A model generated the notes under the pieces. That model ran no database searches, had not been told where the DNA came from, and saw nothing but the letters and a program-made list of their open reading frames with translations. A stretch of 64,000 nucleotides of DNA from Acidimicrobiaceae bacterium (GTDB taxonomy: Bacteria; Actinomycetota; Acidimicrobiia; Acidimicrobiales; Acidimicrobiaceae), in NCBI GenBank assembly GCA_013044385.1, contig JABEUN010000081.1, forward strand, positions 1 through 64,000, in the 5' to 3' direction. This document shows, one piece after another, positions 1 to 64,000 of this stretch; position 1 is the stretch's first letter, and every line of letters begins with the position of its first letter. The position numbers and the translations under genes were made by a program.

Positions 1-1
1 T

Positions 2-205
2 ATCGTCGGCATGGCGTCGACTCCAGACGGCAAGGGCTACTGGCTGGTGGCTTCTGATGGAGGAATCTTCACCTTCGGAGACGCCGGTTACTACGGCTCT
101 GAAGGTGCCGCCCCACTGAACAGTCCTGTGACCGGCATAATAACGCCTCCAACAGGCAATGGATACTGGGAGTTTTCAACGCAAGGAGATGTATTCCCTC
201 TCTGA
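2..205 (+). CDS. C-terminal end of an Acidimicrobiia GYWLVASDGGIF repeat protein (partial)
   Basis: The reading frame is open from base 2 and ends at a TGA at 203-205, so the gene starts outside the window. The visible part holds one full repeat with the core GKGYWLVASDGGIFTFGDA, followed by YYGSEG, LNSPVTGI and a last degenerate half repeat (GNGYWEFSTQGDVF). Such tandem repeats of about 45 residues are frequent in large, probably extracellular proteins of acidimicrobial actinobacteria, where they may fold as beta-propeller-like modules; their function is not established. The ATG at 11 is internal to the repeat and is unlikely to be a start. Confidence 0.8.
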   Translation: MVGMASTPDGKGYWLVASDGGIFTFGDAGYYGSEGAAPLNSPVTGIITPPTGNGYWEFSTQGDVFPL

Positions 206-255
206 TGAAACACCTGCTGTAAGCGGCGAGCCTATCACAGCCTCATCGAACCGTG

Positions 256-1251
256 TCACCTCGACCGGATACCAGCAATCATCGTGGTCAGTTCGTACGC
301 CACCGTAGCAGCAGCGAGCGCTGTCACCTCTGCTGAGTCGTAAGCAGGGCAGACCTCTACCACGTCGGCCGCAACAATGTTGAGGTTCGACAGTCCCCGC
401 AACAGCATGAGCAACTCCCTGCTCGAAAGTCCGCCGACCTCGGGCGTACCCGTTCCCGGCGCGAATGCGGGATCCAGTACATCAATATCAACGGATATGT
501 AGACCGGATTATCGCCTACCCTCTTCAGGATCAGCGCGTTCACCTCTGCCAATCCAAGTCTTTGTAAGTCGAAAGCTGTGATGGTTTGAAAGCCGAGCCG
601 CCTGTCAGTCACGAGATCAAGCCTGTCGTAAAGTGGCCCCCTGATCCCAATATGAACCGAATGGTCGTCGATCAATAGGCCCTCTTCTGAAGCGCGCCGG
701 AACACAGTGCCGTGAGTGAGCGACGCCCCAAAGTAGCTGTTCCAGGTGTCGAGGTGTGCGTCGAAATGCACGAGCGCCACCGGTCCCTTTCTCTCTACGA
801 CCGCTCGCAAGAGCGGCAGGGCGATCGAATGGTCTCCCCCTATTGAGACCAGGCTCGCGCCAGTTGACAGAATTGCTGAAGCACCTTGGTGGATCGAGAC
901 GACCGCTGCCTCCATGTCGAAGGGGTTCGCAGCTACATCACCTGCGTCCACTATCTGAGCAACCGAAAATGGGGATATCTCGAGTTCAGAGTGATAGCCC
1001 GGTCTCAAGTGGCGGGATGCACTTCTTACCGCAGACGGTCCAAATCGTGCACCTGGTCTGTAGGAAGTTCCCGAGTCGAAGGGTATGCCCAGCAGAGCAA
1101 TGTCAAAGTTGGATACCTGTTCAAGCGAAGGTCCTCGAAAAAAGTGATGTGAGCCCGCATAGCGTGGTACCTCGGTACCGCTATCAGGTACCGTATTTCC
1201 TTCATTACGGGGCATCGAATCACACACCTTCGAATCGGGGGGGTAGCCCAA
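256..1251 (-). CDS. Ureohydrolase, agmatinase/arginase family
   Basis: Cytoplasmic Mn-dependent hydrolase of the ureohydrolase family, which releases urea from agmatine, arginine or other guanidino compounds; the substrate cannot be read from sequence. The three metal-binding blocks are all visible: GGDHS, then DAHLD after HF, and SVDIDVLDPAFAPGTGTPE. Length (331 aa) is usual for agmatinases. The first 13 residues look unlike the family, and an internal ATG at MPRNEG is an alternative start. A second, clearly paralogous gene of the same family lies at 10611-11582. The neighbours (suf genes) give no hint of substrate. Confidence 0.85.
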   Translation of the reverse strand: MGYPPDSKVCDSMPRNEGNTVPDSGTEVPRYAGSHHFFRGPSLEQVSNFDIALLGIPFDSGTSYRPGARFGPSAVRSASRHLRPGYHSELEISPFSVAQIVDAGDVAANPFDMEAAVVSIHQGASAILSTGASLVSIGGDHSIALPLLRAVVERKGPVALVHFDAHLDTWNSYFGASLTHGTVFRRASEEGLLIDDHSVHIGIRGPLYDRLDLVTDRRLGFQTITAFDLQRLGLAEVNALILKRVGDNPVYISVDIDVLDPAFAPGTGTPEVGGLSSRELLMLLRGLSNLNIVAADVVEVCPAYDSAEVTALAAATVAYELTTMIAGIRSR

Positions 1252-1604
1252 GCAAGGCTAGGTCCCGACGGACTAGGACGCAGATTCAATCACGTTAAGT
1301 TTGGATGTCGAAAATATGGATCAGCACAATTGGATTGGTCGGGCACGACACATTCGAATTCTGCAATGCACTGCCAGGACGCACCCACTATTTGGGACGG
1401 GAAGGGTGGACCGGACCCCCCTGCCGGTCCACCCCAGTCGCTAAAGCGACATCCCCCTGCGTCGGACACCCCCCGGATCCCGACTGGGTCCACGACCTTG
1501 GTCGCAGTTTGGTCATTGTAACATCTGGTGACCAAAGTCACAAACTCGCGCTGAGCTCAACCTTAATTTGAAAATTTAGCCAAGCCTCGCACGCCTATGT
1601 TGAC
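1252..1604. other. Intergenic stretch between sufC and the ureohydrolase gene
   Basis: No convincing coding sequence. It lies downstream of the sufD-Rieske-sufC operon and upstream of the leftward ureohydrolase, so it should hold the terminator of the first and the promoter of the second. The only clear structure is the GC-rich inverted repeat at 1404-1434. Confidence 0.6.
1404..1434 (-). terminator. GC-rich hairpin downstream of sufC
   Basis: A perfect 11-bp inverted repeat (GGGTGGACCGG at 1404-1414 and its complement at 1424-1434) surrounds a 9-base loop. It sits 171 bp past the sufC stop codon. No U tract follows on either strand, so it may be a factor-assisted terminator, an mRNA stabiliser or a protein site in front of the ureohydrolase gene. 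Confidence 0.4.
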
Positions 1605-2387
1605 TTATAACCTGAACAGATCTTCCAAACTGCCACTCTTCGATGAAGGATCCGAATCCAGATATTCGGCATATCCGGTCCGCTCAAGATTGACGGCCAA
1701 CTCCAGATCGCCCTCGTCCTTAATCTGGCCATCTTGTAAAACCAACACCCGGTCGGGCTCGAGCTCCCTCAAGAGGCGCGCATAGTGGGTTATCACAAGC
1801 ACACCGGTCCCGGAATCTGCAACTATCTCTCGAACCCTCTTGGCAACCGCCCTCAACGCGTCGATGTCTAGACCAGAATCGATCTCATCAAGCACTGCGA
1901 AGCGCGGATTGAGGATACCCATCTGGACCACCTCAGCCCTCTTCTTTTCGCCACCAGAGAGGTCAACATTTACAAAGCGATCGCGAAGTCGCTCTGGAAA
2001 GCCCACTTTGGACGCCTGATCTTCGATCATCGCACCGAGCCCGCCAGTTCTTACTCCATCAGAGACCAGCGCGGCTTCGAGGAGTTCATCAATAGTTACG
2101 CCCGGTAGTTCCTCCGGATACTGCGAAATCAGGAATACGCCCGCCTTGGCTCTTTCATGAGTCTGCAGTTCCGTGAGCTCAACACCATCGAGCTTGATCG
2201 ACCCACTGGTGACGGTGTAGGCCGCCCTTCCCATGATCACGTTCGACAGTGTGCTCTTTCCGGATCCATTTGGACCCATCACGGCGACGACTTCGCCTGG
2301 TTCCACACTTAGCGTGATTCCCTTTAAGATCTCCCTTCCGGGCACCCCAGCCCGCAGATCCTGAATCGCTAGGCCCTTACTGATCAC
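1605..2387 (-). CDS. sufC: Fe-S cluster assembly ATPase SufC
   Basis: ABC-type ATPase of the SUF system, which works with SufB and SufD as the scaffold for building [Fe-S] clusters in the cytoplasm. Walker A is GPNGSGKST (residues about 38-46), the signature is LSGGEKKRAEV and Walker B is FAVLDEIDSGLDIDAL, the SufC-type form with DEIDSGLD; the switch His is in ITHY. The length of 260 aa is normal. It starts with GTG and overlaps the upstream Rieske gene by 11 bases, so it is translationally linked in an operon sufD-Rieske-sufC. The partner sufB is not adjacent but lies at 12418-13815. Confidence 0.95.
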   Translation of the reverse strand: MISKGLAIQDLRAGVPGREILKGITLSVEPGEVVAVMGPNGSGKSTLSNVIMGRAAYTVTSGSIKLDGVELTELQTHERAKAGVFLISQYPEELPGVTIDELLEAALVSDGVRTGGLGAMIEDQASKVGFPERLRDRFVNVDLSGGEKKRAEVVQMGILNPRFAVLDEIDSGLDIDALRAVAKRVREIVADSGTGVLVITHYARLLRELEPDRVLVLQDGQIKDEGDLELAVNLERTGYAEYLDSDPSSKSGSLEDLFRL

Positions 2388-2724
2388 TTTTTACTCCGAT
2401 CGGAATCTCAAGATAAACACTGCCCGCCTCGACAACTACGACGTAGACGGGAACCGGCTTAACAGCTGGCAGAGTCTGTGGCTTTCCCGTAACAAGCGAG
2501 AACGTACTTCCATGCTTCCAGCACTCGATCTCAAGTTCATCAGGGTAGAGATCGCCCTCGGAGAGCGAGTAGTTGGCGTGGGAACACCGATCTCCAATCG
2601 CGTAAAAGTCGTCAGCTATGCGGACCACCACCACCCTGTGACCCAGGTAGTCCACCCGCTTGACTGTCTGTTTCTCGAAGTCCGCTGCCTCACCCACGAG
2701 TAATCGCTCAGTCGCCACTACCAC
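2377..2724 (-). CDS. Rieske-type [2Fe-2S] ferredoxin in the suf operon
   Basis: Small (115 aa) Rieske ferredoxin. The cluster ligands are CSH (first Cys-His pair) and CWKH (second pair), separated by the usual spacing, with the following GSTFSLVTG turn seen in ferredoxins of ring-hydroxylating dioxygenase type. It overlaps sufD by 7 bases and sufC by 11, so it is co-translated with them. A Rieske gene between suf genes is common in actinobacteria; its role is thought to be electron delivery to or from cluster assembly but is not proven. Confidence 0.88.
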   Translation of the reverse strand: MVVATERLLVGEAADFEKQTVKRVDYLGHRVVVVRIADDFYAIGDRCSHANYSLSEGDLYPDELEIECWKHGSTFSLVTGKPQTLPAVKPVPVYVVVVEAGSVYLEIPIGVKSDQ

Positions 2725-3935
2725 TTCTCCTCTAAGGCACCGTATATAAGCGTCTCGACTGAGTCAACGGAGCCGCGAGCGGCAAGCTCCTTGAAGAATC
2801 CTCGTACCAAGATCCTCTCAGCACGTTCTGGGGGAATTCCTCGGCAGGCGAGGTAGTAAAGCTGATCCTCCTCAACGGGCCCTACCGCAGATGCATGAGA
2901 ACACTTCACGTCGTTCTCGTGAATGTCCAGGTTCGGAACCGAGTCTGCGTGAGCAGCCTCGTCGAGCACCAGATTTCGATTCGTCTGGAACGCGTCAGAA
3001 CCTATCGCACCTTTTGCTATGTGGATCGTTCCCGAATAGATCGAGTGGGATGCGTCCGCCAAAGCTCCTTTATAGAGCAGTTCAGACTTCGTATGTCGTG
3101 CAAGATGGTTCTGGAATGTCCTGAACTCGAGAACTTGGTTTCCACCACCGATATAGCCCGCTAGAAGTCGTGCCGTGGAGTTTTCGCCCACCAGATCGCA
3201 ATCGGTTCGGAGTCTGGCATAGTTGCCACCCAGGGCGAGATGGAAGCAGTTCAACTCTGAATCACGTCCGACCTGCGCCCCTAGATATGCAAACTCATCC
3301 GATTCGACGGAGATTGTCTGGATGGACGTATAGTTGAGTTTCGAGTTGGACCCGACTTCGAGGTTCATCACCGGGATGGTGAGCGAACCCGAATCACCAC
3401 CAGAGCGAACTTCGACAACATCGGCGGTCGAGCCGTCTGCAACCCTGACCGTTACCCGCGGAAGTGCCAGCTCGCCGCTGCCAGCCGCCCTATTCACCAA
3501 GAGCAGTCGGCTAGATCCCTTAGGAAGCGAAATCAGAATGGACTGCGGTGAGAATACAAAATTAAGAAGTTCGAAACCCTCATTGGCTCCCCTGCGGATC
3601 CCGCCCCAGCCTTGGTCAATCTGGACTCCACTGCCGCCAGATACTCCAACTACCGAACCCGACTCGAGCACCACCACGGCGTCAAATGCACTCAGGCCCA
3701 AGGTCTCCTCGGGCTTCAGTTCGAGCCGACCTCCGGAAAACTCAGCCAGTCCCGCCGGCTTAGCTAACCCGAATGAGTCCAGACTGAAATCATCGATTGG
3801 ACCGTATCGCCAATCCTCCTCTACCGCCGAAGGAGCGGCCATCTTTGCGAGAATCTCGAAGGCGGCCCGCCGATCAGCACCTAAGTCCTCCGACTGCGGC
3901 AGATGCCAATCGACATCGCTACCCAAAACCATCAT
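2718..3935 (-). CDS. sufD: Fe-S cluster assembly protein SufD
   Basis: SufBD-family scaffold subunit of the SUF complex. The C-terminal half has the family core: GGGNQVLEFRTFQNHLARHT, LLYKGALADASHSIYSGTIHI, QTNRNLVLDEAAHADSVPNLDI, then KCSHASAVGPVEEDQLYYLACRGIPPERAE, which is the conserved end of SufB/SufD proteins. The N-terminal third is poorly conserved, as usual for SufD. Length 405 aa is normal. It is first in the sufD-Rieske-sufC operon. Two ATG codons in a row start the frame (3935 and 3932). Confidence 0.92.
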   Translation of the reverse strand: MMVLGSDVDWHLPQSEDLGADRRAAFEILAKMAAPSAVEEDWRYGPIDDFSLDSFGLAKPAGLAEFSGGRLELKPEETLGLSAFDAVVVLESGSVVGVSGGSGVQIDQGWGGIRRGANEGFELLNFVFSPQSILISLPKGSSRLLLVNRAAGSGELALPRVTVRVADGSTADVVEVRSGGDSGSLTIPVMNLEVGSNSKLNYTSIQTISVESDEFAYLGAQVGRDSELNCFHLALGGNYARLRTDCDLVGENSTARLLAGYIGGGNQVLEFRTFQNHLARHTKSELLYKGALADASHSIYSGTIHIAKGAIGSDAFQTNRNLVLDEAAHADSVPNLDIHENDVKCSHASAVGPVEEDQLYYLACRGIPPERAERILVRGFFKELAARGSVDSVETLIYGALEEKW

Positions 3936-4113
3936 CTGAATTTCCTACCGAATAAGCGGGCCAGCATTCAACCCAAGCGAAATACAACTATCTACATATT
4001 ACTAATTAACGATCAGTCACTTGCAGTGTCGACCCACAAGGCATACCCTTCTCAGCTATTTTTGGTGAGAACACCGGAACAGTGGCCCAGAACATATCCA
4101 CAGGGAGGCAAAG

Positions 4114-4926
4114 TTGCAAGTTATATCGACCGAAGTAAGGTCACACATAGGAACACTCTGGCTGGATCGTCCCGAGAAACTGAACGCAATGGGGACAGAC
4201 TTCTGGACCGATCTACCGGCCGCTGTCAAATCCCTCGACTCCGATCCGGCGGTCCGAGTGATCCTGGTTAGAGCCCGAGGCCGCCACTTCAGCGTAGGGC
4301 TAGACCTCACACAGGCCCTTCTTCCAACAGGTGGAGACGGCGGACCAGGTAGCCAATCGACTCGCGCTACGCACCTCTATCACAAGGTCAAGGAGCTCCA
4401 AGACGCCATATCATCGCTCGACTACTGCAAAAAACCGACTATCGCAGCTATCCATGGGTACTGCATTGGCGGAGGGGTCGACCTGATCTCAGCGTGCAAT
4501 ATACGTTTGGCCAGCCGGGACGCGATCTTCTCCGTCCGGGAGGCGAAGATCGCAATTGTGGCAGACATAGGTTCACTACAGAGACTCCCCCAGATCCTTC
4601 CTAAGGGGATCCTCTATGAGCTGGCGATGTCGGCCCGAGACTTCACGTCAGAAGAAGCGCTCAGGTGGGGACTACTGAACGAAGTCTGTGAAGACCAAGA
4701 CGAGCTCGAAGAAAGATCAGTTCAAGTGGCCGAATCGATCGCCAATAACTCTCCAGTTGCCGTGGAGGGAACCAAGGCTATCCTCGACGGAATCTACAAC
4801 AGGCACCTGAGAGAGGACCTGGACAGAGTAGCCCTCTGGAACACCTCATTCCTAGCCTCAAATGACCTGAAAGAGGCGATCACGGCGTTCAGCGAAAAGA
4901 GAGAAGCCAGTTTCAGGGGTGACTGA
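4114..4926 (+). CDS. Crotonase-family protein, delta(3,5)-delta(2,4)-dienoyl-CoA isomerase type
   Basis: Enoyl-CoA hydratase/isomerase superfamily enzyme of fatty-acid beta-oxidation. The oxyanion segments are RGRHFSVGLDL and HGYCIGGGVDLISACNIRLAS. The stretch REAKIAIVADIGSLQRLPQ closely follows the dienoyl-CoA isomerase pattern; its acidic residues (GGGVD, RE and AD) match the three acidic residues known in that enzyme rather than the two glutamates of hydratases. The start is TTG at 4114, with a GGGAGG ribosome site at 4103-4108. It is alone on the plus strand, divergent from sufD and converging on the small gene at 4931. Confidence 0.85.
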   Translation: MQVISTEVRSHIGTLWLDRPEKLNAMGTDFWTDLPAAVKSLDSDPAVRVILVRARGRHFSVGLDLTQALLPTGGDGGPGSQSTRATHLYHKVKELQDAISSLDYCKKPTIAAIHGYCIGGGVDLISACNIRLASRDAIFSVREAKIAIVADIGSLQRLPQILPKGILYELAMSARDFTSEEALRWGLLNEVCEDQDELEERSVQVAESIANNSPVAVEGTKAILDGIYNRHLREDLDRVALWNTSFLASNDLKEAITAFSEKREASFRGD

Positions 4927-4930
4927 AGGT

Positions 4931-5266
4931 CTAACGATCCTTCCTACGCCCGAAAAGGCCGCGCTTCCTTTTTGATCTGACCTCTTCCAGCGCAGATGGA
5001 ACCTCCATGTCAACGATCATTGCTGCCTCGGCGAGCATTGCCTGAGCTTCGGCTGTTGCAGCCGTCTCGGGTTCGGCGGGCGTGGCTGGAGATATCAGCG
5101 AGCCATGGACCCAAGCCACGTCGGCAAGGCGAGGCTGGAAACCCTCGCACTGTTCAGGGCAACGCCAAGGAGCTTCAGGAGCCAGATCGAGTGCGCAGTA
5201 CCTCGCCGTCTCACCACCTGTATAGGTGCGGCTCTGGAAGTTCTTGCAGCCCTCCCGCATCGCCAT
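4931..5266 (-). CDS. Small cysteine-containing hypothetical protein
   Basis: Unrecognised protein of 111 aa. The N-terminal half holds four cysteines (CKNFQSR, RYCALD, WRCPEQCEGF) in a pattern that could bind a metal; the middle is alanine- and glutamate-rich, and the end is strongly basic (RSKRKRGLFGRRKDR). The start at 5266 is chosen because GGAGGT lies just before it (5271-5276); an ATG 27 bases upstream lacks such a site. It converges on the crotonase gene with only 4 bases between stop codons. Confidence 0.65.
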   Translation of the reverse strand: MAMREGCKNFQSRTYTGGETARYCALDLAPEAPWRCPEQCEGFQPRLADVAWVHGSLISPATPAEPETAATAEAQAMLAEAAMIVDMEVPSALEEVRSKRKRGLFGRRKDR

Positions 5267-5637
5267 AGCTACCTCCGATGACAATGTTATCAACCTAAAA
5301 ATTACAATCTATCCAGCAAAGCAGGGTCCTATGGGAGTTTCCTGAGCGAAGAGACCTATCGTTGGACCAAAACCAACCAGAGCATCTAGCTGCGATCACA
5401 TTTGAACTTCAGAAAGTCTCCCCAGTTAGCACCGACATCAGACTGTGGCGCCAAATTTACAGTCCTCAAACCAGACCCCAAGCGTCAGCCCAGACGAGTT
5501 GGCCATCTTATTGAAACTCCAGAAACGACTAACCGTCCACCCAGCTACTTCAAAGCTTGGACGTCGACAATGTAATTCATACATTCGAACTAGCCCCACA
5601 TCGCGGCTAGGGCAGGGTTTTCAGGAGGTTCACAGCA
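5267..5637. other. Divergent intergenic region before htrA
   Basis: About 370 bp with no convincing gene. It must carry the promoters of the leftward small protein gene and of the rightward htrA gene. Short open frames here lack ribosome sites and family features. The AGGAGG ribosome site of htrA is at 5622-5627. Confidence 0.5.
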
Positions 5638-7149
5638 GTGACTGAGAATAGTGAGTTCGAGGGCGAGCAAGTGGTTCCAATGAATTCAGAGGCTTCCGAA
5701 TCCACTACTGGCATGAGTGAGGGGTCAGTACCAGCAGGTCCCGCCGAAGGGGCCAGGATCGACGATACTGTACCGAACGCACCAGCTAACGATTTTCCGA
5801 CCCCCGAGTTAGGCGCACCCTTAGCTGGGTCGACAGACTGGACGTCCGAAGGTGGGTTCCAGTGGGCGGGCGGTCCCGCCTTCACCGAAGAAGCTTCGCA
5901 AGGAACCGCGTCAGAAGTCGCAGGGCCGAGTCCTCGTCAGCAGCGTTCGGAAAGACGTGCTGCTGCTGCCCAGGCGAAGCGCCAGAAGCCAGCGGTGCTG
6001 ACAATGGGGAAAGTCTTCGCAATGACGACGATCACCTCGACCTTGGTCGCTTCGGCGATCGGGGGATTCGTCGGCTACCACTTTGCACACAGCAACACAA
6101 CTGTCATCCAGTCACCTGTCGTATCCACGGCTTCGTCCCAGACATCGCTATCAGGCAACTCCGCCCCGCTGAACATCCAGCAGATACTCGGAAAGGTCGA
6201 CCCCGCAGTTGTCGACATCACAACCTCCGGCTTTACACAAAGTGGTGGTTTCTTCGGTGGGACTACACAGTTCCAAGCCGCCGGAACTGGAATGATAATC
6301 AGCTCGAATGGCGACGTTCTCACCAACGATCACGTCATCGCCAACGCTACTTCCATCAAGGTAACCCTGTATGGACAGACCAAGTCCTACCCGGCAAAGG
6401 TGCTAGGAGCTGACCCAGCACACGACGTGGCCGTCATCCAGATACAGGGGTTGTCCGGTCTTCCGACCGTGACCTTCGGCAATTCGGCCAACGTTAAGGT
6501 TGGAGATCCGGTGGTTGCCATCGGAAATGCACTGGCCTTGCAAGGTCTGCCAACCGTCACTCAAGGCATAGTTTCAGGGTTGAATCGGTCCATCTCGACA
6601 CAGACCGCCAACCTAACAGCCATGATCCAGACCGATGCCCCGATCAATCCGGGTAACTCCGGCGGACCTCTACTCAATGCTGCCGGAAACGTAATCGGAA
6701 TGAACACCGCGATTCTCACCGGCAACGGACAAGAGGTCGCCCAGAACATCGGCTTCGCCGAGTCGATCAACTCGGTCCTTTCGATCGTGCGTCAGATCCA
6801 AGCCCACCCCACCACAGGTACTACAACACTCAGCCCGGTATCCAACCGGGCGTACATGGGCGTGAGCGTTGAGACCATGTCGCCGGCTCTTGACAACCAG
6901 TTGGGATACAGCACATCAGTGGCCGGTGCCCTCGTCGACTACGTCGTACCGAATTCACCTGCTCAGCAGGTCGGACTGGTTCCGGGTGACGTCATCACAG
7001 CACTCGATAACAAGTCCGTAAACTCTGCCTCTGCCTTGGTGTCGATCGTCAAATCTCTGAAGCCCTCGGATCAGGTGCCGATCTCGTGGGTCGGCGTCAA
7101 CGGTCCGAGCAGCGGAATAATCCAGTTAGCTGCAGCTCCCTCTGCCTAG
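5638..7149 (+). CDS. Membrane-anchored HtrA/DegP-type serine protease with PDZ domain
   Basis: Trypsin-like protease of the HtrA family for envelope protein quality control, most likely exported with an N-in membrane anchor. Residues 1-120 are a low-complexity cytoplasmic region, 125-150 a single membrane segment, 180-385 the protease and 400-500 a PDZ domain. Catalytic residues are His232 (TNDHVIA), Asp263 (PAHDVAVI) and Ser341 (NPGNSGGPL). The start is GTG at 5638, ten bases after AGGAGG. A two-component pair follows 36 bp downstream, as in actinobacterial pepD-mprAB-like arrangements, although here the protease comes first. Confidence 0.93.
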   Translation: MTENSEFEGEQVVPMNSEASESTTGMSEGSVPAGPAEGARIDDTVPNAPANDFPTPELGAPLAGSTDWTSEGGFQWAGGPAFTEEASQGTASEVAGPSPRQQRSERRAAAAQAKRQKPAVLTMGKVFAMTTITSTLVASAIGGFVGYHFAHSNTTVIQSPVVSTASSQTSLSGNSAPLNIQQILGKVDPAVVDITTSGFTQSGGFFGGTTQFQAAGTGMIISSNGDVLTNDHVIANATSIKVTLYGQTKSYPAKVLGADPAHDVAVIQIQGLSGLPTVTFGNSANVKVGDPVVAIGNALALQGLPTVTQGIVSGLNRSISTQTANLTAMIQTDAPINPGNSGGPLLNAAGNVIGMNTAILTGNGQEVAQNIGFAESINSVLSIVRQIQAHPTTGTTTLSPVSNRAYMGVSVETMSPALDNQLGYSTSVAGALVDYVVPNSPAQQVGLVPGDVITALDNKSVNSASALVSIVKSLKPSDQVPISWVGVNGPSSGIIQLAAAPSA

Positions 7150-7185
7150 GGCTAGATTCTCAACTGTAGTCAAGGGGCAAGGAGA

Positions 7186-7899
7186 GTGGCGTTGACCAAG
7201 GATACGGCTACTGGGCGGATTCTCGTGATAGACGACGAGCCATCCATCACCGAACTACTGCAGATGTCCCTTGGCTTTGAAGGCTATGAAGTGGCCGTGG
7301 CTAACTCCGGACGAAAGGGTCTCGAGTCGGCGGCGGCCTTCAAACCAGACCTTATAGTCCTCGATGTCATGATGCCCGACCTGGACGGATTCGATGTGCT
7401 CAAGAGGTTGAGACAGGAGAGGGACCTCACTCCGGTGATCTTCCTTACTGCCAAGGATGCTCTTGACGACAAGGTCTTAGGCCTCAGGTCGGGCGGCGAT
7501 GATTACATGACGAAGCCCTTCTCCCTAGCAGAGCTCTCTGCCCGTGTCTCTTCGATACTCAGGAGGTCTGGGGCCGCACCCGAGAAGCCTTCGAGGATGG
7601 TATTTGGAGATCTCATTCTCGATGAGGACACCCACGAAGTTGTACGAACTGGACGCCAGATCGAACTAACTGCCACCGAATTCAAACTTCTCCGCTACCT
7701 TATGATGAACTCGAAAAGAGTCGTCTCGAAGTCACAGATCCTCGACCACGTCTGGGAGTATGACTTCGGTGGTGATGCGAACATTGTGGAGACCTACATC
7801 TCGTATCTCCGAAAGAAGCTCGATGGAGCTGACGAGTTGCCGATGATCAGAACTATCAGGGGCGTGGGGTACAGTCTCCGACTTCCAGATGGCCCATAA
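7186..7899 (+). CDS. OmpR-family response regulator
   Basis: Two-component regulator: receiver domain at residues 10-125 with acidic pair DD (16-17), phospho-acceptor Asp60 (IVLDVMMPD) and the conserved Lys of TKPF; winged-helix DNA-binding domain at 140-235 (TEFKLLRYLMMN, then GGDANIVETYISYLRKKL and RTIRGVGY). The start is ambiguous: GTG at 7186 follows AAGGGG and TTG at 7192 follows AAGGAG, both at good spacing. It overlaps the kinase gene by 11 bases, so the two are co-translated. The htrA gene just upstream is a likely co-regulated partner. Confidence 0.95.
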   Translation: MALTKDTATGRILVIDDEPSITELLQMSLGFEGYEVAVANSGRKGLESAAAFKPDLIVLDVMMPDLDGFDVLKRLRQERDLTPVIFLTAKDALDDKVLGLRSGGDDYMTKPFSLAELSARVSSILRRSGAAPEKPSRMVFGDLILDEDTHEVVRTGRQIELTATEFKLLRYLMMNSKRVVSKSQILDHVWEYDFGGDANIVETYISYLRKKLDGADELPMIRTIRGVGYSLRLPDGP

Positions 7900-9523
7900 T
7901 ATCGACATGACCCTCAGGGGAAAACTACTTGCGACGCTGCTTGCCCTACTTGCCGTCGCAGTAATAACGATCGACGTGACGACGTCCTCTGCGCTGAGGT
8001 CATTCCTTTATCAGCGCCTTGACCAGCAATTATCCCAAGCCATGGCCCCGGCTGAACGCTCCTTGATCGGAGCGGCCAACGGTCTTGACTACTCTCACCA
8101 ACCTCCATTTGTGCCGGTCGGAACGTATGAGGAGTACATTACCAAAAATGGACCGACGATTGTAGCTGCGGTTGTCTCCCAGCCATCCCAGGCGGGCCCG
8201 CCACCGGTTCTGACCAAAGTATCCAAGGGTGTAACCACGCTTACTGTCACTCCAGGTAAGCCGACCTCTGTGGTCTCCATAGGAGGGAACGGGCTTACCT
8301 ATCGCGTATTAGCGAGTCCGCTTCCCCAAAGGGACAGTTACATAGTCGTGGCTATTCCGCTGATCACAGTCGACGGAACCCTACACCAGCTCCTATTCGT
8401 GGAGATCCTCGTATCCCTTGGCGTATTCCTGCTAGTCACCTCTTTAGGCAGTGCCCTTCTCAGGCTCGGACTCCGACCGCTTACCGCGATGACAGAGATC
8501 GCAAGCGAGATCGGCGATGGTGATCTGACCAAGCGCGTCGACACAGATCTGCAGGACGACGAGGTTGGCAAGTTAGCTAATGCGCTGAACAAGATGCTCA
8601 CCCGAATCCAAGTGGCGGTGGAGAACTCCCGTACATCCGAGGAGCGTCTGAGAAGGTTCGTTGCAGACGCCTCCCATGAACTTCGCACCCCGCTCACGTC
8701 GATTAGAGGCTACGCCGAGCTATACGGCAGAGGCGCTATCTCAGAACCGGAGCAGGTGACCAAGGCAATGGACCGCATCGAGTCGGAATCGATCCGAATG
8801 TCAGTCCTAGTCGAAGACCTTCTCGCTCTTGCCCGATTGGACCAGAGTCGTTCGCTCGACTTCAAACCTGTGGATCTGGTAGGACTCGCACGGGATGCTT
8901 TCGAAGATGCCAGGGCGGTGGAACCAGACAGGCCAATGCGATTCTCTGGCGAACCTAGCGCGACCGTTCTTGGTGACAGCTACAGACTTACTCAAGTGGT
9001 GGTCAATCTTCTCTCCAATGCCAGAAGTCACACGCCGCCAGATGCACAGGTCGAAGTAAGGATAGAATTGATCTCCGGCACGCCTACCTTCCCGAAGGGA
9101 ATGCCGGTTGCATTTGCAAAGCCTGCTCTTCCGATCGAAATTGGAAGTGCAGATGGACCGATGCCGACAAGCTGGGTCAGGCTCATGGTTCGCGATGCTG
9201 GGCCAGGAATAGTTGAATCCGAGCTCGCCAAAATCTTCGAGCGCTTCTATCGAACAGATGTATCTAGGTCTAGGGCCCAAGGTGGTTCAGGTTTGGGGCT
9301 GAGTCTGGTAGCAGCAATCTCCGAAGCACACTCCGGCAGGGCATGGGTGGCCAGTAAAGGTAGCCAACAAGGCTCTACCTTCGGCATAGACTTCCCGGCC
9401 TATGTTGCCGCAGCCGACGGTTCGCAAGTACAAAATGAACCGGATCCAGCCGAGGAGATCCAGACGCCCGAGGAGATCAAGACGAGCGAGCAGCCGGATG
9501 CGAGCGTGAACCACCCAGGATGA
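7889..9523 (+). CDS. Membrane sensor histidine kinase
   Basis: Partner of the response regulator just upstream. Membrane segment at residues 12-32, an extracytoplasmic sensor region of about 130 residues with no recognised domain, second membrane segment at 168-192, HAMP domain at 192-245, then the kinase: H box with His263 (DASHELRTPLTSIRGYA), N box (NLLSNARSHTPP), G1 (DAGPGI), F region (FERFYR) and G2 (GGSGLGLSLV). The last 40 residues are an acidic Glu/Pro-rich tail. The architecture matches actinobacterial MprB/TrcS-type kinases. Given the neighbouring htrA gene, envelope stress is a reasonable but unproven signal. Confidence 0.94.
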   Translation: MAHNIDMTLRGKLLATLLALLAVAVITIDVTTSSALRSFLYQRLDQQLSQAMAPAERSLIGAANGLDYSHQPPFVPVGTYEEYITKNGPTIVAAVVSQPSQAGPPPVLTKVSKGVTTLTVTPGKPTSVVSIGGNGLTYRVLASPLPQRDSYIVVAIPLITVDGTLHQLLFVEILVSLGVFLLVTSLGSALLRLGLRPLTAMTEIASEIGDGDLTKRVDTDLQDDEVGKLANALNKMLTRIQVAVENSRTSEERLRRFVADASHELRTPLTSIRGYAELYGRGAISEPEQVTKAMDRIESESIRMSVLVEDLLALARLDQSRSLDFKPVDLVGLARDAFEDARAVEPDRPMRFSGEPSATVLGDSYRLTQVVVNLLSNARSHTPPDAQVEVRIELISGTPTFPKGMPVAFAKPALPIEIGSADGPMPTSWVRLMVRDAGPGIVESELAKIFERFYRTDVSRSRAQGGSGLGLSLVAAISEAHSGRAWVASKGSQQGSTFGIDFPAYVAAADGSQVQNEPDPAEEIQTPEEIKTSEQPDASVNHPG

Positions 9524-10161
9524 GTCAGCTCCAGCAAAGCCTCGATTAGACCAGCCTTCATTGAGTGTCGAAATAGGTGGTCGTCGGGCTCGAGCATCCT
9601 GCCACTGTACATAACGCCGGAGCTCTATAGCCAAAACGCAGGGATCGTTGTCATGCCATTCTGCTTGGAAGCGCACTTAGGGGCGAACACCGGTGGTCAA
9701 TATTACGAACCTGCTGTCCACCATCGGCGAGGGTAGTCGAGACCAGCCACACCCCTTTGCACGCGCAGTGAACGTACTCACCTCACAAGCTATGAGATCG
9801 GCGTGGGTCAATTGGTCACCTAATCGACCAGACGGCAGGAGCGCTCTGTAGTCAGTGGACGTCACCTACGGAATACCTGTGCTTCGATGGAAGCAACAAA
9901 CTCATTCCCGGAATCTCCAGCCGTCGTGGTCTGACAGTTGCATCGACGGGTGTCACAAAGTGGTCCGATTTACGCTTACAGGAGCAACAATTTATGCCAT
10001 AGAAGAACACTAAAAGCAGAACATACCCAGCACCAGTCGCCGAGCTTTAATTCTCCACGCACATTTGCAAGTACCGACTTACTGAAGGAAACACCTGATC
10101 AATGCTGCAAGTCATCGATAACTAATTGGTCCTACCACATCTGCGAGCTATATGGGTCACT

Positions 10162-10467
10162 TTAGGGTCGTCCACTGACTACCTGGTTGAGTTCTGGCAA
10201 GCGATTCAAAGCGCATACGCTCACAACTTGCAGGAAGTGCTGCGAATCTAGCTCTGATAATGCCTCATCGACATATATCTCCAATCCAAAGAACTCGAAA
10301 CCTAGCTGACCATTAAAATGGCCACCCCACTGGTCTGAGACCTGGATAACAGGTAAATCATCTGGTTCAAGGCGACTCACAGAACTCTGGTGCACTTCGG
10401 AGCTTCGCAGGATATTTCTGAGAACGCGTGGGCGCAAGTTGCCACAAGTGCACCACCTCAATTCCAC
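10162..10467 (-). CDS. Possible small hypothetical protein
   Basis: A frame of 101 codons inside the long gap. The product has two cysteines near the N terminus (CTC), a mixed sequence and no recognised motif. The amino acid composition is not absurd for a real protein (hydrophobic-polar alternation around QLGFEFFGLEIYVDEALSEL). No strong ribosome site is visible and there is no operon partner. It may equally be a chance frame or a remnant of a larger gene. Confidence 0.25.
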   Translation of the reverse strand: MELRWCTCGNLRPRVLRNILRSSEVHQSSVSRLEPDDLPVIQVSDQWGGHFNGQLGFEFFGLEIYVDEALSELDSQHFLQVVSVCALNRLPELNQVVSGRP

Positions 10468-10470
10468 CCG

Positions 10471-10485
10471 TGAAAAGGTCTGGTC
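10471..10485. repeat. 15-bp direct repeat, left copy
   Basis: TGAAAAGGTCTGGTC occurs here and again at 11580-11594, in the same orientation. The pair flanks the second ureohydrolase gene. The right copy includes that gene's stop codon. Confidence 0.6.
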
Positions 10486-10610
10486 CCCGAGTCGACCTAC
10501 TACCTTCTCGAATTCAATCTACCCATTTCACGCCGGTACCAACGAAAGTAGTCAAAACCCCATTTAGGTTCTTTAGTGTGGAGAACAGCAACAGAGAAGT
10601 ACCGCCGGGG

Positions 10611-11582
10611 ATGCGTTCACAATTGGGCGGCCCCTCATACCATGGCCTCGCAACCTTCGCTGGGCTACCATACCTGACGGAGTTGGATCAACTTAGAAGT
10701 TGGGCACCCGATGTCGCCATCGTCGGCGCACCTTGGGATGACTCGACAACCAATAGACCCGGTGCCAGGTTTGGGCCCCGGGCACTCAGGTCCCAGGCCT
10801 ACGGACCTGGCACCTACCACCTGGACCTCGGCTTCGAGATCTTCGAGGAGCTCGAAGTCGTCGACTATGGCGATGCGTACTGCCCCCACGGAATGACTGA
10901 GCTGTCACACGCAGCCATCCGAGCAAAGGTAGCTGAGGTCTCAAGTTCGGGAATCGTTCCCATAGTGCTCGGCGGAGACCACTCAATCACCTATCCATCG
11001 GCCTCCGCAGTTGCTGAGTCACACGGATGGGGAAAAGTCGGCCTGATCCATTTCGACGCCCATGCAGACACCGCACTCGAGATAGACGGCAATCTGGCCA
11101 GCCACGGTACGCCTATGCGAAGGCTCATCGATTCGGGTGCAATACTAGGTAAGAACTTTGTTCAGGTGGGGCTACGCGGATACTGGCCCCCAAAAGAGAC
11201 CTTCGAATGGATGAAGGATCAGGGCATGCGTTGGCACCTGATGCACGAACTCTGGGAGAGGGGCACCAGGTCGGTTATCGACGATGCCGTCCGGGAGGCG
11301 CAAGAGGGGTGCGAAAAGCTCTATTTGAGCGTCGACATCGATGTACTGGACCCCGGCTTTGCACCTGGTACCGGAACGCCTGAGCCGGGTGGAATGGCTC
11401 CAGTCGACCTGCTTAGAGCGATAAGGTACATCACGAGTTCCTTCGACGTCGTAGGTATGGACGTGGTGGAGGTCTCGCCGCCATACGACTGGGCGGAGGT
11501 CACCATAAACAACGCCCATCGGGTGGTGTTGGAGGCCATCAGCGGGATGGCGCTACGCAAAATCCGCGCACGATCCTCCTGA
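10611..11582 (+). CDS. Ureohydrolase, agmatinase/arginase family (second copy)
   Basis: Second Mn-dependent ureohydrolase of the window. Metal blocks: LGGDHSITYP, HFDAHADTA and SVDIDVLDPGFAPGTGTPEPGG. The N-terminal signature NRPGARFGPRALR (fold start) and the end DWAEVTINNAHRVVLE match agmatinase and guanidinobutyrase-type enzymes. The frame is open further upstream to 10428, but that part is unlike the family; ATG 10611 gives 323 aa, the usual length. GTG at 10578 is an alternative. The paralogue at 256-1251 shares the same blocks, so the two may act on different guanidino substrates. Confidence 0.85.
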   Translation: MRSQLGGPSYHGLATFAGLPYLTELDQLRSWAPDVAIVGAPWDDSTTNRPGARFGPRALRSQAYGPGTYHLDLGFEIFEELEVVDYGDAYCPHGMTELSHAAIRAKVAEVSSSGIVPIVLGGDHSITYPSASAVAESHGWGKVGLIHFDAHADTALEIDGNLASHGTPMRRLIDSGAILGKNFVQVGLRGYWPPKETFEWMKDQGMRWHLMHELWERGTRSVIDDAVREAQEGCEKLYLSVDIDVLDPGFAPGTGTPEPGGMAPVDLLRAIRYITSSFDVVGMDVVEVSPPYDWAEVTINNAHRVVLEAISGMALRKIRARSS

Positions 11583-11594
11583 AAAGGTCTGGTC
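11580..11594. repeat. 15-bp direct repeat, right copy
   Basis: Second copy of TGAAAAGGTCTGGTC (the first is at 10471-10485). It begins with the TGA stop codon of the ureohydrolase. Confidence 0.6.
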
Positions 11595-11637
11595 AGCGAA
11601 CACTCAGTTGATCAATTCGGCAGGTTAGATTATCAGA

Positions 11638-12396
11638 ATGACCGATTTCATGGACATCATCAATAGATGTACGAGCGGCCTGCTGCGTACTGCAACAGAC
11701 TGTTCCCCGGAGACTCCGGTAACTACTTGCGGAGCATGGACGATGTCCGACTTGGTAGGACATCTCACCACTGTCCAGTTCCGCGCCATCGGGCGCATTG
11801 GTCAGTCGTCAGAAATCGCGACACCCCTAGCGCTGCCAACCAACTATTCCGAACTTATAGACCTCGGATACAAGACACTTCAAAACTTCGATGAGTCCTT
11901 TGGCAGTCTCGCAGGTGACGCGCCTTGTTGGAATTGGACAGGATCTAATCAGAACGTAGGCTGGATGAGACGTCGTCAAGCTCACGAGAGCACGATCCAC
12001 TTCTACGATGCCTTACACGCTGTTGGCAACGCAGCGCTGCCAAATTGGGCGTCTAGCGGAGGTATAGACCAGCCACTCGCTGCGGACGGAATCCGGGAGT
12101 TCATGGAGGTGTTCCTGCCGCGGGTGAACCAGAAGAAGGAGCTACCGAATCTCGGTTCCCTCCACATCCATGCCACCGATGGTCCTGCGACATCCGAATG
12201 GTACATATCAATGGACCCCGACGGAAAACTTGCAGCCGTCGAGGGCCACCAAAAGGCCGACACGGTAATCAGGGGTTCAGCATCGGATATCCTGCTCTGG
12301 ATATGGGGTCGCAGAGAGCCGATAGCTCAAAACGATCTTGAAAAATTTGGAGATCTAGAAGCCATCTCGGCTTGGAGAACTGCCTTTTCAATCTGA
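11638..12396 (+). CDS. Maleylpyruvate isomerase family, mycothiol-dependent-type protein
   Basis: DinB-like/MDMPI-family protein of 252 aa. The N-terminal helical bundle has the family pattern (CGAWTMSDLVGHLTTVQ near residues 35-55; its metal-binding His is in GHL) and the second conserved part WMRRRQAHESTIHFYDA (about 120-136) supplies the other metal-site His residues. The C-terminal part (about 165-250) fits the sterol-carrier-like domain found in these proteins. Family members use mycothiol or related thiols, which fits an actinobacterial host. The exact reaction is unknown. It ends 22 bases before the convergent sufB stop. Confidence 0.8.
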   Translation: MTDFMDIINRCTSGLLRTATDCSPETPVTTCGAWTMSDLVGHLTTVQFRAIGRIGQSSEIATPLALPTNYSELIDLGYKTLQNFDESFGSLAGDAPCWNWTGSNQNVGWMRRRQAHESTIHFYDALHAVGNAALPNWASSGGIDQPLAADGIREFMEVFLPRVNQKKELPNLGSLHIHATDGPATSEWYISMDPDGKLAAVEGHQKADTVIRGSASDILLWIWGRREPIAQNDLEKFGDLEAISAWRTAFSI

Positions 12397-12417
12397 AGCC
12401 CTGTCAAAGCGGCTAAC

Positions 12418-13815
12418 TCAGCCTATGGATCCGTCCATCTGGAGTTCGATCAACCTGCTCCACTCGACCGCGTACTCCATAGGGAGCGTTCGAGTGACTG
12501 GCTCGATAAATCCGTTGACGATCATCGACATCGCCTGGGCCTCCGAGAGTCCCCGCGACATCAGATAGAAGAGTTGGTCGTCACCGACACGGGAGACTGT
12601 AGCCTCATGGCCGATTCTCGCGTCCTTCTCACCAACCTCCATATACGGCTTCGTCTCGGATATGGAGTCTTTATCCAGAATTAGCGCGTCGCACCTGACG
12701 AAGCTCTTGGCACCCTTGGCGCCCTCTTCCACCTTGACGAGTCCTCGATAGGTAGACACTCCCCCATCTTTCGAAATCGACTTGGATACGATGGTCGAAG
12801 TGGTCTCCGGTGCTAGGTGAACCATCTTCGCACCGGCATCCTGATGCTGTCCCGCTCCTGCATAGGCGACAGAAAGGACCTCTCCGGACGCCTTCGGGCC
12901 AACCAGGTAAACAGCTGGGTACTTCATGGTCAGTCTGGAACCGATGTTGCCATCTATCCACTCGACCCTCGCTTCGGCTTCTGCCCGAGCCCGCTTCGTA
13001 ACAAGGTTGTATACGTTGTTGGACCAGTTCTGGATCGTCGTGTAGGTGATCTTGGCCCCTGGTTTTGCTATCAATTCGACAACTGCGGAGTGGAGCGAGT
13101 CCGTTGTGTAGACCGGAGCCGAACATCCCTCGATGTAGTGCACCGATGAGCCCTCATCGGCAATTATCAGCGTTCTTTCGAACTGACCCATATTCTCGGC
13201 GTTGATCCGAAAATAGGCCTGCAAAGGCATGTCGACGTGCACGCCAGGTGGAACGTATATGAACGATCCTCCCGACCAAACCGCCGAGTTCAATGCCGCA
13301 AACTTGTTGTCATTTGGAGGAATGACCGTCCCGAAATACTGCTTGACCATATCCGGATACTCCCGCAGGGCGGTATCCATGTCACAGAAGAGGACTCCTT
13401 GGTTCTCGAGTTCAACTCGATTTTTGTGGTAGACCACCTCGGACTCGTACTGCGCAGTCACGCCAGCGAAGTATTTGCGCTCGGCATCGGGAATTCCAAG
13501 CTTGTCCCAAGTCGCCTTTACATTGTCTGGCAACTCCTCCCACACATCCACCTGCTTGTTGGTCGGCTTGATGTAGTAGTAGATGTCAGAGAAGTCCAGA
13601 TCCGGCATGTTCACGGCGAACCAAGGAAGCATCGGCTTCTTCATGAAGTTGGCCAGACTCTTCAGTCTGAACTCCCTCATCCACTGCGGCTCCTTCTTCA
13701 TGTCCGACATCTGGCGGACCACCTCTTCGGAGAGCCCCTTCTTGGGCTTGAAGATGTAGTTCTCCTCGTCGCTCCATCCGAGCTTGTACTTTCCGAGATC
13801 CAAATTGGCTGTCAT
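12418..13815 (-). CDS. sufB: Fe-S cluster assembly protein SufB
   Basis: Scaffold subunit SufB of the SUF machinery. N-terminal features are the [25 protein letters not shown] segment, then PKKIQK-type core text as in [27 protein letters not shown], the [13 protein letters not shown] loop with the conserved Cys, and the end [41 protein letters not shown]. The frame is open to 13902, but ATG 13815 gives the family N terminus and 465 aa, the usual length. It stands alone, away from sufD and sufC, with a separate promoter region towards the divergent peptidase gene. Confidence 0.95.
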
Positions 13816-14028
13816 AGCTCCGTGTCCCCGATTCCAGTCGGACCCTACCTTGCGGCGTGACCCGACCGTAAAACTTAACCGGCAGCCGCCGGTAATTACC
13901 ACTACCTAGATAGTAACAACTATTAGCCACCAGATGATCACAATCTCACCCGGTCTCTCTAAAACCTGTTTCACCCTGCGCCGCAGAAGTAGCGCTGGCA
14001 TACACCTGACAACTCAATTTAGGGGAGT

Positions 14029-16134
14029 GTGCTTGGGTTCTTGATCGCCCTAGTGTCGTATGGGATGAACTCAGAATTAAACTCGATCTTCTCCTCCAGC
14101 CGGCCACCAAGGCACGTCTCAAACTACCCTCCCAAGGTGCGCACCGGCCTCGGCGGCGAGAGGATGGACCCTTGGGGATGGCTAGAGGACCAGAAGCTTC
14201 CGGACACCCAGGCATTCCTCGAAGCGGAGAATAGTTACTTCGACTCAGTCTTAAAGGCATTCTCTACCAAGCAGGACGAACTCTACGAGGAGTTCAAGTC
14301 GAGAATCAAGCAGACCGACCTCTCGGTTCCAGTAACCAAGGGCCCCTGGAGCTACTACAGCCGAACCGAGGAGAACAAGGACTACGCGATCCACTGCCGC
14401 ATACCAGCCACTGGCGGCGACGAACAGGTCATATTGGACGAGAACGCTCTCGCAGTTGGCCTAGATTACCTTTCAGTCGGGACCTCCTCGGTGAGTCCAA
14501 ACCACGAACTACTCGCTTATGGAGTGGATCTGGACGGCAGTGAACGACACCGGCTCTACATCGTCAGGATTGAGACGGGTGAACTGCTGGATGAGATCAT
14601 CGAGAACACCTATTACGGACTTACATGGTCTAACGATTCGACGACTGTCTACTATGTCCGACCCGACGACAAGATGCGTCCCTGGCAGGTATTCTCCCAC
14701 CGCCTCGGCACGGTCCCAGATAGGGACCGGATGATTTTCGAGGAAGTTGACGACCGCTACTTCGTCGATGTCTCCAAAACCAAAGACGAGAGCTATATCA
14801 CAATAGACACGTCGTCGAAGACCACGACCGAGACGTGGTTATTCCCTGCAGATGAGCCCGATGCCGAACCGAAACTGTTCCGCCAAAGGGTCGAGGGGGT
14901 GGAGTACTATCTCGATCGTCACCTGACTTTGGGTTTCGTCATCATAACAAACGACGTTCGAGAGGACTTCAGGGTCGCGTTGGCTGATTCTGGAGATTCA
15001 GACTGGAGAGACCTCCTCTCCTTCGAAATTGGCACCAAAGTCGAGGCTGTTGACATCTTCGAAAACCACCTGGCACTTTTAGTCAGACGGGCCGGACTGA
15101 CCAGCATCGACATCTTCGACATCGACTCCGGTGAACTCAGGTCGGTCCCGAAACCGGACGACGTATCGACCATCTACCCGACTGCGAACCCGGAGTACCA
15201 TTCGTCGAAACTGAGATTCGAATACACCTCCATGGTGACGCCGAGGTCTGTTCTTGAACTCGATATGGTGAGCTTCGAGTCGGTGGTGTTGAAAGAGACT
15301 GAGATTCTCGGCGGTTACGACCCGACTCGCTACGAGACCTTCAGGACCTGGGCCAAAGCGAGCGACGGGACTGACGTGCCGATCTCCGTCGTCAGAGAGC
15401 GTACGAATACCAAACCCGCCCCCACCCTCCTTTATGGGTACGGGTCGTATGAGTTTTCCTTGGACCCGACCTTTTCGACCCTCAGGCTCTCGCTCCTCGA
15501 CAGGGGTTTTGTCTATGCAATCGCCCATGTCAGAGGTGGAGGAGAGTTGGGCCGGGCATGGTATCGCGATGGCAAGCTCGCGCGGAAGATGAACACGTTC
15601 ACCGACTTCATAGCCTGTGCCGACCACCTCGTCGCCACGGGAATCTCAGACCGGGAGCGTCTGTGCGCCCGGGGCGGAAGCGCCGGTGGGATGCTCATGG
15701 GTGCAGTTTCCAACCTCGCACCCGAGAAGTTCAATACGATACTCGCAGAGGTTCCATTCGTCGACTGCTTGAACACGATCTCCGATCCCGACCTCCCACT
15801 CACCGTCACAGAGTGGGAAGAGTGGGGAAATCCCCTCCAATCACGTGAGATCTATGAGCTCATGGCTTCCTACACGCCATACGAAAATGTCACTAACGTC
15901 ACATATCCGAACCTCATAGTGACCGCCGGTCTGAACGACCCCCGCGTCAGCTACTTCGAACCGGCGAAGTGGGTAGCTAAACTCCGCGACATCTCACCCC
16001 ATAGCAATGTGATGCTCCGATGCGATATGGGCTTCGGGCACTCGGGCCCCTCGGGACGCTATGACGCGTGGCTCGAGGAAGCGGGCTTCTTTGCGTTATT
16101 ACTCGCCGCCGTCACAGAGGCCGGAACGCTCTGA
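14029..16134 (+). CDS. Prolyl oligopeptidase family serine peptidase (S9A)
   Basis: Cytoplasmic peptidase of the prolyl oligopeptidase/oligopeptidase B group, cutting short peptides. N-terminal part starts the family pattern at DPWGWLED; residues about 80-400 form the seven-bladed propeller; the C-terminal alpha/beta hydrolase domain holds GSYEFSLDPTFS, RGGGELGRAWYRDGK and the triad: Ser in GGSAGGMLMG, Asp in AGLNDPRVSY and His in MGFGHSGPSGRYD. 701 aa is typical. The GTG at 14029 sits only one base after AGGGGAG; ATG at 14065 is the alternative start. Confidence 0.92.
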   Translation: MLGFLIALVSYGMNSELNSIFSSSRPPRHVSNYPPKVRTGLGGERMDPWGWLEDQKLPDTQAFLEAENSYFDSVLKAFSTKQDELYEEFKSRIKQTDLSVPVTKGPWSYYSRTEENKDYAIHCRIPATGGDEQVILDENALAVGLDYLSVGTSSVSPNHELLAYGVDLDGSERHRLYIVRIETGELLDEIIENTYYGLTWSNDSTTVYYVRPDDKMRPWQVFSHRLGTVPDRDRMIFEEVDDRYFVDVSKTKDESYITIDTSSKTTTETWLFPADEPDAEPKLFRQRVEGVEYYLDRHLTLGFVIITNDVREDFRVALADSGDSDWRDLLSFEIGTKVEAVDIFENHLALLVRRAGLTSIDIFDIDSGELRSVPKPDDVSTIYPTANPEYHSSKLRFEYTSMVTPRSVLELDMVSFESVVLKETEILGGYDPTRYETFRTWAKASDGTDVPISVVRERTNTKPAPTLLYGYGSYEFSLDPTFSTLRLSLLDRGFVYAIAHVRGGGELGRAWYRDGKLARKMNTFTDFIACADHLVATGISDRERLCARGGSAGGMLMGAVSNLAPEKFNTILAEVPFVDCLNTISDPDLPLTVTEWEEWGNPLQSREIYELMASYTPYENVTNVTYPNLIVTAGLNDPRVSYFEPAKWVAKLRDISPHSNVMLRCDMGFGHSGPSGRYDAWLEEAGFFALLLAAVTEAGTL

Positions 16135-16148
16135 GCGCCTTTAGGCGC
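16135..16148. terminator. Small hairpin between convergent genes
   Basis: GCGCCT and AGGCGC form a tight inverted repeat directly after the peptidase stop codon and before the stop of the leftward gene at 16157. It is placed as a two-way terminator but has no long U tract. Confidence 0.35.
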
Positions 16149-16156
16149 CATCTGCA

Positions 16157-17107
16157 TCAACTATTGACGAATGTGTAGTTGAAGGGACCGGGTGCGGTGG
16201 TTACCGCCACTGGGGTTGAATTGGCAGTGATATGCAGCACTGTTGAATTTCCGGCCCTTAGCCACAAAGCCGAAGAGGTGGTAATCACCTTGGACTGACC
16301 CGGTTGAATTACACCGTCCCAGGAGATGGAGCCGTAAGGAGTTTGAGACTGCTCAACCCAGCAGGGAGCCGTCACCGTCAACGTGTACGTGATTGAACCT
16401 GCGGGTACCTTGAAGGTAGCCCCAGCAGCAGTCTGTGCAAGCGGAGAGATCACTGGCGGGACGGTAGTAGTGGTAGTGGCAACGGTAGACGACGTGGTGG
16501 AGGTCGTCGAAGTGGCACCTGAACCCGCACCTCGGCCCAAGAACTTGACCGCTCCAAATATCAACAGTGCCGCTCCAAGGACGACTACCACACCTGTTCC
16601 CAGAAGCTGGCGGGAACCAGGCGCCGAGTTTAGCGACCTCGAGGTCGGGATCGCGCCAGAAAATCGCGACGCAACTTTATCTTGATTCTGAAACGAATCG
16701 GACCCCGTGTCGACCTCGGTGTCGCCTCGACTTTCCAATATCGGACTTGGGGTCTCCAGCGACTCCTCCAATAAGGGAGTTTCTACACCCTCATTCTTCC
16801 CCGCCTGAATCAACTCCCGAAGGGTCTGCCTCGGAGCCGGCAACTTCGGCAATGGAACCACTTTTGGCTTTATCGTCGTCTTGGTATGGGCGCCCCCAAC
16901 CTTCCTTACGTGCGAACTTAACACTGGTGGACTGGATTCTAAGTTGGTGGATCCGCGGTTGGCCGCACCACTGATGCCGCCCATCACACCCATGGTACGT
17001 CGATGTCTATCGATCGACTTTCGCTCCCTACGCAGCGCTGTCATGGTAGCTCCCGATATGGCAGCCGCCACCACAACAACCAGCGCAATCGTCAAAAGGG
17101 CCGTCAC
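16157..17107 (-). CDS. Membrane protein with RodZ-like C-terminal domain
   Basis: Unrecognised 316-aa protein. A first hydrophobic segment covers residues 3-22 and a second about 175-193 (VVVVLGAALLIFGAVKFLG), followed by a Thr/Ser-rich linker of the type STTSTTSS and a final domain of about 95 residues. That domain (VPAGSITYTLTVTAPCWVEQ, then WDGVIQPGQSKVI and WLRAGNST) resembles the extracytoplasmic DUF4115 domain of RodZ, but the cytoplasmic helix-turn-helix of RodZ is missing. The Thr-rich stretch suggests exposure outside the membrane. A role in cell-wall or shape functions is a guess. Confidence 0.6.
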   Translation of the reverse strand: MTALLTIALVVVVAAAISGATMTALRRERKSIDRHRRTMGVMGGISGAANRGSTNLESSPPVLSSHVRKVGGAHTKTTIKPKVVPLPKLPAPRQTLRELIQAGKNEGVETPLLEESLETPSPILESRGDTEVDTGSDSFQNQDKVASRFSGAIPTSRSLNSAPGSRQLLGTGVVVVLGAALLIFGAVKFLGRGAGSGATSTTSTTSSTVATTTTTVPPVISPLAQTAAGATFKVPAGSITYTLTVTAPCWVEQSQTPYGSISWDGVIQPGQSKVITTSSALWLRAGNSTVLHITANSTPVAVTTAPGPFNYTFVNS

Positions 17108-17268
17108 GAGGCTCCTTAGCTCCCTGGGTCACCTGCCGATGGGAAGAGACACCATGGTGACCGTCATTTAATCTAGCGATTCGAAATTAAGCGTCTTACC
17201 TGTACCCTACAAAAGCGCGCAACTTGCATTTGCATTCTGTGGCTCAAATACCTCTTGGGCAGGAAGAT

Positions 17269-19092
17269 CTACTCGTTCAGTGTCCCGGTTCTATCAGATG
17301 AACTCACAACCTGATCCCTAAGATCTATGCTTTCAGCAATTGGCCGGTCTCCGAGGATATCCCTCAAATCAGCGTGACCCAACTCCTCACGCTCAAGTAA
17401 CGCCTTGACGAGCCTTTCAAGTCTGTCCCTATTCAACCTGAGAATGTTCAGCGCATTCTCCCGCTCGGTATTTAGAATACCGTCCACTAGCTCACGTAGT
17501 CTCGAGTCAGACAGCGTTGCGGCGACCAAGTCGGTGTTCCGAACTGCGTCAAGGCTGATCAGCGAACCTACCAAGCCGAATCTACCTACCATCTGTACTG
17601 CGAGGTCCGTCGAACGAGCCAGGTCAGAAGCAGCTCCGCTAGAACCTTCGGCGAGGATGAGCTCCTCAGCGCATAGGCCGGCCAAGGAGGTCGCAATCTC
17701 GCCCCTCAGTTGAGACTCACTGACCAGGAACTGGTCCTCCTCCGGAGCTCTGGCGGTCAAGCCGAGTGCCGATCCCCTCTTGAGAATTGAGACTAGCTCG
17801 ACACGACCTATCCCAGAAGTAAACCAACCGACTACTGCGTGGCCCCCTTCGTGAACAGCAATCCTTCTTCGCTGGTCCGAGGAGTATGGCGAGCCTTCTG
17901 CCAAGCCAATGCGCAATTTCGCAAGTGCATCCCAGAGGTCACTGGACTCGATGGTCGATCCACCTCGCTGCCAAGCAATGGCGGCTGACTCCTCAACCAG
18001 ACGTGAGATGGAGGCGTGACTGAGCCCGCCAGTCTCCGATGCGACAAGATCAACAGCACCCAGAATTGAGGCCCCGCAAGGTCGGGTAGCAAGTAGCCCA
18101 AGGATGATCTGCCGCCTCTTCTGGGCTGTAGGAAGGTCGAAATGGATCGACCTATCAAATCGACCGGGTCGCACCAGCGCAGGGTCCAACTCTGATGCCC
18201 TGTTAGTGGCTGCTATAAACATCGCCTTACCCTTGGGAAGCGGCGGAAAAAGCGTTTCCAGAAGGGTCGCAACCGGCCGTGGTGACTGACGAACCAACGT
18301 TGCCAGAAGCTTCTCACCCCTGCCGGGTGCGTTGATGCTCTGGAGTTGCACTAGCAGTTCGGTTACGACTCCGGCCACACCGTCACGATTTCCCGCCGAA
18401 CCCATCGCGGATCTTGAGGTTCCAATCGCGTCGATCTCATCAATGAATCCGATGGCCGCACCTTCTTTGTCAGCGGCCTTCCTGACGGACTTGAAAAAGC
18501 TCCTGATCTTCCTGTTGGTCTGGCCGTAGTACATGGACTGGAAGCTGGATGCAGAGACCACCATGAACGGAACTGAGATCTCCTCTGAGATTGCACGGGC
18601 GGCGAGCGTCTTCCCCGTTCCTGGTGGCCCTTCGAAAAGCAGCCCATTTGCTACACGACCACCAAGGTTGGCCTCAAGAGATCTATGCCACCGCAACTGG
18701 TCTATGATGCCGGACAGTTCAGTTGTCAAACGCTCCTCGCCGAGCAGTTTGCCGAGCCCGTCTCCCCCTTCGGAACGGTGACGAAAGTGTGGTGATCTGC
18801 CCAGACCGAGGTAGGGCAGTACCATAACCAACCCCAGAACGGCGATTAGAAGCACTGAGGGCAGCCAGATCATCGAGCTGGCTGGCAGCGAAAGATGAGG
18901 GATAAAAAGTGCATTCGGGAAATAGAGATCACGCAGCACCGCTAGACACAGGACTGCTGCAAGGACGACTGCGCGTCGCCTAGCTTTCAACACCCTGCGC
19001 GCGACTCGTGCGCCTACTAGGTCATCAGCACCCACCTCAAGGCTGCGACCCTCGGCGTCCTGACCAACCTGGCCTTGAAAGGCTTTCACCAC
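17269..19092 (-). CDS. FtsH-like membrane AAA ATPase/M41 metallopeptidase
   Basis: ATP-dependent membrane protease of the FtsH group. Two membrane segments (about 41-60 and 74-94), Walker A GPPGTGKT at about 155-162, Walker B IGFIDEIDAIG, sensor/arginine-finger region ATNRASELDPALVRPGRFDRSIHFDLP, then the zinc site HEGGH near residue 408 and the third ligand region SDLARSTDLAVQMV. Between Walker B and the arginine-finger region there is an insertion of roughly 40 residues compared with FtsH, and the periplasmic part between the membrane segments is very short. It is therefore more likely a paralogue than the main FtsH. GTG is used as start after GGGGAG. Confidence 0.85.
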   Translation of the reverse strand: MVKAFQGQVGQDAEGRSLEVGADDLVGARVARRVLKARRRAVVLAAVLCLAVLRDLYFPNALFIPHLSLPASSMIWLPSVLLIAVLGLVMVLPYLGLGRSPHFRHRSEGGDGLGKLLGEERLTTELSGIIDQLRWHRSLEANLGGRVANGLLFEGPPGTGKTLAARAISEEISVPFMVVSASSFQSMYYGQTNRKIRSFFKSVRKAADKEGAAIGFIDEIDAIGTSRSAMGSAGNRDGVAGVVTELLVQLQSINAPGRGEKLLATLVRQSPRPVATLLETLFPPLPKGKAMFIAATNRASELDPALVRPGRFDRSIHFDLPTAQKRRQIILGLLATRPCGASILGAVDLVASETGGLSHASISRLVEESAAIAWQRGGSTIESSDLWDALAKLRIGLAEGSPYSSDQRRRIAVHEGGHAVVGWFTSGIGRVELVSILKRGSALGLTARAPEEDQFLVSESQLRGEIATSLAGLCAEELILAEGSSGAASDLARSTDLAVQMVGRFGLVGSLISLDAVRNTDLVAATLSDSRLRELVDGILNTERENALNILRLNRDRLERLVKALLEREELGHADLRDILGDRPIAESIDLRDQVVSSSDRTGTLNE

Positions 19093-19201
19093 AGCTCCCC
19101 ATCCCCGTCACCACTTAACTGAGCTTGATTTTACACTCTCCGTTGAAATAATCAATAGCACCATCACTCAATGCACTCACTCAAGCCTCAGAGTAGGAAA
19201 A

Positions 19202-19753
19202 CTACGTCCGCATCGTGACTCTTGGCAGCAGATGCTCGGGGACGTCTGCGAGCATTGGATTGCTTCGGTCTCGCTCAGAAATGACAGGGTCAGCAACTCC
19301 CCAATCCGCACCGATCGCTGGGTCGTCGAACTTGATTCCGAGCTCATCGGAAGGGTTGTAGTAACCGTCAACAAGGTATGTAAGCATCATGTCCGTGATC
19401 GCCGCAAAGCCGTGGGCGACGCCTGGAGGAATGAAGATCCCTACCTCGTTGGAATCCCCAATTTCAATGGAAAAGGAGTTCAAAAAGGTCGCAGAACCTA
19501 CGCGTAGATCGAAGAGGACGACCCGAGCCCGTCCCGATGGAACATACCAATAATCAGCCTGATGGAGGTGGTAGTGGAGTCCGACGAGAGAACCAGCTTC
19601 CTTGTCAGACCTAGAGCCTTGGACCATCTCCCGGCCCAGCGGGAACCACGACCTTCGATACGTCTCGACAAAACGGCCCCTCGGATCTGCAAACACCTGG
19701 GGACGAACTACCAGCACGTCCTCTATCGCTGCGACCGGATCAATCTGAGCCAA
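19202..19753 (-). CDS. rfbC: dTDP-4-dehydrorhamnose 3,5-epimerase-like protein
   Basis: Cupin epimerase of the RmlC/RfbC family (183 aa), which makes dTDP-4-dehydro-L-rhamnose for cell-surface polysaccharide. Seen: FADPRGRFVETYRRSWF at the N terminus, LVGLHYHLHQADYWYVPSGRARVVLFDLR with the catalytic His in GLHY, and IPPGVAHGFAAI. The Gln that usually follows the His (HYQ) is replaced here (HYH), so a different NDP-sugar substrate is possible. No other rml genes are nearby. Confidence 0.85.
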   Translation of the reverse strand: MAQIDPVAAIEDVLVVRPQVFADPRGRFVETYRRSWFPLGREMVQGSRSDKEAGSLVGLHYHLHQADYWYVPSGRARVVLFDLRVGSATFLNSFSIEIGDSNEVGIFIPPGVAHGFAAITDMMLTYLVDGYYNPSDELGIKFDDPAIGADWGVADPVISERDRSNPMLADVPEHLLPRVTMRT

Positions 19754-19853
19754 CTGGTGCCCCCTAGGGATGGAAGTTTCGAGGAGATCCTAACCTAGAC
19801 TTTCTTGGTTGCATACCACGTAAGACGAGCTGATCGACGCCGCAAAATCGAGA

Positions 19854-20702
19854 TCACCCCAACGATAGCTCCTGCCCCTCCGTGGCTGCGAAAAGATCCA
19901 CACCGGATCGATCCGCCGATATCTGTAGGTCAGAGACGATTCGGGACAGATCGTCGTCTGAGCGGTCGGGGTCATGATGGAATAGGGCCAGCCTCTTTGC
20001 ACCAGCGCATTGAGCCACCCTCAACGCGTATTCAAACGTGGAGTGACCCCAGTTCGACCGATGCCGAAATTCTTCAGCGGTGTACTGTGCATCATGTATC
20101 AACAGATCCACACCTCGAGCGAGACTCATGATGGCATCCTCAACGGATTCGGAGTCCACGGGCTGCTGGTGGTCGGTAATGTATGCGATTGATGCTGAGG
20201 GCGACGATATCCTGTAGCCGAGCGTGATGTCGGTGTGGGGAACGAACTCCGCCCTTACCGATGCTCCCTCTATGCCTATATCTATCTGCCCCGACTCGAT
20301 CTCGATGAAACTGGCTTCCGCCGCGCGTTCTACAAGACGCTTCGGGAAAAGTGGTGGATCGGATATCGACTGAAGTGCCACGGACAGCGAGAGGTCGGGC
20401 ATCGGTCTGGGTCCGAAGATCCTAATCCTCGCGTTCGGCAGGTCGAGGATAGGCATAAATGTGAACCCTTGGACGTGGTCGAGGTGCACGTGTGAAAGCA
20501 GGACGACGATATCGTCCTCGGTTCGGTTGCGTAGGCTGAACTGTCTGGCTCCAGTTCCCAGATCGAGGAGAATCGGGGCGCTCTGGCCCGACCCGTCACG
20601 CAATCTGATCTCAATGCAAGAAGTGTTCCCACCGAACAGACCGGTCTCTACTCCCGGAGACGGGAGGGAGCCTCTCACGCCCCAGAATCGCAGATACAGC
20701 AT
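19854..20702 (-). CDS. Metallo-beta-lactamase-fold hydrolase
   Basis: Protein of 282 aa with the MBL fold. The N terminus (LRFWGVRGSLPSPG, FGGNTSCIEI, LLDLGTGAR) is that of a subgroup annotated as MBL-fold hydrolases related to phosphodiesterases and RNase Z. The metal motif is HVHLDH in LLSHVHLDHVQGF; further ligands are in the IHDAQYT and FHHDPDRSDD segments. The start at 20702 gives the family's MLYLRFWGVRG N terminus; an upstream ATG at 20747 adds residues that do not fit. Substrate unknown. It lies just downstream of pilT, separated by 71 bp, in the same direction. Confidence 0.8.
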   Translation of the reverse strand: MLYLRFWGVRGSLPSPGVETGLFGGNTSCIEIRLRDGSGQSAPILLDLGTGARQFSLRNRTEDDIVVLLSHVHLDHVQGFTFMPILDLPNARIRIFGPRPMPDLSLSVALQSISDPPLFPKRLVERAAEASFIEIESGQIDIGIEGASVRAEFVPHTDITLGYRISSPSASIAYITDHQQPVDSESVEDAIMSLARGVDLLIHDAQYTAEEFRHRSNWGHSTFEYALRVAQCAGAKRLALFHHDPDRSDDDLSRIVSDLQISADRSGVDLFAATEGQELSLG

Positions 20703-20773
20703 ATCAAATGCGAAGATATACGCGATGCTCAGGTCAAGGTCGAGCACGGGTGACCGAGGTCACAACAAAGGGC

Positions 20774-21859
20774 TTAGGAGTTCACTAGTCCTTTTCTCGT
20801 CAATGAGAGTCGAAGATCATGTGCAGAGGTCGCGCTCTCAAGTGCATCGTCTACCGAAATCAGCCCCTCCGAAAAGAGTCGTTCAAGACTTTGGTCGAAG
20901 GTCGTCATTCCATAAAACTCACCTTCAGCGATTATCTGGTTGAGATCTGACGTCCTACCATACTCAACGATGCACTGCTGAACACGGCCGTTTGCAACCA
21001 TCACCTCCACGGCGGGAACACGGCCCTTTCCATCCGGTGTAGGGATCAACCTCTGGCAGACAACGCCCCTGATGACTCCTGCAAGTGAGATCCGAACCTG
21101 TTGTTGCTGGTGAGGAGGGAAAAAGTCCACAATTCTGGTGATCGTCTCGACGGCATCGATAGTGTGGAGCGTCGAGAGCACCAAGTGCCCGGTCTCCGCC
21201 GCCTGCAGCGCTGCCGTGACTGTCTCAAGATCCCTCATCTCACCTACGAGAATCACGTCGGGATCCTGTCTCATCGCCGCCCTCATTGCAGAGGCGAAAG
21301 AGCCAGTGTCAAATCCGATCTCGCGCTGGTTCACAATAGCCAACTTGTCCTCGTGCATGACCTCGATCGGATCCTCGATAGTCACGATGTGGCAGGGTCG
21401 GCTCCGGTTTACGTGATCGACCATGGCCGCCAAGGTAGAGGTCTTCCCTGATCCCGTTGGGCCGGTGACCAGAACTAGACCCCGCTGGTTCTCAGCCAAG
21501 GTTGCAAGTACTGATGGGAGGTGCAAATCTTCAAAGTTTGGCGGGTCGGTGGAAATTAGTCGCATGACCATTGAGACCATCCCACGCTGCATGAAGACAT
21601 TTGCCCGGACTCGCAACTTGGTATCTGTCAGGTATGCGAAATCTACTTCCTTGATTCTAAGGAAGTCCTGCCAGACCTTCTCGTCCATAGCCGAACGTGC
21701 AAGCTCATACATCTGATCTGCGGTAATGGGAACGCCGGAACGAAAGGGAACTAATCTTCCGTTGATCCGGACGCGGGGCATGGCGTTCGGTTTCAGATGC
21801 AGATCTGACCCGCCTCCAAGAGCCGTCTGTGAGATCATTGCATCGAGTATCGCTGTCAT
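20774..21859 (-). CDS. pilT: Type IV pilus retraction ATPase PilT
   Basis: Hexameric motor ATPase that retracts type IV pili for twitching motility. Visible: N-terminal PilT/GspE domain (SDLHLKPNAMPRVRINGRL), Walker A GPTGSGKTSTLAA, Asp box TIEDPIEVMH, Walker B VILVGEMRDLETV and His box GHLVLSTLHTIDA. The length (361 aa) is normal. The C-terminal AIRNLIRE-type motif is replaced by TSDLNQIIAEGEFYGM. The start at 21859 gives the family N terminus; the longer frame would overlap the GGDEF-EAL gene upstream. The neighbouring cyclic-di-GMP gene suggests linked control of surface motility. Confidence 0.92.
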   Translation of the reverse strand: MTAILDAMISQTALGGGSDLHLKPNAMPRVRINGRLVPFRSGVPITADQMYELARSAMDEKVWQDFLRIKEVDFAYLTDTKLRVRANVFMQRGMVSMVMRLISTDPPNFEDLHLPSVLATLAENQRGLVLVTGPTGSGKTSTLAAMVDHVNRSRPCHIVTIEDPIEVMHEDKLAIVNQREIGFDTGSFASAMRAAMRQDPDVILVGEMRDLETVTAALQAAETGHLVLSTLHTIDAVETITRIVDFFPPHQQQQVRISLAGVIRGVVCQRLIPTPDGKGRVPAVEVMVANGRVQQCIVEYGRTSDLNQIIAEGEFYGMTTFDQSLERLFSEGLISVDDALESATSAHDLRLSLTRKGLVNS

Positions 21860-21917
21860 CTTGTCATGACTATCGGCACAAATGCCGAATTCGTTTAGCA
21901 AACGAACAGCGTAGAAC

Positions 21918-24008
21918 TCAAATCTCCAGCACGTCGCTGGCCAACGGGCGGCCACTAACGATACGGTTAGTCTTCGAGAGGTCGGGGTCAGCGGAGGATC
22001 GAGCTGACAGCCATTTGAGAAGGCTCTCCTCGCTTAGAGGTCGAGCGATGTGGTATCCCTGGGCGAAGCTGCATCCCATCGTCCTGAGACGGGAAAGAAT
22101 CGGCTCCGTCTCGACTCCCTCTGCGACACACTTCAGGCCGAGGTTACTCGAAAGGTCGATGATCGATCTAACAATGACAGAATCTGATCCGTGGGAGAGC
22201 ATCGCCAGAACGAATGTCTTATCTATCTTCACAGTTGATACCGGTAGGTCCCTCAGGTGTTGAAGGGACGAATACCCAGTACCGAAGTCGTCGACTGATA
22301 GCTCGACACCCATCGCTTTGAGTTCACCAAGCACGAGCTGAGATCTTCGATAATCGGACATAACAGTGTTCTCAGTGATTTCGATCTCTAAACGCTCCGC
22401 GGGAACACCCGATTTGACTAGGGCGGCCTCAACGAGTCGTGGGAAGCCCATATCGTGGAGATTGCGCGCTGATCCATTGATCGCCACACCGATGTCAAAG
22501 CCGAGTTCACGCCATCTCGCACACGCCGTTAGCGCCTCACTCAACACCCACCGGGTCAGGTCAACCATGAGCTCGGTGTGCTCAGCCATGGTAATGAAAT
22601 CGTTCGGCTGGACGAGCCCCAACACCGGATGCTGCCAACGAATCAGTGCCTCGACACCTACGACTGTGTCGCTGTTCAGGTCCAGCTTCGGCTGATAGAC
22701 AAGAAAGAGTTCACCGCGTGCAGCGGCATATCGAAGGTCACCGAGCAGTCCAACTTTTGATGGCTGCAGTCGGTCGGTGGCATTCTCAAAAACCTCTACG
22801 CCGGTCTTGTCGCTCTTTGCCTTGTACATTGCGACGTCTGCGGCCCGAACAATGGTCTCTGAGTCCGTACCGTGGTCAGGAAATAGGGCAACTCCACAGC
22901 TAGCTGACACTCGAAGCGGGAATCCCCTAACCTCAAGTGGCTCACCGAGTGCGTCTCTCAACTTTCGTGCCTCGATTGCGAGCTGAGTTATGCCTGAGAT
23001 GTCAGGCATTACTACGGCGAACTCATTTCCACCGAGCCGAGCGACGAGTCCAGAACTTGGCCGAAGCCTTGCTACACGATCAGCCACCTGTCTAAGAACT
23101 ACGTCACCGACTGGGTGTCCGAGACGGTCGTTAATCGACTTGAAGGAGTCGAGATTCAACACCACGTATCCAACGGCTTGATCGTGTTTAGATGCTTCGA
23201 AAAGCGCCGAGTCGAGGCCATCCAAAAACTTAGCCCTACTGAGAAGGCCGGTCAGGTCGTCTCTTCCTTGTTCTATCCGCGCCTTCATGGCGCTATAGGT
23301 GTTCATCACCAGAGCGGTGGTCACGAGGGAAAGTACTGGCAAGAACCAGAGGCTCCAGGCTAGGCCGTATGCAACCACGGCACCAAGGGACATCAGTGTC
23401 ACCCCTTGTGCAACGGCCAGCATTGACCCGGACCAACTGCTCCTGCTGAATAGATTGTCTTGGCCGAGGCCGACGACCACTCCCACGATCAGGTGATTGA
23501 GTCCGCTGCCGACAACGAAAGCCAATCCGAGTCCGAACAACTGAGAGGGCCCGAACGCTGGATGGGAGCCTCCAAGGATCCGTTGAGCAGAGAACAACGA
23601 AAGGATCTCGAACACCGCAAACGTGGCGACTACGGCTTGTCCAGCATTGAAGAGATTGCGAACGATGGCCTTGGAGTTGATTATGCCACTTACGAAGGTT
23701 ACCCCGGCAACAAAGATTAGGAATGAAGTCTCTGGGAGCAGTAGGGCAAGAGCCGCAGGAAAAGCCCAAGAAGCGGTGTAGTTAAAGCCCTCAAGGTGCT
23801 TTGAGGCACCGACGTGTCGGGCGTCGGTGACGAGGTAGGCAACCATGATTAAGAGAGCTTCAGCGGGGCGAGTGCCTAGAGATAGCGGACCGCTCCCACG
23901 GTTGTAGATCAGACTGAAGAGTATGGTCAGGAGCGCGACAGCTATAACTCCGGTCACAAACGCCATTTGGCGCTTGGTAGCCATAGAAACTCCGCTTGGT
24001 TTTGTCAT
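21918..24008 (-). CDS. Membrane GGDEF-EAL cyclic-di-GMP protein, probably a phosphodiesterase
   Basis: Seven or eight membrane segments fill roughly the first 240 residues, followed by a GGDEF domain (DDLTGLLSRAKF at its start) and an EAL domain. The GGDEF signature reads GGNEF (RLGGNEFAVV), a change at the position that binds the metal/substrate, so cyclase activity is doubtful. The EAL part keeps its key residues: VEALIRW, IEITEN, VDDFGTGYSSL, KIDKTF and AEGVET. The start was taken at ATG 24008 (697 aa), just before the first membrane segment; the frame is open to 24305. It is 58 bp upstream of pilT on the same strand. Confidence 0.88.
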   Translation of the reverse strand: MTKPSGVSMATKRQMAFVTGVIAVALLTILFSLIYNRGSGPLSLGTRPAEALLIMVAYLVTDARHVGASKHLEGFNYTASWAFPAALALLLPETSFLIFVAGVTFVSGIINSKAIVRNLFNAGQAVVATFAVFEILSLFSAQRILGGSHPAFGPSQLFGLGLAFVVGSGLNHLIVGVVVGLGQDNLFSRSSWSGSMLAVAQGVTLMSLGAVVAYGLAWSLWFLPVLSLVTTALVMNTYSAMKARIEQGRDDLTGLLSRAKFLDGLDSALFEASKHDQAVGYVVLNLDSFKSINDRLGHPVGDVVLRQVADRVARLRPSSGLVARLGGNEFAVVMPDISGITQLAIEARKLRDALGEPLEVRGFPLRVSASCGVALFPDHGTDSETIVRAADVAMYKAKSDKTGVEVFENATDRLQPSKVGLLGDLRYAAARGELFLVYQPKLDLNSDTVVGVEALIRWQHPVLGLVQPNDFITMAEHTELMVDLTRWVLSEALTACARWRELGFDIGVAINGSARNLHDMGFPRLVEAALVKSGVPAERLEIEITENTVMSDYRRSQLVLGELKAMGVELSVDDFGTGYSSLQHLRDLPVSTVKIDKTFVLAMLSHGSDSVIVRSIIDLSSNLGLKCVAEGVETEPILSRLRTMGCSFAQGYHIARPLSEESLLKWLSARSSADPDLSKTNRIVSGRPLASDVLEI

Positions 24009-24507
24009 ACCGAGCCCTGGAGTCTCCACACTCTCGCTAGTGCCTTCGTCATCTCCACGCCAATCTTCACAGGTGGTGGTCGGCGCCAAATCAACCGGGA
24101 AAAGGGAACCAACGCCGACCCGCCGCCTCTCTGACTTAGAATAACGACCGGTATAGCACCAATCTTTAGAAAATTCTTCGGAAAATCTGACCCAGCGTAG
24201 GATCATTTGTTTGGCGAACGAAGACGGCAAACTGCCGCTAGCTGGGCGACTAACGGTCAGATCGGGCCTTGATTGCCCCGCATCTCCCAAAGTTGACTCC
24301 ACCACGTCACCATGCTCCCCTCACATGGGACTCAACAAATGTTGATTACATCACTGAAATTACCACATTGTGGGGCACGCGCGTCACTATCAAGGACATT
24401 TTTGTGATCGGATTCTCACGGCGCCTCGTATCGCGTAAGAATATGGAGTGAAAGTAGTCCTTTGGCTCAGCTGTACTGCGTCAGTTGGATGCCGTGCCCG
24501 CTGAGTC

Positions 24508-25068
24508 TCACGGCAATGCGACAGGGCCTGTTGTGGCACCATTCGAGGCCGGCGGCTCGAAAGTCAGCAGATCGACAGCGCTCGGAATGGAGCTGCCACC
24601 GCTCGAGATAAGCACGACGTCGAAGGTTCCGGCAGACCGAACCGGCGTTTCAACTTCGATTGCACCCTGTGCAGGGAAGTAATGAAGCACCGGAACCTGG
24701 ACTCCTCCGAAAGAGACCGCCGTGACGGGCGCAAGATCGGATCCATAGATCCAAAGGGCCGATGACACCGTCGACTGAACTGACTGAAGATTCATTGACG
24801 AAATAGCCGGAAGCATCGCCGGCATTATCGGCGTTGCCGCAGTCGCCTTATTCGCCGACGTAGAAGTAGTAGTAGATGGCACCAAAGTTGTAGATGGCAC
24901 AGCTGAGGCCAAGGGCTCGTTGAACCCCGTGGTATCCAAAGTTACAGCCGAATTCTGCACCGACTTGGCCACACGAGTCCGCCCACTCAAATGAGCTGCG
25001 AACAGCACGCCTATCACTAGAGCGAGAACTGCCATCCCCGCTGCAACTGTGACGCCCTGCCGCTTCAT
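24508..25068 (-). CDS. Single-pass membrane protein with TIG/IPT-like domain
   Basis: Protein of 186 aa. The hydrophobic segment at residues 6-28 (TVAAGMAVLALVIGVLFAAHL) would anchor it with the rest outside. A Thr/Ser-rich linker (STTLVPSTTTSTSAN) follows, then a domain of about 90 residues with the TIG/IPT immunoglobulin-like pattern: IYGSDLAPVTAVSFGGV, then VETPVRSAGTFDVVLISSGG. Function unknown; it could bind a surface partner. It is not obviously in an operon. Confidence 0.6.
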   Translation of the reverse strand: MKRQGVTVAAGMAVLALVIGVLFAAHLSGRTRVAKSVQNSAVTLDTTGFNEPLASAVPSTTLVPSTTTSTSANKATAATPIMPAMLPAISSMNLQSVQSTVSSALWIYGSDLAPVTAVSFGGVQVPVLHYFPAQGAIEVETPVRSAGTFDVVLISSGGSSIPSAVDLLTFEPPASNGATTGPVALP

Positions 25069-25152
25069 CTGAACTCCCTATTGCGCTCTTAGTTCGAGTT
25101 GAACTCTCTTACACACCTAGAGTGGCACATAATCACAGCTTGTGGCAATAGG

Positions 25153-25173
25153 CGCTAAAGAAAAACTTTAGCG
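25153..25173 (-). terminator. Hairpin downstream of the MaoC-like gene
   Basis: Perfect 8-bp inverted repeat CGCTAAAG/CTTTAGCG around a 5-base A loop, 12 bp after the stop of the leftward MaoC-like gene. Position fits a terminator; there is no clear U tract after it. Confidence 0.5.
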
Positions 25174-25185
25174 ATGCCGATACGG

Positions 25186-25698
25186 CTACTCCCAGCCGCC
25201 ATCCTCGTAGGGCCTCTGTCGCGATGGAGCGAACTCAGTCTTCCAAACCATCACTTTCCGTCTGAAGTAGCAGACCTCAAGTCCATTCTGGTTGAAAGCC
25301 TTAGTCTCAACTTTTACAATCCCTCTGTCGTTACGCGATCTGGACTCGCTCACCTCGAGCACACGGGTCTCCGCATAGATCGTGTCCCCATGGAATGTCG
25401 GGTTCTTGTGAAGCAGTGACTCGATCTCAAGATTCGCAATTGCCGACCCGCTGACGTCGGGTACGCTCATTCCGAGTGCAAGTGAGTAGACAAGGTTCCC
25501 CACCACTACGTTCTTCCCATGCACCGACTCATGGGCGGCGAAGTAGTCGTTTGTATGAACGGGATGATGATTCATCGTGATCATGCAGAAGAGGTGGTTG
25601 TCGTACTCAGTTATGGTCTTGCCAGGCCAGTGCTTGTAGACATCGCCCACTTTGAAGTCCTCTAGGTATCTGCCAAAACTCCGATCATGGACGGACAA
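25186..25698 (-). CDS. MaoC-like acyl dehydratase
   Basis: Hotdog-fold (R)-specific hydratase-like protein, probably acting on a 2-enoyl- or mesaconyl/methylmalyl-CoA-type thioester. It starts with RYLEDFKVGDVYKH and carries the hydratase pattern TITEYDNHLFCMITMNHHPVHTNDYFA with the Asp and His of the active site, then VVGNLVYSLALGMSVPD. The start is set at TTG 25698, because AGGAG lies 5 bases before it and it follows the stop of the upstream gene by 8 bases; the longer open frame overlaps that gene. Length 170 aa fits one hotdog domain. Mesaconyl-CoA hydratase is one possible identity. Confidence 0.78.
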   Translation of the reverse strand: MSVHDRSFGRYLEDFKVGDVYKHWPGKTITEYDNHLFCMITMNHHPVHTNDYFAAHESVHGKNVVVGNLVYSLALGMSVPDVSGSAIANLEIESLLHKNPTFHGDTIYAETRVLEVSESRSRNDRGIVKVETKAFNQNGLEVCYFRRKVMVWKTEFAPSRQRPYEDGGWE

Positions 25699-25706
25699 TC
25701 TCGCTC

Positions 25707-26141
25707 CTAAAGTGCTTGAAGGGGTGCGGGTCGGGTCGTGAAGGTGGAGATCCACTCCTCCTTGGACTCGCCGTCGATCATAAGTCGCCACGTATACCTG
25801 CCGCCTGCGGGCAGTGGAAGTGGACCCATATTTATCGCCAGATTCACCGGAACGTCGGATCCTTCAGGAACACCTTGGGGCGTACCAACTTGGAAATCAC
25901 CCCTGACTTCGATAGGTTGGGCTCCTTCAGGCGTCTCGAAAACGACCTGGCCACCGTCAGCATCTTCAAGGAACAGCTCCCAGTGGTGGGCCTCTTCAGC
26001 AGAGGCCCAGTCGACATCGATCCGAAGAGCGATCGCCATCGGGGCCAAGCCGGGTCCGGTCACCGACCAGCCTCCGCCGAGTATGTACAATTTACCCTCA
26101 GCCACCTGGGCTGAGTCGCAGAGCATTATGGAAGCCTTCAC
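25707..26141 (-). CDS. Conserved hypothetical protein, DUF6941-like
   Basis: Protein of 144 aa, all-beta in character. The N terminus KASIMLCDSAQVAEGKLYILGGGWS is the mark of a conserved actinobacterial family that I recall as DUF6941. Function unknown. It is in the same operon as the MaoC-like gene, 8 bases apart. The start is only 24 bp from the start of the divergent methyltransferase, so one of the two promoters must lie inside a neighbouring gene or the methyltransferase starts further in. Confidence 0.6.
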   Translation of the reverse strand: MKASIMLCDSAQVAEGKLYILGGGWSVTGPGLAPMAIALRIDVDWASAEEAHHWELFLEDADGGQVVFETPEGAQPIEVRGDFQVGTPQGVPEGSDVPVNLAINMGPLPLPAGGRYTWRLMIDGESKEEWISTFTTRPAPLQAL

Positions 26142-26165
26142 GCCTGACCAAGCTAGCGTGAATCA

Positions 26166-26900
26166 ATGGCTAAACATGACCCCCTTGGCCTTCGAGATGA
26201 TGTATATCGACGTCCACTCGAGACGGCAATCGAGCGGATCGGCCTTCACCCCGGTTCCACCTGCGCAGATGTTGGCGCGGGCGCCGGCGACGTCACGGTC
26301 GCACTTGCTGCATGGGTAGGTGAATCTGGACGCGTCTACGCAGTAGATATCGACCCGGTTCGTAGGAATCAGATAGCACGGGCTGCGGCAAACTACTCAC
26401 AGGTGATCGCCATCACCCAATCAGCGGAGGAACTCGCCCTGCCCGAATTGGTGGATCTCGCCTTCTGTAGGTTCTTACTTGTGGGCGTGATCGATCCAGT
26501 CCTTGCGATATTGGGTATGGCGAAGATGGTAAAGCCAGGTGGATGGCTGGTAATCCAGGAACCGGTCACCTCGGCGGGACGAGTCGGCAGGGAATCCATC
26601 TCCTCCTCTGCAGAGGAAATCAGGAATCCAGATGTAGGAATGGACGTACCAAAGCTGGTGAATTCGATCGGCTTCGACCTCGTCGATTGCTGGGCTGAGG
26701 CTCCCGCCGGTTTTGGCAGTTCGCCGGTAGTCGCCTACCTCGAGGACATGACGGAAACTCCAGTCGATGCAGATGACACGGTTCTGCTTCCGCCACTCAT
26801 ATGCGTAGTTGCACAGCGACCCCAACAATGGTCACCAACCAGCATTCGTCGAGGGTCGGCCGGTGAGGGTCCCAGAAACCCCTATCCCACGGAAGAGTAG
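26166..26900 (+). CDS. SAM-dependent methyltransferase
   Basis: Class I (Rossmann) methyltransferase of 244 aa. Motif I is CADVGAGAGDVTVALA (residues about 34-49), followed by the acidic end of strand 2 in VYAVDIDPVRR, motif II near AFCRFLLVGVIDP and MVKPGGWLVIQEPV. The pattern matches generic UbiE/COQ5-like small-molecule enzymes. Substrate unknown. It is the last gene before the sulfur cluster and is divergent from the DUF6941-like gene. Confidence 0.8.
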   Translation: MAKHDPLGLRDDVYRRPLETAIERIGLHPGSTCADVGAGAGDVTVALAAWVGESGRVYAVDIDPVRRNQIARAAANYSQVIAITQSAEELALPELVDLAFCRFLLVGVIDPVLAILGMAKMVKPGGWLVIQEPVTSAGRVGRESISSSAEEIRNPDVGMDVPKLVNSIGFDLVDCWAEAPAGFGSSPVVAYLEDMTETPVDADDTVLLPPLICVVAQRPQQWSPTSIRRGSAGEGPRNPYPTEE

Positions 26901-27113
26901 TAGATTAGGCGAAAGAGGTCGCCCAGATCAATGTTCGAGACCTCTAAGGATCGGGGCGCCGAACTTTTCCGCCCAAAGACCGATGTCAATATAATTCAGT
27001 CTTGCATCAACAGATGCGACAACGCACTCTCTAATCACAAGGTTAGGCTAAGTCCTTTGCGGCCCGTGTGATGGGCTTGACTACAGCGGTTAAACAGTAC
27101 TAAGGATCGACCA

Positions 27114-27488
27114 GTGGAAACAGGCAACGCAGAGCTCAAAGATCAGGTTCGCATCGAGATGGAAGACCTCGTCGACAACATGTGCATGGCTTTGAACGAT
27201 CCCAAGCGTCTGATGGTCCTCTGGGCACTACGTGAGGGGCCCCACAGTGTAGGCGAACTCTCCGATCTCCTAGAATCTCCGCCTTCAAACGTATCCCAGC
27301 ACCTCGCGATATTGCGGACCCGAGGTCTTGTTGACACCGAGCGTCAAGGAAATTCGATCTACTATCACCTTCGCCACCCAAAGATCATCGTGGCCATCGA
27401 TCTGCTCCGCGAGGTTCTACGTGACGAGATCGATCGCCGTTCAGGCATCGTGGCCAGCGACTCTCAGGACAGGGGCCGAACTAGGTGA
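27114..27488 (+). CDS. ArsR/SmtB-family transcriptional regulator
   Basis: Small winged-helix repressor (124 aa). Helix-turn-helix region: HSVGELSDLLESPPSNVSQHLAILRTRGLVDTERQGNSIYYHL. The start is GTG at 27114, seven bases after AAGGA. Only one cysteine (Cys24) is present, so neither a CxC metal site nor a two-Cys thiol switch is visible; ArsR regulators known from other sHdr loci carry a Cys pair. Its end overlaps by 25 bases, tail to tail, the last gene of the sulfur operon, so control of that operon is likely but inferred. Confidence 0.85.
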   Translation: METGNAELKDQVRIEMEDLVDNMCMALNDPKRLMVLWALREGPHSVGELSDLLESPPSNVSQHLAILRTRGLVDTERQGNSIYYHLRHPKIIVAIDLLREVLRDEIDRRSGIVASDSQDRGRTR

Positions 27489-28150
27489 ATCCGTCCGTTC
27501 GCCTCGGTGACGCTATAACACGCAAGCGCTGAATCCGCAGGGCCACGGAGGCGCTCGCCTGTCACAAGGTCGAAGCGGCTACCATGGGCGGGGCACGCGA
27601 CCGTAGTTCCATCGATCTCCGATCTAGAAAGCGATACCCCCTGGTGGGTGCAGAGTCCGGTGCAAAGCAGTCTGCCGTCTACCCTCCAGAGCGAAACCAC
27701 TCCAAGTGCAGGAACGTCGACATCAGCAAGATGGCCCACGCGACCCGCCACTTCGCCAACATCGAGCAGAGGCAACAGCCTTTGCTGCGAGGCATCTCTA
27801 GGACGACTTAGCAGACGACGAAGTATCGGTGAAACACTGCCGCGAGTAACGACGACATCGTAGCCAGCGCGTTCCGCGCGTTTCCAGAGAGTGGGATCGG
27901 GGACCGCTATCACGCCTACGACCACTATGTCGCCGCCGAAACGCCTTCTGACATCCGAAAGGGCTTCGTCTACGGCCCCTGTGGTGATTGTGGTTACGAC
28001 GTGGCTCGCCTTCTCATCGCCACCAGTTCCTAGACGGGCATTTGTCCCCTCTAAAGCACGGCGAACAGCCCTAGCCAGAATCTCGTCAAGATCATCTATC
28101 GCAACGATCACTACTTCGCCATGGTCAGAACCAGTTGAGTTGTCCACCAA
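27464..28150 (-). CDS. Two-domain Rieske protein at the end of the sulfur operon
   Basis: Protein of 228 aa. Residues about 1-115 form an unrecognised alpha/beta domain (VVIVAIDDLDEILARAVRRAL, then DIVVVGVIAV and YDVVVTRGS), in outline like a flavodoxin- or receiver-type fold. Residues about 125-228 are a Rieske domain with ligands Cys167/His169 (CTHQG) and Cys186/His189 (CPAHG), of the ferredoxin type. It starts one base from the dsrE2-like stop, so it is the last gene of the operon. An electron-transfer role in sulfur oxidation is inferred from position. I know of no sHdr component with this domain pair. Confidence 0.78.
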   Translation of the reverse strand: MVDNSTGSDHGEVVIVAIDDLDEILARAVRRALEGTNARLGTGGDEKASHVVTTITTGAVDEALSDVRRRFGGDIVVVGVIAVPDPTLWKRAERAGYDVVVTRGSVSPILRRLLSRPRDASQQRLLPLLDVGEVAGRVGHLADVDVPALGVVSLWRVDGRLLCTGLCTHQGVSLSRSEIDGTTVACPAHGSRFDLVTGERLRGPADSALACYSVTEANGRIHLVRPLS

Positions 28151-28648
28151 TTAGATGAACATCGTTATGTCGGCCTCGGCGGCCATGTTTATGAAAGACG
28201 CAGCTCCAATCGGCGCCTCGACCCCCTCGATGAAGTCGTCCTTTTTCAAGCCGTAGAGGTCCATCGTCATCTGACACGGATAGAGTCGAACACCCAGGTC
28301 CTGTGCCATTCCGAGAAGCTCGGTCGGACTCGAGACATTGTGCTCATTCGCCAACATCTTGATCATCTTGGTTCCCATCCCACCGAAGTGGATCTTGCCA
28401 AGCTTGAGGTTATCGGTTCCACCCCGATCTACCAAGGATTCCGCCTTCTGCATCCAGTTAGCGCCCGTACTACGGATCTCATTTCGCTGAAGAACCCGAA
28501 GGCCCCAAAATGTAAAGAAGAGTTCCACTTCTAGCCCAGATGCAGCAGCCGTGGTTGCCAGAATGAGCACCGGCCAGACACGATCAAGATCCGAACTCCA
28601 GCAGATCATGGCCATACTCTTCGACTTTTCCAGTTCTTGTTCGTCCAC
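28151..28648 (-). CDS. DsrE2-like sulfur-carrier protein
   Basis: Protein of 165 aa of the DsrE/F family. Such proteins carry sulfane sulfur on a cysteine and hand it between TusA and other partners. The fold starts at MICWSSDLDRVWPVLILATTAAASGLEVELFFTFWG; two cysteines are present, Cys16 and Cys125 (RLYPCQMTMDL). Cys125 is at the conserved sulfur-binding position of DsrE2-type proteins; the family also often has a membrane helix, which is not obvious here. It lies 97 bp after lbpA on the operon and touches the Rieske gene. Confidence 0.85.
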   Translation of the reverse strand: MDEQELEKSKSMAMICWSSDLDRVWPVLILATTAAASGLEVELFFTFWGLRVLQRNEIRSTGANWMQKAESLVDRGGTDNLKLGKIHFGGMGTKMIKMLANEHNVSSPTELLGMAQDLGVRLYPCQMTMDLYGLKKDDFIEGVEAPIGAASFINMAAEADITMFI

Positions 28649-28745
28649 CGCAATTCCCCCCAGTTACTCTCTATGTCCTATGTCCCCCCGGAGCTGCCCA
28701 CCGCCGCCCGGAAGCTTGTTCTAACTGAAGCAGGCCCAGCATCAG

Positions 28746-29204
28746 TCACGGGTCCACACAGCGAAAACAGTGGAGCCCGGACTCATCGATTCGTGCTCTG
28801 TAGAACGTGAATGCAGATTGAGCATCGACGAGTTCACCTCCTTCCGCTTCACTGGCAACCTGTAGTCGGTAGAACCATCCAAGTCCGTACGGATCCCGAT
28901 TCGCCAAGGCGATATCGGTGGCGAATGCGCGCTCGTTTGAATCCACGATCTCACCAGTAAGCGGAGCCCGCATAGGCCCGACCCATTTGGCACTCTCAAG
29001 GGCAGCAAGCGGCCTTCCACGCTCCACGACCCTTCCCACCGGCTTCCAGCCGATGTGAACGAGCCGACCGCATCGACTCTGGGAGAAGTCCGTCATTCCC
29101 ACCACCACGGTCCGCTGCGAGACAAAACTCACCCAGGTATCGAAGTCGAGGTCATAGAGCCGATCACTAGGGAATGAGCAGCCCGCCCAGGACAGTTCTG
29201 CCAC
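28746..29204 (-). CDS. Lipoate-binding protein LbpA-like (third copy, divergent)
   Basis: GcvH-like single-domain lipoyl carrier. The lysine for lipoylation is Lys73 in LESAKWVGP, with the fold pattern VVVGMTDFSQS before it and APLTGEIVDSNE, then DPYGLGWFYRLQV, after it. The start GTG 29204 is chosen because it directly follows the TGA of the previous lbpA (TGAGGTG) and gives an N terminus that aligns with that gene (SWAGCSFPSDRLYD against VNGCNLPDELYY). Compared with its neighbour it has extra cysteines (Cys9, Cys45 and two near the C terminus). It is a tandem duplicate that has diverged. Confidence 0.85.
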   Translation of the reverse strand: MAELSWAGCSFPSDRLYDLDFDTWVSFVSQRTVVVGMTDFSQSRCGRLVHIGWKPVGRVVERGRPLAALESAKWVGPMRAPLTGEIVDSNERAFATDIALANRDPYGLGWFYRLQVASEAEGGELVDAQSAFTFYRARIDESGLHCFRCVDP

Positions 29205-29205
29205 C

Positions 29206-29646
29206 TCAATTCCCCTCGCACGAGATCCCCGCTGCATCCAAAAAGGCACGGTATGCCTCGACTCCTTGGACCCCGGTCACCAACTCAACCACGTCCTGCT
29301 CCCAGTCACTCGGATTTACCCGAGCTATCCACCCGTCGCCATAGGGGTCTGAATTTAGAAGTCCTGGATTGGCGAACAGTGACTCGTTGACCGCAACGAT
29401 CTCGCCTTCCACGGGACTTGGAACTGGGCCCACCCACTTTCCACTCTCCACCGTGGCGAGACTCTTTCCGCGCTTGACGGCCTTACCGGCCCCTTTTGCC
29501 GTCACGGAAATTATTGACTTGGCCATGCTTTGGGCTACATCTGTAAGCCCAACCACGATCTCTGACCCCTCGGGTCTCGCCCACACGTGCTTGTCGACTA
29601 CGTAGTAGAGCTCATCGGGAAGATTACAACCGTTGACCGACGCCAT
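29206..29646 (-). CDS. lbpA: Lipoate-binding protein LbpA (tandem copy)
   Basis: Single lipoyl-domain protein related to GcvH but, in sHdr loci, dedicated to sulfur oxidation, where its lipoate is thought to carry the sulfur intermediate. The lipoylation site is Lys70 in VESGKWVGP. The fold pattern is IVVGLTDVAQSMAKSI, PSPVEGEIVAVNESL and DPYGDGWIARV. The start at 29646 has GGAGG six bases upstream; the frame is open to 29685 but would overlap the zinc-finger gene more. A 146-aa length is normal. No glycine-cleavage genes are near, which argues against a GcvH role. Confidence 0.93.
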   Translation of the reverse strand: MASVNGCNLPDELYYVVDKHVWARPEGSEIVVGLTDVAQSMAKSIISVTAKGAGKAVKRGKSLATVESGKWVGPVPSPVEGEIVAVNESLFANPGLLNSDPYGDGWIARVNPSDWEQDVVELVTGVQGVEAYRAFLDAAGISCEGN

Positions 29647-29965
29647 TTGGACCTCCATCGTTTCCTGTGTCGACCTCCGCAGCATCTAGCACATGTTCAC
29701 CGATATAGTGGCCGATGAGCACATTTGTCGCAACTGCGATGATCTCCTCGTGATACACCTGCGAGAATTCAGCCTCGTTGAAATTGAGGCGGATCGGCTG
29801 GCGGTAGCTCTCACCGCAGGTTGGGCAGCAGACTTCATACGCCCAGTGATTACCGTCAGCTGTCACCGAGACGAGATCTCGATGGTCTTCTGCCATATGG
29901 GAGTGCAGCTCCTCGAAATAGCCAACGAAGTCGCAGCTTGGACATTTGACCGTTTCGATTCTCAT
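29624..29965 (-). CDS. Small zinc-finger-like protein in the sulfur operon
   Basis: Unrecognised 113-aa protein. The N terminus has CPSC (Cys8, Cys11) followed by His23 and His28 (HMAEDH), a C2H2 zinc-finger-like spacing. A second Cys group (CCPTC, Cys46/47/50) and a His-rich stretch (IGHYIGEH) follow. It overlaps the membrane oxidoreductase by 4 bases (ATGA) and lbpA by 23 bases, so it is co-translated with them. Its role is unknown; metal binding or thiol chemistry for sulfur transfer is possible. Confidence 0.65.
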   Translation of the reverse strand: MRIETVKCPSCDFVGYFEELHSHMAEDHRDLVSVTADGNHWAYEVCCPTCGESYRQPIRLNFNEAEFSQVYHEEIIAVATNVLIGHYIGEHVLDAAEVDTGNDGGPNGVGQRL

Positions 29966-32139
29966 CCCTGCTCTCCACCTGCTGAGCCTGCACCAACAAG
30001 GCGCGTAGCCTCAGCTACGAGCTCCACGATGTCGACCACCTTGATCCTGCCCTCATTTCCCGTCGTTTTGACCGCATCGGAGAACATCACGTAGTCCTTG
30101 GGGCAGGCGACGACGAACTGCTCGACTCCCAGTTCGGCGGCCTCCCGCATTCGATTCTCACTCGGTCGCTCAGTCAGTACTGAGTCATCCATCCAGATCC
30201 GACCACCACCGGCACCGCAGCAGAAGCTGTTTGTACGGTTCCTAGGCATCTCGACGAGCTCACATCCAGCCAACTCGACCAACCTGCGGGGTTGTTCGAA
30301 GATGCGGTTGTAGCGCCCCAGGTAGCAGGGGTCATGGTAGGTCACCCGTCCGCCGAGATTTGCAAGTGCACCCTCGTTTGTCTCCATTATCTCTAAGAGC
30401 ACTTCGCTGTAGTGAAGAACGGGCTTGTCGAGTCCGTATACCGGATACTCGTTTCGAAGGGTGTTGAAGCTGTGCGGGTCCGTTGTGAAGATCTTGTCGA
30501 AATCGGCACCGGCAAATGCGGCGAGATTCTGCTCCACCAGCATTTCGAATAGCCCCTCTTCGCCTACTCTTCGGACATCGTTTCCAGCGTTGCGTTCATC
30601 TTCGAAGAGAATTCCAAAGCTCACTCCCGCGTCCCGCAACACCGTTGCCAAGATCCTTGATATCTCTCCGAGGCGCTCGTCGAAGGAGGCAAAATCGCCG
30701 AGAAACCACAGATACTCAACGTGCTGTTTCCGCGCATCGACCAAGTCGAAGTCGAGCCCCTTAGCCCACCTGGCACGCATCCGCGCCGACTTGCCAAAGG
30801 AGTTCCCCTGGGTGGCCAAGTTCTCCAGAGCGCTCTGGAGAGTCGGATCCATGGTCCCCTCGTCAACAAGGCTCCGCCTGAGCGAAACGATCGTGGGAAC
30901 GTGCTCTATGCCTACGGGACAGATCTCCACGCATGCCATACAGGTCGTGCAGGACCATAGCGTCGCAGGAAGTATCACGTCACCTGCGAGGCGTCCACCA
31001 GCTACAAGTGGTCCAGATGCAGTTGGCCGCTGCTCCCAATCCAGGACCATGGAGAGGCCTGCGCTACGGTCCGCCCACTGCCGGAGGTCCAAAATGAGAT
31101 CACGCGGTGAGAGCGGGGCTCCCCCGGTTCGAGCAGGGCAGACTGAATGACACCGACCACATTTGGTACACGCGTCTAAGGACAGAAGTTCCTTGGACGT
31201 GAAGTCATCGAGCGACCTGTAACCAGGATGATCGAGGTTATTTGCCGGCAAACGACGGGTTGCCGAAGAGTCCCGCACGAGCAAATTCGCCGGCGCAGTC
31301 ATTATGTGAATCGCTTTGGACCACGGGATATACGCGACGAACGCCAAAGCCATTGCTATATGGATCCACCATATCCACAGGTGGATGGCGGCGGCAGAGG
31401 TCGACGAAATGCCAATACCGTGCATCGCACTTGCGATGGCATAGCCCATCCACGTCCAACGCTCGTAGGGGGGGAATCTGCTTGCGTCGATCCGCAGAGC
31501 CTGAATAAGAATCCCGGTGACCAAAATCGCTAGCAGGCCGTATGCAAAAAGTAGGTCCCCTGCCGCCATCCTCGCCCTCGAATATCCGTCCTCGGGGATC
31601 TGAGCACGTTTATAGTCGAGGGCAATCGACGTGGATCTCGCCCGACGGACAATGAGTCCAACTAATCCAACGAGGGCAGCTAGGCCAGCTAAGTCGAAAA
31701 TTGCGTTGTAGGCGAGGTAGAAGTGGCCGGTGAAAAAGCTCAGCTCATGGTGGCCGAAGATCCTGGTCAAATTACCGACCACGTCGTAGTCCAAGCTGAG
31801 GATTGTCGTAGCCGCTAACAGCCCCAGGAATCCCCAGAACAGCGCTAGATGAGCTAGCCCTACACCTCGATTGCGCTTGGAAACGGTTCCATTCGAAGCG
31901 ATCTCATGAATCGATCGCGACACTGGCACCGGCCGGGTGATGCCCAGTAGATCCCTGTCGAGGTGTTTGCGGCGAAATCTGGACAGATCTAAAGGACGTC
32001 CGGCGAAATACTTGCGAACTCGGAATGCCAGTCCTACGAAGAAGATCAGGATCGCCACGAATGAGGCCAGGTAGAAGACCACCCTCTCCAACCGCGTCTC
32101 GCCAGCAAAAATCTGTCGCGTCTCGATCACCGTCAACAT
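29962..32139 (-). CDS. Membrane Fe-S oxidoreductase with CCG domains (ETF:membrane oxidoreductase, EMO)
   Basis: Links EtfAB to the quinone pool. Residues 20-290 hold about six membrane segments like the nitrate reductase gamma subunit (cytochrome-b-type). Two [4Fe-4S] sites follow: CTKCGRCHSVCP and CTTCMACVEICP. The last 300 residues are HdrD-like, with one clear CCG site (HDPCYLGRYN ... NSFCCGAGGGRIW) near residue 625-665; the first CCG site has lost its cysteines. The soluble part closely resembles the fused HdrC/B-type protein of the same operon (38542-39855), so the two are paralogues. It lies directly after etfA, as in type II sHdr loci. Confidence 0.88.
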   Translation of the reverse strand: MLTVIETRQIFAGETRLERVVFYLASFVAILIFFVGLAFRVRKYFAGRPLDLSRFRRKHLDRDLLGITRPVPVSRSIHEIASNGTVSKRNRGVGLAHLALFWGFLGLLAATTILSLDYDVVGNLTRIFGHHELSFFTGHFYLAYNAIFDLAGLAALVGLVGLIVRRARSTSIALDYKRAQIPEDGYSRARMAAGDLLFAYGLLAILVTGILIQALRIDASRFPPYERWTWMGYAIASAMHGIGISSTSAAAIHLWIWWIHIAMALAFVAYIPWSKAIHIMTAPANLLVRDSSATRRLPANNLDHPGYRSLDDFTSKELLSLDACTKCGRCHSVCPARTGGAPLSPRDLILDLRQWADRSAGLSMVLDWEQRPTASGPLVAGGRLAGDVILPATLWSCTTCMACVEICPVGIEHVPTIVSLRRSLVDEGTMDPTLQSALENLATQGNSFGKSARMRARWAKGLDFDLVDARKQHVEYLWFLGDFASFDERLGEISRILATVLRDAGVSFGILFEDERNAGNDVRRVGEEGLFEMLVEQNLAAFAGADFDKIFTTDPHSFNTLRNEYPVYGLDKPVLHYSEVLLEIMETNEGALANLGGRVTYHDPCYLGRYNRIFEQPRRLVELAGCELVEMPRNRTNSFCCGAGGGRIWMDDSVLTERPSENRMREAAELGVEQFVVACPKDYVMFSDAVKTTGNEGRIKVVDIVELVAEATRLVGAGSAGGEQG

Positions 32140-32150
32140 GTCGTTCGCGT

Positions 32151-33119
32151 CTACCCTTCAACCAGTTCGACGAGCTCTGGAACCAGATCGAACAGATCGA
32201 GGGTTGTGCCGTAATGGGCGACTTTGAAGATCGGGGCGTTCGGGTCTGTGTTGCACGCGATGATCACCTCGCTCTGACGCATTCCTTCGAGGTGTTCCGG
32301 CGCACCTGAGATACCGAATGACAAGTAGACCTTCGGTTTCACCTTCTTTCCGGACTTGCCGACCTGGTGGGGCTTAGGGAGCCAACCTTGGTCTATTACT
32401 GGACGTGACGCTGACATCGGCACGCCGAGAGCATCAGCCAGTTCCTGGACCACTTCAAGGTTTGCTGATGCTCCAATTCCACGTCCAACGGAGACCAGAA
32501 GCTCCGCAGCAACGATGTCCACACCCGAGGCCTCTGGCTCATGTCGGATTCCCGGCTCGATTGCCAGGCTCCCAACGATGGCATCCAGCGAATGGTTGGA
32601 GACCTCGACATCTCCCACTCCCAGCTGGAGTGCAACAGCACTTCCCGGCACCACACAGGCGATAGCGAAGCCGTCACCAAGGTCGCAGTCAGCTAGCAGC
32701 TTTCCTCCATAGAGTTGGGATGTCGCCTGGATCCGACCTGCATCTACTGATAGTCCAACCACATACGAAGCCAGCGTCGCGTCAAATGCAACGGAGAGTG
32801 CAGAGCATAGGTCAAGGCCAAGAGTCCCTGTGGGGGCCAGCAATAGGCGAGGTCTTATCGCTTCTACCCGAGCAGACAGAGCCGTCACCGCCATCTCCGA
32901 GGAGTACCCGATGGTACCGAAATCGACGTAACAGTCGACAATGTCGCAGCCAACCGCAGTGAGAGCGACATCGGAAGCTCCTATTAGTACTCCGACAAGA
33001 GGTCCACCTAAGGAGTTGGCGACATCTTTTCCAAGGGAGATGAGCTCAAGACTCACGTCGCTCAAGCGGCCGGCAGTGGCTTCGAGTACTACCATGACCC
33101 CGTTGTTCGGTCCACTCAT
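32151..33119 (-). CDS. etfA: Electron transfer flavoprotein alpha subunit
   Basis: EtfA of a dedicated EtfAB pair (322 aa). The C-terminal FAD-binding part is clear: ELLVSVGRGIG, LPKPHQVGKSGKKVKPKVYLSFGISGAPEHLEGM and NTDPNAPIFKVAHYGTTLDLFDLVPELVE. It should take electrons in the cytoplasm and pass them to the membrane oxidoreductase encoded next. The gene follows etfB by 3 bases. In sulfur oxidation loci EtfAB is proposed to take electrons from the sHdr complex; the direction here is inferred from context. Confidence 0.95.
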   Translation of the reverse strand: MSGPNNGVMVVLEATAGRLSDVSLELISLGKDVANSLGGPLVGVLIGASDVALTAVGCDIVDCYVDFGTIGYSSEMAVTALSARVEAIRPRLLLAPTGTLGLDLCSALSVAFDATLASYVVGLSVDAGRIQATSQLYGGKLLADCDLGDGFAIACVVPGSAVALQLGVGDVEVSNHSLDAIVGSLAIEPGIRHEPEASGVDIVAAELLVSVGRGIGASANLEVVQELADALGVPMSASRPVIDQGWLPKPHQVGKSGKKVKPKVYLSFGISGAPEHLEGMRQSEVIIACNTDPNAPIFKVAHYGTTLDLFDLVPELVELVEG

Positions 33120-33122
33120 GCC

Positions 33123-33905
33123 CTAATTCCCCTTCCTCGATCCGGCGACACCTTTTGCCACCAGCACGTCATAGATCGCAGAAGCGACCTCCTTCGGTTT
33201 GCCTTCCAGCATCGTCGCCGTTCCGCTCGCCTCCGGTGCATACAGTCGCAACACCTGGGGCGTATTTCCGAAACTCTCTCCAGTCACTGGTACCTTTTCT
33301 ATGGTCGCTTCTGCCATGACTTGACGGATCCGCGAGATCGGAACGTAACGTGGAGCCTGTCGCGCCGACTGAACGCCGAGCACTAGTGGAAGCCTCGCCC
33401 GCGAGACGCTAGTTACCCCACCGCCAAGCTCCTGAGTAATGTGAGCTTCGCTGCCTTCCACTGAAATATTTGTCACCACCGAGGCGTGTGCAACTCCGAG
33501 CATTGCCCCAATAGCACCCGCCAATTGACCGTTTAAGTCGTCGGCCGCCTGCACACCGGTCAACACCAGATCGAAGTCGCACTCTCGGATAAACCACGCG
33601 AGGGCCGCCGCCCGCTGCCTCGTAGGAATCCACCCCTCGAAGTCGCCCGTCAGTTCAACGGCCCGATCGGCTCCCTTAGCTAACGCGGCGTGCAGGGTCT
33701 GGTGAAAATCAACTTCTTCGATCCCGACTACCGTTACCGTTCCCCCGTAGGCCTCCTTGAGACAGAGTGCCTCCTCGAGAGCCGCTTCATCCCACTCGTT
33801 CGACACGAATTTCACAAACTCCCGGTCGATGTCGGTCCCAGAAGAGTCGACCTCCAGCTCCTCGACGAGATCGGCCAGCTGGCGCATAGCCACGATGATG
33901 TTCAT
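33123..33905 (-). CDS. etfB: Electron transfer flavoprotein beta subunit
   Basis: EtfB partner of the alpha subunit (260 aa). It has the EtfB pattern EWDEAALEEALCLKEAYGGTVTVVGI, HAALAKGADRAVEL and the AMP/FAD-binding loop LVLTGVQAADDLNGQLAGAIGAMLG. The alpha-subunit gene follows 3 bases on and lipS2 ends 6 bases before. Whether this pair binds one or two FAD (bifurcating type) cannot be decided by eye. Confidence 0.95.
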   Translation of the reverse strand: MNIIVAMRQLADLVEELEVDSSGTDIDREFVKFVSNEWDEAALEEALCLKEAYGGTVTVVGIEEVDFHQTLHAALAKGADRAVELTGDFEGWIPTRQRAAALAWFIRECDFDLVLTGVQAADDLNGQLAGAIGAMLGVAHASVVTNISVEGSEAHITQELGGGVTSVSRARLPLVLGVQSARQAPRYVPISRIRQVMAEATIEKVPVTGESFGNTPQVLRLYAPEASGTATMLEGKPKEVASAIYDVLVAKGVAGSRKGN

Positions 33906-33911
33906 AGTTCC

Positions 33912-35018
33912 TTACTCCTCAGTGATGAGTTGACCCAGATCAAGTTCGCCGCGTATCGCCGCAAGATCGACGACGTCAGGCATAAAAGGAAAATCTCGAA
34001 ACTGTTCACTCGGCCGGTACGAACCGTACGGACGGGTGCAGCCGGGTTCGCCCGACTCACCAGGGCACCCATTGGTCATAAAGGCGATGCCCTCGTCAAC
34101 GACGTCCTCCACGGCTACACGCGCGCCTCGGATACCGATCAGTGCCCCAGAGGCATCGAAATCGAAATCTCCCCTGCTGTATCCGTGCTCCTCAACTAGG
34201 CGTTTGGCAAGCTGGATCCTCCGCCAACGTCTGATGGTCGACTTTGGCGCCTCACCAAGACGAGAGTCCGGCTCCGGATTGAAACAGAAGAGGTACGCAA
34301 ACACCTCCATCCAGGCGAGTCGCCAGAAGATCTCTAGGAGATCCTCGTCTGTCTCACCAAGGCCGACCACGGTGTGGCAGTTGACTTTCCATGGACCGAA
34401 GATTTCGCGGGAGTCCCTAACCACAGACCAGTACTTGTCCCAGGAAAGACCCGCACCGCCAGCGGGGACATCGGTTCGATGCTTACTGAAGAGTTCCTCG
34501 GTCACCGCATCCAGACCGATTCCGATCATGTCGACTCCCGCCTCAGCGAACCCTTCCAGTTTCGTTCGATTGAGCGTCGGTGGCGCTACCAGAATCGAAA
34601 GTGGCGTCGTCACTTTGCGGCGGATTCTCTTGGTGATCTCCAGGGTGTCGCGATAGGCGAATGGGCTGGTCACCATCGAGATACACAGCCTCGTCAACGT
34701 CTCTGCCTTCTCGGCCATTCGATCGACGAGGACATCTGTTTCAATCAGTGGCCATTCAACTCGAATGAAAGACTTATCCTCGTAACTACCTGGGCGAGTC
34801 CTAGCGAGTCCACAGTACGAACAGTCGCTTCGACATCCATCTTCGTAATTGAGCAGCAAGTTGATGCCGCCGAATGCGAAGTCGCGAGAGAACCTGCCCG
34901 ATCGGAATGAAAGTGCCATCGCCGATGCAGCAGAGATTCTCACGTACTCCGGGCTCGTCCCTCCCACAATCTCACGGCGGGGACGGAACTTCGGTTCAAC
35001 ACCTACCGTCGTCGTCAT
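33912..35018 (-). CDS. lipS2: Radical-SAM lipoyl synthase subunit LipS2
   Basis: One half of the two-component lipoyl synthase (LipS1/LipS2), in which each radical-SAM enzyme inserts one sulfur into octanoyl-lysine. The SAM cluster motif is CRSDCSYCGLARTRPG near residue 65-80; VGLGETDEDLLEIFW is a typical radical-SAM strand-helix. The C terminus has a Cys pair in NGCPGESGEPGCTRPYG, a candidate site for the auxiliary cluster. The start at 35018 forms an ATGA overlap with the ligase gene; 368 aa. Its target is presumably the LbpA proteins. Confidence 0.9.
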   Translation of the reverse strand: MTTTVGVEPKFRPRREIVGGTSPEYVRISAASAMALSFRSGRFSRDFAFGGINLLLNYEDGCRSDCSYCGLARTRPGSYEDKSFIRVEWPLIETDVLVDRMAEKAETLTRLCISMVTSPFAYRDTLEITKRIRRKVTTPLSILVAPPTLNRTKLEGFAEAGVDMIGIGLDAVTEELFSKHRTDVPAGGAGLSWDKYWSVVRDSREIFGPWKVNCHTVVGLGETDEDLLEIFWRLAWMEVFAYLFCFNPEPDSRLGEAPKSTIRRWRRIQLAKRLVEEHGYSRGDFDFDASGALIGIRGARVAVEDVVDEGIAFMTNGCPGESGEPGCTRPYGSYRPSEQFRDFPFMPDVVDLAAIRGELDLGQLITEE

Positions 35019-36106
35019 CTGGCAAATTCCTCCTCTAGATAGCACGAACCGATTCGGATCGGAGACGACTCACGATCCTCGAACGTCTGCGTAATGGACG
35101 CGGCGAGTCCAGTAGCATCCACCAATCCCCGAAACGGAACCACCGCAGTTATCCGGTCACGTAGTGACCCGGGCACAAGTGGCACATACGTGAGTGCCGA
35201 CTCAAGCTGATTCAAGCCAGCGTGATTTTCGAGAAAATCGGCCGAAACCGACGCCTTAGAAATGATCCCGCCCTGCACCACGAGGTGCAGCACGATCGTC
35301 CCCAAGGAGGTCCTATAGGAGACATCGGCGCCTTCGGCAGTGTTTCGTCCGCCAGAAAAGAGCCACTCCTGAGTGGAATAGCGCTCAGTTGCTATCGGTG
35401 CAGATTCCACCTTCAGGCTCTCATTGTCACCGCTACACGTCACCGACTCAAGGCTCTTGGCGAACGCACCGACCAGAGCTTCACAGAGTTCGCCTCGGTC
35501 GCAACCCCCGTCCACCTCCTCCTGCAGGGTCGTGATGCGCTCCTGCATGGATCGTGCAAATGAGTCCGCATACTTGGCTGCCGGAATTTTGAGGACCGAG
35601 CACATGAGGTCTATGTCGATACCCATCAGGATGCTCGCGTGTAGCAGCACCGCACCAGAGGTACTTCGATAAGATCCGAGCCCAGCGATCTTGCGATCAC
35701 CAACACACAGGTCGTTCTTACCCCGCAAAGAGGCTTCTATGCCTAAAGCTCGGAGAGCATCTGCGAGAGCTTCCGCGAACGCTAATAGATGAACTTTCGC
35801 GGGAAGAGATTTGGTATCAGCAACTGCTAGTGCTACTCCAAGTTGTCCACTGCCCATCATGATCGCGCCACCGCCCGTTGGACGGCGGTTGACATCCATA
35901 CCGAGCCCCTTGGCAGCGAGAAGATCCAGTTCGGCCTCGACTCTTTGGAACCTGCCTATCAGCAGTACATGATCGCGATAGCTGTACAGGCGCAGGGCCG
36001 CATCGAGCGATCCAGTACCCACTGCCTCAGTCATAGCCTCATCGAAGGCAAGGCCTTGCACGGCACCGACGTCTCTGTCGTAAAAGAGCGACAAGGTATT
36101 CGTCAT
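35015..36106 (-). CDS. Lipoate-protein ligase, sLpl(AB) type
   Basis: Ligase (363 aa) that attaches lipoate or octanoate to LbpA. The N-terminal catalytic domain has NRRPTGGGAIMM and KNDLCVGDRKIAGLGSYRS with the catalytic Lys; the last 110 residues (WLFSGGRNTAEGADVSYRTSLGTIVLHLVVQGG) form the accessory LplB-like domain, so both halves are fused. The start at 36106 gives an ATGA overlap with lipS1. It sits between lipS1 and lipS2, which is the arrangement of the sulfur-specific lipoate assembly pathway. Specificity for LbpA over other lipoyl proteins is inferred. Confidence 0.9.
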   Translation of the reverse strand: MTNTLSLFYDRDVGAVQGLAFDEAMTEAVGTGSLDAALRLYSYRDHVLLIGRFQRVEAELDLLAAKGLGMDVNRRPTGGGAIMMGSGQLGVALAVADTKSLPAKVHLLAFAEALADALRALGIEASLRGKNDLCVGDRKIAGLGSYRSTSGAVLLHASILMGIDIDLMCSVLKIPAAKYADSFARSMQERITTLQEEVDGGCDRGELCEALVGAFAKSLESVTCSGDNESLKVESAPIATERYSTQEWLFSGGRNTAEGADVSYRTSLGTIVLHLVVQGGIISKASVSADFLENHAGLNQLESALTYVPLVPGSLRDRITAVVPFRGLVDATGLAASITQTFEDRESSPIRIGSCYLEEEFAR

Positions 36107-37080
36107 GCCAACGAGACCTCTGTGAGGCCAGCGCCGGCGTCGCCAGCCCAACTCATCGAACAGCACCACTCATAGAGTTTCGGGGAGAAGCCGCGAGATG
36201 CCGCGTAGCTGATCGACCCATCTGCGGGATAAGCGATTCCATTGAGCCCTATATCTATTGCGGCCTGATCGAGATGGACCTTCATCTCCCCCATAGGACG
36301 TGCGCATCCTAGGTTGATTCGCGCCTTGGGGAGTTCAGTCCTCGCTGCAGCGAACAGTCCCGCAACCTCCTCTACAGATGGCGGAGCTACGTTCTCCATC
36401 GGCGTCGAGACGAGAGGAGTAAGAACGACAATTATCAGGGTCTCAATTCCGTGTCGCTTGATCATGTCCAAGGCCTCGTACTCGCCGAGAAAGCGACCAT
36501 AATGCAGACCCGCAATGATGTGAGGAATTATCCTGAGCCCGGTCGAAGATAGCAGTCCTAGTGCATCATCGAAGTCCCTCGTCGTAAGGGGAAGGTGGTA
36601 TACCTCCGAAATTGTCTCGTCCGCACCGATGATGTCGAGCATCACACCATCGACACCAGAATCTGCAAGTGAGGCCGCAAGGCGCGGCGTCACCACTCCA
36701 GAGTGCGCAATGACGGTCATGCCCAGCTCATCTTTTATTCGTCGGACATATCGGAGGTGGCGCTCCAGCGGCACTGCACCGTTTCGCATCGATCCGCCCG
36801 AGACGAGCAAGCCCTCACTGCCACGTTCTTGTAGCTGCTTGGCTACATCGAATAGGTTTTCTCCCATACGCACAGAGATCATTGAGGACAGTACCTTCGT
36901 CTGGCAGTGATCGCAGTTGAGCGCGCACGCCGAGCCAGTTACTGAGACCGGCAGGAACCGCTTCGCGTTCTTCGGCTTCCATTCCGATGTCTGCCAGGAC
37001 TTCAGACCCGGAGCGTAGAACTCGAAAGTGTCCCCGAAGTTCTCTCTTCGAGTCTCGAGATTGGACAGGATCGACGTCAT
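36103..37080 (-). CDS. lipS1: Radical-SAM lipoyl synthase subunit LipS1
   Basis: Partner of LipS2 (325 aa). The SAM cluster motif is CALNCDHCQTK at about residue 54-64, preceded by FLPVSVTGSA. The barrel has LLVSGGSMRNGAVPLE and GVMLDIIGADETI. The C-terminal part has CARPMGE, comparable to CTRPYG of LipS2. The start 37080 gives an ATGA overlap with lbpA; the frame is open to 37203 but that overlaps lbpA deeply. No ordinary lipA or lipB was seen in this window. Confidence 0.9.
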   Translation of the reverse strand: MTSILSNLETRRENFGDTFEFYAPGLKSWQTSEWKPKNAKRFLPVSVTGSACALNCDHCQTKVLSSMISVRMGENLFDVAKQLQERGSEGLLVSGGSMRNGAVPLERHLRYVRRIKDELGMTVIAHSGVVTPRLAASLADSGVDGVMLDIIGADETISEVYHLPLTTRDFDDALGLLSSTGLRIIPHIIAGLHYGRFLGEYEALDMIKRHGIETLIIVVLTPLVSTPMENVAPPSVEEVAGLFAAARTELPKARINLGCARPMGEMKVHLDQAAIDIGLNGIAYPADGSISYAASRGFSPKLYEWCCSMSWAGDAGAGLTEVSLA

Positions 37081-37520
37081 TGTGCCAGCACGCCCATTCT
37101 CCGATACTCTTCGACGCGCTCGAAGAAGTGATTCACAGCCGCATCGCCAGTGAGCAGGGCTGACACCTCGTCCTTCGGCACCTCCTCGATGGTCACGAGC
37201 CACGTCCTGTACGGGTCACGATAGAGCAACGACGGTTGCGCTAAAGCCTCATCGTTCAGGGCAGATATCACCCCGGAAACTGGCGCAGAGATCGGGCCGA
37301 CGAACTTCTCCGCCTCAAGCGTCCCCATTGGGTCACCTTGATTTACCCGAGTGCCTACGCCGACGAAGGCAAAGTGTGAGAGTGTTCCATTGACCTCTAG
37401 GCCAAGAGAATCGAATCCGACGCGGTAGCCAGAACTGGTTGGCGCCAACCAGTAGTCACCCTCCTGAGGGTACCAAAGCTCAGTATCGATACCATAAGAC
37501 CCTCGTACAACCAAACTCAT
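37077..37520 (-). CDS. lbpA: Lipoate-binding protein LbpA (first copy in the operon)
   Basis: Single lipoyl-domain protein of 147 aa. Lys72 in LEAEKFVGP is the lipoylation site, followed by APVSGVISALNDEAL and the RDPYRTWLVTI strand. It differs from the tandem pair at 28746-29646 more than they differ from each other, especially in the N-terminal 45 residues. It overlaps lipS1 and the divergent ligase-like gene by 4 bases each. The place inside the lipS/ligase block suggests that it is a main substrate of these enzymes. Confidence 0.93.
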   Translation of the reverse strand: MSLVVRGSYGIDTELWYPQEGDYWLAPTSSGYRVGFDSLGLEVNGTLSHFAFVGVGTRVNQGDPMGTLEAEKFVGPISAPVSGVISALNDEALAQPSLLYRDPYRTWLVTIEEVPKDEVSALLTGDAAVNHFFERVEEYRRMGVLAQ

Positions 37521-38542
37521 CTGACGGTCTCCTTCTGACCCAGTGCACCGACACCTGCTAAACGTGCCTCGACTCCGGCGGCTGGAATCCCCATCGAATG
37601 GAGCACCTCGATAGCGTCGAAAGGAGGTCGCCCACTGACCTCCACCACGTCACTGGCTACCCCATTGCGCAGGATCACCAGCCGCTCAACAAATCCAAAA
37701 ACCACCGTCAGGACGTAGATCGGGGACCCAGCTAACGGAAAGACCGCGTAGACGCCCGATCGAATCTTGATAATGTGGGGCTCTATCGGTTTCGCAGGTG
37801 GGAACTCCGGCAAGAGAACAGACTCCGGTGCGGACAGCTTCTGGTCGAACTCTTCTATCGAGCGCCATTCCGAATCGGAAACCACCCCTCGATAGGATTC
37901 GAGTTCAAGAGCAGCACTTAGCGATATGGATGCGGACGTTACGAAGTCAGCTTGCTGCCCAGTTGGTCGTGTCGATGCGACAAATCTCCCCATCAGTTCG
38001 GACAGGACATCGACGACCATCGGATGAGGAGTGGCAAGAACCGAAGCGGCGGTGCTTGCGTCGAAGTGTTGGATCAGGTTCCCGACAACGGCCATTCCCC
38101 CGTCGATCTCACCTGCGCCATGACCGCACACCTTGGTATCTCCGACAACAATCTCACCTGTGGAATCCATCATTGCGTCTAGACCCACCGCCGCATACGC
38201 TGCAAGAAAAGGGGTGAGTAACCGATTGATGACCGCAGACCGAGCCCCACGGTATCTGCCCAAGGGGGCAATGACCTGGAAGAAAAGCTGATCTGCATCA
38301 AGATAAACCGAACCGCCACCAACCATGCGTCTGATGACACCGATGCCCATCGACTGAATCGCCTCCCAGTTCAGCTCCTCATGGCTACGGTGCGCCCCGA
38401 TACCGACATAGGGAGCTTCCGGACTCATGAATGCCAATGTGGTCGGAGTCGTCGGCTCGGCTGCCGACGTGAGCCCGTGCCAGATCGACTGAGAGCGAAG
38501 GGGTGAAACCACTCCGAAGTCGATGACCCGCAAGCCGTCCAT
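37517..38542 (-). CDS. Divergent lipoate-protein ligase-like protein
   Basis: Biotin/lipoate protein ligase family protein of 341 aa. The catalytic fold is visible: IRRMVGGGSVYLDADQLFFQVI, then GEIVVGDTKVCGHGAGEIDGGMAVVGNLI with the expected Lys. The lysine-Asn-Asp segment before it is changed compared with the operon's other ligase, and the nucleotide-binding GGGA is GGGS. The C-terminal part (about 250-330) again resembles an LplB-like domain. It could be a second ligase with a different LbpA preference, or an octanoyl/lipoyl amidotransferase. It starts by overlapping the shdrB3-like stop (TGATG). Confidence 0.75.
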   Translation of the reverse strand: MDGLRVIDFGVVSPLRSQSIWHGLTSAAEPTTPTTLAFMSPEAPYVGIGAHRSHEELNWEAIQSMGIGVIRRMVGGGSVYLDADQLFFQVIAPLGRYRGARSAVINRLLTPFLAAYAAVGLDAMMDSTGEIVVGDTKVCGHGAGEIDGGMAVVGNLIQHFDASTAASVLATPHPMVVDVLSELMGRFVASTRPTGQQADFVTSASISLSAALELESYRGVVSDSEWRSIEEFDQKLSAPESVLLPEFPPAKPIEPHIIKIRSGVYAVFPLAGSPIYVLTVVFGFVERLVILRNGVASDVVEVSGRPPFDAIEVLHSMGIPAAGVEARLAGVGALGQKETVR

Positions 38543-39855
38543 CAGGCGACAACTTCTTCGCCAACGGGTGCCATCGCAAGCTCGAGGAGCTCGGCTATGT
38601 CCATCACTTCGAGATGATCGTTGCCGGTCGATTTGGCCGCATCTTCAAAACGGGATACTTCATATGGACAACAGACAGCCAAAACCTCTGCACCTGTATC
38701 GACGGCTTCACGCACGCGACGCTCAGACAATCGTTCACTCAGGTGGTTCGAGTTAAAGCCGTCCAACCACATCCCACCACCGCCGCCGCCACAGCAGTAT
38801 GCGTTCTCCCGACAACGTCCCATTTCGACGAAGTTAAGTCCTGGAATTGCATTCAACAGGGTGCGTGGAGCGTCATACTCTCCGTTATGCCGACCTAGGT
38901 AGCAGGGATCGTGAAAAGTGACAACCTTGTTTATCTCCCGCGATAGGGGGATTCGGTCGATCACCTGTGCGAGAAGTTGTGTGTAGTGTTGAACTTCGAA
39001 TACGTGACCCCTCTTGGGGTACTCCTTGACGAGGGCATTAAAACCATGGGGGTCCGGCGTGACAATGCGTGCAAACTCGTACTTGGCCAGCGTTGTGACT
39101 ACGTCTTCCATCAGCGCCTCGAATAGACCCTTTTCGCCGGCAAGGCGCTGGGAGTCACCTATGGTTTTCTCCTCTGCCCCGAGAATCGCAAAGTCCACGC
39201 CAGCCCGATCGAGAATGCGGACGAATGAACGCGCGGCCTGTTGGCCGCGTGGGTGGTAACTCCAATAGTCCTCCACGTAGAACAGAACGTCGACAGGTGA
39301 CGGATCTGACGAAAGCACCCTGACCTCGACACCGGCCTCCTTGGTCCAGCCGTGGCGCCTCCGGGGGTTTTCGCCAAGGGCATTGCCATAACGAAATGTC
39401 TTCTCGAACACAACCTGGAGCTCTTCTGGAACCGATCCAGCAAGAACCGCAGCTTCCCGCACGGCTGGCATGATCTCGATCATGTTCACTTCCTTGGGAC
39501 ATACCCTCAAACAGTTCGCGCAGGTCGTGCACTTCCAGAGGTCGTCAGAGGTGAAAAGATCCATCCCCGTCTGCACCTTGCGATGCAGCTTCCGGGGGCC
39601 ATACTCCGATACCAGGTCGACCGGGCAGACCGGTACACATTTCCCGCACCCATAGCAGTATTCGAGGCTCTCGCCTCCCTCTAACGCCGCTACCTTGCCT
39701 AGTCCCTCGTAGCTGTAGTCCGTCAAGACCCTTGACTCGAGCATCCGATTCCATTGACCTGAAACATCCCAGGCTCGCCCGGAGAGGGTCGATGTAACGC
39801 TCGCCTCCTCCAGTTCGTGGACGATTGGCGCCTGCTTCCTACCGCCGATTGGCAC
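38542..39855 (-). CDS. HdrC-HdrB fusion, sHdrB3-like subunit
   Basis: Subunit of the sHdr complex that replaces the separate HdrC2 and HdrB2 of type I systems. The N-terminal part carries two [4Fe-4S] sites (CYGCGKCVPVCP and CTTCANCLRVCP). The C-terminal part is HdrB-like with one intact CCG site (HDPCYLGRHN ... NAYCCGGGGGGMW, then VCCPYE); the first CCG half has no cysteines. The start GTG 39855 is preferred, as AAGGGGGG lies before it; the frame is open to 39906 and overlaps the previous gene. It gives 437 aa. The paralogous membrane oxidoreductase (29962-32139) has the same order of sites. Confidence 0.85.
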   Translation of the reverse strand: MPIGGRKQAPIVHELEEASVTSTLSGRAWDVSGQWNRMLESRVLTDYSYEGLGKVAALEGGESLEYCYGCGKCVPVCPVDLVSEYGPRKLHRKVQTGMDLFTSDDLWKCTTCANCLRVCPKEVNMIEIMPAVREAAVLAGSVPEELQVVFEKTFRYGNALGENPRRRHGWTKEAGVEVRVLSSDPSPVDVLFYVEDYWSYHPRGQQAARSFVRILDRAGVDFAILGAEEKTIGDSQRLAGEKGLFEALMEDVVTTLAKYEFARIVTPDPHGFNALVKEYPKRGHVFEVQHYTQLLAQVIDRIPLSREINKVVTFHDPCYLGRHNGEYDAPRTLLNAIPGLNFVEMGRCRENAYCCGGGGGGMWLDGFNSNHLSERLSERRVREAVDTGAEVLAVCCPYEVSRFEDAAKSTGNDHLEVMDIAELLELAMAPVGEEVVA

Positions 39856-40615
39856 GTGCACCCCCCTTCGACTCGTAAATACCCAGCACTCGCTCGGCGA
39901 GTTCACCGAGATTGGGAAGGATCTTGGTGAACTCTTTGGACATTCGCATCTCGAGCACGCTCGTCATGTAGACCCCATAGACGAGGCCGAGGAAAATATC
40001 CATTGACCACGGTCCCGAATCGGCCCACCGGACTCTCCCGCCGAGCATGGTCGAGTGCAGATACGCGATAACTGAAGCGGTCTTCGCTGCCCGTTCATCC
40101 AGGTCAGCCCCGTAAAGGTCCACACCTTCGTTACAGATCAGTGCGAGTGCTCCACTTTCGGTATCGGGATCGAAGACCCACCTTGAAAGCAGTGGTGTCC
40201 CATTCGGATCTGCGAAATGGGCGAATTCAAACGGAAGGTCAGCAACCTTCTCGCCGACGCGCTGACAAAGCACTCGCATTGGCGAAGTCCGTTCGGTCAA
40301 ACTAAGCGCCGATGGAGCGAGCGCCGTCAACGCTGATGCAAGTTCGTCAACTTCTGCTACGACTAACAACTCACGCTGGCTACGCCTTGACAGGTTCGAG
40401 CACCCAAGCAACTCGGATATACACTCTCCAGCCGTGTCAGGGTTGCGTGTCAAATCGTCGATAAGACTCCTGATCGCAGCGGATTTTGCAGCGGCACGCA
40501 GTTGTGCCCGGTCGATGAAAAGGTCATCGACACGAGTCGAAATGGCATCGGAGAACTCCCGTATAGCCTCTAGATCTGCCTCCTGACGCCTCACTGCAGT
40601 CACCATCGTGTTCAC
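39839..40615 (-). CDS. sHdr-associated hypothetical protein (Hyp)
   Basis: Protein of 258 aa, predicted cytoplasmic and mainly helical, with no known catalytic motif. It has the position of the hyp gene found after hdrA in sHdr loci (C1-B1-A-hyp). The end of its frame, MDIFLGLVYGVYMTSVLEMRMSKEF, and the YLHSTMLGGRVRWADSGPWSMDI segment look like the more conserved part. Cysteines are few. Role unknown, but it is a constant partner in this type of cluster. It touches the hdrA stop. Confidence 0.8.
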   Translation of the reverse strand: MNTMVTAVRRQEADLEAIREFSDAISTRVDDLFIDRAQLRAAAKSAAIRSLIDDLTRNPDTAGECISELLGCSNLSRRSQRELLVVAEVDELASALTALAPSALSLTERTSPMRVLCQRVGEKVADLPFEFAHFADPNGTPLLSRWVFDPDTESGALALICNEGVDLYGADLDERAAKTASVIAYLHSTMLGGRVRWADSGPWSMDIFLGLVYGVYMTSVLEMRMSKEFTKILPNLGELAERVLGIYESKGGARANRR

Positions 40616-41698
40616 TCAAACTCCCACACCGGCGAGGGAGATTGAAGCTGCCTTGGCTCCAGCAAAACCGCCAGTCGATACACAGTCCTCGAGATCAGCG
40701 GGCCCAAGTGCAGACCCAACAGCGAAGATGCCCGGACGGGAGGTCGAAACTGTGTCCAAAGGAGGATTGACAGCCTCGATAAAGCCGTACTTATTCTGCG
40801 CAATCCCGAGGACACCGGCCATGGCCCTTGTACCCTCCGAAGGTTCCATCCCGACCGAGAGTACGACGAGGTCCATTGGCACCTCCATTGGCCTGCCCAT
40901 CGTGGTGTCCTCACCTCGAACTAGCAATCGACCATCCTTGGGCAGGACCTCAGTGATGATGCCCTTCACATACTGCACATGGTGTTTCTCCTGTGCGGGC
41001 CAGTAGATCTGACTCTCCCAATAGCCATACATGCGCATGTCGATATAGAAGATGAACACCTCGACACCTGGGACCGCCAACCGGACCTCAATCGCCTCTT
41101 TGGAGGCGACCCCACAGCACACCTTGGAACAGTACTCATTACCGATCTGACGATCACGGGACCCGACACACTGAACAAAACAGACACGCTTTGGCGCTTC
41201 GCCGTTCGATGGACGCACTACCTGACCGCTCTTGAGCATCGCCTCCAGATCCTGGAGGGCGATAACATCATCAAATTCGTAGTATCCGTACATCTGGGTC
41301 TCACGCCCCGGGTCGAAGTGCGAAAAACCAGTTGCGACGACGATCGAAGCTGCTGAGAGTGACTCCTGCTCGCCTCGGTGTTCGATGACGATCGAGAAGT
41401 CCCCCTTCTCTCCTGTACAGCTGATCACTTTGCTCTCGTAGCGCACCGAAACGTTGCTCATGGCTAGCAGGGGACTTACCATCTCGCCGATCGCCTCTTC
41501 GGCACTGCGCAGATATGGCGTCAACGAGGCGTAGTTCTCCTCAATCGGTCGACCTCCCAGATATGCCAGGCGTTCTACAATGACGACATCTACTCCGAAT
41601 TCGGCGGCGGTGCGCGCTGCAGCTATTCCCGCTGGACCGCCGCCTATGACTACGACTCTCCCGTTTGGCACCGGTGATTCCCCTTCCCTCGTGCCCAT
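40616..41698 (-). CDS. hdrA: sHdrA, FAD and Fe-S subunit of the sulfur-oxidising Hdr complex
   Basis: Flavoprotein subunit of the sHdr complex (360 aa). An N-terminal FAD-binding motif (VVVIGGGPAGIAAARTA, about residues 15-31), a middle cysteine group FVQCVGSRDRQ then EYCSKVCCG for a [4Fe-4S] cluster, and a final FAD motif IFAVGSALGPADLEDCVSTG. It is the short form without the N- and C-terminal extensions of methanogen HdrA, which fits sHdrA. In transcription order hdrB1 lies just before it and hyp just after. Confidence 0.93.
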   Translation of the reverse strand: MGTREGESPVPNGRVVVIGGGPAGIAAARTAAEFGVDVVIVERLAYLGGRPIEENYASLTPYLRSAEEAIGEMVSPLLAMSNVSVRYESKVISCTGEKGDFSIVIEHRGEQESLSAASIVVATGFSHFDPGRETQMYGYYEFDDVIALQDLEAMLKSGQVVRPSNGEAPKRVCFVQCVGSRDRQIGNEYCSKVCCGVASKEAIEVRLAVPGVEVFIFYIDMRMYGYWESQIYWPAQEKHHVQYVKGIITEVLPKDGRLLVRGEDTTMGRPMEVPMDLVVLSVGMEPSEGTRAMAGVLGIAQNKYGFIEAVNPPLDTVSTSRPGIFAVGSALGPADLEDCVSTGGFAGAKAASISLAGVGV

Positions 41699-41713
41699 CT
41701 CATTTCGATATGA

Positions 41714-42901
41714 CTAGACACCGACATCGGCCCAGGTCAGGTATTGCTGCTCATTTGCTTCGAGCTTCTTGAGATCCTTTTGGAAATCGGCCCAAGCCGC
41801 CTCCCAGTCGATACCCATCTTCTCGAGCAGCGGCCGGTAGTTGGTAGAGTGCCAGTGCAGTTGCGCAACCTTGAACGGGTGAGCACCCATGGAGATCGCT
41901 GCAAACTGAGCCTCCGACATCACCGGTACTCCCACGTTGCGATCGTGGGCTTGAGTTGCAAACTGGCTCTTGTCTAGTGCGGTGACACAGCCCGTATCAT
42001 GCGTAAGTACAACGTCCGGATCGGCCTCTGCCTTCATTACCTCGATCTTGCGGAGAGTGGCGAAGGATCGCGTGAAATCCCGCTGCACGAGAATATGACG
42101 GAAACCGAAACCGCAGCAGTCGAAGAAGGTTGAATAGCTACGCAGGTCCGCCCCGAGTGCCTGGACTAGCCCAGAAACCGCAGCAGTGCGCTGGCCGTGA
42201 TAAACGTCAGGATCATAGATCGCGTCGCCCTCAACTAGCTTGTAGTAGTGGCAGGCCGGGTGCACCGTGACGGCCACCCCCGATAGGTCGAGGATGCGCG
42301 CTGATGCTATCTCGTCCTTCATCGCATACAGCCATTCGGAATAGTGGACGATCTCTTCGGGGATCACCATCTCCTTGCCGAGTTTGCCGAGCACCTTGCG
42401 CACTTGGGCACGCAAGTCAGCGGAGTGAAGTAGTTCTGACCGAACCTCTTTGTAGTGGCCATAGGACGTACCGCAGTGGATCAGCGGAAAGTACCCAGTC
42501 TCATTCGCAGCAGCGAAGTTCCGCAAAGCAACCGCTGCCTGAGCGGCCTGATTAGAGGTGGCACTGGCATAGTAGTTCCACGCCGTGCAGCTGGTCTGGT
42601 CACGAGGGTCGCTGTAGTCGTAACCGAGCTTTCGCATGATCCAGAAGATAGATGTTGAGTATCCCGGGATATGGCCGCACTGTCCACAGGATTTGTGATG
42701 CCACAGGTGACCCTTCTGGATCTTCTTTGGTAGACCGTATTTCGTCGAGACGTTCACATAGTCACCGGTAACACGCTGGACGATCAACTCACCTGCCGCC
42801 TCGAGTGCAAACAGTTCTTCATGGAAGTCGGCGCTGCGTCGATCGGGCGTTCGCTCGAAACTCCGCTTCTTCGACAAAATCACTCCGACCGCATCGCTCA
42901 T
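41714..42901 (-). CDS. hdrB: sHdrB1, CCG-domain subunit
   Basis: HdrB-type subunit (395 aa) that should carry noncubane Fe-S clusters and bind the sulfur substrate. The N-terminal half has CGQCGHIPG, SCTAWNYYAS and IHCGTSYGHY; the C-terminal half has HPACHYYKL, FFDCCGFGF and THDTGC, the two CCG-type sites. The gene starts with a 4-base overlap with hdrC1. The cysteine arrangement is complete, unlike in the two fused CCG proteins of the operon, so this is the best candidate for the catalytic site. Confidence 0.92.
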   Translation of the reverse strand: MSDAVGVILSKKRSFERTPDRRSADFHEELFALEAAGELIVQRVTGDYVNVSTKYGLPKKIQKGHLWHHKSCGQCGHIPGYSTSIFWIMRKLGYDYSDPRDQTSCTAWNYYASATSNQAAQAAVALRNFAAANETGYFPLIHCGTSYGHYKEVRSELLHSADLRAQVRKVLGKLGKEMVIPEEIVHYSEWLYAMKDEIASARILDLSGVAVTVHPACHYYKLVEGDAIYDPDVYHGQRTAAVSGLVQALGADLRSYSTFFDCCGFGFRHILVQRDFTRSFATLRKIEVMKAEADPDVVLTHDTGCVTALDKSQFATQAHDRNVGVPVMSEAQFAAISMGAHPFKVAQLHWHSTNYRPLLEKMGIDWEAAWADFQKDLKKLEANEQQYLTWADVGV

Positions 42902-43617
42902 AACTCGATCCCCTCCTCTTCGAGGCGCTCCTCCATGATCTCTTCCAGGATCATGTGAATGCCACTGTCCACCTCTTTGATCATGTCTAGGGCCCCCGTC
43001 TCCATCCAGATCACATAAAGCTCCAAGATGGTACTCTCAGCCACGTCCCACCCAGTAGATGTAGTGTGGTGTGTCTCCGGCGGGAGTGCCCTACGCCAGA
43101 GACTCAGGTTTTCCGAGACATCTTTCACCTCTGGCCCCCAGTCGGGGAATGCATCGGGCTGGAGCATGTCGGGCGAGACCTGAGTTCCAGTGGACATGAT
43201 CTTGTAAATGATGCGTGAGTAGCCTTCAAGTGCAACTTTTGCACTTCGCAATCCGTTTGTAACCGCTACCTCTCTCATTATCGTGATGATGCCACCGGGA
43301 TTGTTGCCTCTCGGACAGCGAAGGCAGGAGAAGCATTGCGAGCACTCCCAGACGTCCTCTTCAAGTTGCTGAAAGAGGAGTTCAACGTCGTGTCGAGCCG
43401 CAGCTTGGGCGATACGACGTGGGCTGAAATCGTAAAATCGTGCGCTCGGACAGGCCGCAACACAGATTCCACACTCGTAACAGCCGTAAAGATAAGAGGG
43501 CATCCTAGGGTCTGCGAAGACCTGCCCTATAAGGCGTTCCTTCTCAGCATGAGGAACGTCTGTGTGCCCTGCAACACTTTCGACCTTAAAATATGGGTGC
43601 GTGGTGACAGTTGCCAT
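42898..43617 (-). CDS. hdrC: sHdrC1, two-cluster ferredoxin-type subunit
   Basis: HdrC-like subunit (239 aa). The first [4Fe-4S] site is regular, CYECGICVAACP (Cys46, 49, 52, 56). The second reads CSQCFSCLRCP (Cys92, 95, 98, 101), with two residues instead of three before the last Cys. The rest is helical and acidic at the end (LEEIMEERLEEEG). It starts just after the dsrE3-like gene and overlaps hdrB1 by 4 bases. It links the HdrB and HdrA subunits electrically in this family. Confidence 0.9.
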   Translation of the reverse strand: MATVTTHPYFKVESVAGHTDVPHAEKERLIGQVFADPRMPSYLYGCYECGICVAACPSARFYDFSPRRIAQAAARHDVELLFQQLEEDVWECSQCFSCLRCPRGNNPGGIITIMREVAVTNGLRSAKVALEGYSRIIYKIMSTGTQVSPDMLQPDAFPDWGPEVKDVSENLSLWRRALPPETHHTTSTGWDVAESTILELYVIWMETGALDMIKEVDSGIHMILEEIMEERLEEEGIEL

Positions 43618-43618
43618 T

Positions 43619-44002
43619 TCAGAAGGAGATCACCGCATCAGCCGACATCGCTAGATCGTTGAAGGCTGCTCCACCGATCATCTCGACACCGTCTATCAAA
43701 GACTCGTATGTGAGGTCGTTTAAGTCCAATGAAGGTTGACAGACCCAGAGTCGAACCCCAAGGTCGGTGGCCTGGCGAATGAAGTAGGACAGACGCTGTC
43801 CACTATCTCCTTTTGGACCGATCTTGTCCACGACATCGCGCTGTAGCAGAGTCGGGCCATACATGGTGAAGTAGATACCCACCTCTGCCTCCATGGCAGC
43901 AGCAGAGGCCGCCAAGAAGAAGGGAGTGGCAGAGCGACCAGGGTCGCTGACCCCATGTGTCTGGACATAGAGGACCTTGCCCTCACCGTCATTGTTCCAC
44001 AT
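43619..44002 (-). CDS. DsrE3-like sulfur-carrier protein
   Basis: Small DsrE-family protein (127 aa) with one cysteine, Cys88, in RLWVCQPSLDL, the conserved sulfane-carrying position. The N terminus VLYVQTHGVSDPGRSATPFFLAASAAAMEAEVGIYFTMYGP is the usual first half of the fold. In sHdr systems DsrE3 passes sulfur between a rhodanese or other donors and TusA/LbpA; here it directly precedes hdrC1. A second DsrE-type protein, with different cysteines, is at the other end of the operon. Confidence 0.9.
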   Translation of the reverse strand: MWNNDGEGKVLYVQTHGVSDPGRSATPFFLAASAAAMEAEVGIYFTMYGPTLLQRDVVDKIGPKGDSGQRLSYFIRQATDLGVRLWVCQPSLDLNDLTYESLIDGVEMIGGAAFNDLAMSADAVISF

Positions 44003-44094
44003 TTACTACCCCCTCGCAGCCGCGGCCAGCTCGAGTGTTCTCGGTGCTTATGAGTATTTCAATTGTCACAGATGGGCGATTAACCTCGACCGCC

Positions 44095-44111
44095 TTAGCG
44101 GAAGGCGCTAA
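44095..44111 (-). terminator. Small hairpin between tusA and the dsrE3-like gene
   Basis: Inverted repeat TTAGCG/CGCTAA with a 5-base loop inside the only sizeable gap (129 bp) near the operon's front. It could partly terminate or process the transcript after tusA. No U tract is seen. Confidence 0.3.
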
Positions 44112-44131
44112 CGAATAGTGCAAAGTACTCA

Positions 44132-44371
44132 TCAGCGCGTCTTGCGAAGAAATACGTGGAAAACCTGACCATCACGCTCAATCTTGATGAGTTCATTGCC
44201 GGTGCGCGATGACCATGCCCGCATGTCGGGCTCAACACCTGGATCAGTTGCCAATAGCTCAAGGACGTCACCGACCGAAAGCTTCTTCATCTCTTGCGCT
44301 GTCTTGACAACTGGAAGTGGGCACGCTAGCCCCTGACAGTCAAGGACGCGGTCCGTTGCAAACTCCGACAT
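44132..44371 (-). CDS. tusA: TusA-family sulfur-carrier protein
   Basis: Protein of 79 aa, the first gene of the sulfur operon. TusA carries a persulfide on the first cysteine of CPxP; here this is Cys17 in CPLP, within DCQGLACPLPVVKTAQEMKKL. The fold ends with IERDGQVFHVFLRK. It would deliver sulfur to DsrE and the sHdr/LbpA system. The length is that of bacterial TusA proteins. A run of G before the ATG serves as ribosome site. Confidence 0.95.
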   Translation of the reverse strand: MSEFATDRVLDCQGLACPLPVVKTAQEMKKLSVGDVLELLATDPGVEPDMRAWSSRTGNELIKIERDGQVFHVFLRKTR

Positions 44372-44431
44372 GTCCCCCCCGAAACACGGCGGTCACCTAC
44401 GGCACCGCCAATCGTCGAACCACCTCACCAA

Positions 44432-44459
44432 CTGCGAATCTATATGCGTCCATTCGCAG
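44432..44459. promoter_or_regulatory. Candidate operator/promoter of the sulfur operon
   Basis: Perfect 8-bp inverted repeat CTGCGAAT (44432-44439) and ATTCGCAG (44452-44459) with a 12-bp spacer, 20 bp from arm to arm. On the minus strand a TATAGA -10-like element lies at 44444-44439, at the edge of the repeat, about 70 bp before the tusA start. This would let a dimeric repressor such as the ArsR protein block the promoter. The -35 region is weak. The link with ArsR is inferred. Confidence 0.4.
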
Positions 44460-44580
44460 ATACTGAAGTCGAATCTACAGTAACATAGCGACAGTTGGAT
44501 TTGGGGCTTAACCTATACTTTTTTCGAATATCTCATATTTCTTTTTATCAAATGGCTGAATACGCCCAGATGGGAGCTAT

Positions 44581-45360
44581 ATGACCTGGATCCTTGTCAC
44601 CGGAGGATCTAGCCCCATAGGGCAGGCCATCGTGACTCGCATGACAAACCAAGGCATGAGCGTCGTCCTTCAGTGCAATCGACACCAGTCGAGGGCGGTC
44701 GAGTTCGCTTCTGAACTGTCGGCGCGAGGCAAGGAGGTTGTCGTCATCCGACAAAGACTTGACCGATCCGGCGACCCCCTTAAGTTGGTACAGCATTGCC
44801 TGGTTGATGTCGGACCCATCGATCACATTGCACACGTTGCGGCTACGGGGGTGATGCGCTCAGCTCAGGACGTCAAATCAAAACATCTCTCCTGGTCTGC
44901 TTCGGTCACCGCCTACGCCTTTGTCGAGCTGATAGTCGCGCTACGGCCGCAGTCCGCGGTCGCGATTTCGTCCACTGGTGCCACACAGGTGGTCCCGAAC
45001 TACCTACCCGTAGCCATGGCCAAGAGCGCCCTTGCGACCGCTGTCCGCTATCTCGCTGTCGAACTGGCGCCTGAAACCAGAGTCAATGGCATCGTTGCGG
45101 GTCTAGTCAGAACGCCTTCGGCCCTCCTACTAAAAAAAGATGCAGGGCGCTTGCTGGAGGATGCGGAGCAGGCAACTCCAATGAAACGACTTGTCACACC
45201 GTCCGACATCGCTGACGTTGCTGCATATCTGCTTAGCGAGCAGGCATCAATGATTAATGGCGCGAACATCGACGTCGACGGGGGACTATCGCTTCGATGG
45301 AACAGAGAGGTCCACGCACCAGAACCGCCAAGATCTTCCCCTCCAGCTTTGACCACTTAG
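44581..45360 (+). CDS. Short-chain dehydrogenase/reductase, enoyl-ACP-reductase-like motif
   Basis: NAD(P)-dependent SDR of 259 aa. Cofactor motif: VTGGSSPIGQAIV at residues 6-18. The catalytic Tyr and Lys are seven residues apart, as in YLPVAMAK (YX6K), which is the spacing of enoyl-ACP reductases (FabI/FabL) and not the YX3K of common SDRs. The rest, RVNGIVAGLVRTP and INGANIDVDGGLSL, is generic. Ribosome site GGGAG sits before ATG 44581. It is divergent from the sulfur operon. Substrate unknown. Confidence 0.82.
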   Translation: MTWILVTGGSSPIGQAIVTRMTNQGMSVVLQCNRHQSRAVEFASELSARGKEVVVIRQRLDRSGDPLKLVQHCLVDVGPIDHIAHVAATGVMRSAQDVKSKHLSWSASVTAYAFVELIVALRPQSAVAISSTGATQVVPNYLPVAMAKSALATAVRYLAVELAPETRVNGIVAGLVRTPSALLLKKDAGRLLEDAEQATPMKRLVTPSDIADVAAYLLSEQASMINGANIDVDGGLSLRWNREVHAPEPPRSSPPALTT

Positions 45361-45490
45361 TCGTTTAAGCGGGGTTATGTGGTACGAAGACTCTTGAAGA
45401 TCGAAACTGTGGAACCTGTCTCATTTGATAGTTAGAGCCGCTGAGTGATCGACTCCAATTAAACCTTCCCAATTGGTAGAATTATCAGCT

Positions 45491-47092
45491 ATGCCAACCC
45501 CAGACATGCAAAGAGCAGCGGCCGCCCTCGAGATCGGCAAAGTCGCAATCGAGACCGCCATCACGACCCTTAAGTCAGCCGATGACCTCGATCATCTCCA
45601 GGTGGTCGCCTACGATCTTGCGCATGCCGCCTCGGGAATCGAAGCGGGAAGGTCACTTCTGGACTACGGCGCAAAGGGCTCGGACGAAGCAGCGATTGCC
45701 TGTGCCTTTATCGCTGACGCTCTCTATGACCTCCAGGTGAGAACTCTGTCCCGCGAATCGCTCTTCGACCTCACTCCGGGCTTCCTGACAGCTGCCGACT
45801 CATTCATTAGGGAGTTCAGAGACCCAGCTTTCGTTGCCACACTGGCCAGGACGCCTGGGAACAGGCACCTGGACCCTGAATTCGAAATGGTCCAAGATGC
45901 ATTCCGCCGTTTCGCAAATGAGAAGATAAGGCCAACAGCCGAGGCGGTGCATCGGTTGAACTCGGACGTCCCGGAGGAGATAATCTCCGGTCTCGCCGAG
46001 ATGGGTGCATTCGGGCTCTCGATACCCGAAAGCTATGGCGGATTTGCCTCAGATGAAGGCAAGGACTACACGGCAATGGTTGTGGCGACCGAGGAACTTT
46101 CACGAGGCTCCCTCGGAATTGGGGGATCTCTCATCACGAGGCCCGAGATATTGGCACGGGCGCTCTTGAGGGGCGGAACCGAGGATCAAAAGAACCGCTG
46201 GCTGCCAAAACTTGCCTCTGGAGAGGCGATGAACGCTGTTGCCGTTACAGAGCCAGACTTCGGCTCTGACGTAGCAGGTATCACCACCTCTGCGGCAAGA
46301 TCCGGCGCCGGATGGATTTTGAACGGTGTCAAGACTTGGTGCACCTTCGCAGCCAGAGCGGACGTGCTTATGTTGCTGGCTCGAACCGATCCCGATAGAT
46401 CCAAAACACACAGAGGACTTTCGCTCTTCGTCGTCGAGAAGGAGCGTCGATCAGGACACAGTTTCGTCCTCGAGCAGCCTCCGTCTGCCGAAAACACAAA
46501 TGGCGGAAAGATAGAAGCCAGGGCGATCGACACCATTGGCTATCGAGGCATGCACTCATACGAGGTTTCTATTGAGTCTTGGTGGGTACCGCAGGAGAAT
46601 CTGATAGGTGGTGAACAAGGTCTGGGGAAAGGGTTCTACTTCCAGATGGAAGGATTTGAGAACGGAAGAATCCAGACCGCTGCAAGGGCGATTGGACTCA
46701 TGCAGGCCGCCTATGAAGCTGCCCTGGCTTATGCCGAGGGCCGTAATGTATTCAACAATCCGATCATCGACTATCAGTTGACCCAGGTGAAGTTGGGCAG
46801 GATGGCCGCAGTCATACAGGCATCACGCCAGTTCTCCTATCACGTAGCGAACCTTATGGCAAAGGGGCAGGGATCGATGGAGGCATCGATGGCCAAGGCA
46901 TACGTGTGTAGAGCAGCCGAGTGGGTAACCCGGGAGGCTATGCAGATCCATGGTGGAATGGGTTACGCCGAGGAGTTCCCGGTGAGCCGGTACTTCGTAG
47001 ACGCTCGTGTGCTTTCCATCTTTGAGGGTGCCGACGAAACCCTCGCACTAAAGGTGATCGCACGCAAGCTCATCGATTCCCAGCGATCCTGA
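45491..47092 (+). CDS. Acyl-CoA dehydrogenase with N-terminal extension
   Basis: FAD-dependent acyl-CoA dehydrogenase of 533 aa; the catalytic domain begins only around residue 130 (LDPEFEMVQDAFRRFANEKIRP), after an alpha-helical extension rich in Ala and acidic residues. Motifs: VAVTEPDFGSDVAGI, WILNGVKTWCTFAARADVLMLLARTD, GFYFQMEGFENGRIQTAARAIGLMQAAYEAALAYAEGR and IHGGMGYAEEFPVSRYFVDARV with IFEGADE. The long form resembles the actinobacterial acyl-CoA dehydrogenases that carry a helical pre-domain. The start ATG 45491 is preferred; TTG at 45473 is possible. Confidence 0.9.
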   Translation: MPTPDMQRAAAALEIGKVAIETAITTLKSADDLDHLQVVAYDLAHAASGIEAGRSLLDYGAKGSDEAAIACAFIADALYDLQVRTLSRESLFDLTPGFLTAADSFIREFRDPAFVATLARTPGNRHLDPEFEMVQDAFRRFANEKIRPTAEAVHRLNSDVPEEIISGLAEMGAFGLSIPESYGGFASDEGKDYTAMVVATEELSRGSLGIGGSLITRPEILARALLRGGTEDQKNRWLPKLASGEAMNAVAVTEPDFGSDVAGITTSAARSGAGWILNGVKTWCTFAARADVLMLLARTDPDRSKTHRGLSLFVVEKERRSGHSFVLEQPPSAENTNGGKIEARAIDTIGYRGMHSYEVSIESWWVPQENLIGGEQGLGKGFYFQMEGFENGRIQTAARAIGLMQAAYEAALAYAEGRNVFNNPIIDYQLTQVKLGRMAAVIQASRQFSYHVANLMAKGQGSMEASMAKAYVCRAAEWVTREAMQIHGGMGYAEEFPVSRYFVDARVLSIFEGADETLALKVIARKLIDSQRS

Positions 47093-47297
47093 TCGCCACT
47101 TGCGCCAATGAATACAGAGACTGGCTGCAGATCCCTCCCAGAGTAGAGGTCAGCCGCGGCGTGACCACTCTCTAAGGTGTTGTGTGATTACTAACTAGAT
47201 AATCGACAGGGAAGCGACCGACCAGTAAATGGGTGGGTCTTAAGCAATTCGCCGAAGCAACCGATAAACACATCTATCCCTAGACCGGAGGGGAGCT

Positions 47298-48098
47298 ATG
47301 GGAGTAATGAGACGATTCGTGGCCGGCCTGCTTGTAGCGATTGGCCTTATTTTCGGCTCCCTTGCAATCTTCATCCATTTAACACAGTTAAGTCTGCTCC
47401 AACCTGGTCGTCTTCAACAAGCCGCCTCACAGTTGATTGCCAGTCCTGCGGTACGTAATGCACTAGTAGGTGCAACAGCGACCGGTATAAATCAATACCT
47501 GCCTCAGGGTACCTATATCCCCACCCAAGAGGCGTCAGTAGTCGTTGACAAGGTGCTGTCAGACCCGACAGTTCAGGGTGAGTTCGCAGCCGCCATGGGC
47601 AATGCCCAAGCCCGACTGTTGGGCCAAACTAATCAGCCCATAGTCCTGACTGGTCCTGCATTCACACAGGCTGTAGTCACCGCTCTCAATCCATTCTCTC
47701 CCCAGGCCGCCTCCGCCGTGGCGAACTCCGGCATCACCATACCGATACCTGGTGCAAATCTGCCCAACCTCTCCAAGTATGTAAGTTGGGCTCCACGACT
47801 GTTGTCGCTGTTTAGGGCTCTTGCGATTCTCCTGTGCGGGGTCGGTTTGATCATTCACCCGGCAAGGATGACAGTCCTATCCCGAATCAGTCTCTGGTTG
47901 ATCGGGATCAGCCTGCTCAACGCGCTGATTTTCTGGTTCGCTCCGGCGTATCTGCTTCCTTCAATCGGAACTAGCTGGGCTGCGATTGCCGCAGTCATTC
48001 TCAAGGCCGCATCGGGCCCTGCCGCAGCTTTCTACGCCACACTCCTCGGTATTGGTGTCATCGGATTCGTCTCCACGAAAGTTCTCGCGAAACTTTAG
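47298..48098 (+). CDS. Four-helix integral membrane protein of unknown function
   Basis: 266-aa protein. Hydrophobic segments: about 7-29 (FVAGLLVAIGLIFGSLAIFIHLT), 174-188, 198-220 and 227-260, with a large, probably extracytoplasmic domain between the first and second. That domain is Gln-, Ala- and Pro-rich (LQQAASQLIASPAVRNALVG, PSVVVDKVL). The pattern fits the actinobacterial membrane proteins with an N-terminal anchor and three C-terminal helices, none with a known function. A good GGAGGGG ribosome site precedes the ATG. Confidence 0.7.
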   Translation: MGVMRRFVAGLLVAIGLIFGSLAIFIHLTQLSLLQPGRLQQAASQLIASPAVRNALVGATATGINQYLPQGTYIPTQEASVVVDKVLSDPTVQGEFAAAMGNAQARLLGQTNQPIVLTGPAFTQAVVTALNPFSPQAASAVANSGITIPIPGANLPNLSKYVSWAPRLLSLFRALAILLCGVGLIIHPARMTVLSRISLWLIGISLLNALIFWFAPAYLLPSIGTSWAAIAAVILKAASGPAAAFYATLLGIGVIGFVSTKVLAKL

Positions 48099-48155
48099 CC
48101 AGATCCCGTTTAACTACTGGTTCCGCTGATGTAAGCCTGTCGGCCAGAATCAGGT

Positions 48156-49124
48156 TCAGGATCTACTGCGACCAGCACGCTCTCCACGACTGACGAACTT
48201 TGTCGCCATCTTTCTAGAAGCCTCATCGATCATCTCATCGCCGAACATCACAGCACCCTTTCGGTCCCCCTCGGTCGCCTGATGATAAGCGTCCAAGATG
48301 TCCCAAGCGCGGTCGAACTGCTCCTGCGTAGGGCTGTAGACCTCATTGATAATGGCGACTTGATCGGGATGCAGCGCCCACTTGCCGTCATATCCGAGAG
48401 TTGCCGTTCGCCTGCAGTAGTCCCTAAGACCGTCCGACTCCTTAATCTTGAGATACGGTCCGTCTATTACCTGCAGTCCATTAGCTCTTCCGGCCATAAG
48501 TATCTTTGAAAAGACATAGTGAAAGTGATCGCCTGGATAATCAGCTATCTGGACGCCGCCAGTGAGAACCGGCATCTCCATCGATGCCGCAAAGTCAGCT
48601 GGGCCAAAGATGATCGTCTCGAGGCGTGGCGAGGCGGCGCAGATCTCTTCGACATTAATGAGTCCTCGAGCCGTTTCGATCTGAGCCTCTATTCCGATGT
48701 GACCCACCGGCAGACCGCAGTTCCGCTCCACCTGTGTAAGAAGCAGATCAAGCGCTACCACTTCCGCTGCACTTTGGACCTTCGGCAACATTAGCTCATC
48801 TAGGCGTTCACCAGCATTTGATACGACCTCGATCACGTCACCATATGTCCATGGCGTGTCCCACGCGTTGATCCTCACACAAAGTACGCGATCGTCCCAA
48901 CTCTGGTCACGAATCGCCGTAACAACCTTCTGTCGGGCTGCTTCTTTCTCCAGAGGAGCCACTGAGTCCTCAAGGTCGAGGAATGTCATATCCGCTTCGA
49001 TCGTCAGCGCCTTGGCCAGAAAGCGCTCCGAAGAGCCCGGAACCGATAAACACGAACGACGTGGCAGATTTCTTGAGCGTTCAGACATGGAATTCAAAGA
49101 TAGTGGACCGCGTGCGAACTTCAA
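48156..49124 (-). CDS. CitE/malyl-CoA lyase-like (HpcH/HpaI family) protein
   Basis: CoA-ester lyase of the CitE/Mcl type, with the barrel pattern RSCLSVPGSSERFLAKAL, DMTFLDLEDSV (Mg site), RINAWDTPW, LPKVQSAAEV, IGIEAQIETARGLINVEEI and LETIIFGPADFAASM, which is the L-malyl-CoA/beta-methylmalyl-CoA lyase text. Possible reaction: cleavage of (S)-malyl- or methylmalyl-CoA to glyoxylate and acyl-CoA. ATG at 49088 is a good alternative start. With the MaoC-like protein and dehydrogenases of the window, it may point to C4/C5 CoA-ester metabolism, but this is loose. Confidence 0.85.
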   Translation of the reverse strand: MKFARGPLSLNSMSERSRNLPRRSCLSVPGSSERFLAKALTIEADMTFLDLEDSVAPLEKEAARQKVVTAIRDQSWDDRVLCVRINAWDTPWTYGDVIEVVSNAGERLDELMLPKVQSAAEVVALDLLLTQVERNCGLPVGHIGIEAQIETARGLINVEEICAASPRLETIIFGPADFAASMEMPVLTGGVQIADYPGDHFHYVFSKILMAGRANGLQVIDGPYLKIKESDGLRDYCRRTATLGYDGKWALHPDQVAIINEVYSPTQEQFDRAWDILDAYHQATEGDRKGAVMFGDEMIDEASRKMATKFVSRGERAGRSRS

Positions 49125-49216
49125 CCAAGTTCGCTACCCCACAACTGGTTAAGGAAAAGGATCATCACCCTGAACTGGGGCGCTAGATCTGACTGCGAAT
49201 TGTTACGGACCAGATA

Positions 49217-49960
49217 TCAGGAAAGATTCTCCTCGAGAAATGCAACTACCCGGTCCCACGCCTGAGCCGAAGCCGAAGGGTCATACTGGCCCGGCCTCGT
49301 GTCGTTGAAAAATCCATGGACCGTGCCTGGATAGATGAAGAATTCCGCCTCTTTGTCCAGTGACAGAAGCGTCGCTTCAAGCAACCTCACAGTCTCCTCA
49401 GACGCAGAATGGTCATGCTCGGCATAGTGGCCCTGAATTGCCGCTTCGATCCTGGAGTAGTCCGGTACCGCATCGGCCCAGGGGATCACTCCATAGAAAG
49501 GCGCAGCTGCTTTAACCTTGTCCGGACGGAGTGCTGCCAGCACCAACGCTAGGCCACCACCCATGCAGAAGCCGATCACTCCGACGCGGTCCGAGCCCGA
49601 ACGAGTGGCGACCTCATCTACGGCTCCACTCATCTGACGAGCAGCCTCATCGATCTTCAGGGCCATAGCGAACTTCCCGGCCTCATCTGGCTCCTCGGTC
49701 TTCTCGCCCCTATACAGATCTGGAGCAAGTGCTACGAATCCTGCTGCTGCAAGTCGGTCACACACATCCTCGATGTGGTCTACTAGACCCCACCACTCCT
49801 GTATGACCACAACTCCAGGACCAGAACCAGTGACCGGCAACGCAAGATAACCCGACTCTGAGCCGCTTGCACTTTTAAACTGAATTAATTCACCCACAAA
49901 TCGAGAACTTACCACGGCAAAAACCCAATCAGGTAGCCCGGCACCTTCTTCGGTAATCAA
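49217..49960 (-). CDS. Dienelactone hydrolase family protein
   Basis: Alpha/beta hydrolase of 247 aa, with the dienelactone hydrolase pattern GPGVVVIQEWWGLVDHIEDVCDRLAAAGFVALAPDLYRG. The triad can be seen as Cys in GFCMGGGLAL, Asp in EHDHSAS and His in GTVHGFFND. The enzyme hydrolyses dienelactones or other esters in the cytoplasm; substrate not determined. The first 25 residues do not fit the family, so a GTG or TTG start some 20-25 codons further in is possible. Confidence 0.85.
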   Translation of the reverse strand: MITEEGAGLPDWVFAVVSSRFVGELIQFKSASGSESGYLALPVTGSGPGVVVIQEWWGLVDHIEDVCDRLAAAGFVALAPDLYRGEKTEEPDEAGKFAMALKIDEAARQMSGAVDEVATRSGSDRVGVIGFCMGGGLALVLAALRPDKVKAAAPFYGVIPWADAVPDYSRIEAAIQGHYAEHDHSASEETVRLLEATLLSLDKEAEFFIYPGTVHGFFNDTRPGQYDPSASAQAWDRVVAFLEENLS

Positions 49961-49994
49961 TCGCTAACGGCTGGACCACTCCGCACCATTCCGA

Positions 49995-50612
49995 TCAGCC
50001 GAAGTGGGACCTCCTTCGTCCCGTACCCAATCGGGCAGGTAGGGGCATCATAAGTTCGGATGACACTTGCCCGAACGCGAACGGCGGCACTTGCCACTGG
50101 CCGTCCATGTGAACTCCTCCGTGGAGCGACAGCGGCATACTTACAAGTTCCAGTCCGGCCGAGGATGCGCTCTGAATGAATCGGTCGAACATCGGTCCAG
50201 GCAGTCCAAACCAGCCACAAGAGAACAGTTCCCGATCGCCGGAGTCTCCATCAAAAGGTACGGACAGCGCAAATTGCTCCTCGGATATGGCCATCGGCAC
50301 AACGAGTCCCCTACGCACCACCGCTCTCTTTGAGCGGGAGTCATGAAGCGGACAGTCTTCGAGGTGCTCCTCGAAGGAGTTTCTCACCTCGAAGAGGTCC
50401 GCCGCCAGTTGCATTGAGCCGACTGTGGCATTGAGGGCGGACCATAGTTCAGCCACACCCGGCTGGGACTGGAGAAGTCTCTTTGCACTCGCAAGCATTT
50501 CCGATCGATCCGATGAGATTTCAAACAGAAGGTCCAGTGCCGTAAGGATAAGGTCACCGGAAGATCCCCAGTCCGCCTCAGCGACCCACCGCAGCTGCTC
50601 GATCGTATTCAT
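49995..50612 (-). CDS. Conserved-looking hypothetical protein
   Basis: 205-aa soluble protein, first half helical (EADWGSSGDLILTALDLLFEI, ASAKRLLQSQPGVAELWSALNATVGSM), second half mixed. The first half has a faint resemblance to the eIF2B-alpha/MtnA type helical domain, but no active-site motif is seen, so the name is not used. The gene is upstream of and in the same direction as the dienelactone hydrolase (34 bp apart). Confidence 0.6.
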   Translation of the reverse strand: MNTIEQLRWVAEADWGSSGDLILTALDLLFEISSDRSEMLASAKRLLQSQPGVAELWSALNATVGSMQLAADLFEVRNSFEEHLEDCPLHDSRSKRAVVRRGLVVPMAISEEQFALSVPFDGDSGDRELFSCGWFGLPGPMFDRFIQSASSAGLELVSMPLSLHGGVHMDGQWQVPPFAFGQVSSELMMPLPARLGTGRRRSHFG

Positions 50613-50677
50613 ATCGCGAATCTAGCAGTGTGGCAGGAGTTGCAAACTGCCAGATTAGGTCCGGTAAGTTGAAACCA

Positions 50678-52081
50678 CTACTTGATGATCCCACCCTTTG
50701 TCATCGCCATTACGTCAAGAGCCTTATCTACCTCTTCAACCGACATGAGCCCCTCCTCCAGAACCACGGTTCGGATGTCTTTCCCTTCCGCAAGGGATTT
50801 CTTAATCACTTTGGCGGCCATTTCGTATCCAATGTAAGGATTCAACGAAGTACCGATCGACGGAGACGATAGAGCGTAGGTTCGGCACCGTTCTACGTCT
50901 GCCTCGATCCCCGCGACACACTTATCTGCAAGGGCCACACTCACCGAGGAAACCAGCTCTATCTCTTCGAGCAAGTTCCTAGCGATTACGGGCAGCATGA
51001 CATTTAGCTCCAAGGTGCCGGCAGCACCTCCGAACGCCACGGCTGCATCACACCCCATCACCTGAGCAACAACCTGACACACCGCCTCTGGCACGACCGG
51101 ATTCACCTTGCCCGGCATGATGGAACTTCCAGGCTGGAGGTCGGGTAGATGTATCTCGCCCAGACCACATCTCGGCCCGGATGACATCAACCTAAGGTCG
51201 TTAGCGATCTTGTAAAGTGAGACCGCCACTGTCCTTACTGCACCTGAAAGCTCCACTAGGGAATCGCGCGCACCGTGTGCCTCGAAGTGATTTCGGGCCT
51301 CCCGCAGCGGTAGTCCAGTTTCGGCTACGAGACGGCCGATCACTCCAGGGGCGAAACCTGGCGGACAATTAAGCCCCGTACCTACCGCAGTTCCTCCCAG
51401 CGGGAGCTCACCAGCCCTAACTAAAACAGACTCTATCCTCTCCACTCCGTAGGCGATGGCGGCAGAGTATCCGGAGAACTCCTGACCAAGAGTGACTGGC
51501 GTTGCGTCCATCAGGTGGGTACGTCCAGACTTCACGACGTCAGCGAACTCGTCAGCCTTTGATCCAAGAACTTGGCTCAGGTGTCGCAACGAAGGTATCA
51601 ATCGCTCAACAGCTAGGTAACTTGCCGCAAGATGGATCGCTGACGGGAATACGTCATTGGATGATTGGGACGCGTTCACATCATCATTCGGCTTAACCAG
51701 CCGTCCCAACGCCTCCGAAGCCAAGTTGGCAATCACCTCATTGGCATTCATGTTTGATGACGTTCCCGATCCCGTCTGATATACGTCGATAGGAAAATCA
51801 TCGTCGTAGTCGCCTTTGGCCACTGCCGCAGCCGCATCCGAAATCGCCCTACCCACATCAGCGGGGATTATCCCGAGCTCGGCGTTTACCTGAGCTGCCG
51901 CACCTTTGATCTGGGCAAGCGCCCAAATCAAACTCCTCTGAATCCTCAAACCTGAGATTGGAAAGTTCTCTACGGCCCGCTGGGTCTGGGCGCCCCACTT
52001 CGCGCTCAACGGTACTTCTACGTTCCCCATCGAATCGTGTTCGATGCGGAAACCGGACTGGTTCAGTCTTGTTTCACTCAC
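50678..52081 (-). CDS. fumC: Class II fumarate hydratase
   Basis: TCA-cycle enzyme that hydrates fumarate to malate (467 aa, the usual size). N terminus [33 protein letters not shown]; active-site text [55 protein letters not shown] and the signature [17 protein letters not shown]. The VNPVVPEAV end resembles both fumarases of actinobacteria and aspartases; the WGAQTQR start and the rest decide for fumarase, very near the mycobacterial form. Transcribed alone, leftward. Confidence 0.93.
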
Positions 52082-52301
52082 ACCTGCAAAACTAGCCAGA
52101 ATTCCAATGCGATGCTAAATATGCTGATCTGGGTCCTATACCCAGCCTGAAAAATTTTCGACCAGTACCGGTAGACAGACCGCATACGCGATCATGACAG
52201 TAGTCTCACAACTGCGTGAACTGCACCTTTGGCTAAGGGGTGACAATTTCTCTGCCGATAACGTAGCGGAAGCGTCCTCGATCGGGTAGGGTCTGGAAAT
52301 T

Positions 52302-53471
52302 GTGAAACGGCACGGAACAATAATCACGGCCCTGAAATTCCGGAGAAACCGGAACTTCAAAGCGGCACTATTGATCCCACTTATCGCAGCGATAATTGCC
52401 CAGTTCAGCTTTCTGATTATCCCGAGTGGCTCAGCATCAGCCGACCAGATCAGCTCCGAGAAAGCGCAAGCGGCCCAAATAGCAGCGAAGATAACCCTAC
52501 TGAACAATCAGGTCAGTTCTCTTGCTGAACAGTACAATCAGGCGAACCTTCGCCTTGGACAGATACAGAGCCAGGTCAGCAAGACAACTATCGAGATCGG
52601 CATACAGCAATCAAAGGTCGACGCACTGAAGGCGAAACTAGCCAACGAGGCCATAGTGCAGTACACCCAGGCCGGCACGGCATCGGGTCTCATATCTCTG
52701 TTGCAAGGCACAGTCACAGACGCATCAATCAAGCAGGTCCTGATAAATACGGTGAGCTTCTCCCAGCAGGATCTTGTCTCCGCTTACCAAGTGGCCAAAT
52801 TTTCCCTCCAAAGCCAGGAGAGCCAACTCGCCCAAGAGCAGGCGCAGGCCAAGGCGACTGTAGACCAGATTGCAACTTCTAAAGCTCAAGCCCAAACTGC
52901 AACACAGCAGGAACAGCAGCAACTGAGCCAAGTAAATGGAAATATCGCCGTCCTTGTTCAACAACAGCAACAACTGCTGGCACAGCAGGCGGCTGCTCGA
53001 GCCGAGGCACAGCTACAACAACAACAGCAGCAGCAACAACAACAACAACAACAACAACAGGCTCAGCCAGGATCGGGCGTAACGAGCTTCATTCAACCTA
53101 ATTCGGTGGTACCTGCATCTACAGCGGCATCTATCGCGCTCTCATATGCCCGACAAGAGTTGGGCAAGCCGTACATCTTCGGAGCGGCTGGTCCGGGTGC
53201 GTTCGACTGCTCGGGCCTCATGAGCTACATCTTCGCAAAGGCCGGGGTCTACCTTCCCCACTCCGCTGCAGCTCAGTATGACGTAACCCAGAGGGTCTCT
53301 TACTCTAACCTGCAACCCGGTGATCTTGTCTTCTACTACCAGCCCATCGATCATGTGGGCATCTACATCGGAGGAGGCGACATAATTGTTGCTGACAACC
53401 CTTCGGTGCCGGTAAAGATCGACTCACTCTACTGGGACGGCGTACCAGTCGGTTTCGGTCGCGTCGCTTAG
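52302..53471 (+). CDS. Secreted NlpC/P60 peptidoglycan hydrolase with coiled coil and polyglutamine tract
   Basis: Cell-wall endopeptidase of the RipA/NlpC type (389 aa). Signal/anchor segment at residues about 25-48, ending at SGSASA; coiled coil, rich in Gln and Ala, about 50-240; a run of 15 glutamines (about 239-253); NlpC/P60 domain from about 270 with catalytic Cys in GAFDCSGL, His in DHVGIYIGG and the third polar residue in the ADNP segment. It begins with GTG 52302. The coiled coil is a typical regulator of such enzymes in actinobacteria. Confidence 0.9.
   Translation: MKRHGTIITALKFRRNRNFKAALLIPLIAAIIAQFSFLIIPSGSASADQISSEKAQAAQIAAKITLLNNQVSSLAEQYNQANLRLGQIQSQVSKTTIEIGIQQSKVDALKAKLANEAIVQYTQAGTASGLISLLQGTVTDASIKQVLINTVSFSQQDLVSAYQVAKFSLQSQESQLAQEQAQAKATVDQIATSKAQAQTATQQEQQQLSQVNGNIAVLVQQQQQLLAQQAAARAEAQLQQQQQQQQQQQQQQQAQPGSGVTSFIQPNSVVPASTAASIALSYARQELGKPYIFGAAGPGAFDCSGLMSYIFAKAGVYLPHSAAAQYDVTQRVSYSNLQPGDLVFYYQPIDHVGIYIGGGDIIVADNPSVPVKIDSLYWDGVPVGFGRVA
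53016..53060. repeat. CAA/CAG microsatellite coding for 15 Gln
   Basis: Fifteen in-frame CAA or CAG codons in a row (three CAA, three CAG, eight CAA, one CAG) in the linker before the NlpC/P60 domain. Confidence 0.9.
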
Positions 53472-53599
53472 GCCGGGAATCATCCAACTCATTCGGGCTT
53501 GTATAGATTACATAACCTACTTCTGGAGTAACCACTCGAACTGAGATGCTGGACCGAGTGCACCCCTAGGTGTCTTCCCATCGCCGCTATGCTACGGTC

Positions 53600-54541
53600 A
53601 TGCAAGCAGTCCTAATTACGGAACAGGAAGTCTCGGTCTCCGAAACGGATCGGCCAATCCACTCAGACACGGAGTTGCTGGTCAAAGTAGCATCCGCCGG
53701 CCTAAACGGCGCCGACCTACTCCAGGTCAAGGGCAACTATCCGCCTCCTCCTGGCTATCGACACGATATCCCGGGTCTTGAACTAGCCGGCGTGGTCGTC
53801 GAGGCCGGGGCAGGCGCGACCAGGTTCAAAGTCGGCGACCGGGTAATGGGTATAGTGGGCGGCGCGGCTCAGGCCGAATACGCGATCATCGAAGACGCCG
53901 TTGCAATGAGGGTTCCAGACGAGGTGGATATCACCACGGCCGGAGGTTTCCCAGAGGTCTTTACGACATCATACGATGCACTTATCCTCCAAGCCGGCCT
54001 AACACTGGGAGAACGGGTCTGCGTGCATGGTGCAGCGGGAGGTGTGGGGCTAGCCGCAATACAACTTGCCGTCGCGGCGGGAGCGGAAGTCATTGCAACA
54101 ACCAGAAATACGGAACATCGAGACGATATTGCCGGCCTCGGCGCCACCGTGATCACGCCAGAGGAGTTTGCCAACTCAGGCGACTACGACGTGATACTCG
54201 AACTAGTAGGAGCCCCCAACATGTCGCAGAACCTCAACCAGCTGCGAATCGGCGGAAGGATTGTCGTAATTGGAGTGGGAGCCGGAGCGCGATTCGAGAT
54301 CGACCTTCGTCTAATGATGGCAAAGCGGTCAAGGATCCTTGCATCCACTCTTAGAGCGCGTAGCGTAGCCGAGAAGGCAACGATTACCAAGGCGATGGAA
54401 TCCCATGTGGTTCCGCTATTACGTGAAGGACGCCTGCAGATTCACGAGCATGCGAGCTTCCCGCTTACTCAAGCCCCCGAAGCCTACAACTCCTTTGCAA
54501 GAGGCGGGAAGCTCGGCAAGGTCATCCTTTTCAACGCGTGA
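53600..54541 (+). CDS. Zinc-independent NADPH:quinone oxidoreductase-like (MDR family)
   Basis: Medium-chain dehydrogenase/reductase of the quinone-oxidoreductase type (313 aa from ATG 53600). N-terminal GroES-like fold with LNGADLLQVKGNYPPPPG and IPGLELAGVVVEAG; the nucleotide-binding motif is VHGAAGGVGLAAIQLA. No zinc-site cysteines are visible. The frame is open upstream to 53570 but that part does not fit. It is in the quinone reductase/PIG3 group; the physiological substrate is not known. Confidence 0.88.
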   Translation: MQAVLITEQEVSVSETDRPIHSDTELLVKVASAGLNGADLLQVKGNYPPPPGYRHDIPGLELAGVVVEAGAGATRFKVGDRVMGIVGGAAQAEYAIIEDAVAMRVPDEVDITTAGGFPEVFTTSYDALILQAGLTLGERVCVHGAAGGVGLAAIQLAVAAGAEVIATTRNTEHRDDIAGLGATVITPEEFANSGDYDVILELVGAPNMSQNLNQLRIGGRIVVIGVGAGARFEIDLRLMMAKRSRILASTLRARSVAEKATITKAMESHVVPLLREGRLQIHEHASFPLTQAPEAYNSFARGGKLGKVILFNA

Positions 54542-54569
54542 CTTTTAGCCTCCAAAATGGCACGATCGG

Positions 54570-55592
54570 CTAGTAACCAGCCTCCAGGTCGACGAGCCCA
54601 TCGAGTTGTTCGCCTTTGAGCCAGAGTGCAAGTTGCGAGCGCATCCGCACCACAGCATTGCCCGTGACGTTGGGTGATGACCAACTGTGGTGCGGATAAA
54701 CCGTGACACGCGGATTTCTCCAAAGTGGCGAATTCTCAGGTAGAGGCTCGGCCTCAAAAGCATCCAGCAGAGCGTATCCAACCTGACCGGAATCGATAGC
54801 CTCTGCCAAAGCCACCTCATTGAAGATGGCACCCCTTGCCGGGTTAATAACTGTTACACCCCTTTTCAATTTGCCCAACAGCTCAGCATTGAACATCCGT
54901 CTGGTCTTCGTTGTAAGAGGTACGCCGACAACTATGTAATCTGCCAACTGCATCTCATCTGGCACATCGTCACCCCAATAAAACTGGTCGACACCCAGTA
55001 CAGGTTCTTGTTTCCGAGTCCTGCTCCATGCGGACACCGACATGTCAAATGGTGCCACCATCGCTGCCACTAGTCTGTTGACCGACCCCAGTCCTACCAA
55101 GAAAAGCTTCTTTCCGGCCAACTCGGTCAGCTCTAAAGAAGGATCCCAGATTCCGGATTGGCTAAGGGAATGAAAGTAACCAAATCGCTTCGCCGAAGCG
55201 AGAACGCCCATCACCGACCACTCGGCCATAGGTCTAGCGAAGTTGCCTCCTCCATTTGTGAACTCTATGCCGCAAGCAGCCAGCTTGTCAATGGGCATCG
55301 CGTCAATTCCAACGAAATCGGAATGCACCCACTTGAGGTTCGGAAGCGATTCGATGGCCCTATTCACCCAAGCTCCGGTGAACCTACCATGGCACCAGAG
55401 GAACTCCACTTGGTCGGCGCGGCCAGAATCGCTATCCTGAACACGACCCTCTCCATCGAGAAGCACCGTTGTAATCTCCACCCCGAAATCTCGCGCAGCC
55501 GACCGTAGTTCCCCAACGGCGGACTGTCGACCAGCTGCAGAGAACTGCGACCTAAAGTGTTCATCCCTATGATCCATCTGGAACTCCACCAA
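54570..55592 (-). CDS. D-2-hydroxyacid dehydrogenase family protein
   Basis: NAD(P)-dependent D-isomer-specific hydroxyacid dehydrogenase (340 aa). The nucleotide-binding region LFLVGLGSVNRLVAAMVAPF lacks the usual I-G after the third glycine, and the catalytic Arg (INPARGAIFNE), Glu (DAFEAEPLP) and His (PHHSWSS) are present. The first 30 residues are less conserved. It converges on the quinone oxidoreductase with 28 bases between the genes. Substrate unknown. Confidence 0.85.
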   Translation of the reverse strand: MVEFQMDHRDEHFRSQFSAAGRQSAVGELRSAARDFGVEITTVLLDGEGRVQDSDSGRADQVEFLWCHGRFTGAWVNRAIESLPNLKWVHSDFVGIDAMPIDKLAACGIEFTNGGGNFARPMAEWSVMGVLASAKRFGYFHSLSQSGIWDPSLELTELAGKKLFLVGLGSVNRLVAAMVAPFDMSVSAWSRTRKQEPVLGVDQFYWGDDVPDEMQLADYIVVGVPLTTKTRRMFNAELLGKLKRGVTVINPARGAIFNEVALAEAIDSGQVGYALLDAFEAEPLPENSPLWRNPRVTVYPHHSWSSPNVTGNAVVRMRSQLALWLKGEQLDGLVDLEAGY

Positions 55593-55617
55593 CCCCTTCT
55601 AAGTCCAGTTACTCTAC

Positions 55618-56529
55618 CTAAATATCGAAGCTGACTTTCGTTAACTCGCTGGACACTTCGAACAGACGCCTAGACACCACGGTGTCGGATGCACGCTTGA
55701 CAAATGGAACCTCTCCTACCGGCCCCTTGAGGCCAAAAGCTCCAGTTGGTCCGTAGTAACCGCCGGGCTTGACATCTTCGGACAGCGCTGCAAAAAGCAA
55801 TGACTCAGCCCCGTCAGAGGCCTGCTGTGCCATCATCTTTGACGAAATCTCCATTACGCCTCTCGTCGCTGACGAAACAGCTGCTGGATCTGGTCCATAC
55901 ATTAAATTCGTAGAGGAGTACCCGGGATGGGCAGCCATTGCCATCATCCCCCGACCTCCCGTTGCCAACCTCCGGGAAAGCTCCTTGGTGAACAGCTGGT
56001 TTGCCAGCTTCGACTGTGAATAAGCCCGGTACTGCCGGTAGTGGAAATCAGATTGAAATGACGAGAAGTCGATCCGGCCGAACCTAGCCATTAGAGACGA
56101 GACCGTGACTACTCGCGCCCTCTTGGCTCTCCGAAGCGCCGGCATCAGCCTCGCAGTCAAAGCAAAGTGGCCGAAATGGTTCACCCCAATTTGTGCCTCG
56201 AATCCATCCTCTGTTGTGAAATAGCTCCCCCCCATGATTCCAGCATTATTCACCAGCACATCTACCGACTCAGACAGCTCTTGGAACAGAAACGCGAAAT
56301 CTGCTATCGACTCCAAAGACGCCAGATCGAGTTTCATGACCTTAAGCGTGGCATCTGGAAGAGACTCTTTCACAAACGCAGCCGCAATCTGGCCTGCTTT
56401 CACATTTCTTGTTGCCAAGACAACTTTGAATCCCTCCTGAGCTAGTCCACGCGTCACATAGCGGCCCAGTCCACCATTCGCTCCCGTGACTATCGCCCAC
56501 CTATCGGGAACTTCATCCGGATTACTCAT
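55618..56529 (-). CDS. SDR-family oxidoreductase, retinol dehydrogenase/WWOX-like
   Basis: Short-chain dehydrogenase of 303 aa: cofactor motif VTGANGGLGRYVTRGLA, NNAGIMGGSYF, Ser in VTVSSLMARFG and the YSQSKLANQLF segment with catalytic Tyr and Lys (YX3K). The size and the SKLANQLFTKEL text are of the group related to retinol dehydrogenases and protochlorophyllide-like SDRs. It lies 25 bp after the hydroxyacid dehydrogenase in reverse order. Substrate unknown. Confidence 0.85.
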   Translation of the reverse strand: MSNPDEVPDRWAIVTGANGGLGRYVTRGLAQEGFKVVLATRNVKAGQIAAAFVKESLPDATLKVMKLDLASLESIADFAFLFQELSESVDVLVNNAGIMGGSYFTTEDGFEAQIGVNHFGHFALTARLMPALRRAKRARVVTVSSLMARFGRIDFSSFQSDFHYRQYRAYSQSKLANQLFTKELSRRLATGGRGMMAMAAHPGYSSTNLMYGPDPAAVSSATRGVMEISSKMMAQQASDGAESLLFAALSEDVKPGGYYGPTGAFGLKGPVGEVPFVKRASDTVVSRRLFEVSSELTKVSFDI

Positions 56530-56637
56530 TTGACATCAGCAGCGCGACTCCATCTACAATCCCAAGGAATTCTTCAATCCCTAACGCCTCCCATAAAAGG
56601 ATAGGACCATAAGGAGAGGTCGGTCGATGCGAAGATC

Positions 56638-57438
56638 TCATGTCAGCGTCCATCCTCCATCTACTACCAGAGTCTGTCCGATCATGAAACTCGAGGCATC
56701 TGAGAGCAAGAAGATGACCGCACCATCCAGTTCGTCGGCTCGACCCGGACGATTCAACGGTGAGCGTCGGGACATCCAATCAATTAGCGACTGCTCGGCG
56801 AACATGGCCTCGGTCATCTCCGACTCGAACCAGCCCGGTGCAAGTGCGTTTACCCGGATTCCTAAAGGTGCCCACTGAACAGCGAGGTCACGTGTCAGAT
56901 TCACGACACCCGATTTCGAGGCCGTATAGCTGGCAAGTGGAATCGTCGTGGCGATAGTACCGAGGACTGAGGCGACGTTAACGACGACTCCTCCTCGTCC
57001 AGCTCCGACAGCTCTATTTGCGAACGCCTTGGATGCAACGAATACGGAGACGAGGTTAGTTTCAACTACCGACCTAAAATCATCTACACTTTCCACTAGG
57101 GCTTCTGCGGACTTGGAGATTCCCGCCACGTTGAGCAGTCCATCAATCGGGCCGAATGCGTCCTGGCCGATGTCGAGAGCCCGCTCGATCTGTTCAGGAT
57201 CACGGACGTCGCACCGGACCCGGACAGAACGGGGCAGGTCTCCGGATTCGATCTCCATCTTTTCAAGTCTCCTTGCGGCCATAACCACGTTGGCACCCGC
57301 CGCAGAGAGGATCATTGAGAACCTCCGTCCAAGGCCCGAAGATGCACCGGTCACAACGTAGTTTTTACCCCGCACCGAGAAAAGCGCCTCCGGATCGACC
57401 ATGCCAATCACATGGTTCTTGACCAATTTCGGATCCAT
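56638..57438 (-). CDS. Classical SDR-family oxidoreductase
   Basis: Short-chain dehydrogenase of 266 aa, FabG-like: VTGASSGLGRRFSMIL, VAGISKSAEALVE, NVASVLGTIA with catalytic Ser, YTASKSGVVNLTRDLAVQWA with YX3K and VNALAPGWFESEMTEAMF, GQTLVVDGGWTLT at the end. It precedes the other SDR by 108 bp in the same direction, so the two may be one operon. Substrate unknown. Confidence 0.87.
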   Translation of the reverse strand: MDPKLVKNHVIGMVDPEALFSVRGKNYVVTGASSGLGRRFSMILSAAGANVVMAARRLEKMEIESGDLPRSVRVRCDVRDPEQIERALDIGQDAFGPIDGLLNVAGISKSAEALVESVDDFRSVVETNLVSVFVASKAFANRAVGAGRGGVVVNVASVLGTIATTIPLASYTASKSGVVNLTRDLAVQWAPLGIRVNALAPGWFESEMTEAMFAEQSLIDWMSRRSPLNRPGRADELDGAVIFLLSDASSFMIGQTLVVDGGWTLT

Positions 57439-57640
57439 ACCGTCAGATTACGTGTCGAATCCGTGCAGGCTGCATACGCCATCACCGGAGGGCGATACTT
57501 CGGTCCGATTTGTCAGCAGATGCTGAGAGAGGAGCCTCACACAACCCCCAGACATACAATTTTTGGACAGAACCCGTCACCACCGCATAAACTGTGTAAC
57601 GATTCCGCTCTCCAGAGAGAACTCGGACTGAAGGGGAACC

Positions 57641-58423
57641 TTGAAACCGATACCCGTTGATTTTCACATCGGTCCACTACAGATCCACACCTACGGGATC
57701 GGGCTCGCAATAACCTTCTATTTTGCCTACCGTTATTTCGACCGGAGGCTGAGAAACAACGGATACCCCAACGAGTGGCTGTCCACCTCGGTACTTTGGA
57801 TAATCGGCGCTGCAATCGTTGGAGCCCGCATCGTACACGTTATTGCGAATATCAAGTATTACTCGGGACACCCAATTGACGTCTTTGCCATATGGCACGG
57901 CGGACTCTCGTCCTTCGGTGGATTGGCAGGGGCGATACCTACAGCGATCTATCTCATGAACAAGCGGGCACCGGAGATCCCGAAGTTGGTCGCGATGGAT
58001 CTGGTCTCCCCAGTTCTCCTTGCGGCTTGGTCAATGGGGCGCCTATTGGGGCCACAGCTCATGTATCAGGGTGGCGGAAGGCCGACCAACGCTTGGTATG
58101 GACTCCAGTATGCTGGCCAGTCCGGATACAGAATCCCCGTTCCCCTCTTCCAGTCAGCGGAGGATTTCATAATCTTCCTCGTCCTGCTCCAGTTGGAACG
58201 CAAATTCCTGAAAATGCACGCCGCCCCGGGCACATTGCTTATCTCTGCCGTTGGCCTGTGGGGTGTCGAGAGATTCTTCGATGAATTCCTCTGGCTAGCT
58301 GTTCCAAGACTATGGGATGCCGTCGAGGTGTTTTCTATCATCTTGGTAGTTTCGTCCCTGGTCGCGATGCTCCTAATGGCCAAGAGGAAGCAGGTTGGCG
58401 ATAGGCGCGAGTTATCGGTTTAG
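57641..58423 (+). CDS. lgt: Divergent prolipoprotein diacylglyceryl transferase-like membrane protein
   Basis: Lgt-type enzyme that puts a diacylglyceryl group on the lipobox Cys of exported prolipoproteins (260 aa, several membrane helices). The HGGLSSFGGLAGA motif and the N terminus (IGPLQIHTYGIGLAITF) are clear. The usual GRIGNFIN signature, which carries key residues, is here GRLLGPQLMYQGGGRPT: the Arg is kept but the Asn residues are lost. It could be a second, changed Lgt. The start is TTG with AAGGGG before it. The nicotinate phosphoribosyltransferase gene follows after 15 bp. Confidence 0.75.
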   Translation: MKPIPVDFHIGPLQIHTYGIGLAITFYFAYRYFDRRLRNNGYPNEWLSTSVLWIIGAAIVGARIVHVIANIKYYSGHPIDVFAIWHGGLSSFGGLAGAIPTAIYLMNKRAPEIPKLVAMDLVSPVLLAAWSMGRLLGPQLMYQGGGRPTNAWYGLQYAGQSGYRIPVPLFQSAEDFIIFLVLLQLERKFLKMHAAPGTLLISAVGLWGVERFFDEFLWLAVPRLWDAVEVFSIILVVSSLVAMLLMAKRKQVGDRRELSV

Positions 58424-58438
58424 CCTTTCAATCCAGCG

Positions 58439-59812
58439 GTGGTGGATGGAACTAGGGTGGACCTGAGTAGCGGGACGCAAGGTGCCTCGCCTCTGCCTAT
58501 GGCGGGGACGGCACTACTGACCGACAGGTATGAACTAACCATGCTCAAAGCCGCTATCCGTTCTGGTGTCGCAGCCAAGCCAGCAACATTCGAAGTCTTC
58601 TCGCGTCACCTTCCAGAGGGCCGATCATACGGAGTAGTTGCAGGCATCGGCAGATTACGTGACGCTATCCAAGCATTCAGGTTCGATGCCTCCCAGATCG
58701 ACTTTGTCAAGCAGTCCGGCATCTCCGACAACGAAACACTCACATACCTCCGCGATTTCGAGTTCAGCGGGTCAATCGACGGATACCCCGAAGGCGAACT
58801 CTACTTCCCTCACTCACCGGTACTCACAATTCACTCAAGCTTTGGCGAGGGACTACTCCTTGAGACACTGATACTCTCAATTCTCAACTTTGACTCGGCG
58901 GTAGCGTCAGCGGCAAGCCGGATGCGCTGTGCAGCAAAGGGCCAGCGGCTGATTGAGATGGGCAGTCGGAGAACACATGAGATAGCGGCTTTGGCAGCTG
59001 CCCGAGCTGCGTATATTGCAGGTTTCGACTCGACTTCCAACATGGAAGCTGGCCGATGTTACGGCATACCAACAGCGGGAACGGTTGCTCACTCCTTCGT
59101 ACTCGCCTTTCCGACTGAGCGAGAAGCATTTAAGGCGCAGCTAGAAGATCAGGGTACCTCGACCACAGCACTCATCGACACCTTCGACATCCGCCAGGGA
59201 ATCGAAACAGCGATTTCGGTCTTCGGACCAGATCTATCTGCGATCAGGATCGACTCCGGTGACCCAACCTATGAATCCGTTGCCGCACGAAATCTGCTGG
59301 ACTCCCTAGGGGCGAAGAGCACGCAGATCGTGGTTTCGGGAGATTTGGACGAGTACAAGATCTCGCAGTTGGCAAATTTGCCAATCGATGCATTTGGCGT
59401 CGGCACACGATTAGTCACCGGTTCCGGTTCAGGGACGGCCAATTTCGTCTACAAACTTGTCGAGATAGATGGGCCTTCGGGGCTCCGTTCAGTACAGAAG
59501 AACTCAGAGTTCAAGGGCAATCGAGGTGGTGGCAAAGTAGCCTTCCGCCAACTAGATACAGAGGGTTACGCCTCAGCAGAGATAGTGGTGTATCGGGGAG
59601 AGCAATCGACACTTCCAGACGATCACACATTCCGACCACTCCAGAGAAGGTTGATTCACTTAGGTGAATGGGTTGCCGACACGAGCCTTATCGACTGCCG
59701 AAACCTGCTCCGTCGTTCGATCGAGGAGTTGTCACCGCCGGCACGAGGGATCTATGGTCCAACTGCAATTCCAACCGAATTCAGGTCGGGTCAGATTTAC
59801 ACCCCGCAGTGA
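58439..59812 (+). CDS. pncB: Nicotinate phosphoribosyltransferase
   Basis: NAD salvage enzyme (457 aa) forming nicotinate mononucleotide from nicotinate and PRPP. N terminus LLTDRYELTMLKAAIRSGV (also conserved in PncB), middle SNMEAGRCYGIPTAGTVAHSFVLAFP with the conserved GT(M/V)AHS text and the phosphate-binding IRIDSGD. The last 70 residues are typical of the actinobacterial long form. It starts with GTG 58439, 15 bp after lgt, probably one operon. De novo NAD genes lie on the other strand just beyond. Confidence 0.92.
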   Translation: MVDGTRVDLSSGTQGASPLPMAGTALLTDRYELTMLKAAIRSGVAAKPATFEVFSRHLPEGRSYGVVAGIGRLRDAIQAFRFDASQIDFVKQSGISDNETLTYLRDFEFSGSIDGYPEGELYFPHSPVLTIHSSFGEGLLLETLILSILNFDSAVASAASRMRCAAKGQRLIEMGSRRTHEIAALAAARAAYIAGFDSTSNMEAGRCYGIPTAGTVAHSFVLAFPTEREAFKAQLEDQGTSTTALIDTFDIRQGIETAISVFGPDLSAIRIDSGDPTYESVAARNLLDSLGAKSTQIVVSGDLDEYKISQLANLPIDAFGVGTRLVTGSGSGTANFVYKLVEIDGPSGLRSVQKNSEFKGNRGGGKVAFRQLDTEGYASAEIVVYRGEQSTLPDDHTFRPLQRRLIHLGEWVADTSLIDCRNLLRRSIEELSPPARGIYGPTAIPTEFRSGQIYTPQ

Positions 59813-60675
59813 TCCAAGATCGCATCGGACAGCCTCGGCCAAAGAGACACGGCCCACGGACCAAACGCAGTCGATGAGAGTGAGCCAGCAAATACCTGGT
59901 TGACAGGGTCTATCCATAGAAAGGAACCAGACCGTCCGAAGTGGCCAAAGGTTTGTGGCGAATTTCTCGTACCTGTCCAATGTGGCGACTTGTTGCCACG
60001 AACTTCAGCGCCTTGTCCCCACGGACATGGGTCCATCAACCCGTACCCAGGAAGTACTCCCGGAATCTCGGGGTGATGAGGGGTGCTCAAGCTAACGCGT
60101 GAAACCTCCGCGAGCGGTGGCCCCGATATGAGGGCACCGACGAGTGCAACCAGATCGGATACCGTTCCCCAGAGACCAGCTGCTGCTCCAGTAGGTCCCG
60201 CCTCGGGAAACGTAGAGGGGTCCAGACGGGCCGAGTCTGCGCGTATTGGCCGTAACACTGCCTCTGTGAGATACTCTCCGAAGTCCATTCCAGATGCTCC
60301 GGAGAGTAATGAGCCGAGCAGGTCAAACCCGACATTGGAGTAAACGCGCCTCACTCCTGGATCTCGAATAGGTATATTTCTGTCTCCGGGTCCGATTACA
60401 TCTGCTCGAAGTCCAGAGCTGTGAGAGAGAATTTCCGCGACAGTCGCCCCATTTGAAAGTATCGCCTCGGCTGGTTTCAGCACCTCTTCTTCTATCGCCA
60501 CATGAAATGCCACAGCGCTGAAGAGCTTGGTGACCGATGCCATAGCGAATAGACCACCCGATCCGAGTCGATCAACCACTTCAACTCGACCGTCAATTAT
60601 CCGGCCGTAGGCCAGACTCCAATCCGAGGGGAAAAACGGCGTCAGTTCGGTCAATTTCCCGAAACCTCCAGCCAT
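59797..60675 (-). CDS. Beta-lactamase-family serine hydrolase
   Basis: Class C beta-lactamase/esterase-type protein (292 aa). Active-site text: ASVTKLFSAVAFHVAIEE with the SxxK pair (SVTK), YSNVGFDLLGSLLS with the YxN and GHFGRSGSFLWIDP in the place of the third motif. No signal peptide is apparent, so a cytoplasmic esterase or peptidase-like role is likely. It starts 2 bases after nadB, so it is the last gene of the nad operon, and its end overlaps pncB by 16 bases. Confidence 0.85.
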   Translation of the reverse strand: MAGGFGKLTELTPFFPSDWSLAYGRIIDGRVEVVDRLGSGGLFAMASVTKLFSAVAFHVAIEEEVLKPAEAILSNGATVAEILSHSSGLRADVIGPGDRNIPIRDPGVRRVYSNVGFDLLGSLLSGASGMDFGEYLTEAVLRPIRADSARLDPSTFPEAGPTGAAAGLWGTVSDLVALVGALISGPPLAEVSRVSLSTPHHPEIPGVLPGYGLMDPCPWGQGAEVRGNKSPHWTGTRNSPQTFGHFGRSGSFLWIDPVNQVFAGSLSSTAFGPWAVSLWPRLSDAILDHCGV

Positions 60676-60677
60676 AT

Positions 60678-62258
60678 CTATCCGGATGCTCCCTCCTGGG
60701 TCAAATCTGGCCCATCGGACCGCGGAGCCACCGCCGAATCAGAGAGTCCATCAGCTTCAGGCACAATACTTAGGGTAGTCATGGTCTGATCGACGTGAAA
60801 AGGAGTACTAGCGGGTTCGGGATAATCGAGTCGGAAGTGAGAGCCACGCGACTCAGTCCTGGCAGCTGCGCCACGCAGCACACACTCTGCAAGCAGCGCT
60901 AGGTTGGCATTCTCAATCTCGAATCGGTTTTTGGAAGGGACCGATCCCATCCTCTTGATCTCGGCAAGTCCTCTTTCAAGATCGCTCCCAGTCCTGACCA
61001 CTGAACAGGTCTCGGACATGATCGACTTAATCTCAGCTCTCCGGTCTGCAGCGATACCCATCGGTATGGGAAAATCCACAACGGGATCCGCAGATAGGTC
61101 GAGCTCTTTTACTGCCGCAGTGGCGCTACGGGCTCCCATCACAAGACCTTCCAGCAAAGAGTTAGAAGCGAGCCTGTTGGCGCCGTGCAAGCCAGTGCTG
61201 CCCACCTCGCCGGCCGCGAATAATCTCCTTACGGCTGTGTGACCATCACCGTCGGTCCTCAGGCCACCCATCTGATAGTGGACCGCAGGAGCCACGGGCA
61301 CCAGATCCACAAATGGATTGAGTCCGAGCGATAGCACTGATTCGTAGACCGTTGGAAAGTGATCGGCTAGCCCTTCGACGGGCCGCAGGTCGAGGTAGAC
61401 GCCACCGGAGTTCATGGCCTCCTCATAAACAGCCCGGGCAACAACGTCCCTAGGCGCCAACTCCCAGGACCTGTCGTACCTCCCCATAAATCGATCGCCA
61501 TCTGAGTTCACAAGTATGGCTCCGTCACCCCTGCACGCTTCAGAGATGAGGGTTCCGTCTAATAAGGCGGTGGGATGGAACTGCTCGAGTTCAATATCTC
61601 TAAGAACGGCCCCGGCCCTAAGACCAAGCGCCACCCCATCGCCTGTCGCTTCGGTAGGGTTGGTTGTTACAGTGAAAAGCTGACCAGATCCGCCGGTAGC
61701 CAAGATGGTCGCGAGGGAGCGGACAAAGAGCAGTTCCCCACTTTCATCTATGGCGTAAGCACCCGTTACCCCCTCGTCGTCCACATGGAGACTGTAGACG
61801 AAGTGCCCCTCAAGGCTTTTGACCCTACCTCCAAGCTTGGAGTGTAGAAACTTGAGCAGCATCAGGCCACTTCGGTCGCCCCCGGCATGCATCACCCTTG
61901 GCTTGGAATGGCCACCTTCGAGCGCCAGGCCAGGATCAAACTTCATGCCGAGATCGACCAGCAACCGCAGGTGGTCCAATGACTCCTCGAGGATCTCCGA
62001 TGAGATACCTTTGTCGCTGAGTCCCCTACCTGCTTTCAAGGTATCCGAGAGGTGAGAAGCGATGTCTGCGTCACCATCAGGAAACGCTATGCCTCCTTGA
62101 GCCCAGGGCGTCGAGCCCGAAAGAAGCGCCCCTTTGGTAACCAAGAGCACGCTCGCACCGAGGTCCGACGCAGTCAGGGCCGCATATGCACCCGCAACTC
62201 CACTCCCGACAATGAGGAGATCCGTCTCTACCACGGTGGCTCGCCCCATATCAATCAC
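60678..62258 (-). CDS. nadB: L-aspartate oxidase NadB
   Basis: FAD enzyme that turns L-aspartate into iminoaspartate, the first step of de novo NAD synthesis. FAD motif LLIVGSGVAGAYAALTA, TKGALLSGSTPWAQGGIA and the characteristic MHAGGDRSGLMLLKFL and AAGEVGSTGLHGANRLASNSLLEGLV. Length 526 aa is normal; ATG 62249 (MGRATVV) is an alternative start. It overlaps nadA by 4 bases (ATGA-type), as expected for a nadCAB operon. Confidence 0.95.
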   Translation of the reverse strand: MIDMGRATVVETDLLIVGSGVAGAYAALTASDLGASVLLVTKGALLSGSTPWAQGGIAFPDGDADIASHLSDTLKAGRGLSDKGISSEILEESLDHLRLLVDLGMKFDPGLALEGGHSKPRVMHAGGDRSGLMLLKFLHSKLGGRVKSLEGHFVYSLHVDDEGVTGAYAIDESGELLFVRSLATILATGGSGQLFTVTTNPTEATGDGVALGLRAGAVLRDIELEQFHPTALLDGTLISEACRGDGAILVNSDGDRFMGRYDRSWELAPRDVVARAVYEEAMNSGGVYLDLRPVEGLADHFPTVYESVLSLGLNPFVDLVPVAPAVHYQMGGLRTDGDGHTAVRRLFAAGEVGSTGLHGANRLASNSLLEGLVMGARSATAAVKELDLSADPVVDFPIPMGIAADRRAEIKSIMSETCSVVRTGSDLERGLAEIKRMGSVPSKNRFEIENANLALLAECVLRGAAARTESRGSHFRLDYPEPASTPFHVDQTMTTLSIVPEADGLSDSAVAPRSDGPDLTQEGASG

Positions 62259-63193
62259 CCAACGAGGAGCATCGCATCAATTGCTCGTCTTGCCTTGGCC
62301 GCTGTCTCAGGGGCAACGGTCACCACATGTTTGGTTTCGAGCAGCGATGCATGGATCTTCTCCAGCGTTATCATCTTCATGTATTGACACACCGCTGTCT
62401 CTTTGACTGGGAAGAACGTCTTTCCACTTGCCATCTTGTTCAACCGATGAATTATGCCGACTTCGGTAGCAACCACAAACTCTGACTTCTCAGAGGACTG
62501 GGCAAATCGGACCATTCCCTCAGTTGAGAGCATCTTCGCGTCGGGCTTGAGGAAGAGGCAGGAGCTACCGCAACTACATTCAGGATGGATCAGGAACTCT
62601 GCGTCGGGGTGGGCTGCAAGAGTCTCTTTGATCTCCTTGTCACCAATTCCCGCGTGGACATGGCACTCACCCATCCACACGTCCATCTTCATCCCCGTCT
62701 GCTTCTCGACGAATGCCCCTAGAAACATGTCCGGTAGAAAGAAGATGGGTCTGTTGGGGTCAAGGCCCTTAACGATCTCGACGGCATTAGCGCTCGTCAC
62801 GCAGACATCTGCTAGGGCCTTGACTTCAGCAGTGGTATTGACATAGGCCACCACTTGCCCATCTGGATGGTCGTCTCGCCATGCCTGGACATCCTTGGCG
62901 GTGATCGTGTCAGAAAGCGAACAGCCAGCCTCCTGATCCGGTATTAGTACCGTCTTGCTCGGATTCAGAATTGCTGCGGTCTCCGCCATGAAATAGACAC
63001 CCGCGAACACTATTATCTCCGCGTCGGTCGAAGCCGCAAGTCGCGAGAGTCCAAGCGAGTCGCCAACGAAGTCGGCTACATCCTGAACCTCAGGTCGCTC
63101 ATAGGAGTGCGCAAGAATGATGGCATTGCGTTGCCTTTTGAGCCTGTCAATATCCTGCGCCAAATCCGGCACCGTCAAAGTCATATGATTCAC
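62255..63193 (-). CDS. nadA: Quinolinate synthase NadA
   Basis: [4Fe-4S] enzyme condensing iminoaspartate with dihydroxyacetone phosphate to quinolinate. HSYERPEVQDVADFVGDSLGLSR and GVYFMAETAAIL at the start; the Cys ligands are seen in DQEAGCSLSD, HPECSCGSSC and KETAVCQYMK. 312 aa is normal for the short NadA form. It overlaps nadB and lies 114 bp after nadC. Confidence 0.95.
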   Translation of the reverse strand: MNHMTLTVPDLAQDIDRLKRQRNAIILAHSYERPEVQDVADFVGDSLGLSRLAASTDAEIIVFAGVYFMAETAAILNPSKTVLIPDQEAGCSLSDTITAKDVQAWRDDHPDGQVVAYVNTTAEVKALADVCVTSANAVEIVKGLDPNRPIFFLPDMFLGAFVEKQTGMKMDVWMGECHVHAGIGDKEIKETLAAHPDAEFLIHPECSCGSSCLFLKPDAKMLSTEGMVRFAQSSEKSEFVVATEVGIIHRLNKMASGKTFFPVKETAVCQYMKMITLEKIHASLLETKHVVTVAPETAAKARRAIDAMLLVG

Positions 63194-63225
63194 TACCTAC
63201 TACTGGTCTTACGAAACGCTCAGTA

Positions 63226-63246
63226 GCCCTATTTATAAGATAGGGC
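63226..63246 (-). promoter_or_regulatory. Palindrome between nadC and nadA
   Basis: Perfect 7-bp inverted repeat GCCCTAT/ATAGGGC with a 7-base AT-rich centre, 33 bp before the nadA start. It could be an operator of an NAD-regulator or a small terminator between nadC and nadA. Confidence 0.35.
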
Positions 63247-63307
63247 AGTGGCCGAACTATCGGACAATCCCAAACTCAGCAACCATAAAGTACAGGTAAC
63301 CAAGCCT

Positions 63308-64000
63308 CTAGTTCACTATCGATATGTCAAGCGACACATCCAGCGCTGGCGACGAGTGGGTCAAAGCCCCCACCGAGATGAGGTCTACCCCACAGGCGGC
63401 AACCTCTCCGACTCGATCGAGAGACATGTTTCCGCTTGCCTCAACTGGAACCGATCCAGCTATCCGGAGCACAGCCTCTGTCATCTGTGAAGTCGTCATG
63501 TTGTCCAGCAGAATCGCGCCCGCCCCACAAGAAAGTGCTTGGTCCAACTCCGCCATCGTATTAACCTCAACTTCGATCACCAAGGTGTGCGGAGCAGCAG
63601 CCCTCGCCCGGGTTACTGCGTTCACCACTCCCCCGGCCGCAGCAATATGGTTGTCCTTGATCAACACACCGTCAAACAGTCCGAATCGGTGATTTTGGCC
63701 GCCTCCGACCCTTACTGCATACTTCTCTAGATACCGCAGTCCAGGGGTCGTCTTCCGTGTATCGAGGATCTTTGCCTTGGTTCCCTCTGTCTTTTTAACG
63801 AACTCCGCTGTCTTGGTTGCGATACCAGAGAGTCTCTGAATCAGATTCAGTGCGAGCCTTTCCGCGGTCAGAACCGAGGATAGGTGACCAGATACAGTTG
63901 CAACAACCGATCCAACGACAACCTTCGAGCCGTCTGGATACAACTCTTTGAACTCGAGGCGGGAATCCACCGCTCTGAAAACCTCTGCCGCCGCCGGAAG
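63308..64000 (-). CDS. nadC: Quinolinate phosphoribosyltransferase NadC (partial, cut by the right edge)
   Basis: Third enzyme of de novo NAD synthesis, making nicotinate mononucleotide from quinolinate and PRPP. The frame stays open to the last base, so the N terminus is missing. Visible: EVFRAVDSRLEFKELYPDGSKV, LNLIQRLSGIATKTAEFV, ILDTRKTTPGLRYLEKYAV, GGGQNHRFGLFDGVLIKDNHI, VEVEVNTMAELDQAL, ILLDNM and VEASGNMSLD, the usual core. It is first in the leftward nadC-nadA-nadB run. GTG at 63970 would not be a real start, as family sequence continues before it. Confidence 0.93.
   Translation of the reverse strand, partial: LPAAAEVFRAVDSRLEFKELYPDGSKVVVGSVVATVSGHLSSVLTAERLALNLIQRLSGIATKTAEFVKKTEGTKAKILDTRKTTPGLRYLEKYAVRVGGGQNHRFGLFDGVLIKDNHIAAAGGVVNAVTRARAAAPHTLVIEVEVNTMAELDQALSCGAGAILLDNMTTSQMTEAVLRIAGSVPVEASGNMSLDRVGEVAACGVDLISVGALTHSSPALDVSLDISIVN

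What the first reader, a model, noticed from the sequence alone, without database searches (positions are those of the whole stretch)
27464..28150. Rieske protein with an unknown N-terminal alpha/beta domain as the last gene of the sulfur operon
Seen: complete Rieske ligands (CTHQG, CPAHG) behind about 115 residues of an unassigned fold, fused in one chain and translationally linked to the dsrE2-like gene. I know of no such part in sHdr loci. Inferred: a new electron or redox-sensing partner, or a sensor paired with the convergent ArsR gene.
Basis: partly seen in the sequence, partly recalled or inferred. Interest (0 to 1): 0.6.

Follow-up and report, generated by a model that had tools for sequence, protein, structure and literature searches.

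The report
Receiver-like Rieske protein of sulfur oxidation
A small iron-sulfur (Rieske) protein carrying a worn-down copy of a bacterial signalling domain sits in, and travels with, the gene cluster that many bacteria from several phyla use to oxidise sulfur inside the cell; it looks like a so far unnoticed electron-handling or redox-control part of that pathway.

Summary
Gene 27464-28150(-) encodes 228 aa: about 118 N-terminal residues with no Pfam or NCBIfam match, then a complete Rieske domain (C167/H169, C186/H189). It starts directly at the stop codon of the DsrE2 gene and is the last gene of a type II sHdr sulfur-oxidation operon (sHdrC1-B1-A-H-B3, LbpA, LipS/Lpl, EtfBA, membrane HdrD-like protein).

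The unassigned domain can now be named. AlphaFold2 (62 sequences, pTM 0.81) gives an alpha/beta fold whose 50 listed PDB matches are essentially all CheY-like receiver domains. Profile-profile comparison with receivers from the same genome gives 94-95% probability, against under 1% for every control. It is a pseudo-receiver: the acidic pair is mostly gone, the phosphoacceptor Asp is Thr here, the Lys is mostly Arg. The alpha4-beta5-alpha5 face is the most conserved part.

Relatives with both domains occur in at least six phyla. Of 54 with at least 2 kb upstream, 51 lie beside sHdr, Etf or lipoate genes; the three others carry sHdrB1 elsewhere in the genome. Co-occurrence with sHdrB1 in the class: p = 5e-15. 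No paper found names this protein.

Most likely it is a dedicated one-electron carrier or adaptor of the sHdr/EtfAB quinone arm; potential, partner and direction of electron flow are inferred. Pairing with the ArsR gene is not general.

The parts
27464..28150 (-). Gene for the pseudo-receiver-Rieske fusion protein (228 aa, TTG start; GTG at 28147 also possible)
27797..28117 (-). N-terminal CheY-like pseudo-receiver domain (residues about 12-118), without canonical phosphorylation residues
   Evidence: AlphaFold2 pTM 0.81; Foldseek top hits are receiver domains; hhalign 94-95% against receivers, under 1% for controls
27734..27754 (-). Conserved interdomain motif (EVAGRVG here, DxAGRLG in most relatives; A135, G136, R137, G139 invariant in the 15 closest sequences)
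27473..27733 (-). C-terminal Rieske [2Fe-2S] domain (residues about 140-226)
   Evidence: PF00355 41.7 bits; PDB Rieske ferredoxin matches
27644..27652 (-). First Rieske ligand loop, C167-x-H169
   Evidence: invariant in 50 of 50 aligned relatives
27584..27595 (-). Second Rieske ligand loop, C186-P-x-H189, followed by invariant G190-S191 and F193
   Evidence: C186, H189, G190, S191 and F193 50 of 50; P187 49 of 50
28151..28648 (-). DsrE2-type sulfurtransferase gene directly upstream
   Evidence: PF13686 153 bits; directly upstream of the Rieske gene in 41 of 69 loci
28746..29249 (-). GcvH-like lipoate-binding protein (LbpA type)
   Evidence: PF01597 91 bits
29206..29685 (-). GcvH-like lipoate-binding protein (LbpA type)
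   Evidence: PF01597 120 bits
29624..29965 (-). Small cysteine-rich, probably zinc-binding protein, kept in this place in most loci
29962..32139 (-). HdrD/DsrK-like iron-sulfur protein with CCG domains and a NarI-like N-terminal part; candidate ETF:quinone oxidoreductase
   Evidence: PF02754, Fer4 models, weak PF02665; matches the long membrane hdrC next to etfAB described in PMC4378227
32151..33119 (-). EtfA
   Evidence: read from the sequence; conserved synteny
33123..33905 (-). EtfB
   Evidence: read from the sequence; conserved synteny
38542..44002 (-). sHdr core: fused sHdrC2B2 (=B3), Hyp, sHdrA, sHdrB1, sHdrC1, DsrE3
   Evidence: definition of type II from PMC11582611
27114..27488 (+). 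Convergent ArsR-family regulator with one conserved Cys, lacking the Cys pair of sHdrR/SoxR

Best explanation
The protein is a soluble, cytoplasmic two-domain electron-transfer protein dedicated to type II sHdr sulfur oxidation. The C-terminal Rieske [2Fe-2S] cluster carries single electrons. The N-terminal CheY-like pseudo-receiver, which in this protein cannot be phosphorylated in the usual way, docks the carrier on a partner through its conserved alpha4-beta5-alpha5 face. The partner is most likely in the arm that takes electrons from the sHdr/LbpA oxidation of sulfane sulfur through EtfAB and the HdrD-like membrane protein to the quinone pool, much as FixX serves FixABC. Shown here: the two domains, the loss of the receiver phosphorylation site, conservation of the face, and the genetic link to the sHdr/Etf module in at least six phyla. 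Inferred: the cluster potential, the docking partner, and the direction of electron flow.
For: All four Rieske ligands are invariant in 50 of 50 aligned relatives and the closest solved structures are Rieske ferredoxins. The receiver fold is supported by AlphaFold2, Foldseek and hhalign with controls. Conservation is highest on alpha4-beta5-alpha5 (mean 2.25 against 1.30 bits, p = 4e-5), while the phosphorylation positions vary. The gene sits next to sHdr/Etf/lipoate genes in 51 of 54 loci with at least 2 kb upstream, none of 18 Rieske-only control loci has such genes, and the three exceptions have sHdrB1 elsewhere in the genome. Genome co-occurrence with sHdrB1: 12 of 14, p = 5e-15. In SAR324 and Marinimicrobia it lies between sHdrB3 and EtfB; in Acidobacteriota directly after the HdrD-like gene; in two Chloroflexota loci beside NrfD/Fer4 electron-transfer genes, one of them with a molybdopterin oxidoreductase. 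No oxygenase gene was seen in the conserved neighbourhood.
Against: No direct evidence of electron transfer. About half of the sHdrB1-positive genomes of the class lack the gene although most of their loci have EtfAB and the HdrD-like gene, so it is not essential for the pathway. A signalling-type domain is an unusual adaptor for a pure carrier and would suit a sensor.
Confidence: 0.5

Rival explanations
1. It is a redox sensor rather than a carrier: the Rieske cluster reads the redox or oxygen state, and the pseudo-receiver passes this on by binding a partner (an sHdr enzyme, or a regulator such as the neighbouring ArsR), switching the pathway on or off.
For: Receiver domains are signalling modules; the conserved alpha4-beta5-alpha5 face is the usual output face. 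A convergent ArsR adjoins the gene in many Acidimicrobiia loci, and in this window it lacks the Cys pair of sHdrR/SoxR, so its signal is unknown; PMC12423496 notes that many ArsR regulators of shdr loci lack these cysteines.
Against: No DNA-binding or enzymatic output domain; ArsR adjoins the gene in only about a third of the loci and not in most other phyla; the most constant neighbours are electron-transfer and lipoate genes.
Confidence: 0.27
2. It works with DsrE2 in sulfur trafficking: the Rieske cluster oxidises or reduces persulfides carried by DsrE2, or keeps DsrE2 in the right redox state.
For: The gene directly follows DsrE2 in 41 of 69 loci, often with overlapping or abutting stop and start.
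Against: In the Conexibacter group, Acidobacteriota, SAR324 and Marinimicrobia the Rieske gene stands next to LbpB, HdrD-like or sHdrB3/EtfB genes, without DsrE2 immediately upstream. Apparent DsrE2 fusions were out-of-frame extensions.
Confidence: 0.12
3. It is an ordinary oxygenase-type Rieske ferredoxin that happens to be parked in the operon and serves a Rieske oxygenase elsewhere.
For: The Rieske domain is closest in sequence and structure to dioxygenase ferredoxins.
Against: The extra conserved domain, the invariant HGS-x-F second loop, the strict co-occurrence with sHdr across phyla and the absence of oxygenase genes nearby.
Confidence: 0.05

Closest known systems
Rieske-type ferredoxins (PF00355; e.g. 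naphthalene and carbazole dioxygenase ferredoxins, PDB 2qpz, 1vck)
   Same: C-x-H / C-x2-H cluster ligands, soluble, no disulfide cysteines in the loops, 25-31% identity, same fold
   Different: N-terminal pseudo-receiver; invariant HGS-x-F loop instead of the H-x-G or HGG-x-F seen in the aligned dioxygenase ferredoxins; sHdr genes instead of oxygenase genes
Response-regulator receiver (CheY-like) domains and pseudo-receivers (e.g. KdpE, TadZ/CpaE N-terminal domains, the orphan regulator HP1043)
   Same: Fold with beta1-alpha1-beta2-beta3-alpha3-beta4-alpha4-beta5-alpha5, profile similarity 94-95%
   Different: alpha2 missing; acidic pair mostly lost; phosphoacceptor D only in 33 of 62 and Thr here; Lys replaced by Arg; no Pfam PF00072 match above cut-off; fused to Rieske
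Type II sHdr-LbpA sulfur-oxidation system (Dahl group; PMC11582611, PMC6067878 group III; Sulfobacillus hdr cluster II, PMC4378227)
   Same: All named core genes and etfBA in one cluster in this window
   Different: The passages of these papers read here name no Rieske protein as a component, and no paper in the library holds both 'sHdr' and 'Rieske'
FixABCX (FixX ferredoxin)
   Same: Proposed role: small iron-sulfur protein beside Etf-type flavoproteins and a quinone oxidoreductase (analogy from general knowledge)
   Different: FixX is a [4Fe-4S] ferredoxin; no homology

Membership tests
Rieske [2Fe-2S] protein | Two Cys and two His ligands in C-x-H and C-x2-H loops | tested here: met
   C167/H169 and C186/H189, invariant in 50 of 50; PF00355 above cut-off
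Rieske [2Fe-2S] protein | Bound [2Fe-2S] cluster with Rieske EPR signature | not testable with these tools
   needs purified protein
High-potential bc1/b6f-type Rieske | Disulfide Cys pair in the two cluster loops and an N-terminal membrane anchor | tested here: not met
   Position 172 is A, V, S, E, F or Y and position 188 mostly R or A, never Cys; no hydrophobic anchor visible in the sequence
Response-regulator receiver domain (canonical) | CheY-like fold | tested here: met
   (predicted model, alpha2 missing)
Response-regulator receiver domain (canonical) | Pfam PF00072 profile match | tested here: not met
   1 of 62 members at E = 0.11; profile-profile similarity only
Response-regulator receiver domain (canonical) | Acidic pair, phosphoacceptor Asp, Thr/Ser and Lys of the phosphorylation site | tested here: not met
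   Window has D19, D20, T54, V80, R103; family mostly T/G, variable, D or E, H/F/Y, R at these positions
Type II sHdr gene cluster | shdrC1B1AH, fused B3 and etfAB in one syntenic cluster | tested here: met
   Window 32151-44002; definition from PMC11582611
sHdr-associated component (as a gene family) | Gene found with sHdr loci and rarely elsewhere | tested here: met
   51 of 54 loci with 2 kb or more upstream; exceptions have sHdrB1 elsewhere; p = 5e-15
sHdr-associated component (as a gene family) | Present in all type II sHdr loci | tested here: not met
   11 of 23 sHdrB1-positive genomes in the class lack a full-length match
sHdrR/SoxR-type ArsR regulator (neighbouring gene) | Two conserved sulfane-sulfur-sensing cysteines | tested here: not met
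   Only one conserved Cys; criterion from PMC12423496

The most novel reading that the evidence does not exclude
A receiver-derived domain that has given up phosphorylation gates an iron-sulfur cluster: the pseudo-receiver senses or binds an sHdr component (or its redox or sulfur state) and controls whether the attached Rieske cluster passes electrons between the sHdr/EtfAB system and the quinone pool, a regulated electron valve of cytoplasmic sulfur oxidation conserved in at least six phyla.
Probability: 0.22. Interest if true: 0.78.

Novelty: new variant of a known kind. Interest (0 to 1): 0.6.

Why it matters
How electrons leave the sHdr complex is an open question in sulfur lithotrophy, above all in type II systems, where EtfAB and an HdrD-like membrane protein are only presumed to carry them. 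A Rieske protein strictly tied to these loci is a concrete, testable candidate for that step or for its control. The receiver-Rieske architecture was not found described in the literature searched, and it gives a cheap marker for sHdr loci in metagenomes.

Tried and rejected
DsrE2-Rieske fusions: long ORFs of 340-560 aa upstream of the Rieske domain in several loci looked like fusions, but they are out-of-frame extensions in high-GC DNA with no DsrE2 match. The first AlphaFold model of the whole protein with 15 sequences was too weak in the N-terminal part (pTM 0.52) and Foldseek returned only Rieske matches. Pfam hits of the N-terminal domain to KDPG aldolase (11 of 62 members, best 1e-4) were set aside because the predicted fold and the profile comparison both point to receivers and the match is not shared by most members. 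The 15-row alignment was too variable for a collection scan; a 9-row subset worked. The ArsR pairing was tested by neighbourhood counts and is not general. Chloroflexota sampled at random: only 1 of 151 genomes, the query itself, has the full-length protein. Literature searches for Rieske together with sHdr or with pseudo-receiver terms found nothing.

Full report
Observation. The gene lies at 27464-28150 on the minus strand and encodes 228 aa. The DsrE2 gene (28151-28648) ends in TAA directly before its TTG start; in many relatives the DsrE2 stop overlaps the start, as TAGTG or TAATG. Pfam finds PF00355 (41.7 bits, residues 152-212) and nothing above cut-off before it; NCBIfam matches are likewise confined to the Rieske part. 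Ligands are C167, H169, C186 and H189. The gene is the last of the minus-strand sulfur operon and overlaps the tail of the convergent ArsR gene by 25 nt.

Setting. Upstream, in transcription order, lie DsrE3, sHdrC1, sHdrB1, sHdrA, a hypothetical protein, the fused sHdrC2B2, lipoate ligase, LbpA, LipS1, a second ligase, LipS2, EtfB, EtfA, an HdrD-like iron-sulfur protein with CCG domains and a NarI-like part, a small Cys-rich protein, two further GcvH-like proteins and DsrE2. This meets the published definition of a type II sHdr cluster (shdrC1B1AHB3 plus etfAB; PMC11582611) and the group III arrangement of PMC6067878.

Relatives. A search of 60 related genomes gave 16 further full or nearly full relatives within the same family. 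Wherever the contig reaches far enough, they follow the DsrE2 gene, and most face an ArsR gene. Class-wide, the profile separates full-length matches (E below 1e-36) from Rieske-only matches (E above 1e-21). One partial N-terminal match at a contig edge (G417) is an exception to this gap. A scan of one genome per species added relatives in Ferrithrix, Amycolatopsis, Gordonia, Conexibacter and Paraconexibacter, Chloroflexota, Acidobacteriota, Marinimicrobia, Calditrichota and SAR324. The tree groups them broadly by phylum. The scan used peptides from the Rieske part, so more divergent relatives may be missed. Near-identical relatives are not independent.

Neighbourhood. Of 69 distinct relatives, 59 have sHdr, Etf, HdrD-like or lipoate genes on the stretch held. 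Of the 54 with at least 2 kb upstream (counted from the table), 51 do; one of these (L129) rests on a single weak lipoate-gene match. None of 18 Rieske-only control loci does. The three clear exceptions (L144, L141, L149) carry sHdrB1 elsewhere in their genomes at 66-72% identity. DsrE2 is immediately upstream in 41 of 69. In Conexibacter-type loci LbpB is upstream instead, in SAR324 and Marinimicrobia the gene stands between sHdrB3 and EtfB, and in an Acidobacteriota locus right after the HdrD-like gene. In two Chloroflexota loci NrfD/Fer4 genes adjoin it, in one followed by a molybdopterin oxidoreductase.

Co-occurrence. In 395 genomes of the class, 14 have the full-length protein and 23 have sHdrB1; 12 have both (Fisher p = 5e-15). 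The two others are fragmentary assemblies of one genus, and in one of them (G259) the gene stands beside EtfA, LbpA and DsrE2 (L087). In the phylum sample 3 of 4 carriers have sHdrB1 (p = 4e-6). Conversely, 11 of 23 sHdrB1 genomes lack the protein, most of them with type II loci including EtfAB, so it is an accessory part.

The N-terminal domain. With 62 sequences AlphaFold2 gives pLDDT 88 and pTM 0.81 and the order beta1-alpha1-beta2-beta3-alpha3-beta4-alpha4-beta5-alpha5. The 50 listed PDB matches are CheY-like receiver or receiver-like domains (best E 4e-5). The family profile matches receivers of the same genome with 94-95% probability (E 2e-8), whereas DsrE2, EtfA, EtfB, LipS1, ligase, LbpA, ArsR, sHdrA, reversed and column-shuffled controls stay under 1%. 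PF00072 itself is reached by only one member, at E = 0.11. The canonical phosphorylation site is eroded: the acidic pair is mostly T/G and variable (the window happens to have D19 and D20), the beta3 Asp is kept in 33 of 62 and is Thr in the window, and the beta5 Lys is Arg in 46 of 62. Conservation peaks on alpha4-beta5-alpha5 (W89, E93, R94, G96, D98, R103, G104), the usual partner face of receivers (general knowledge). Mean information there is 2.25 against 1.30 bits elsewhere, p = 4e-5.

The Rieske domain. It resembles dioxygenase ferredoxins most and lacks the disulfide cysteines of bc1-type proteins, yet all 50 aligned relatives keep HGS-x-F after the second Cys. In bc1 Rieske proteins the equivalent Ser raises the potential (general knowledge), so an intermediate potential is plausible; this is inference.

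Mechanism. Shown: the two domains, the loss of phosphorylation residues, the conserved face, purifying selection on both domains and strict association with the sHdr/Etf module. Inferred: that the pseudo-receiver docks the carrier and that the cluster passes single electrons in the sHdr-EtfAB-quinone arm. The sensor reading is the main rival. The ArsR neighbour, whose only conserved cysteine cannot form the sHdrR-type pair, is absent beside the gene in most other phyla.

Novelty. No paper in the library holds both 'sHdr' and 'Rieske' or 'pseudo-receiver domain' and 'Rieske'. The papers holding 'heterodisulfide reductase-like', 'sulfur oxidation' and 'Rieske' concern other Rieske proteins. The library lacks most subscription papers, so absence there is not proof. 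I rate it a new variant of a known kind: a new domain combination and a new accessory part of a known pathway.

Noticed in passing
window 2377-2724 (-): A second, stand-alone Rieske ferredoxin (115 aa) lies between SufD-like (2718-3935) and SufC-like (1605-2387) genes; it looks like an ordinary suf-operon ferredoxin without the extra domain.
   Followed up: partly
window 27114-27488 (+): The convergent ArsR regulator is conserved beside the sulfur operon in many Acidimicrobiia relatives and has one invariant Cys near its N-terminus but not the Cys pair of sulfane-sulfur sensors, so its signal is unknown.
   Followed up: partly
L123:5238-10846 and L114:4834-9023: In Chloroflexota the pseudo-receiver-Rieske gene adjoins NrfD/Fer4 genes, with a molybdopterin oxidoreductase in L123 and a sulfate permease in L114, possibly a SoeABC-like sulfite-oxidising set.
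   Followed up: partly
window 27662-27664 (residue C163) and relatives: A further Cys four residues before the first ligand Cys is kept in 16 of 50 relatives, including all 15 of the closest, and is mostly Ala elsewhere; its role is unexplained.
   Followed up: no
window 29624-29965 (-): A small Cys-rich, zinc-ribbon-like protein of no clear Pfam family is kept in the same place between the HdrD-like and LbpA genes in most loci.
   Followed up: no
L189, L190, L191, L195 and similar loci: Type II sHdr loci of another family of the class carry EtfAB and the HdrD-like gene but no pseudo-receiver-Rieske gene, and several have a divergent DsrE2-like gene at the start of the cluster instead.
   Followed up: partly
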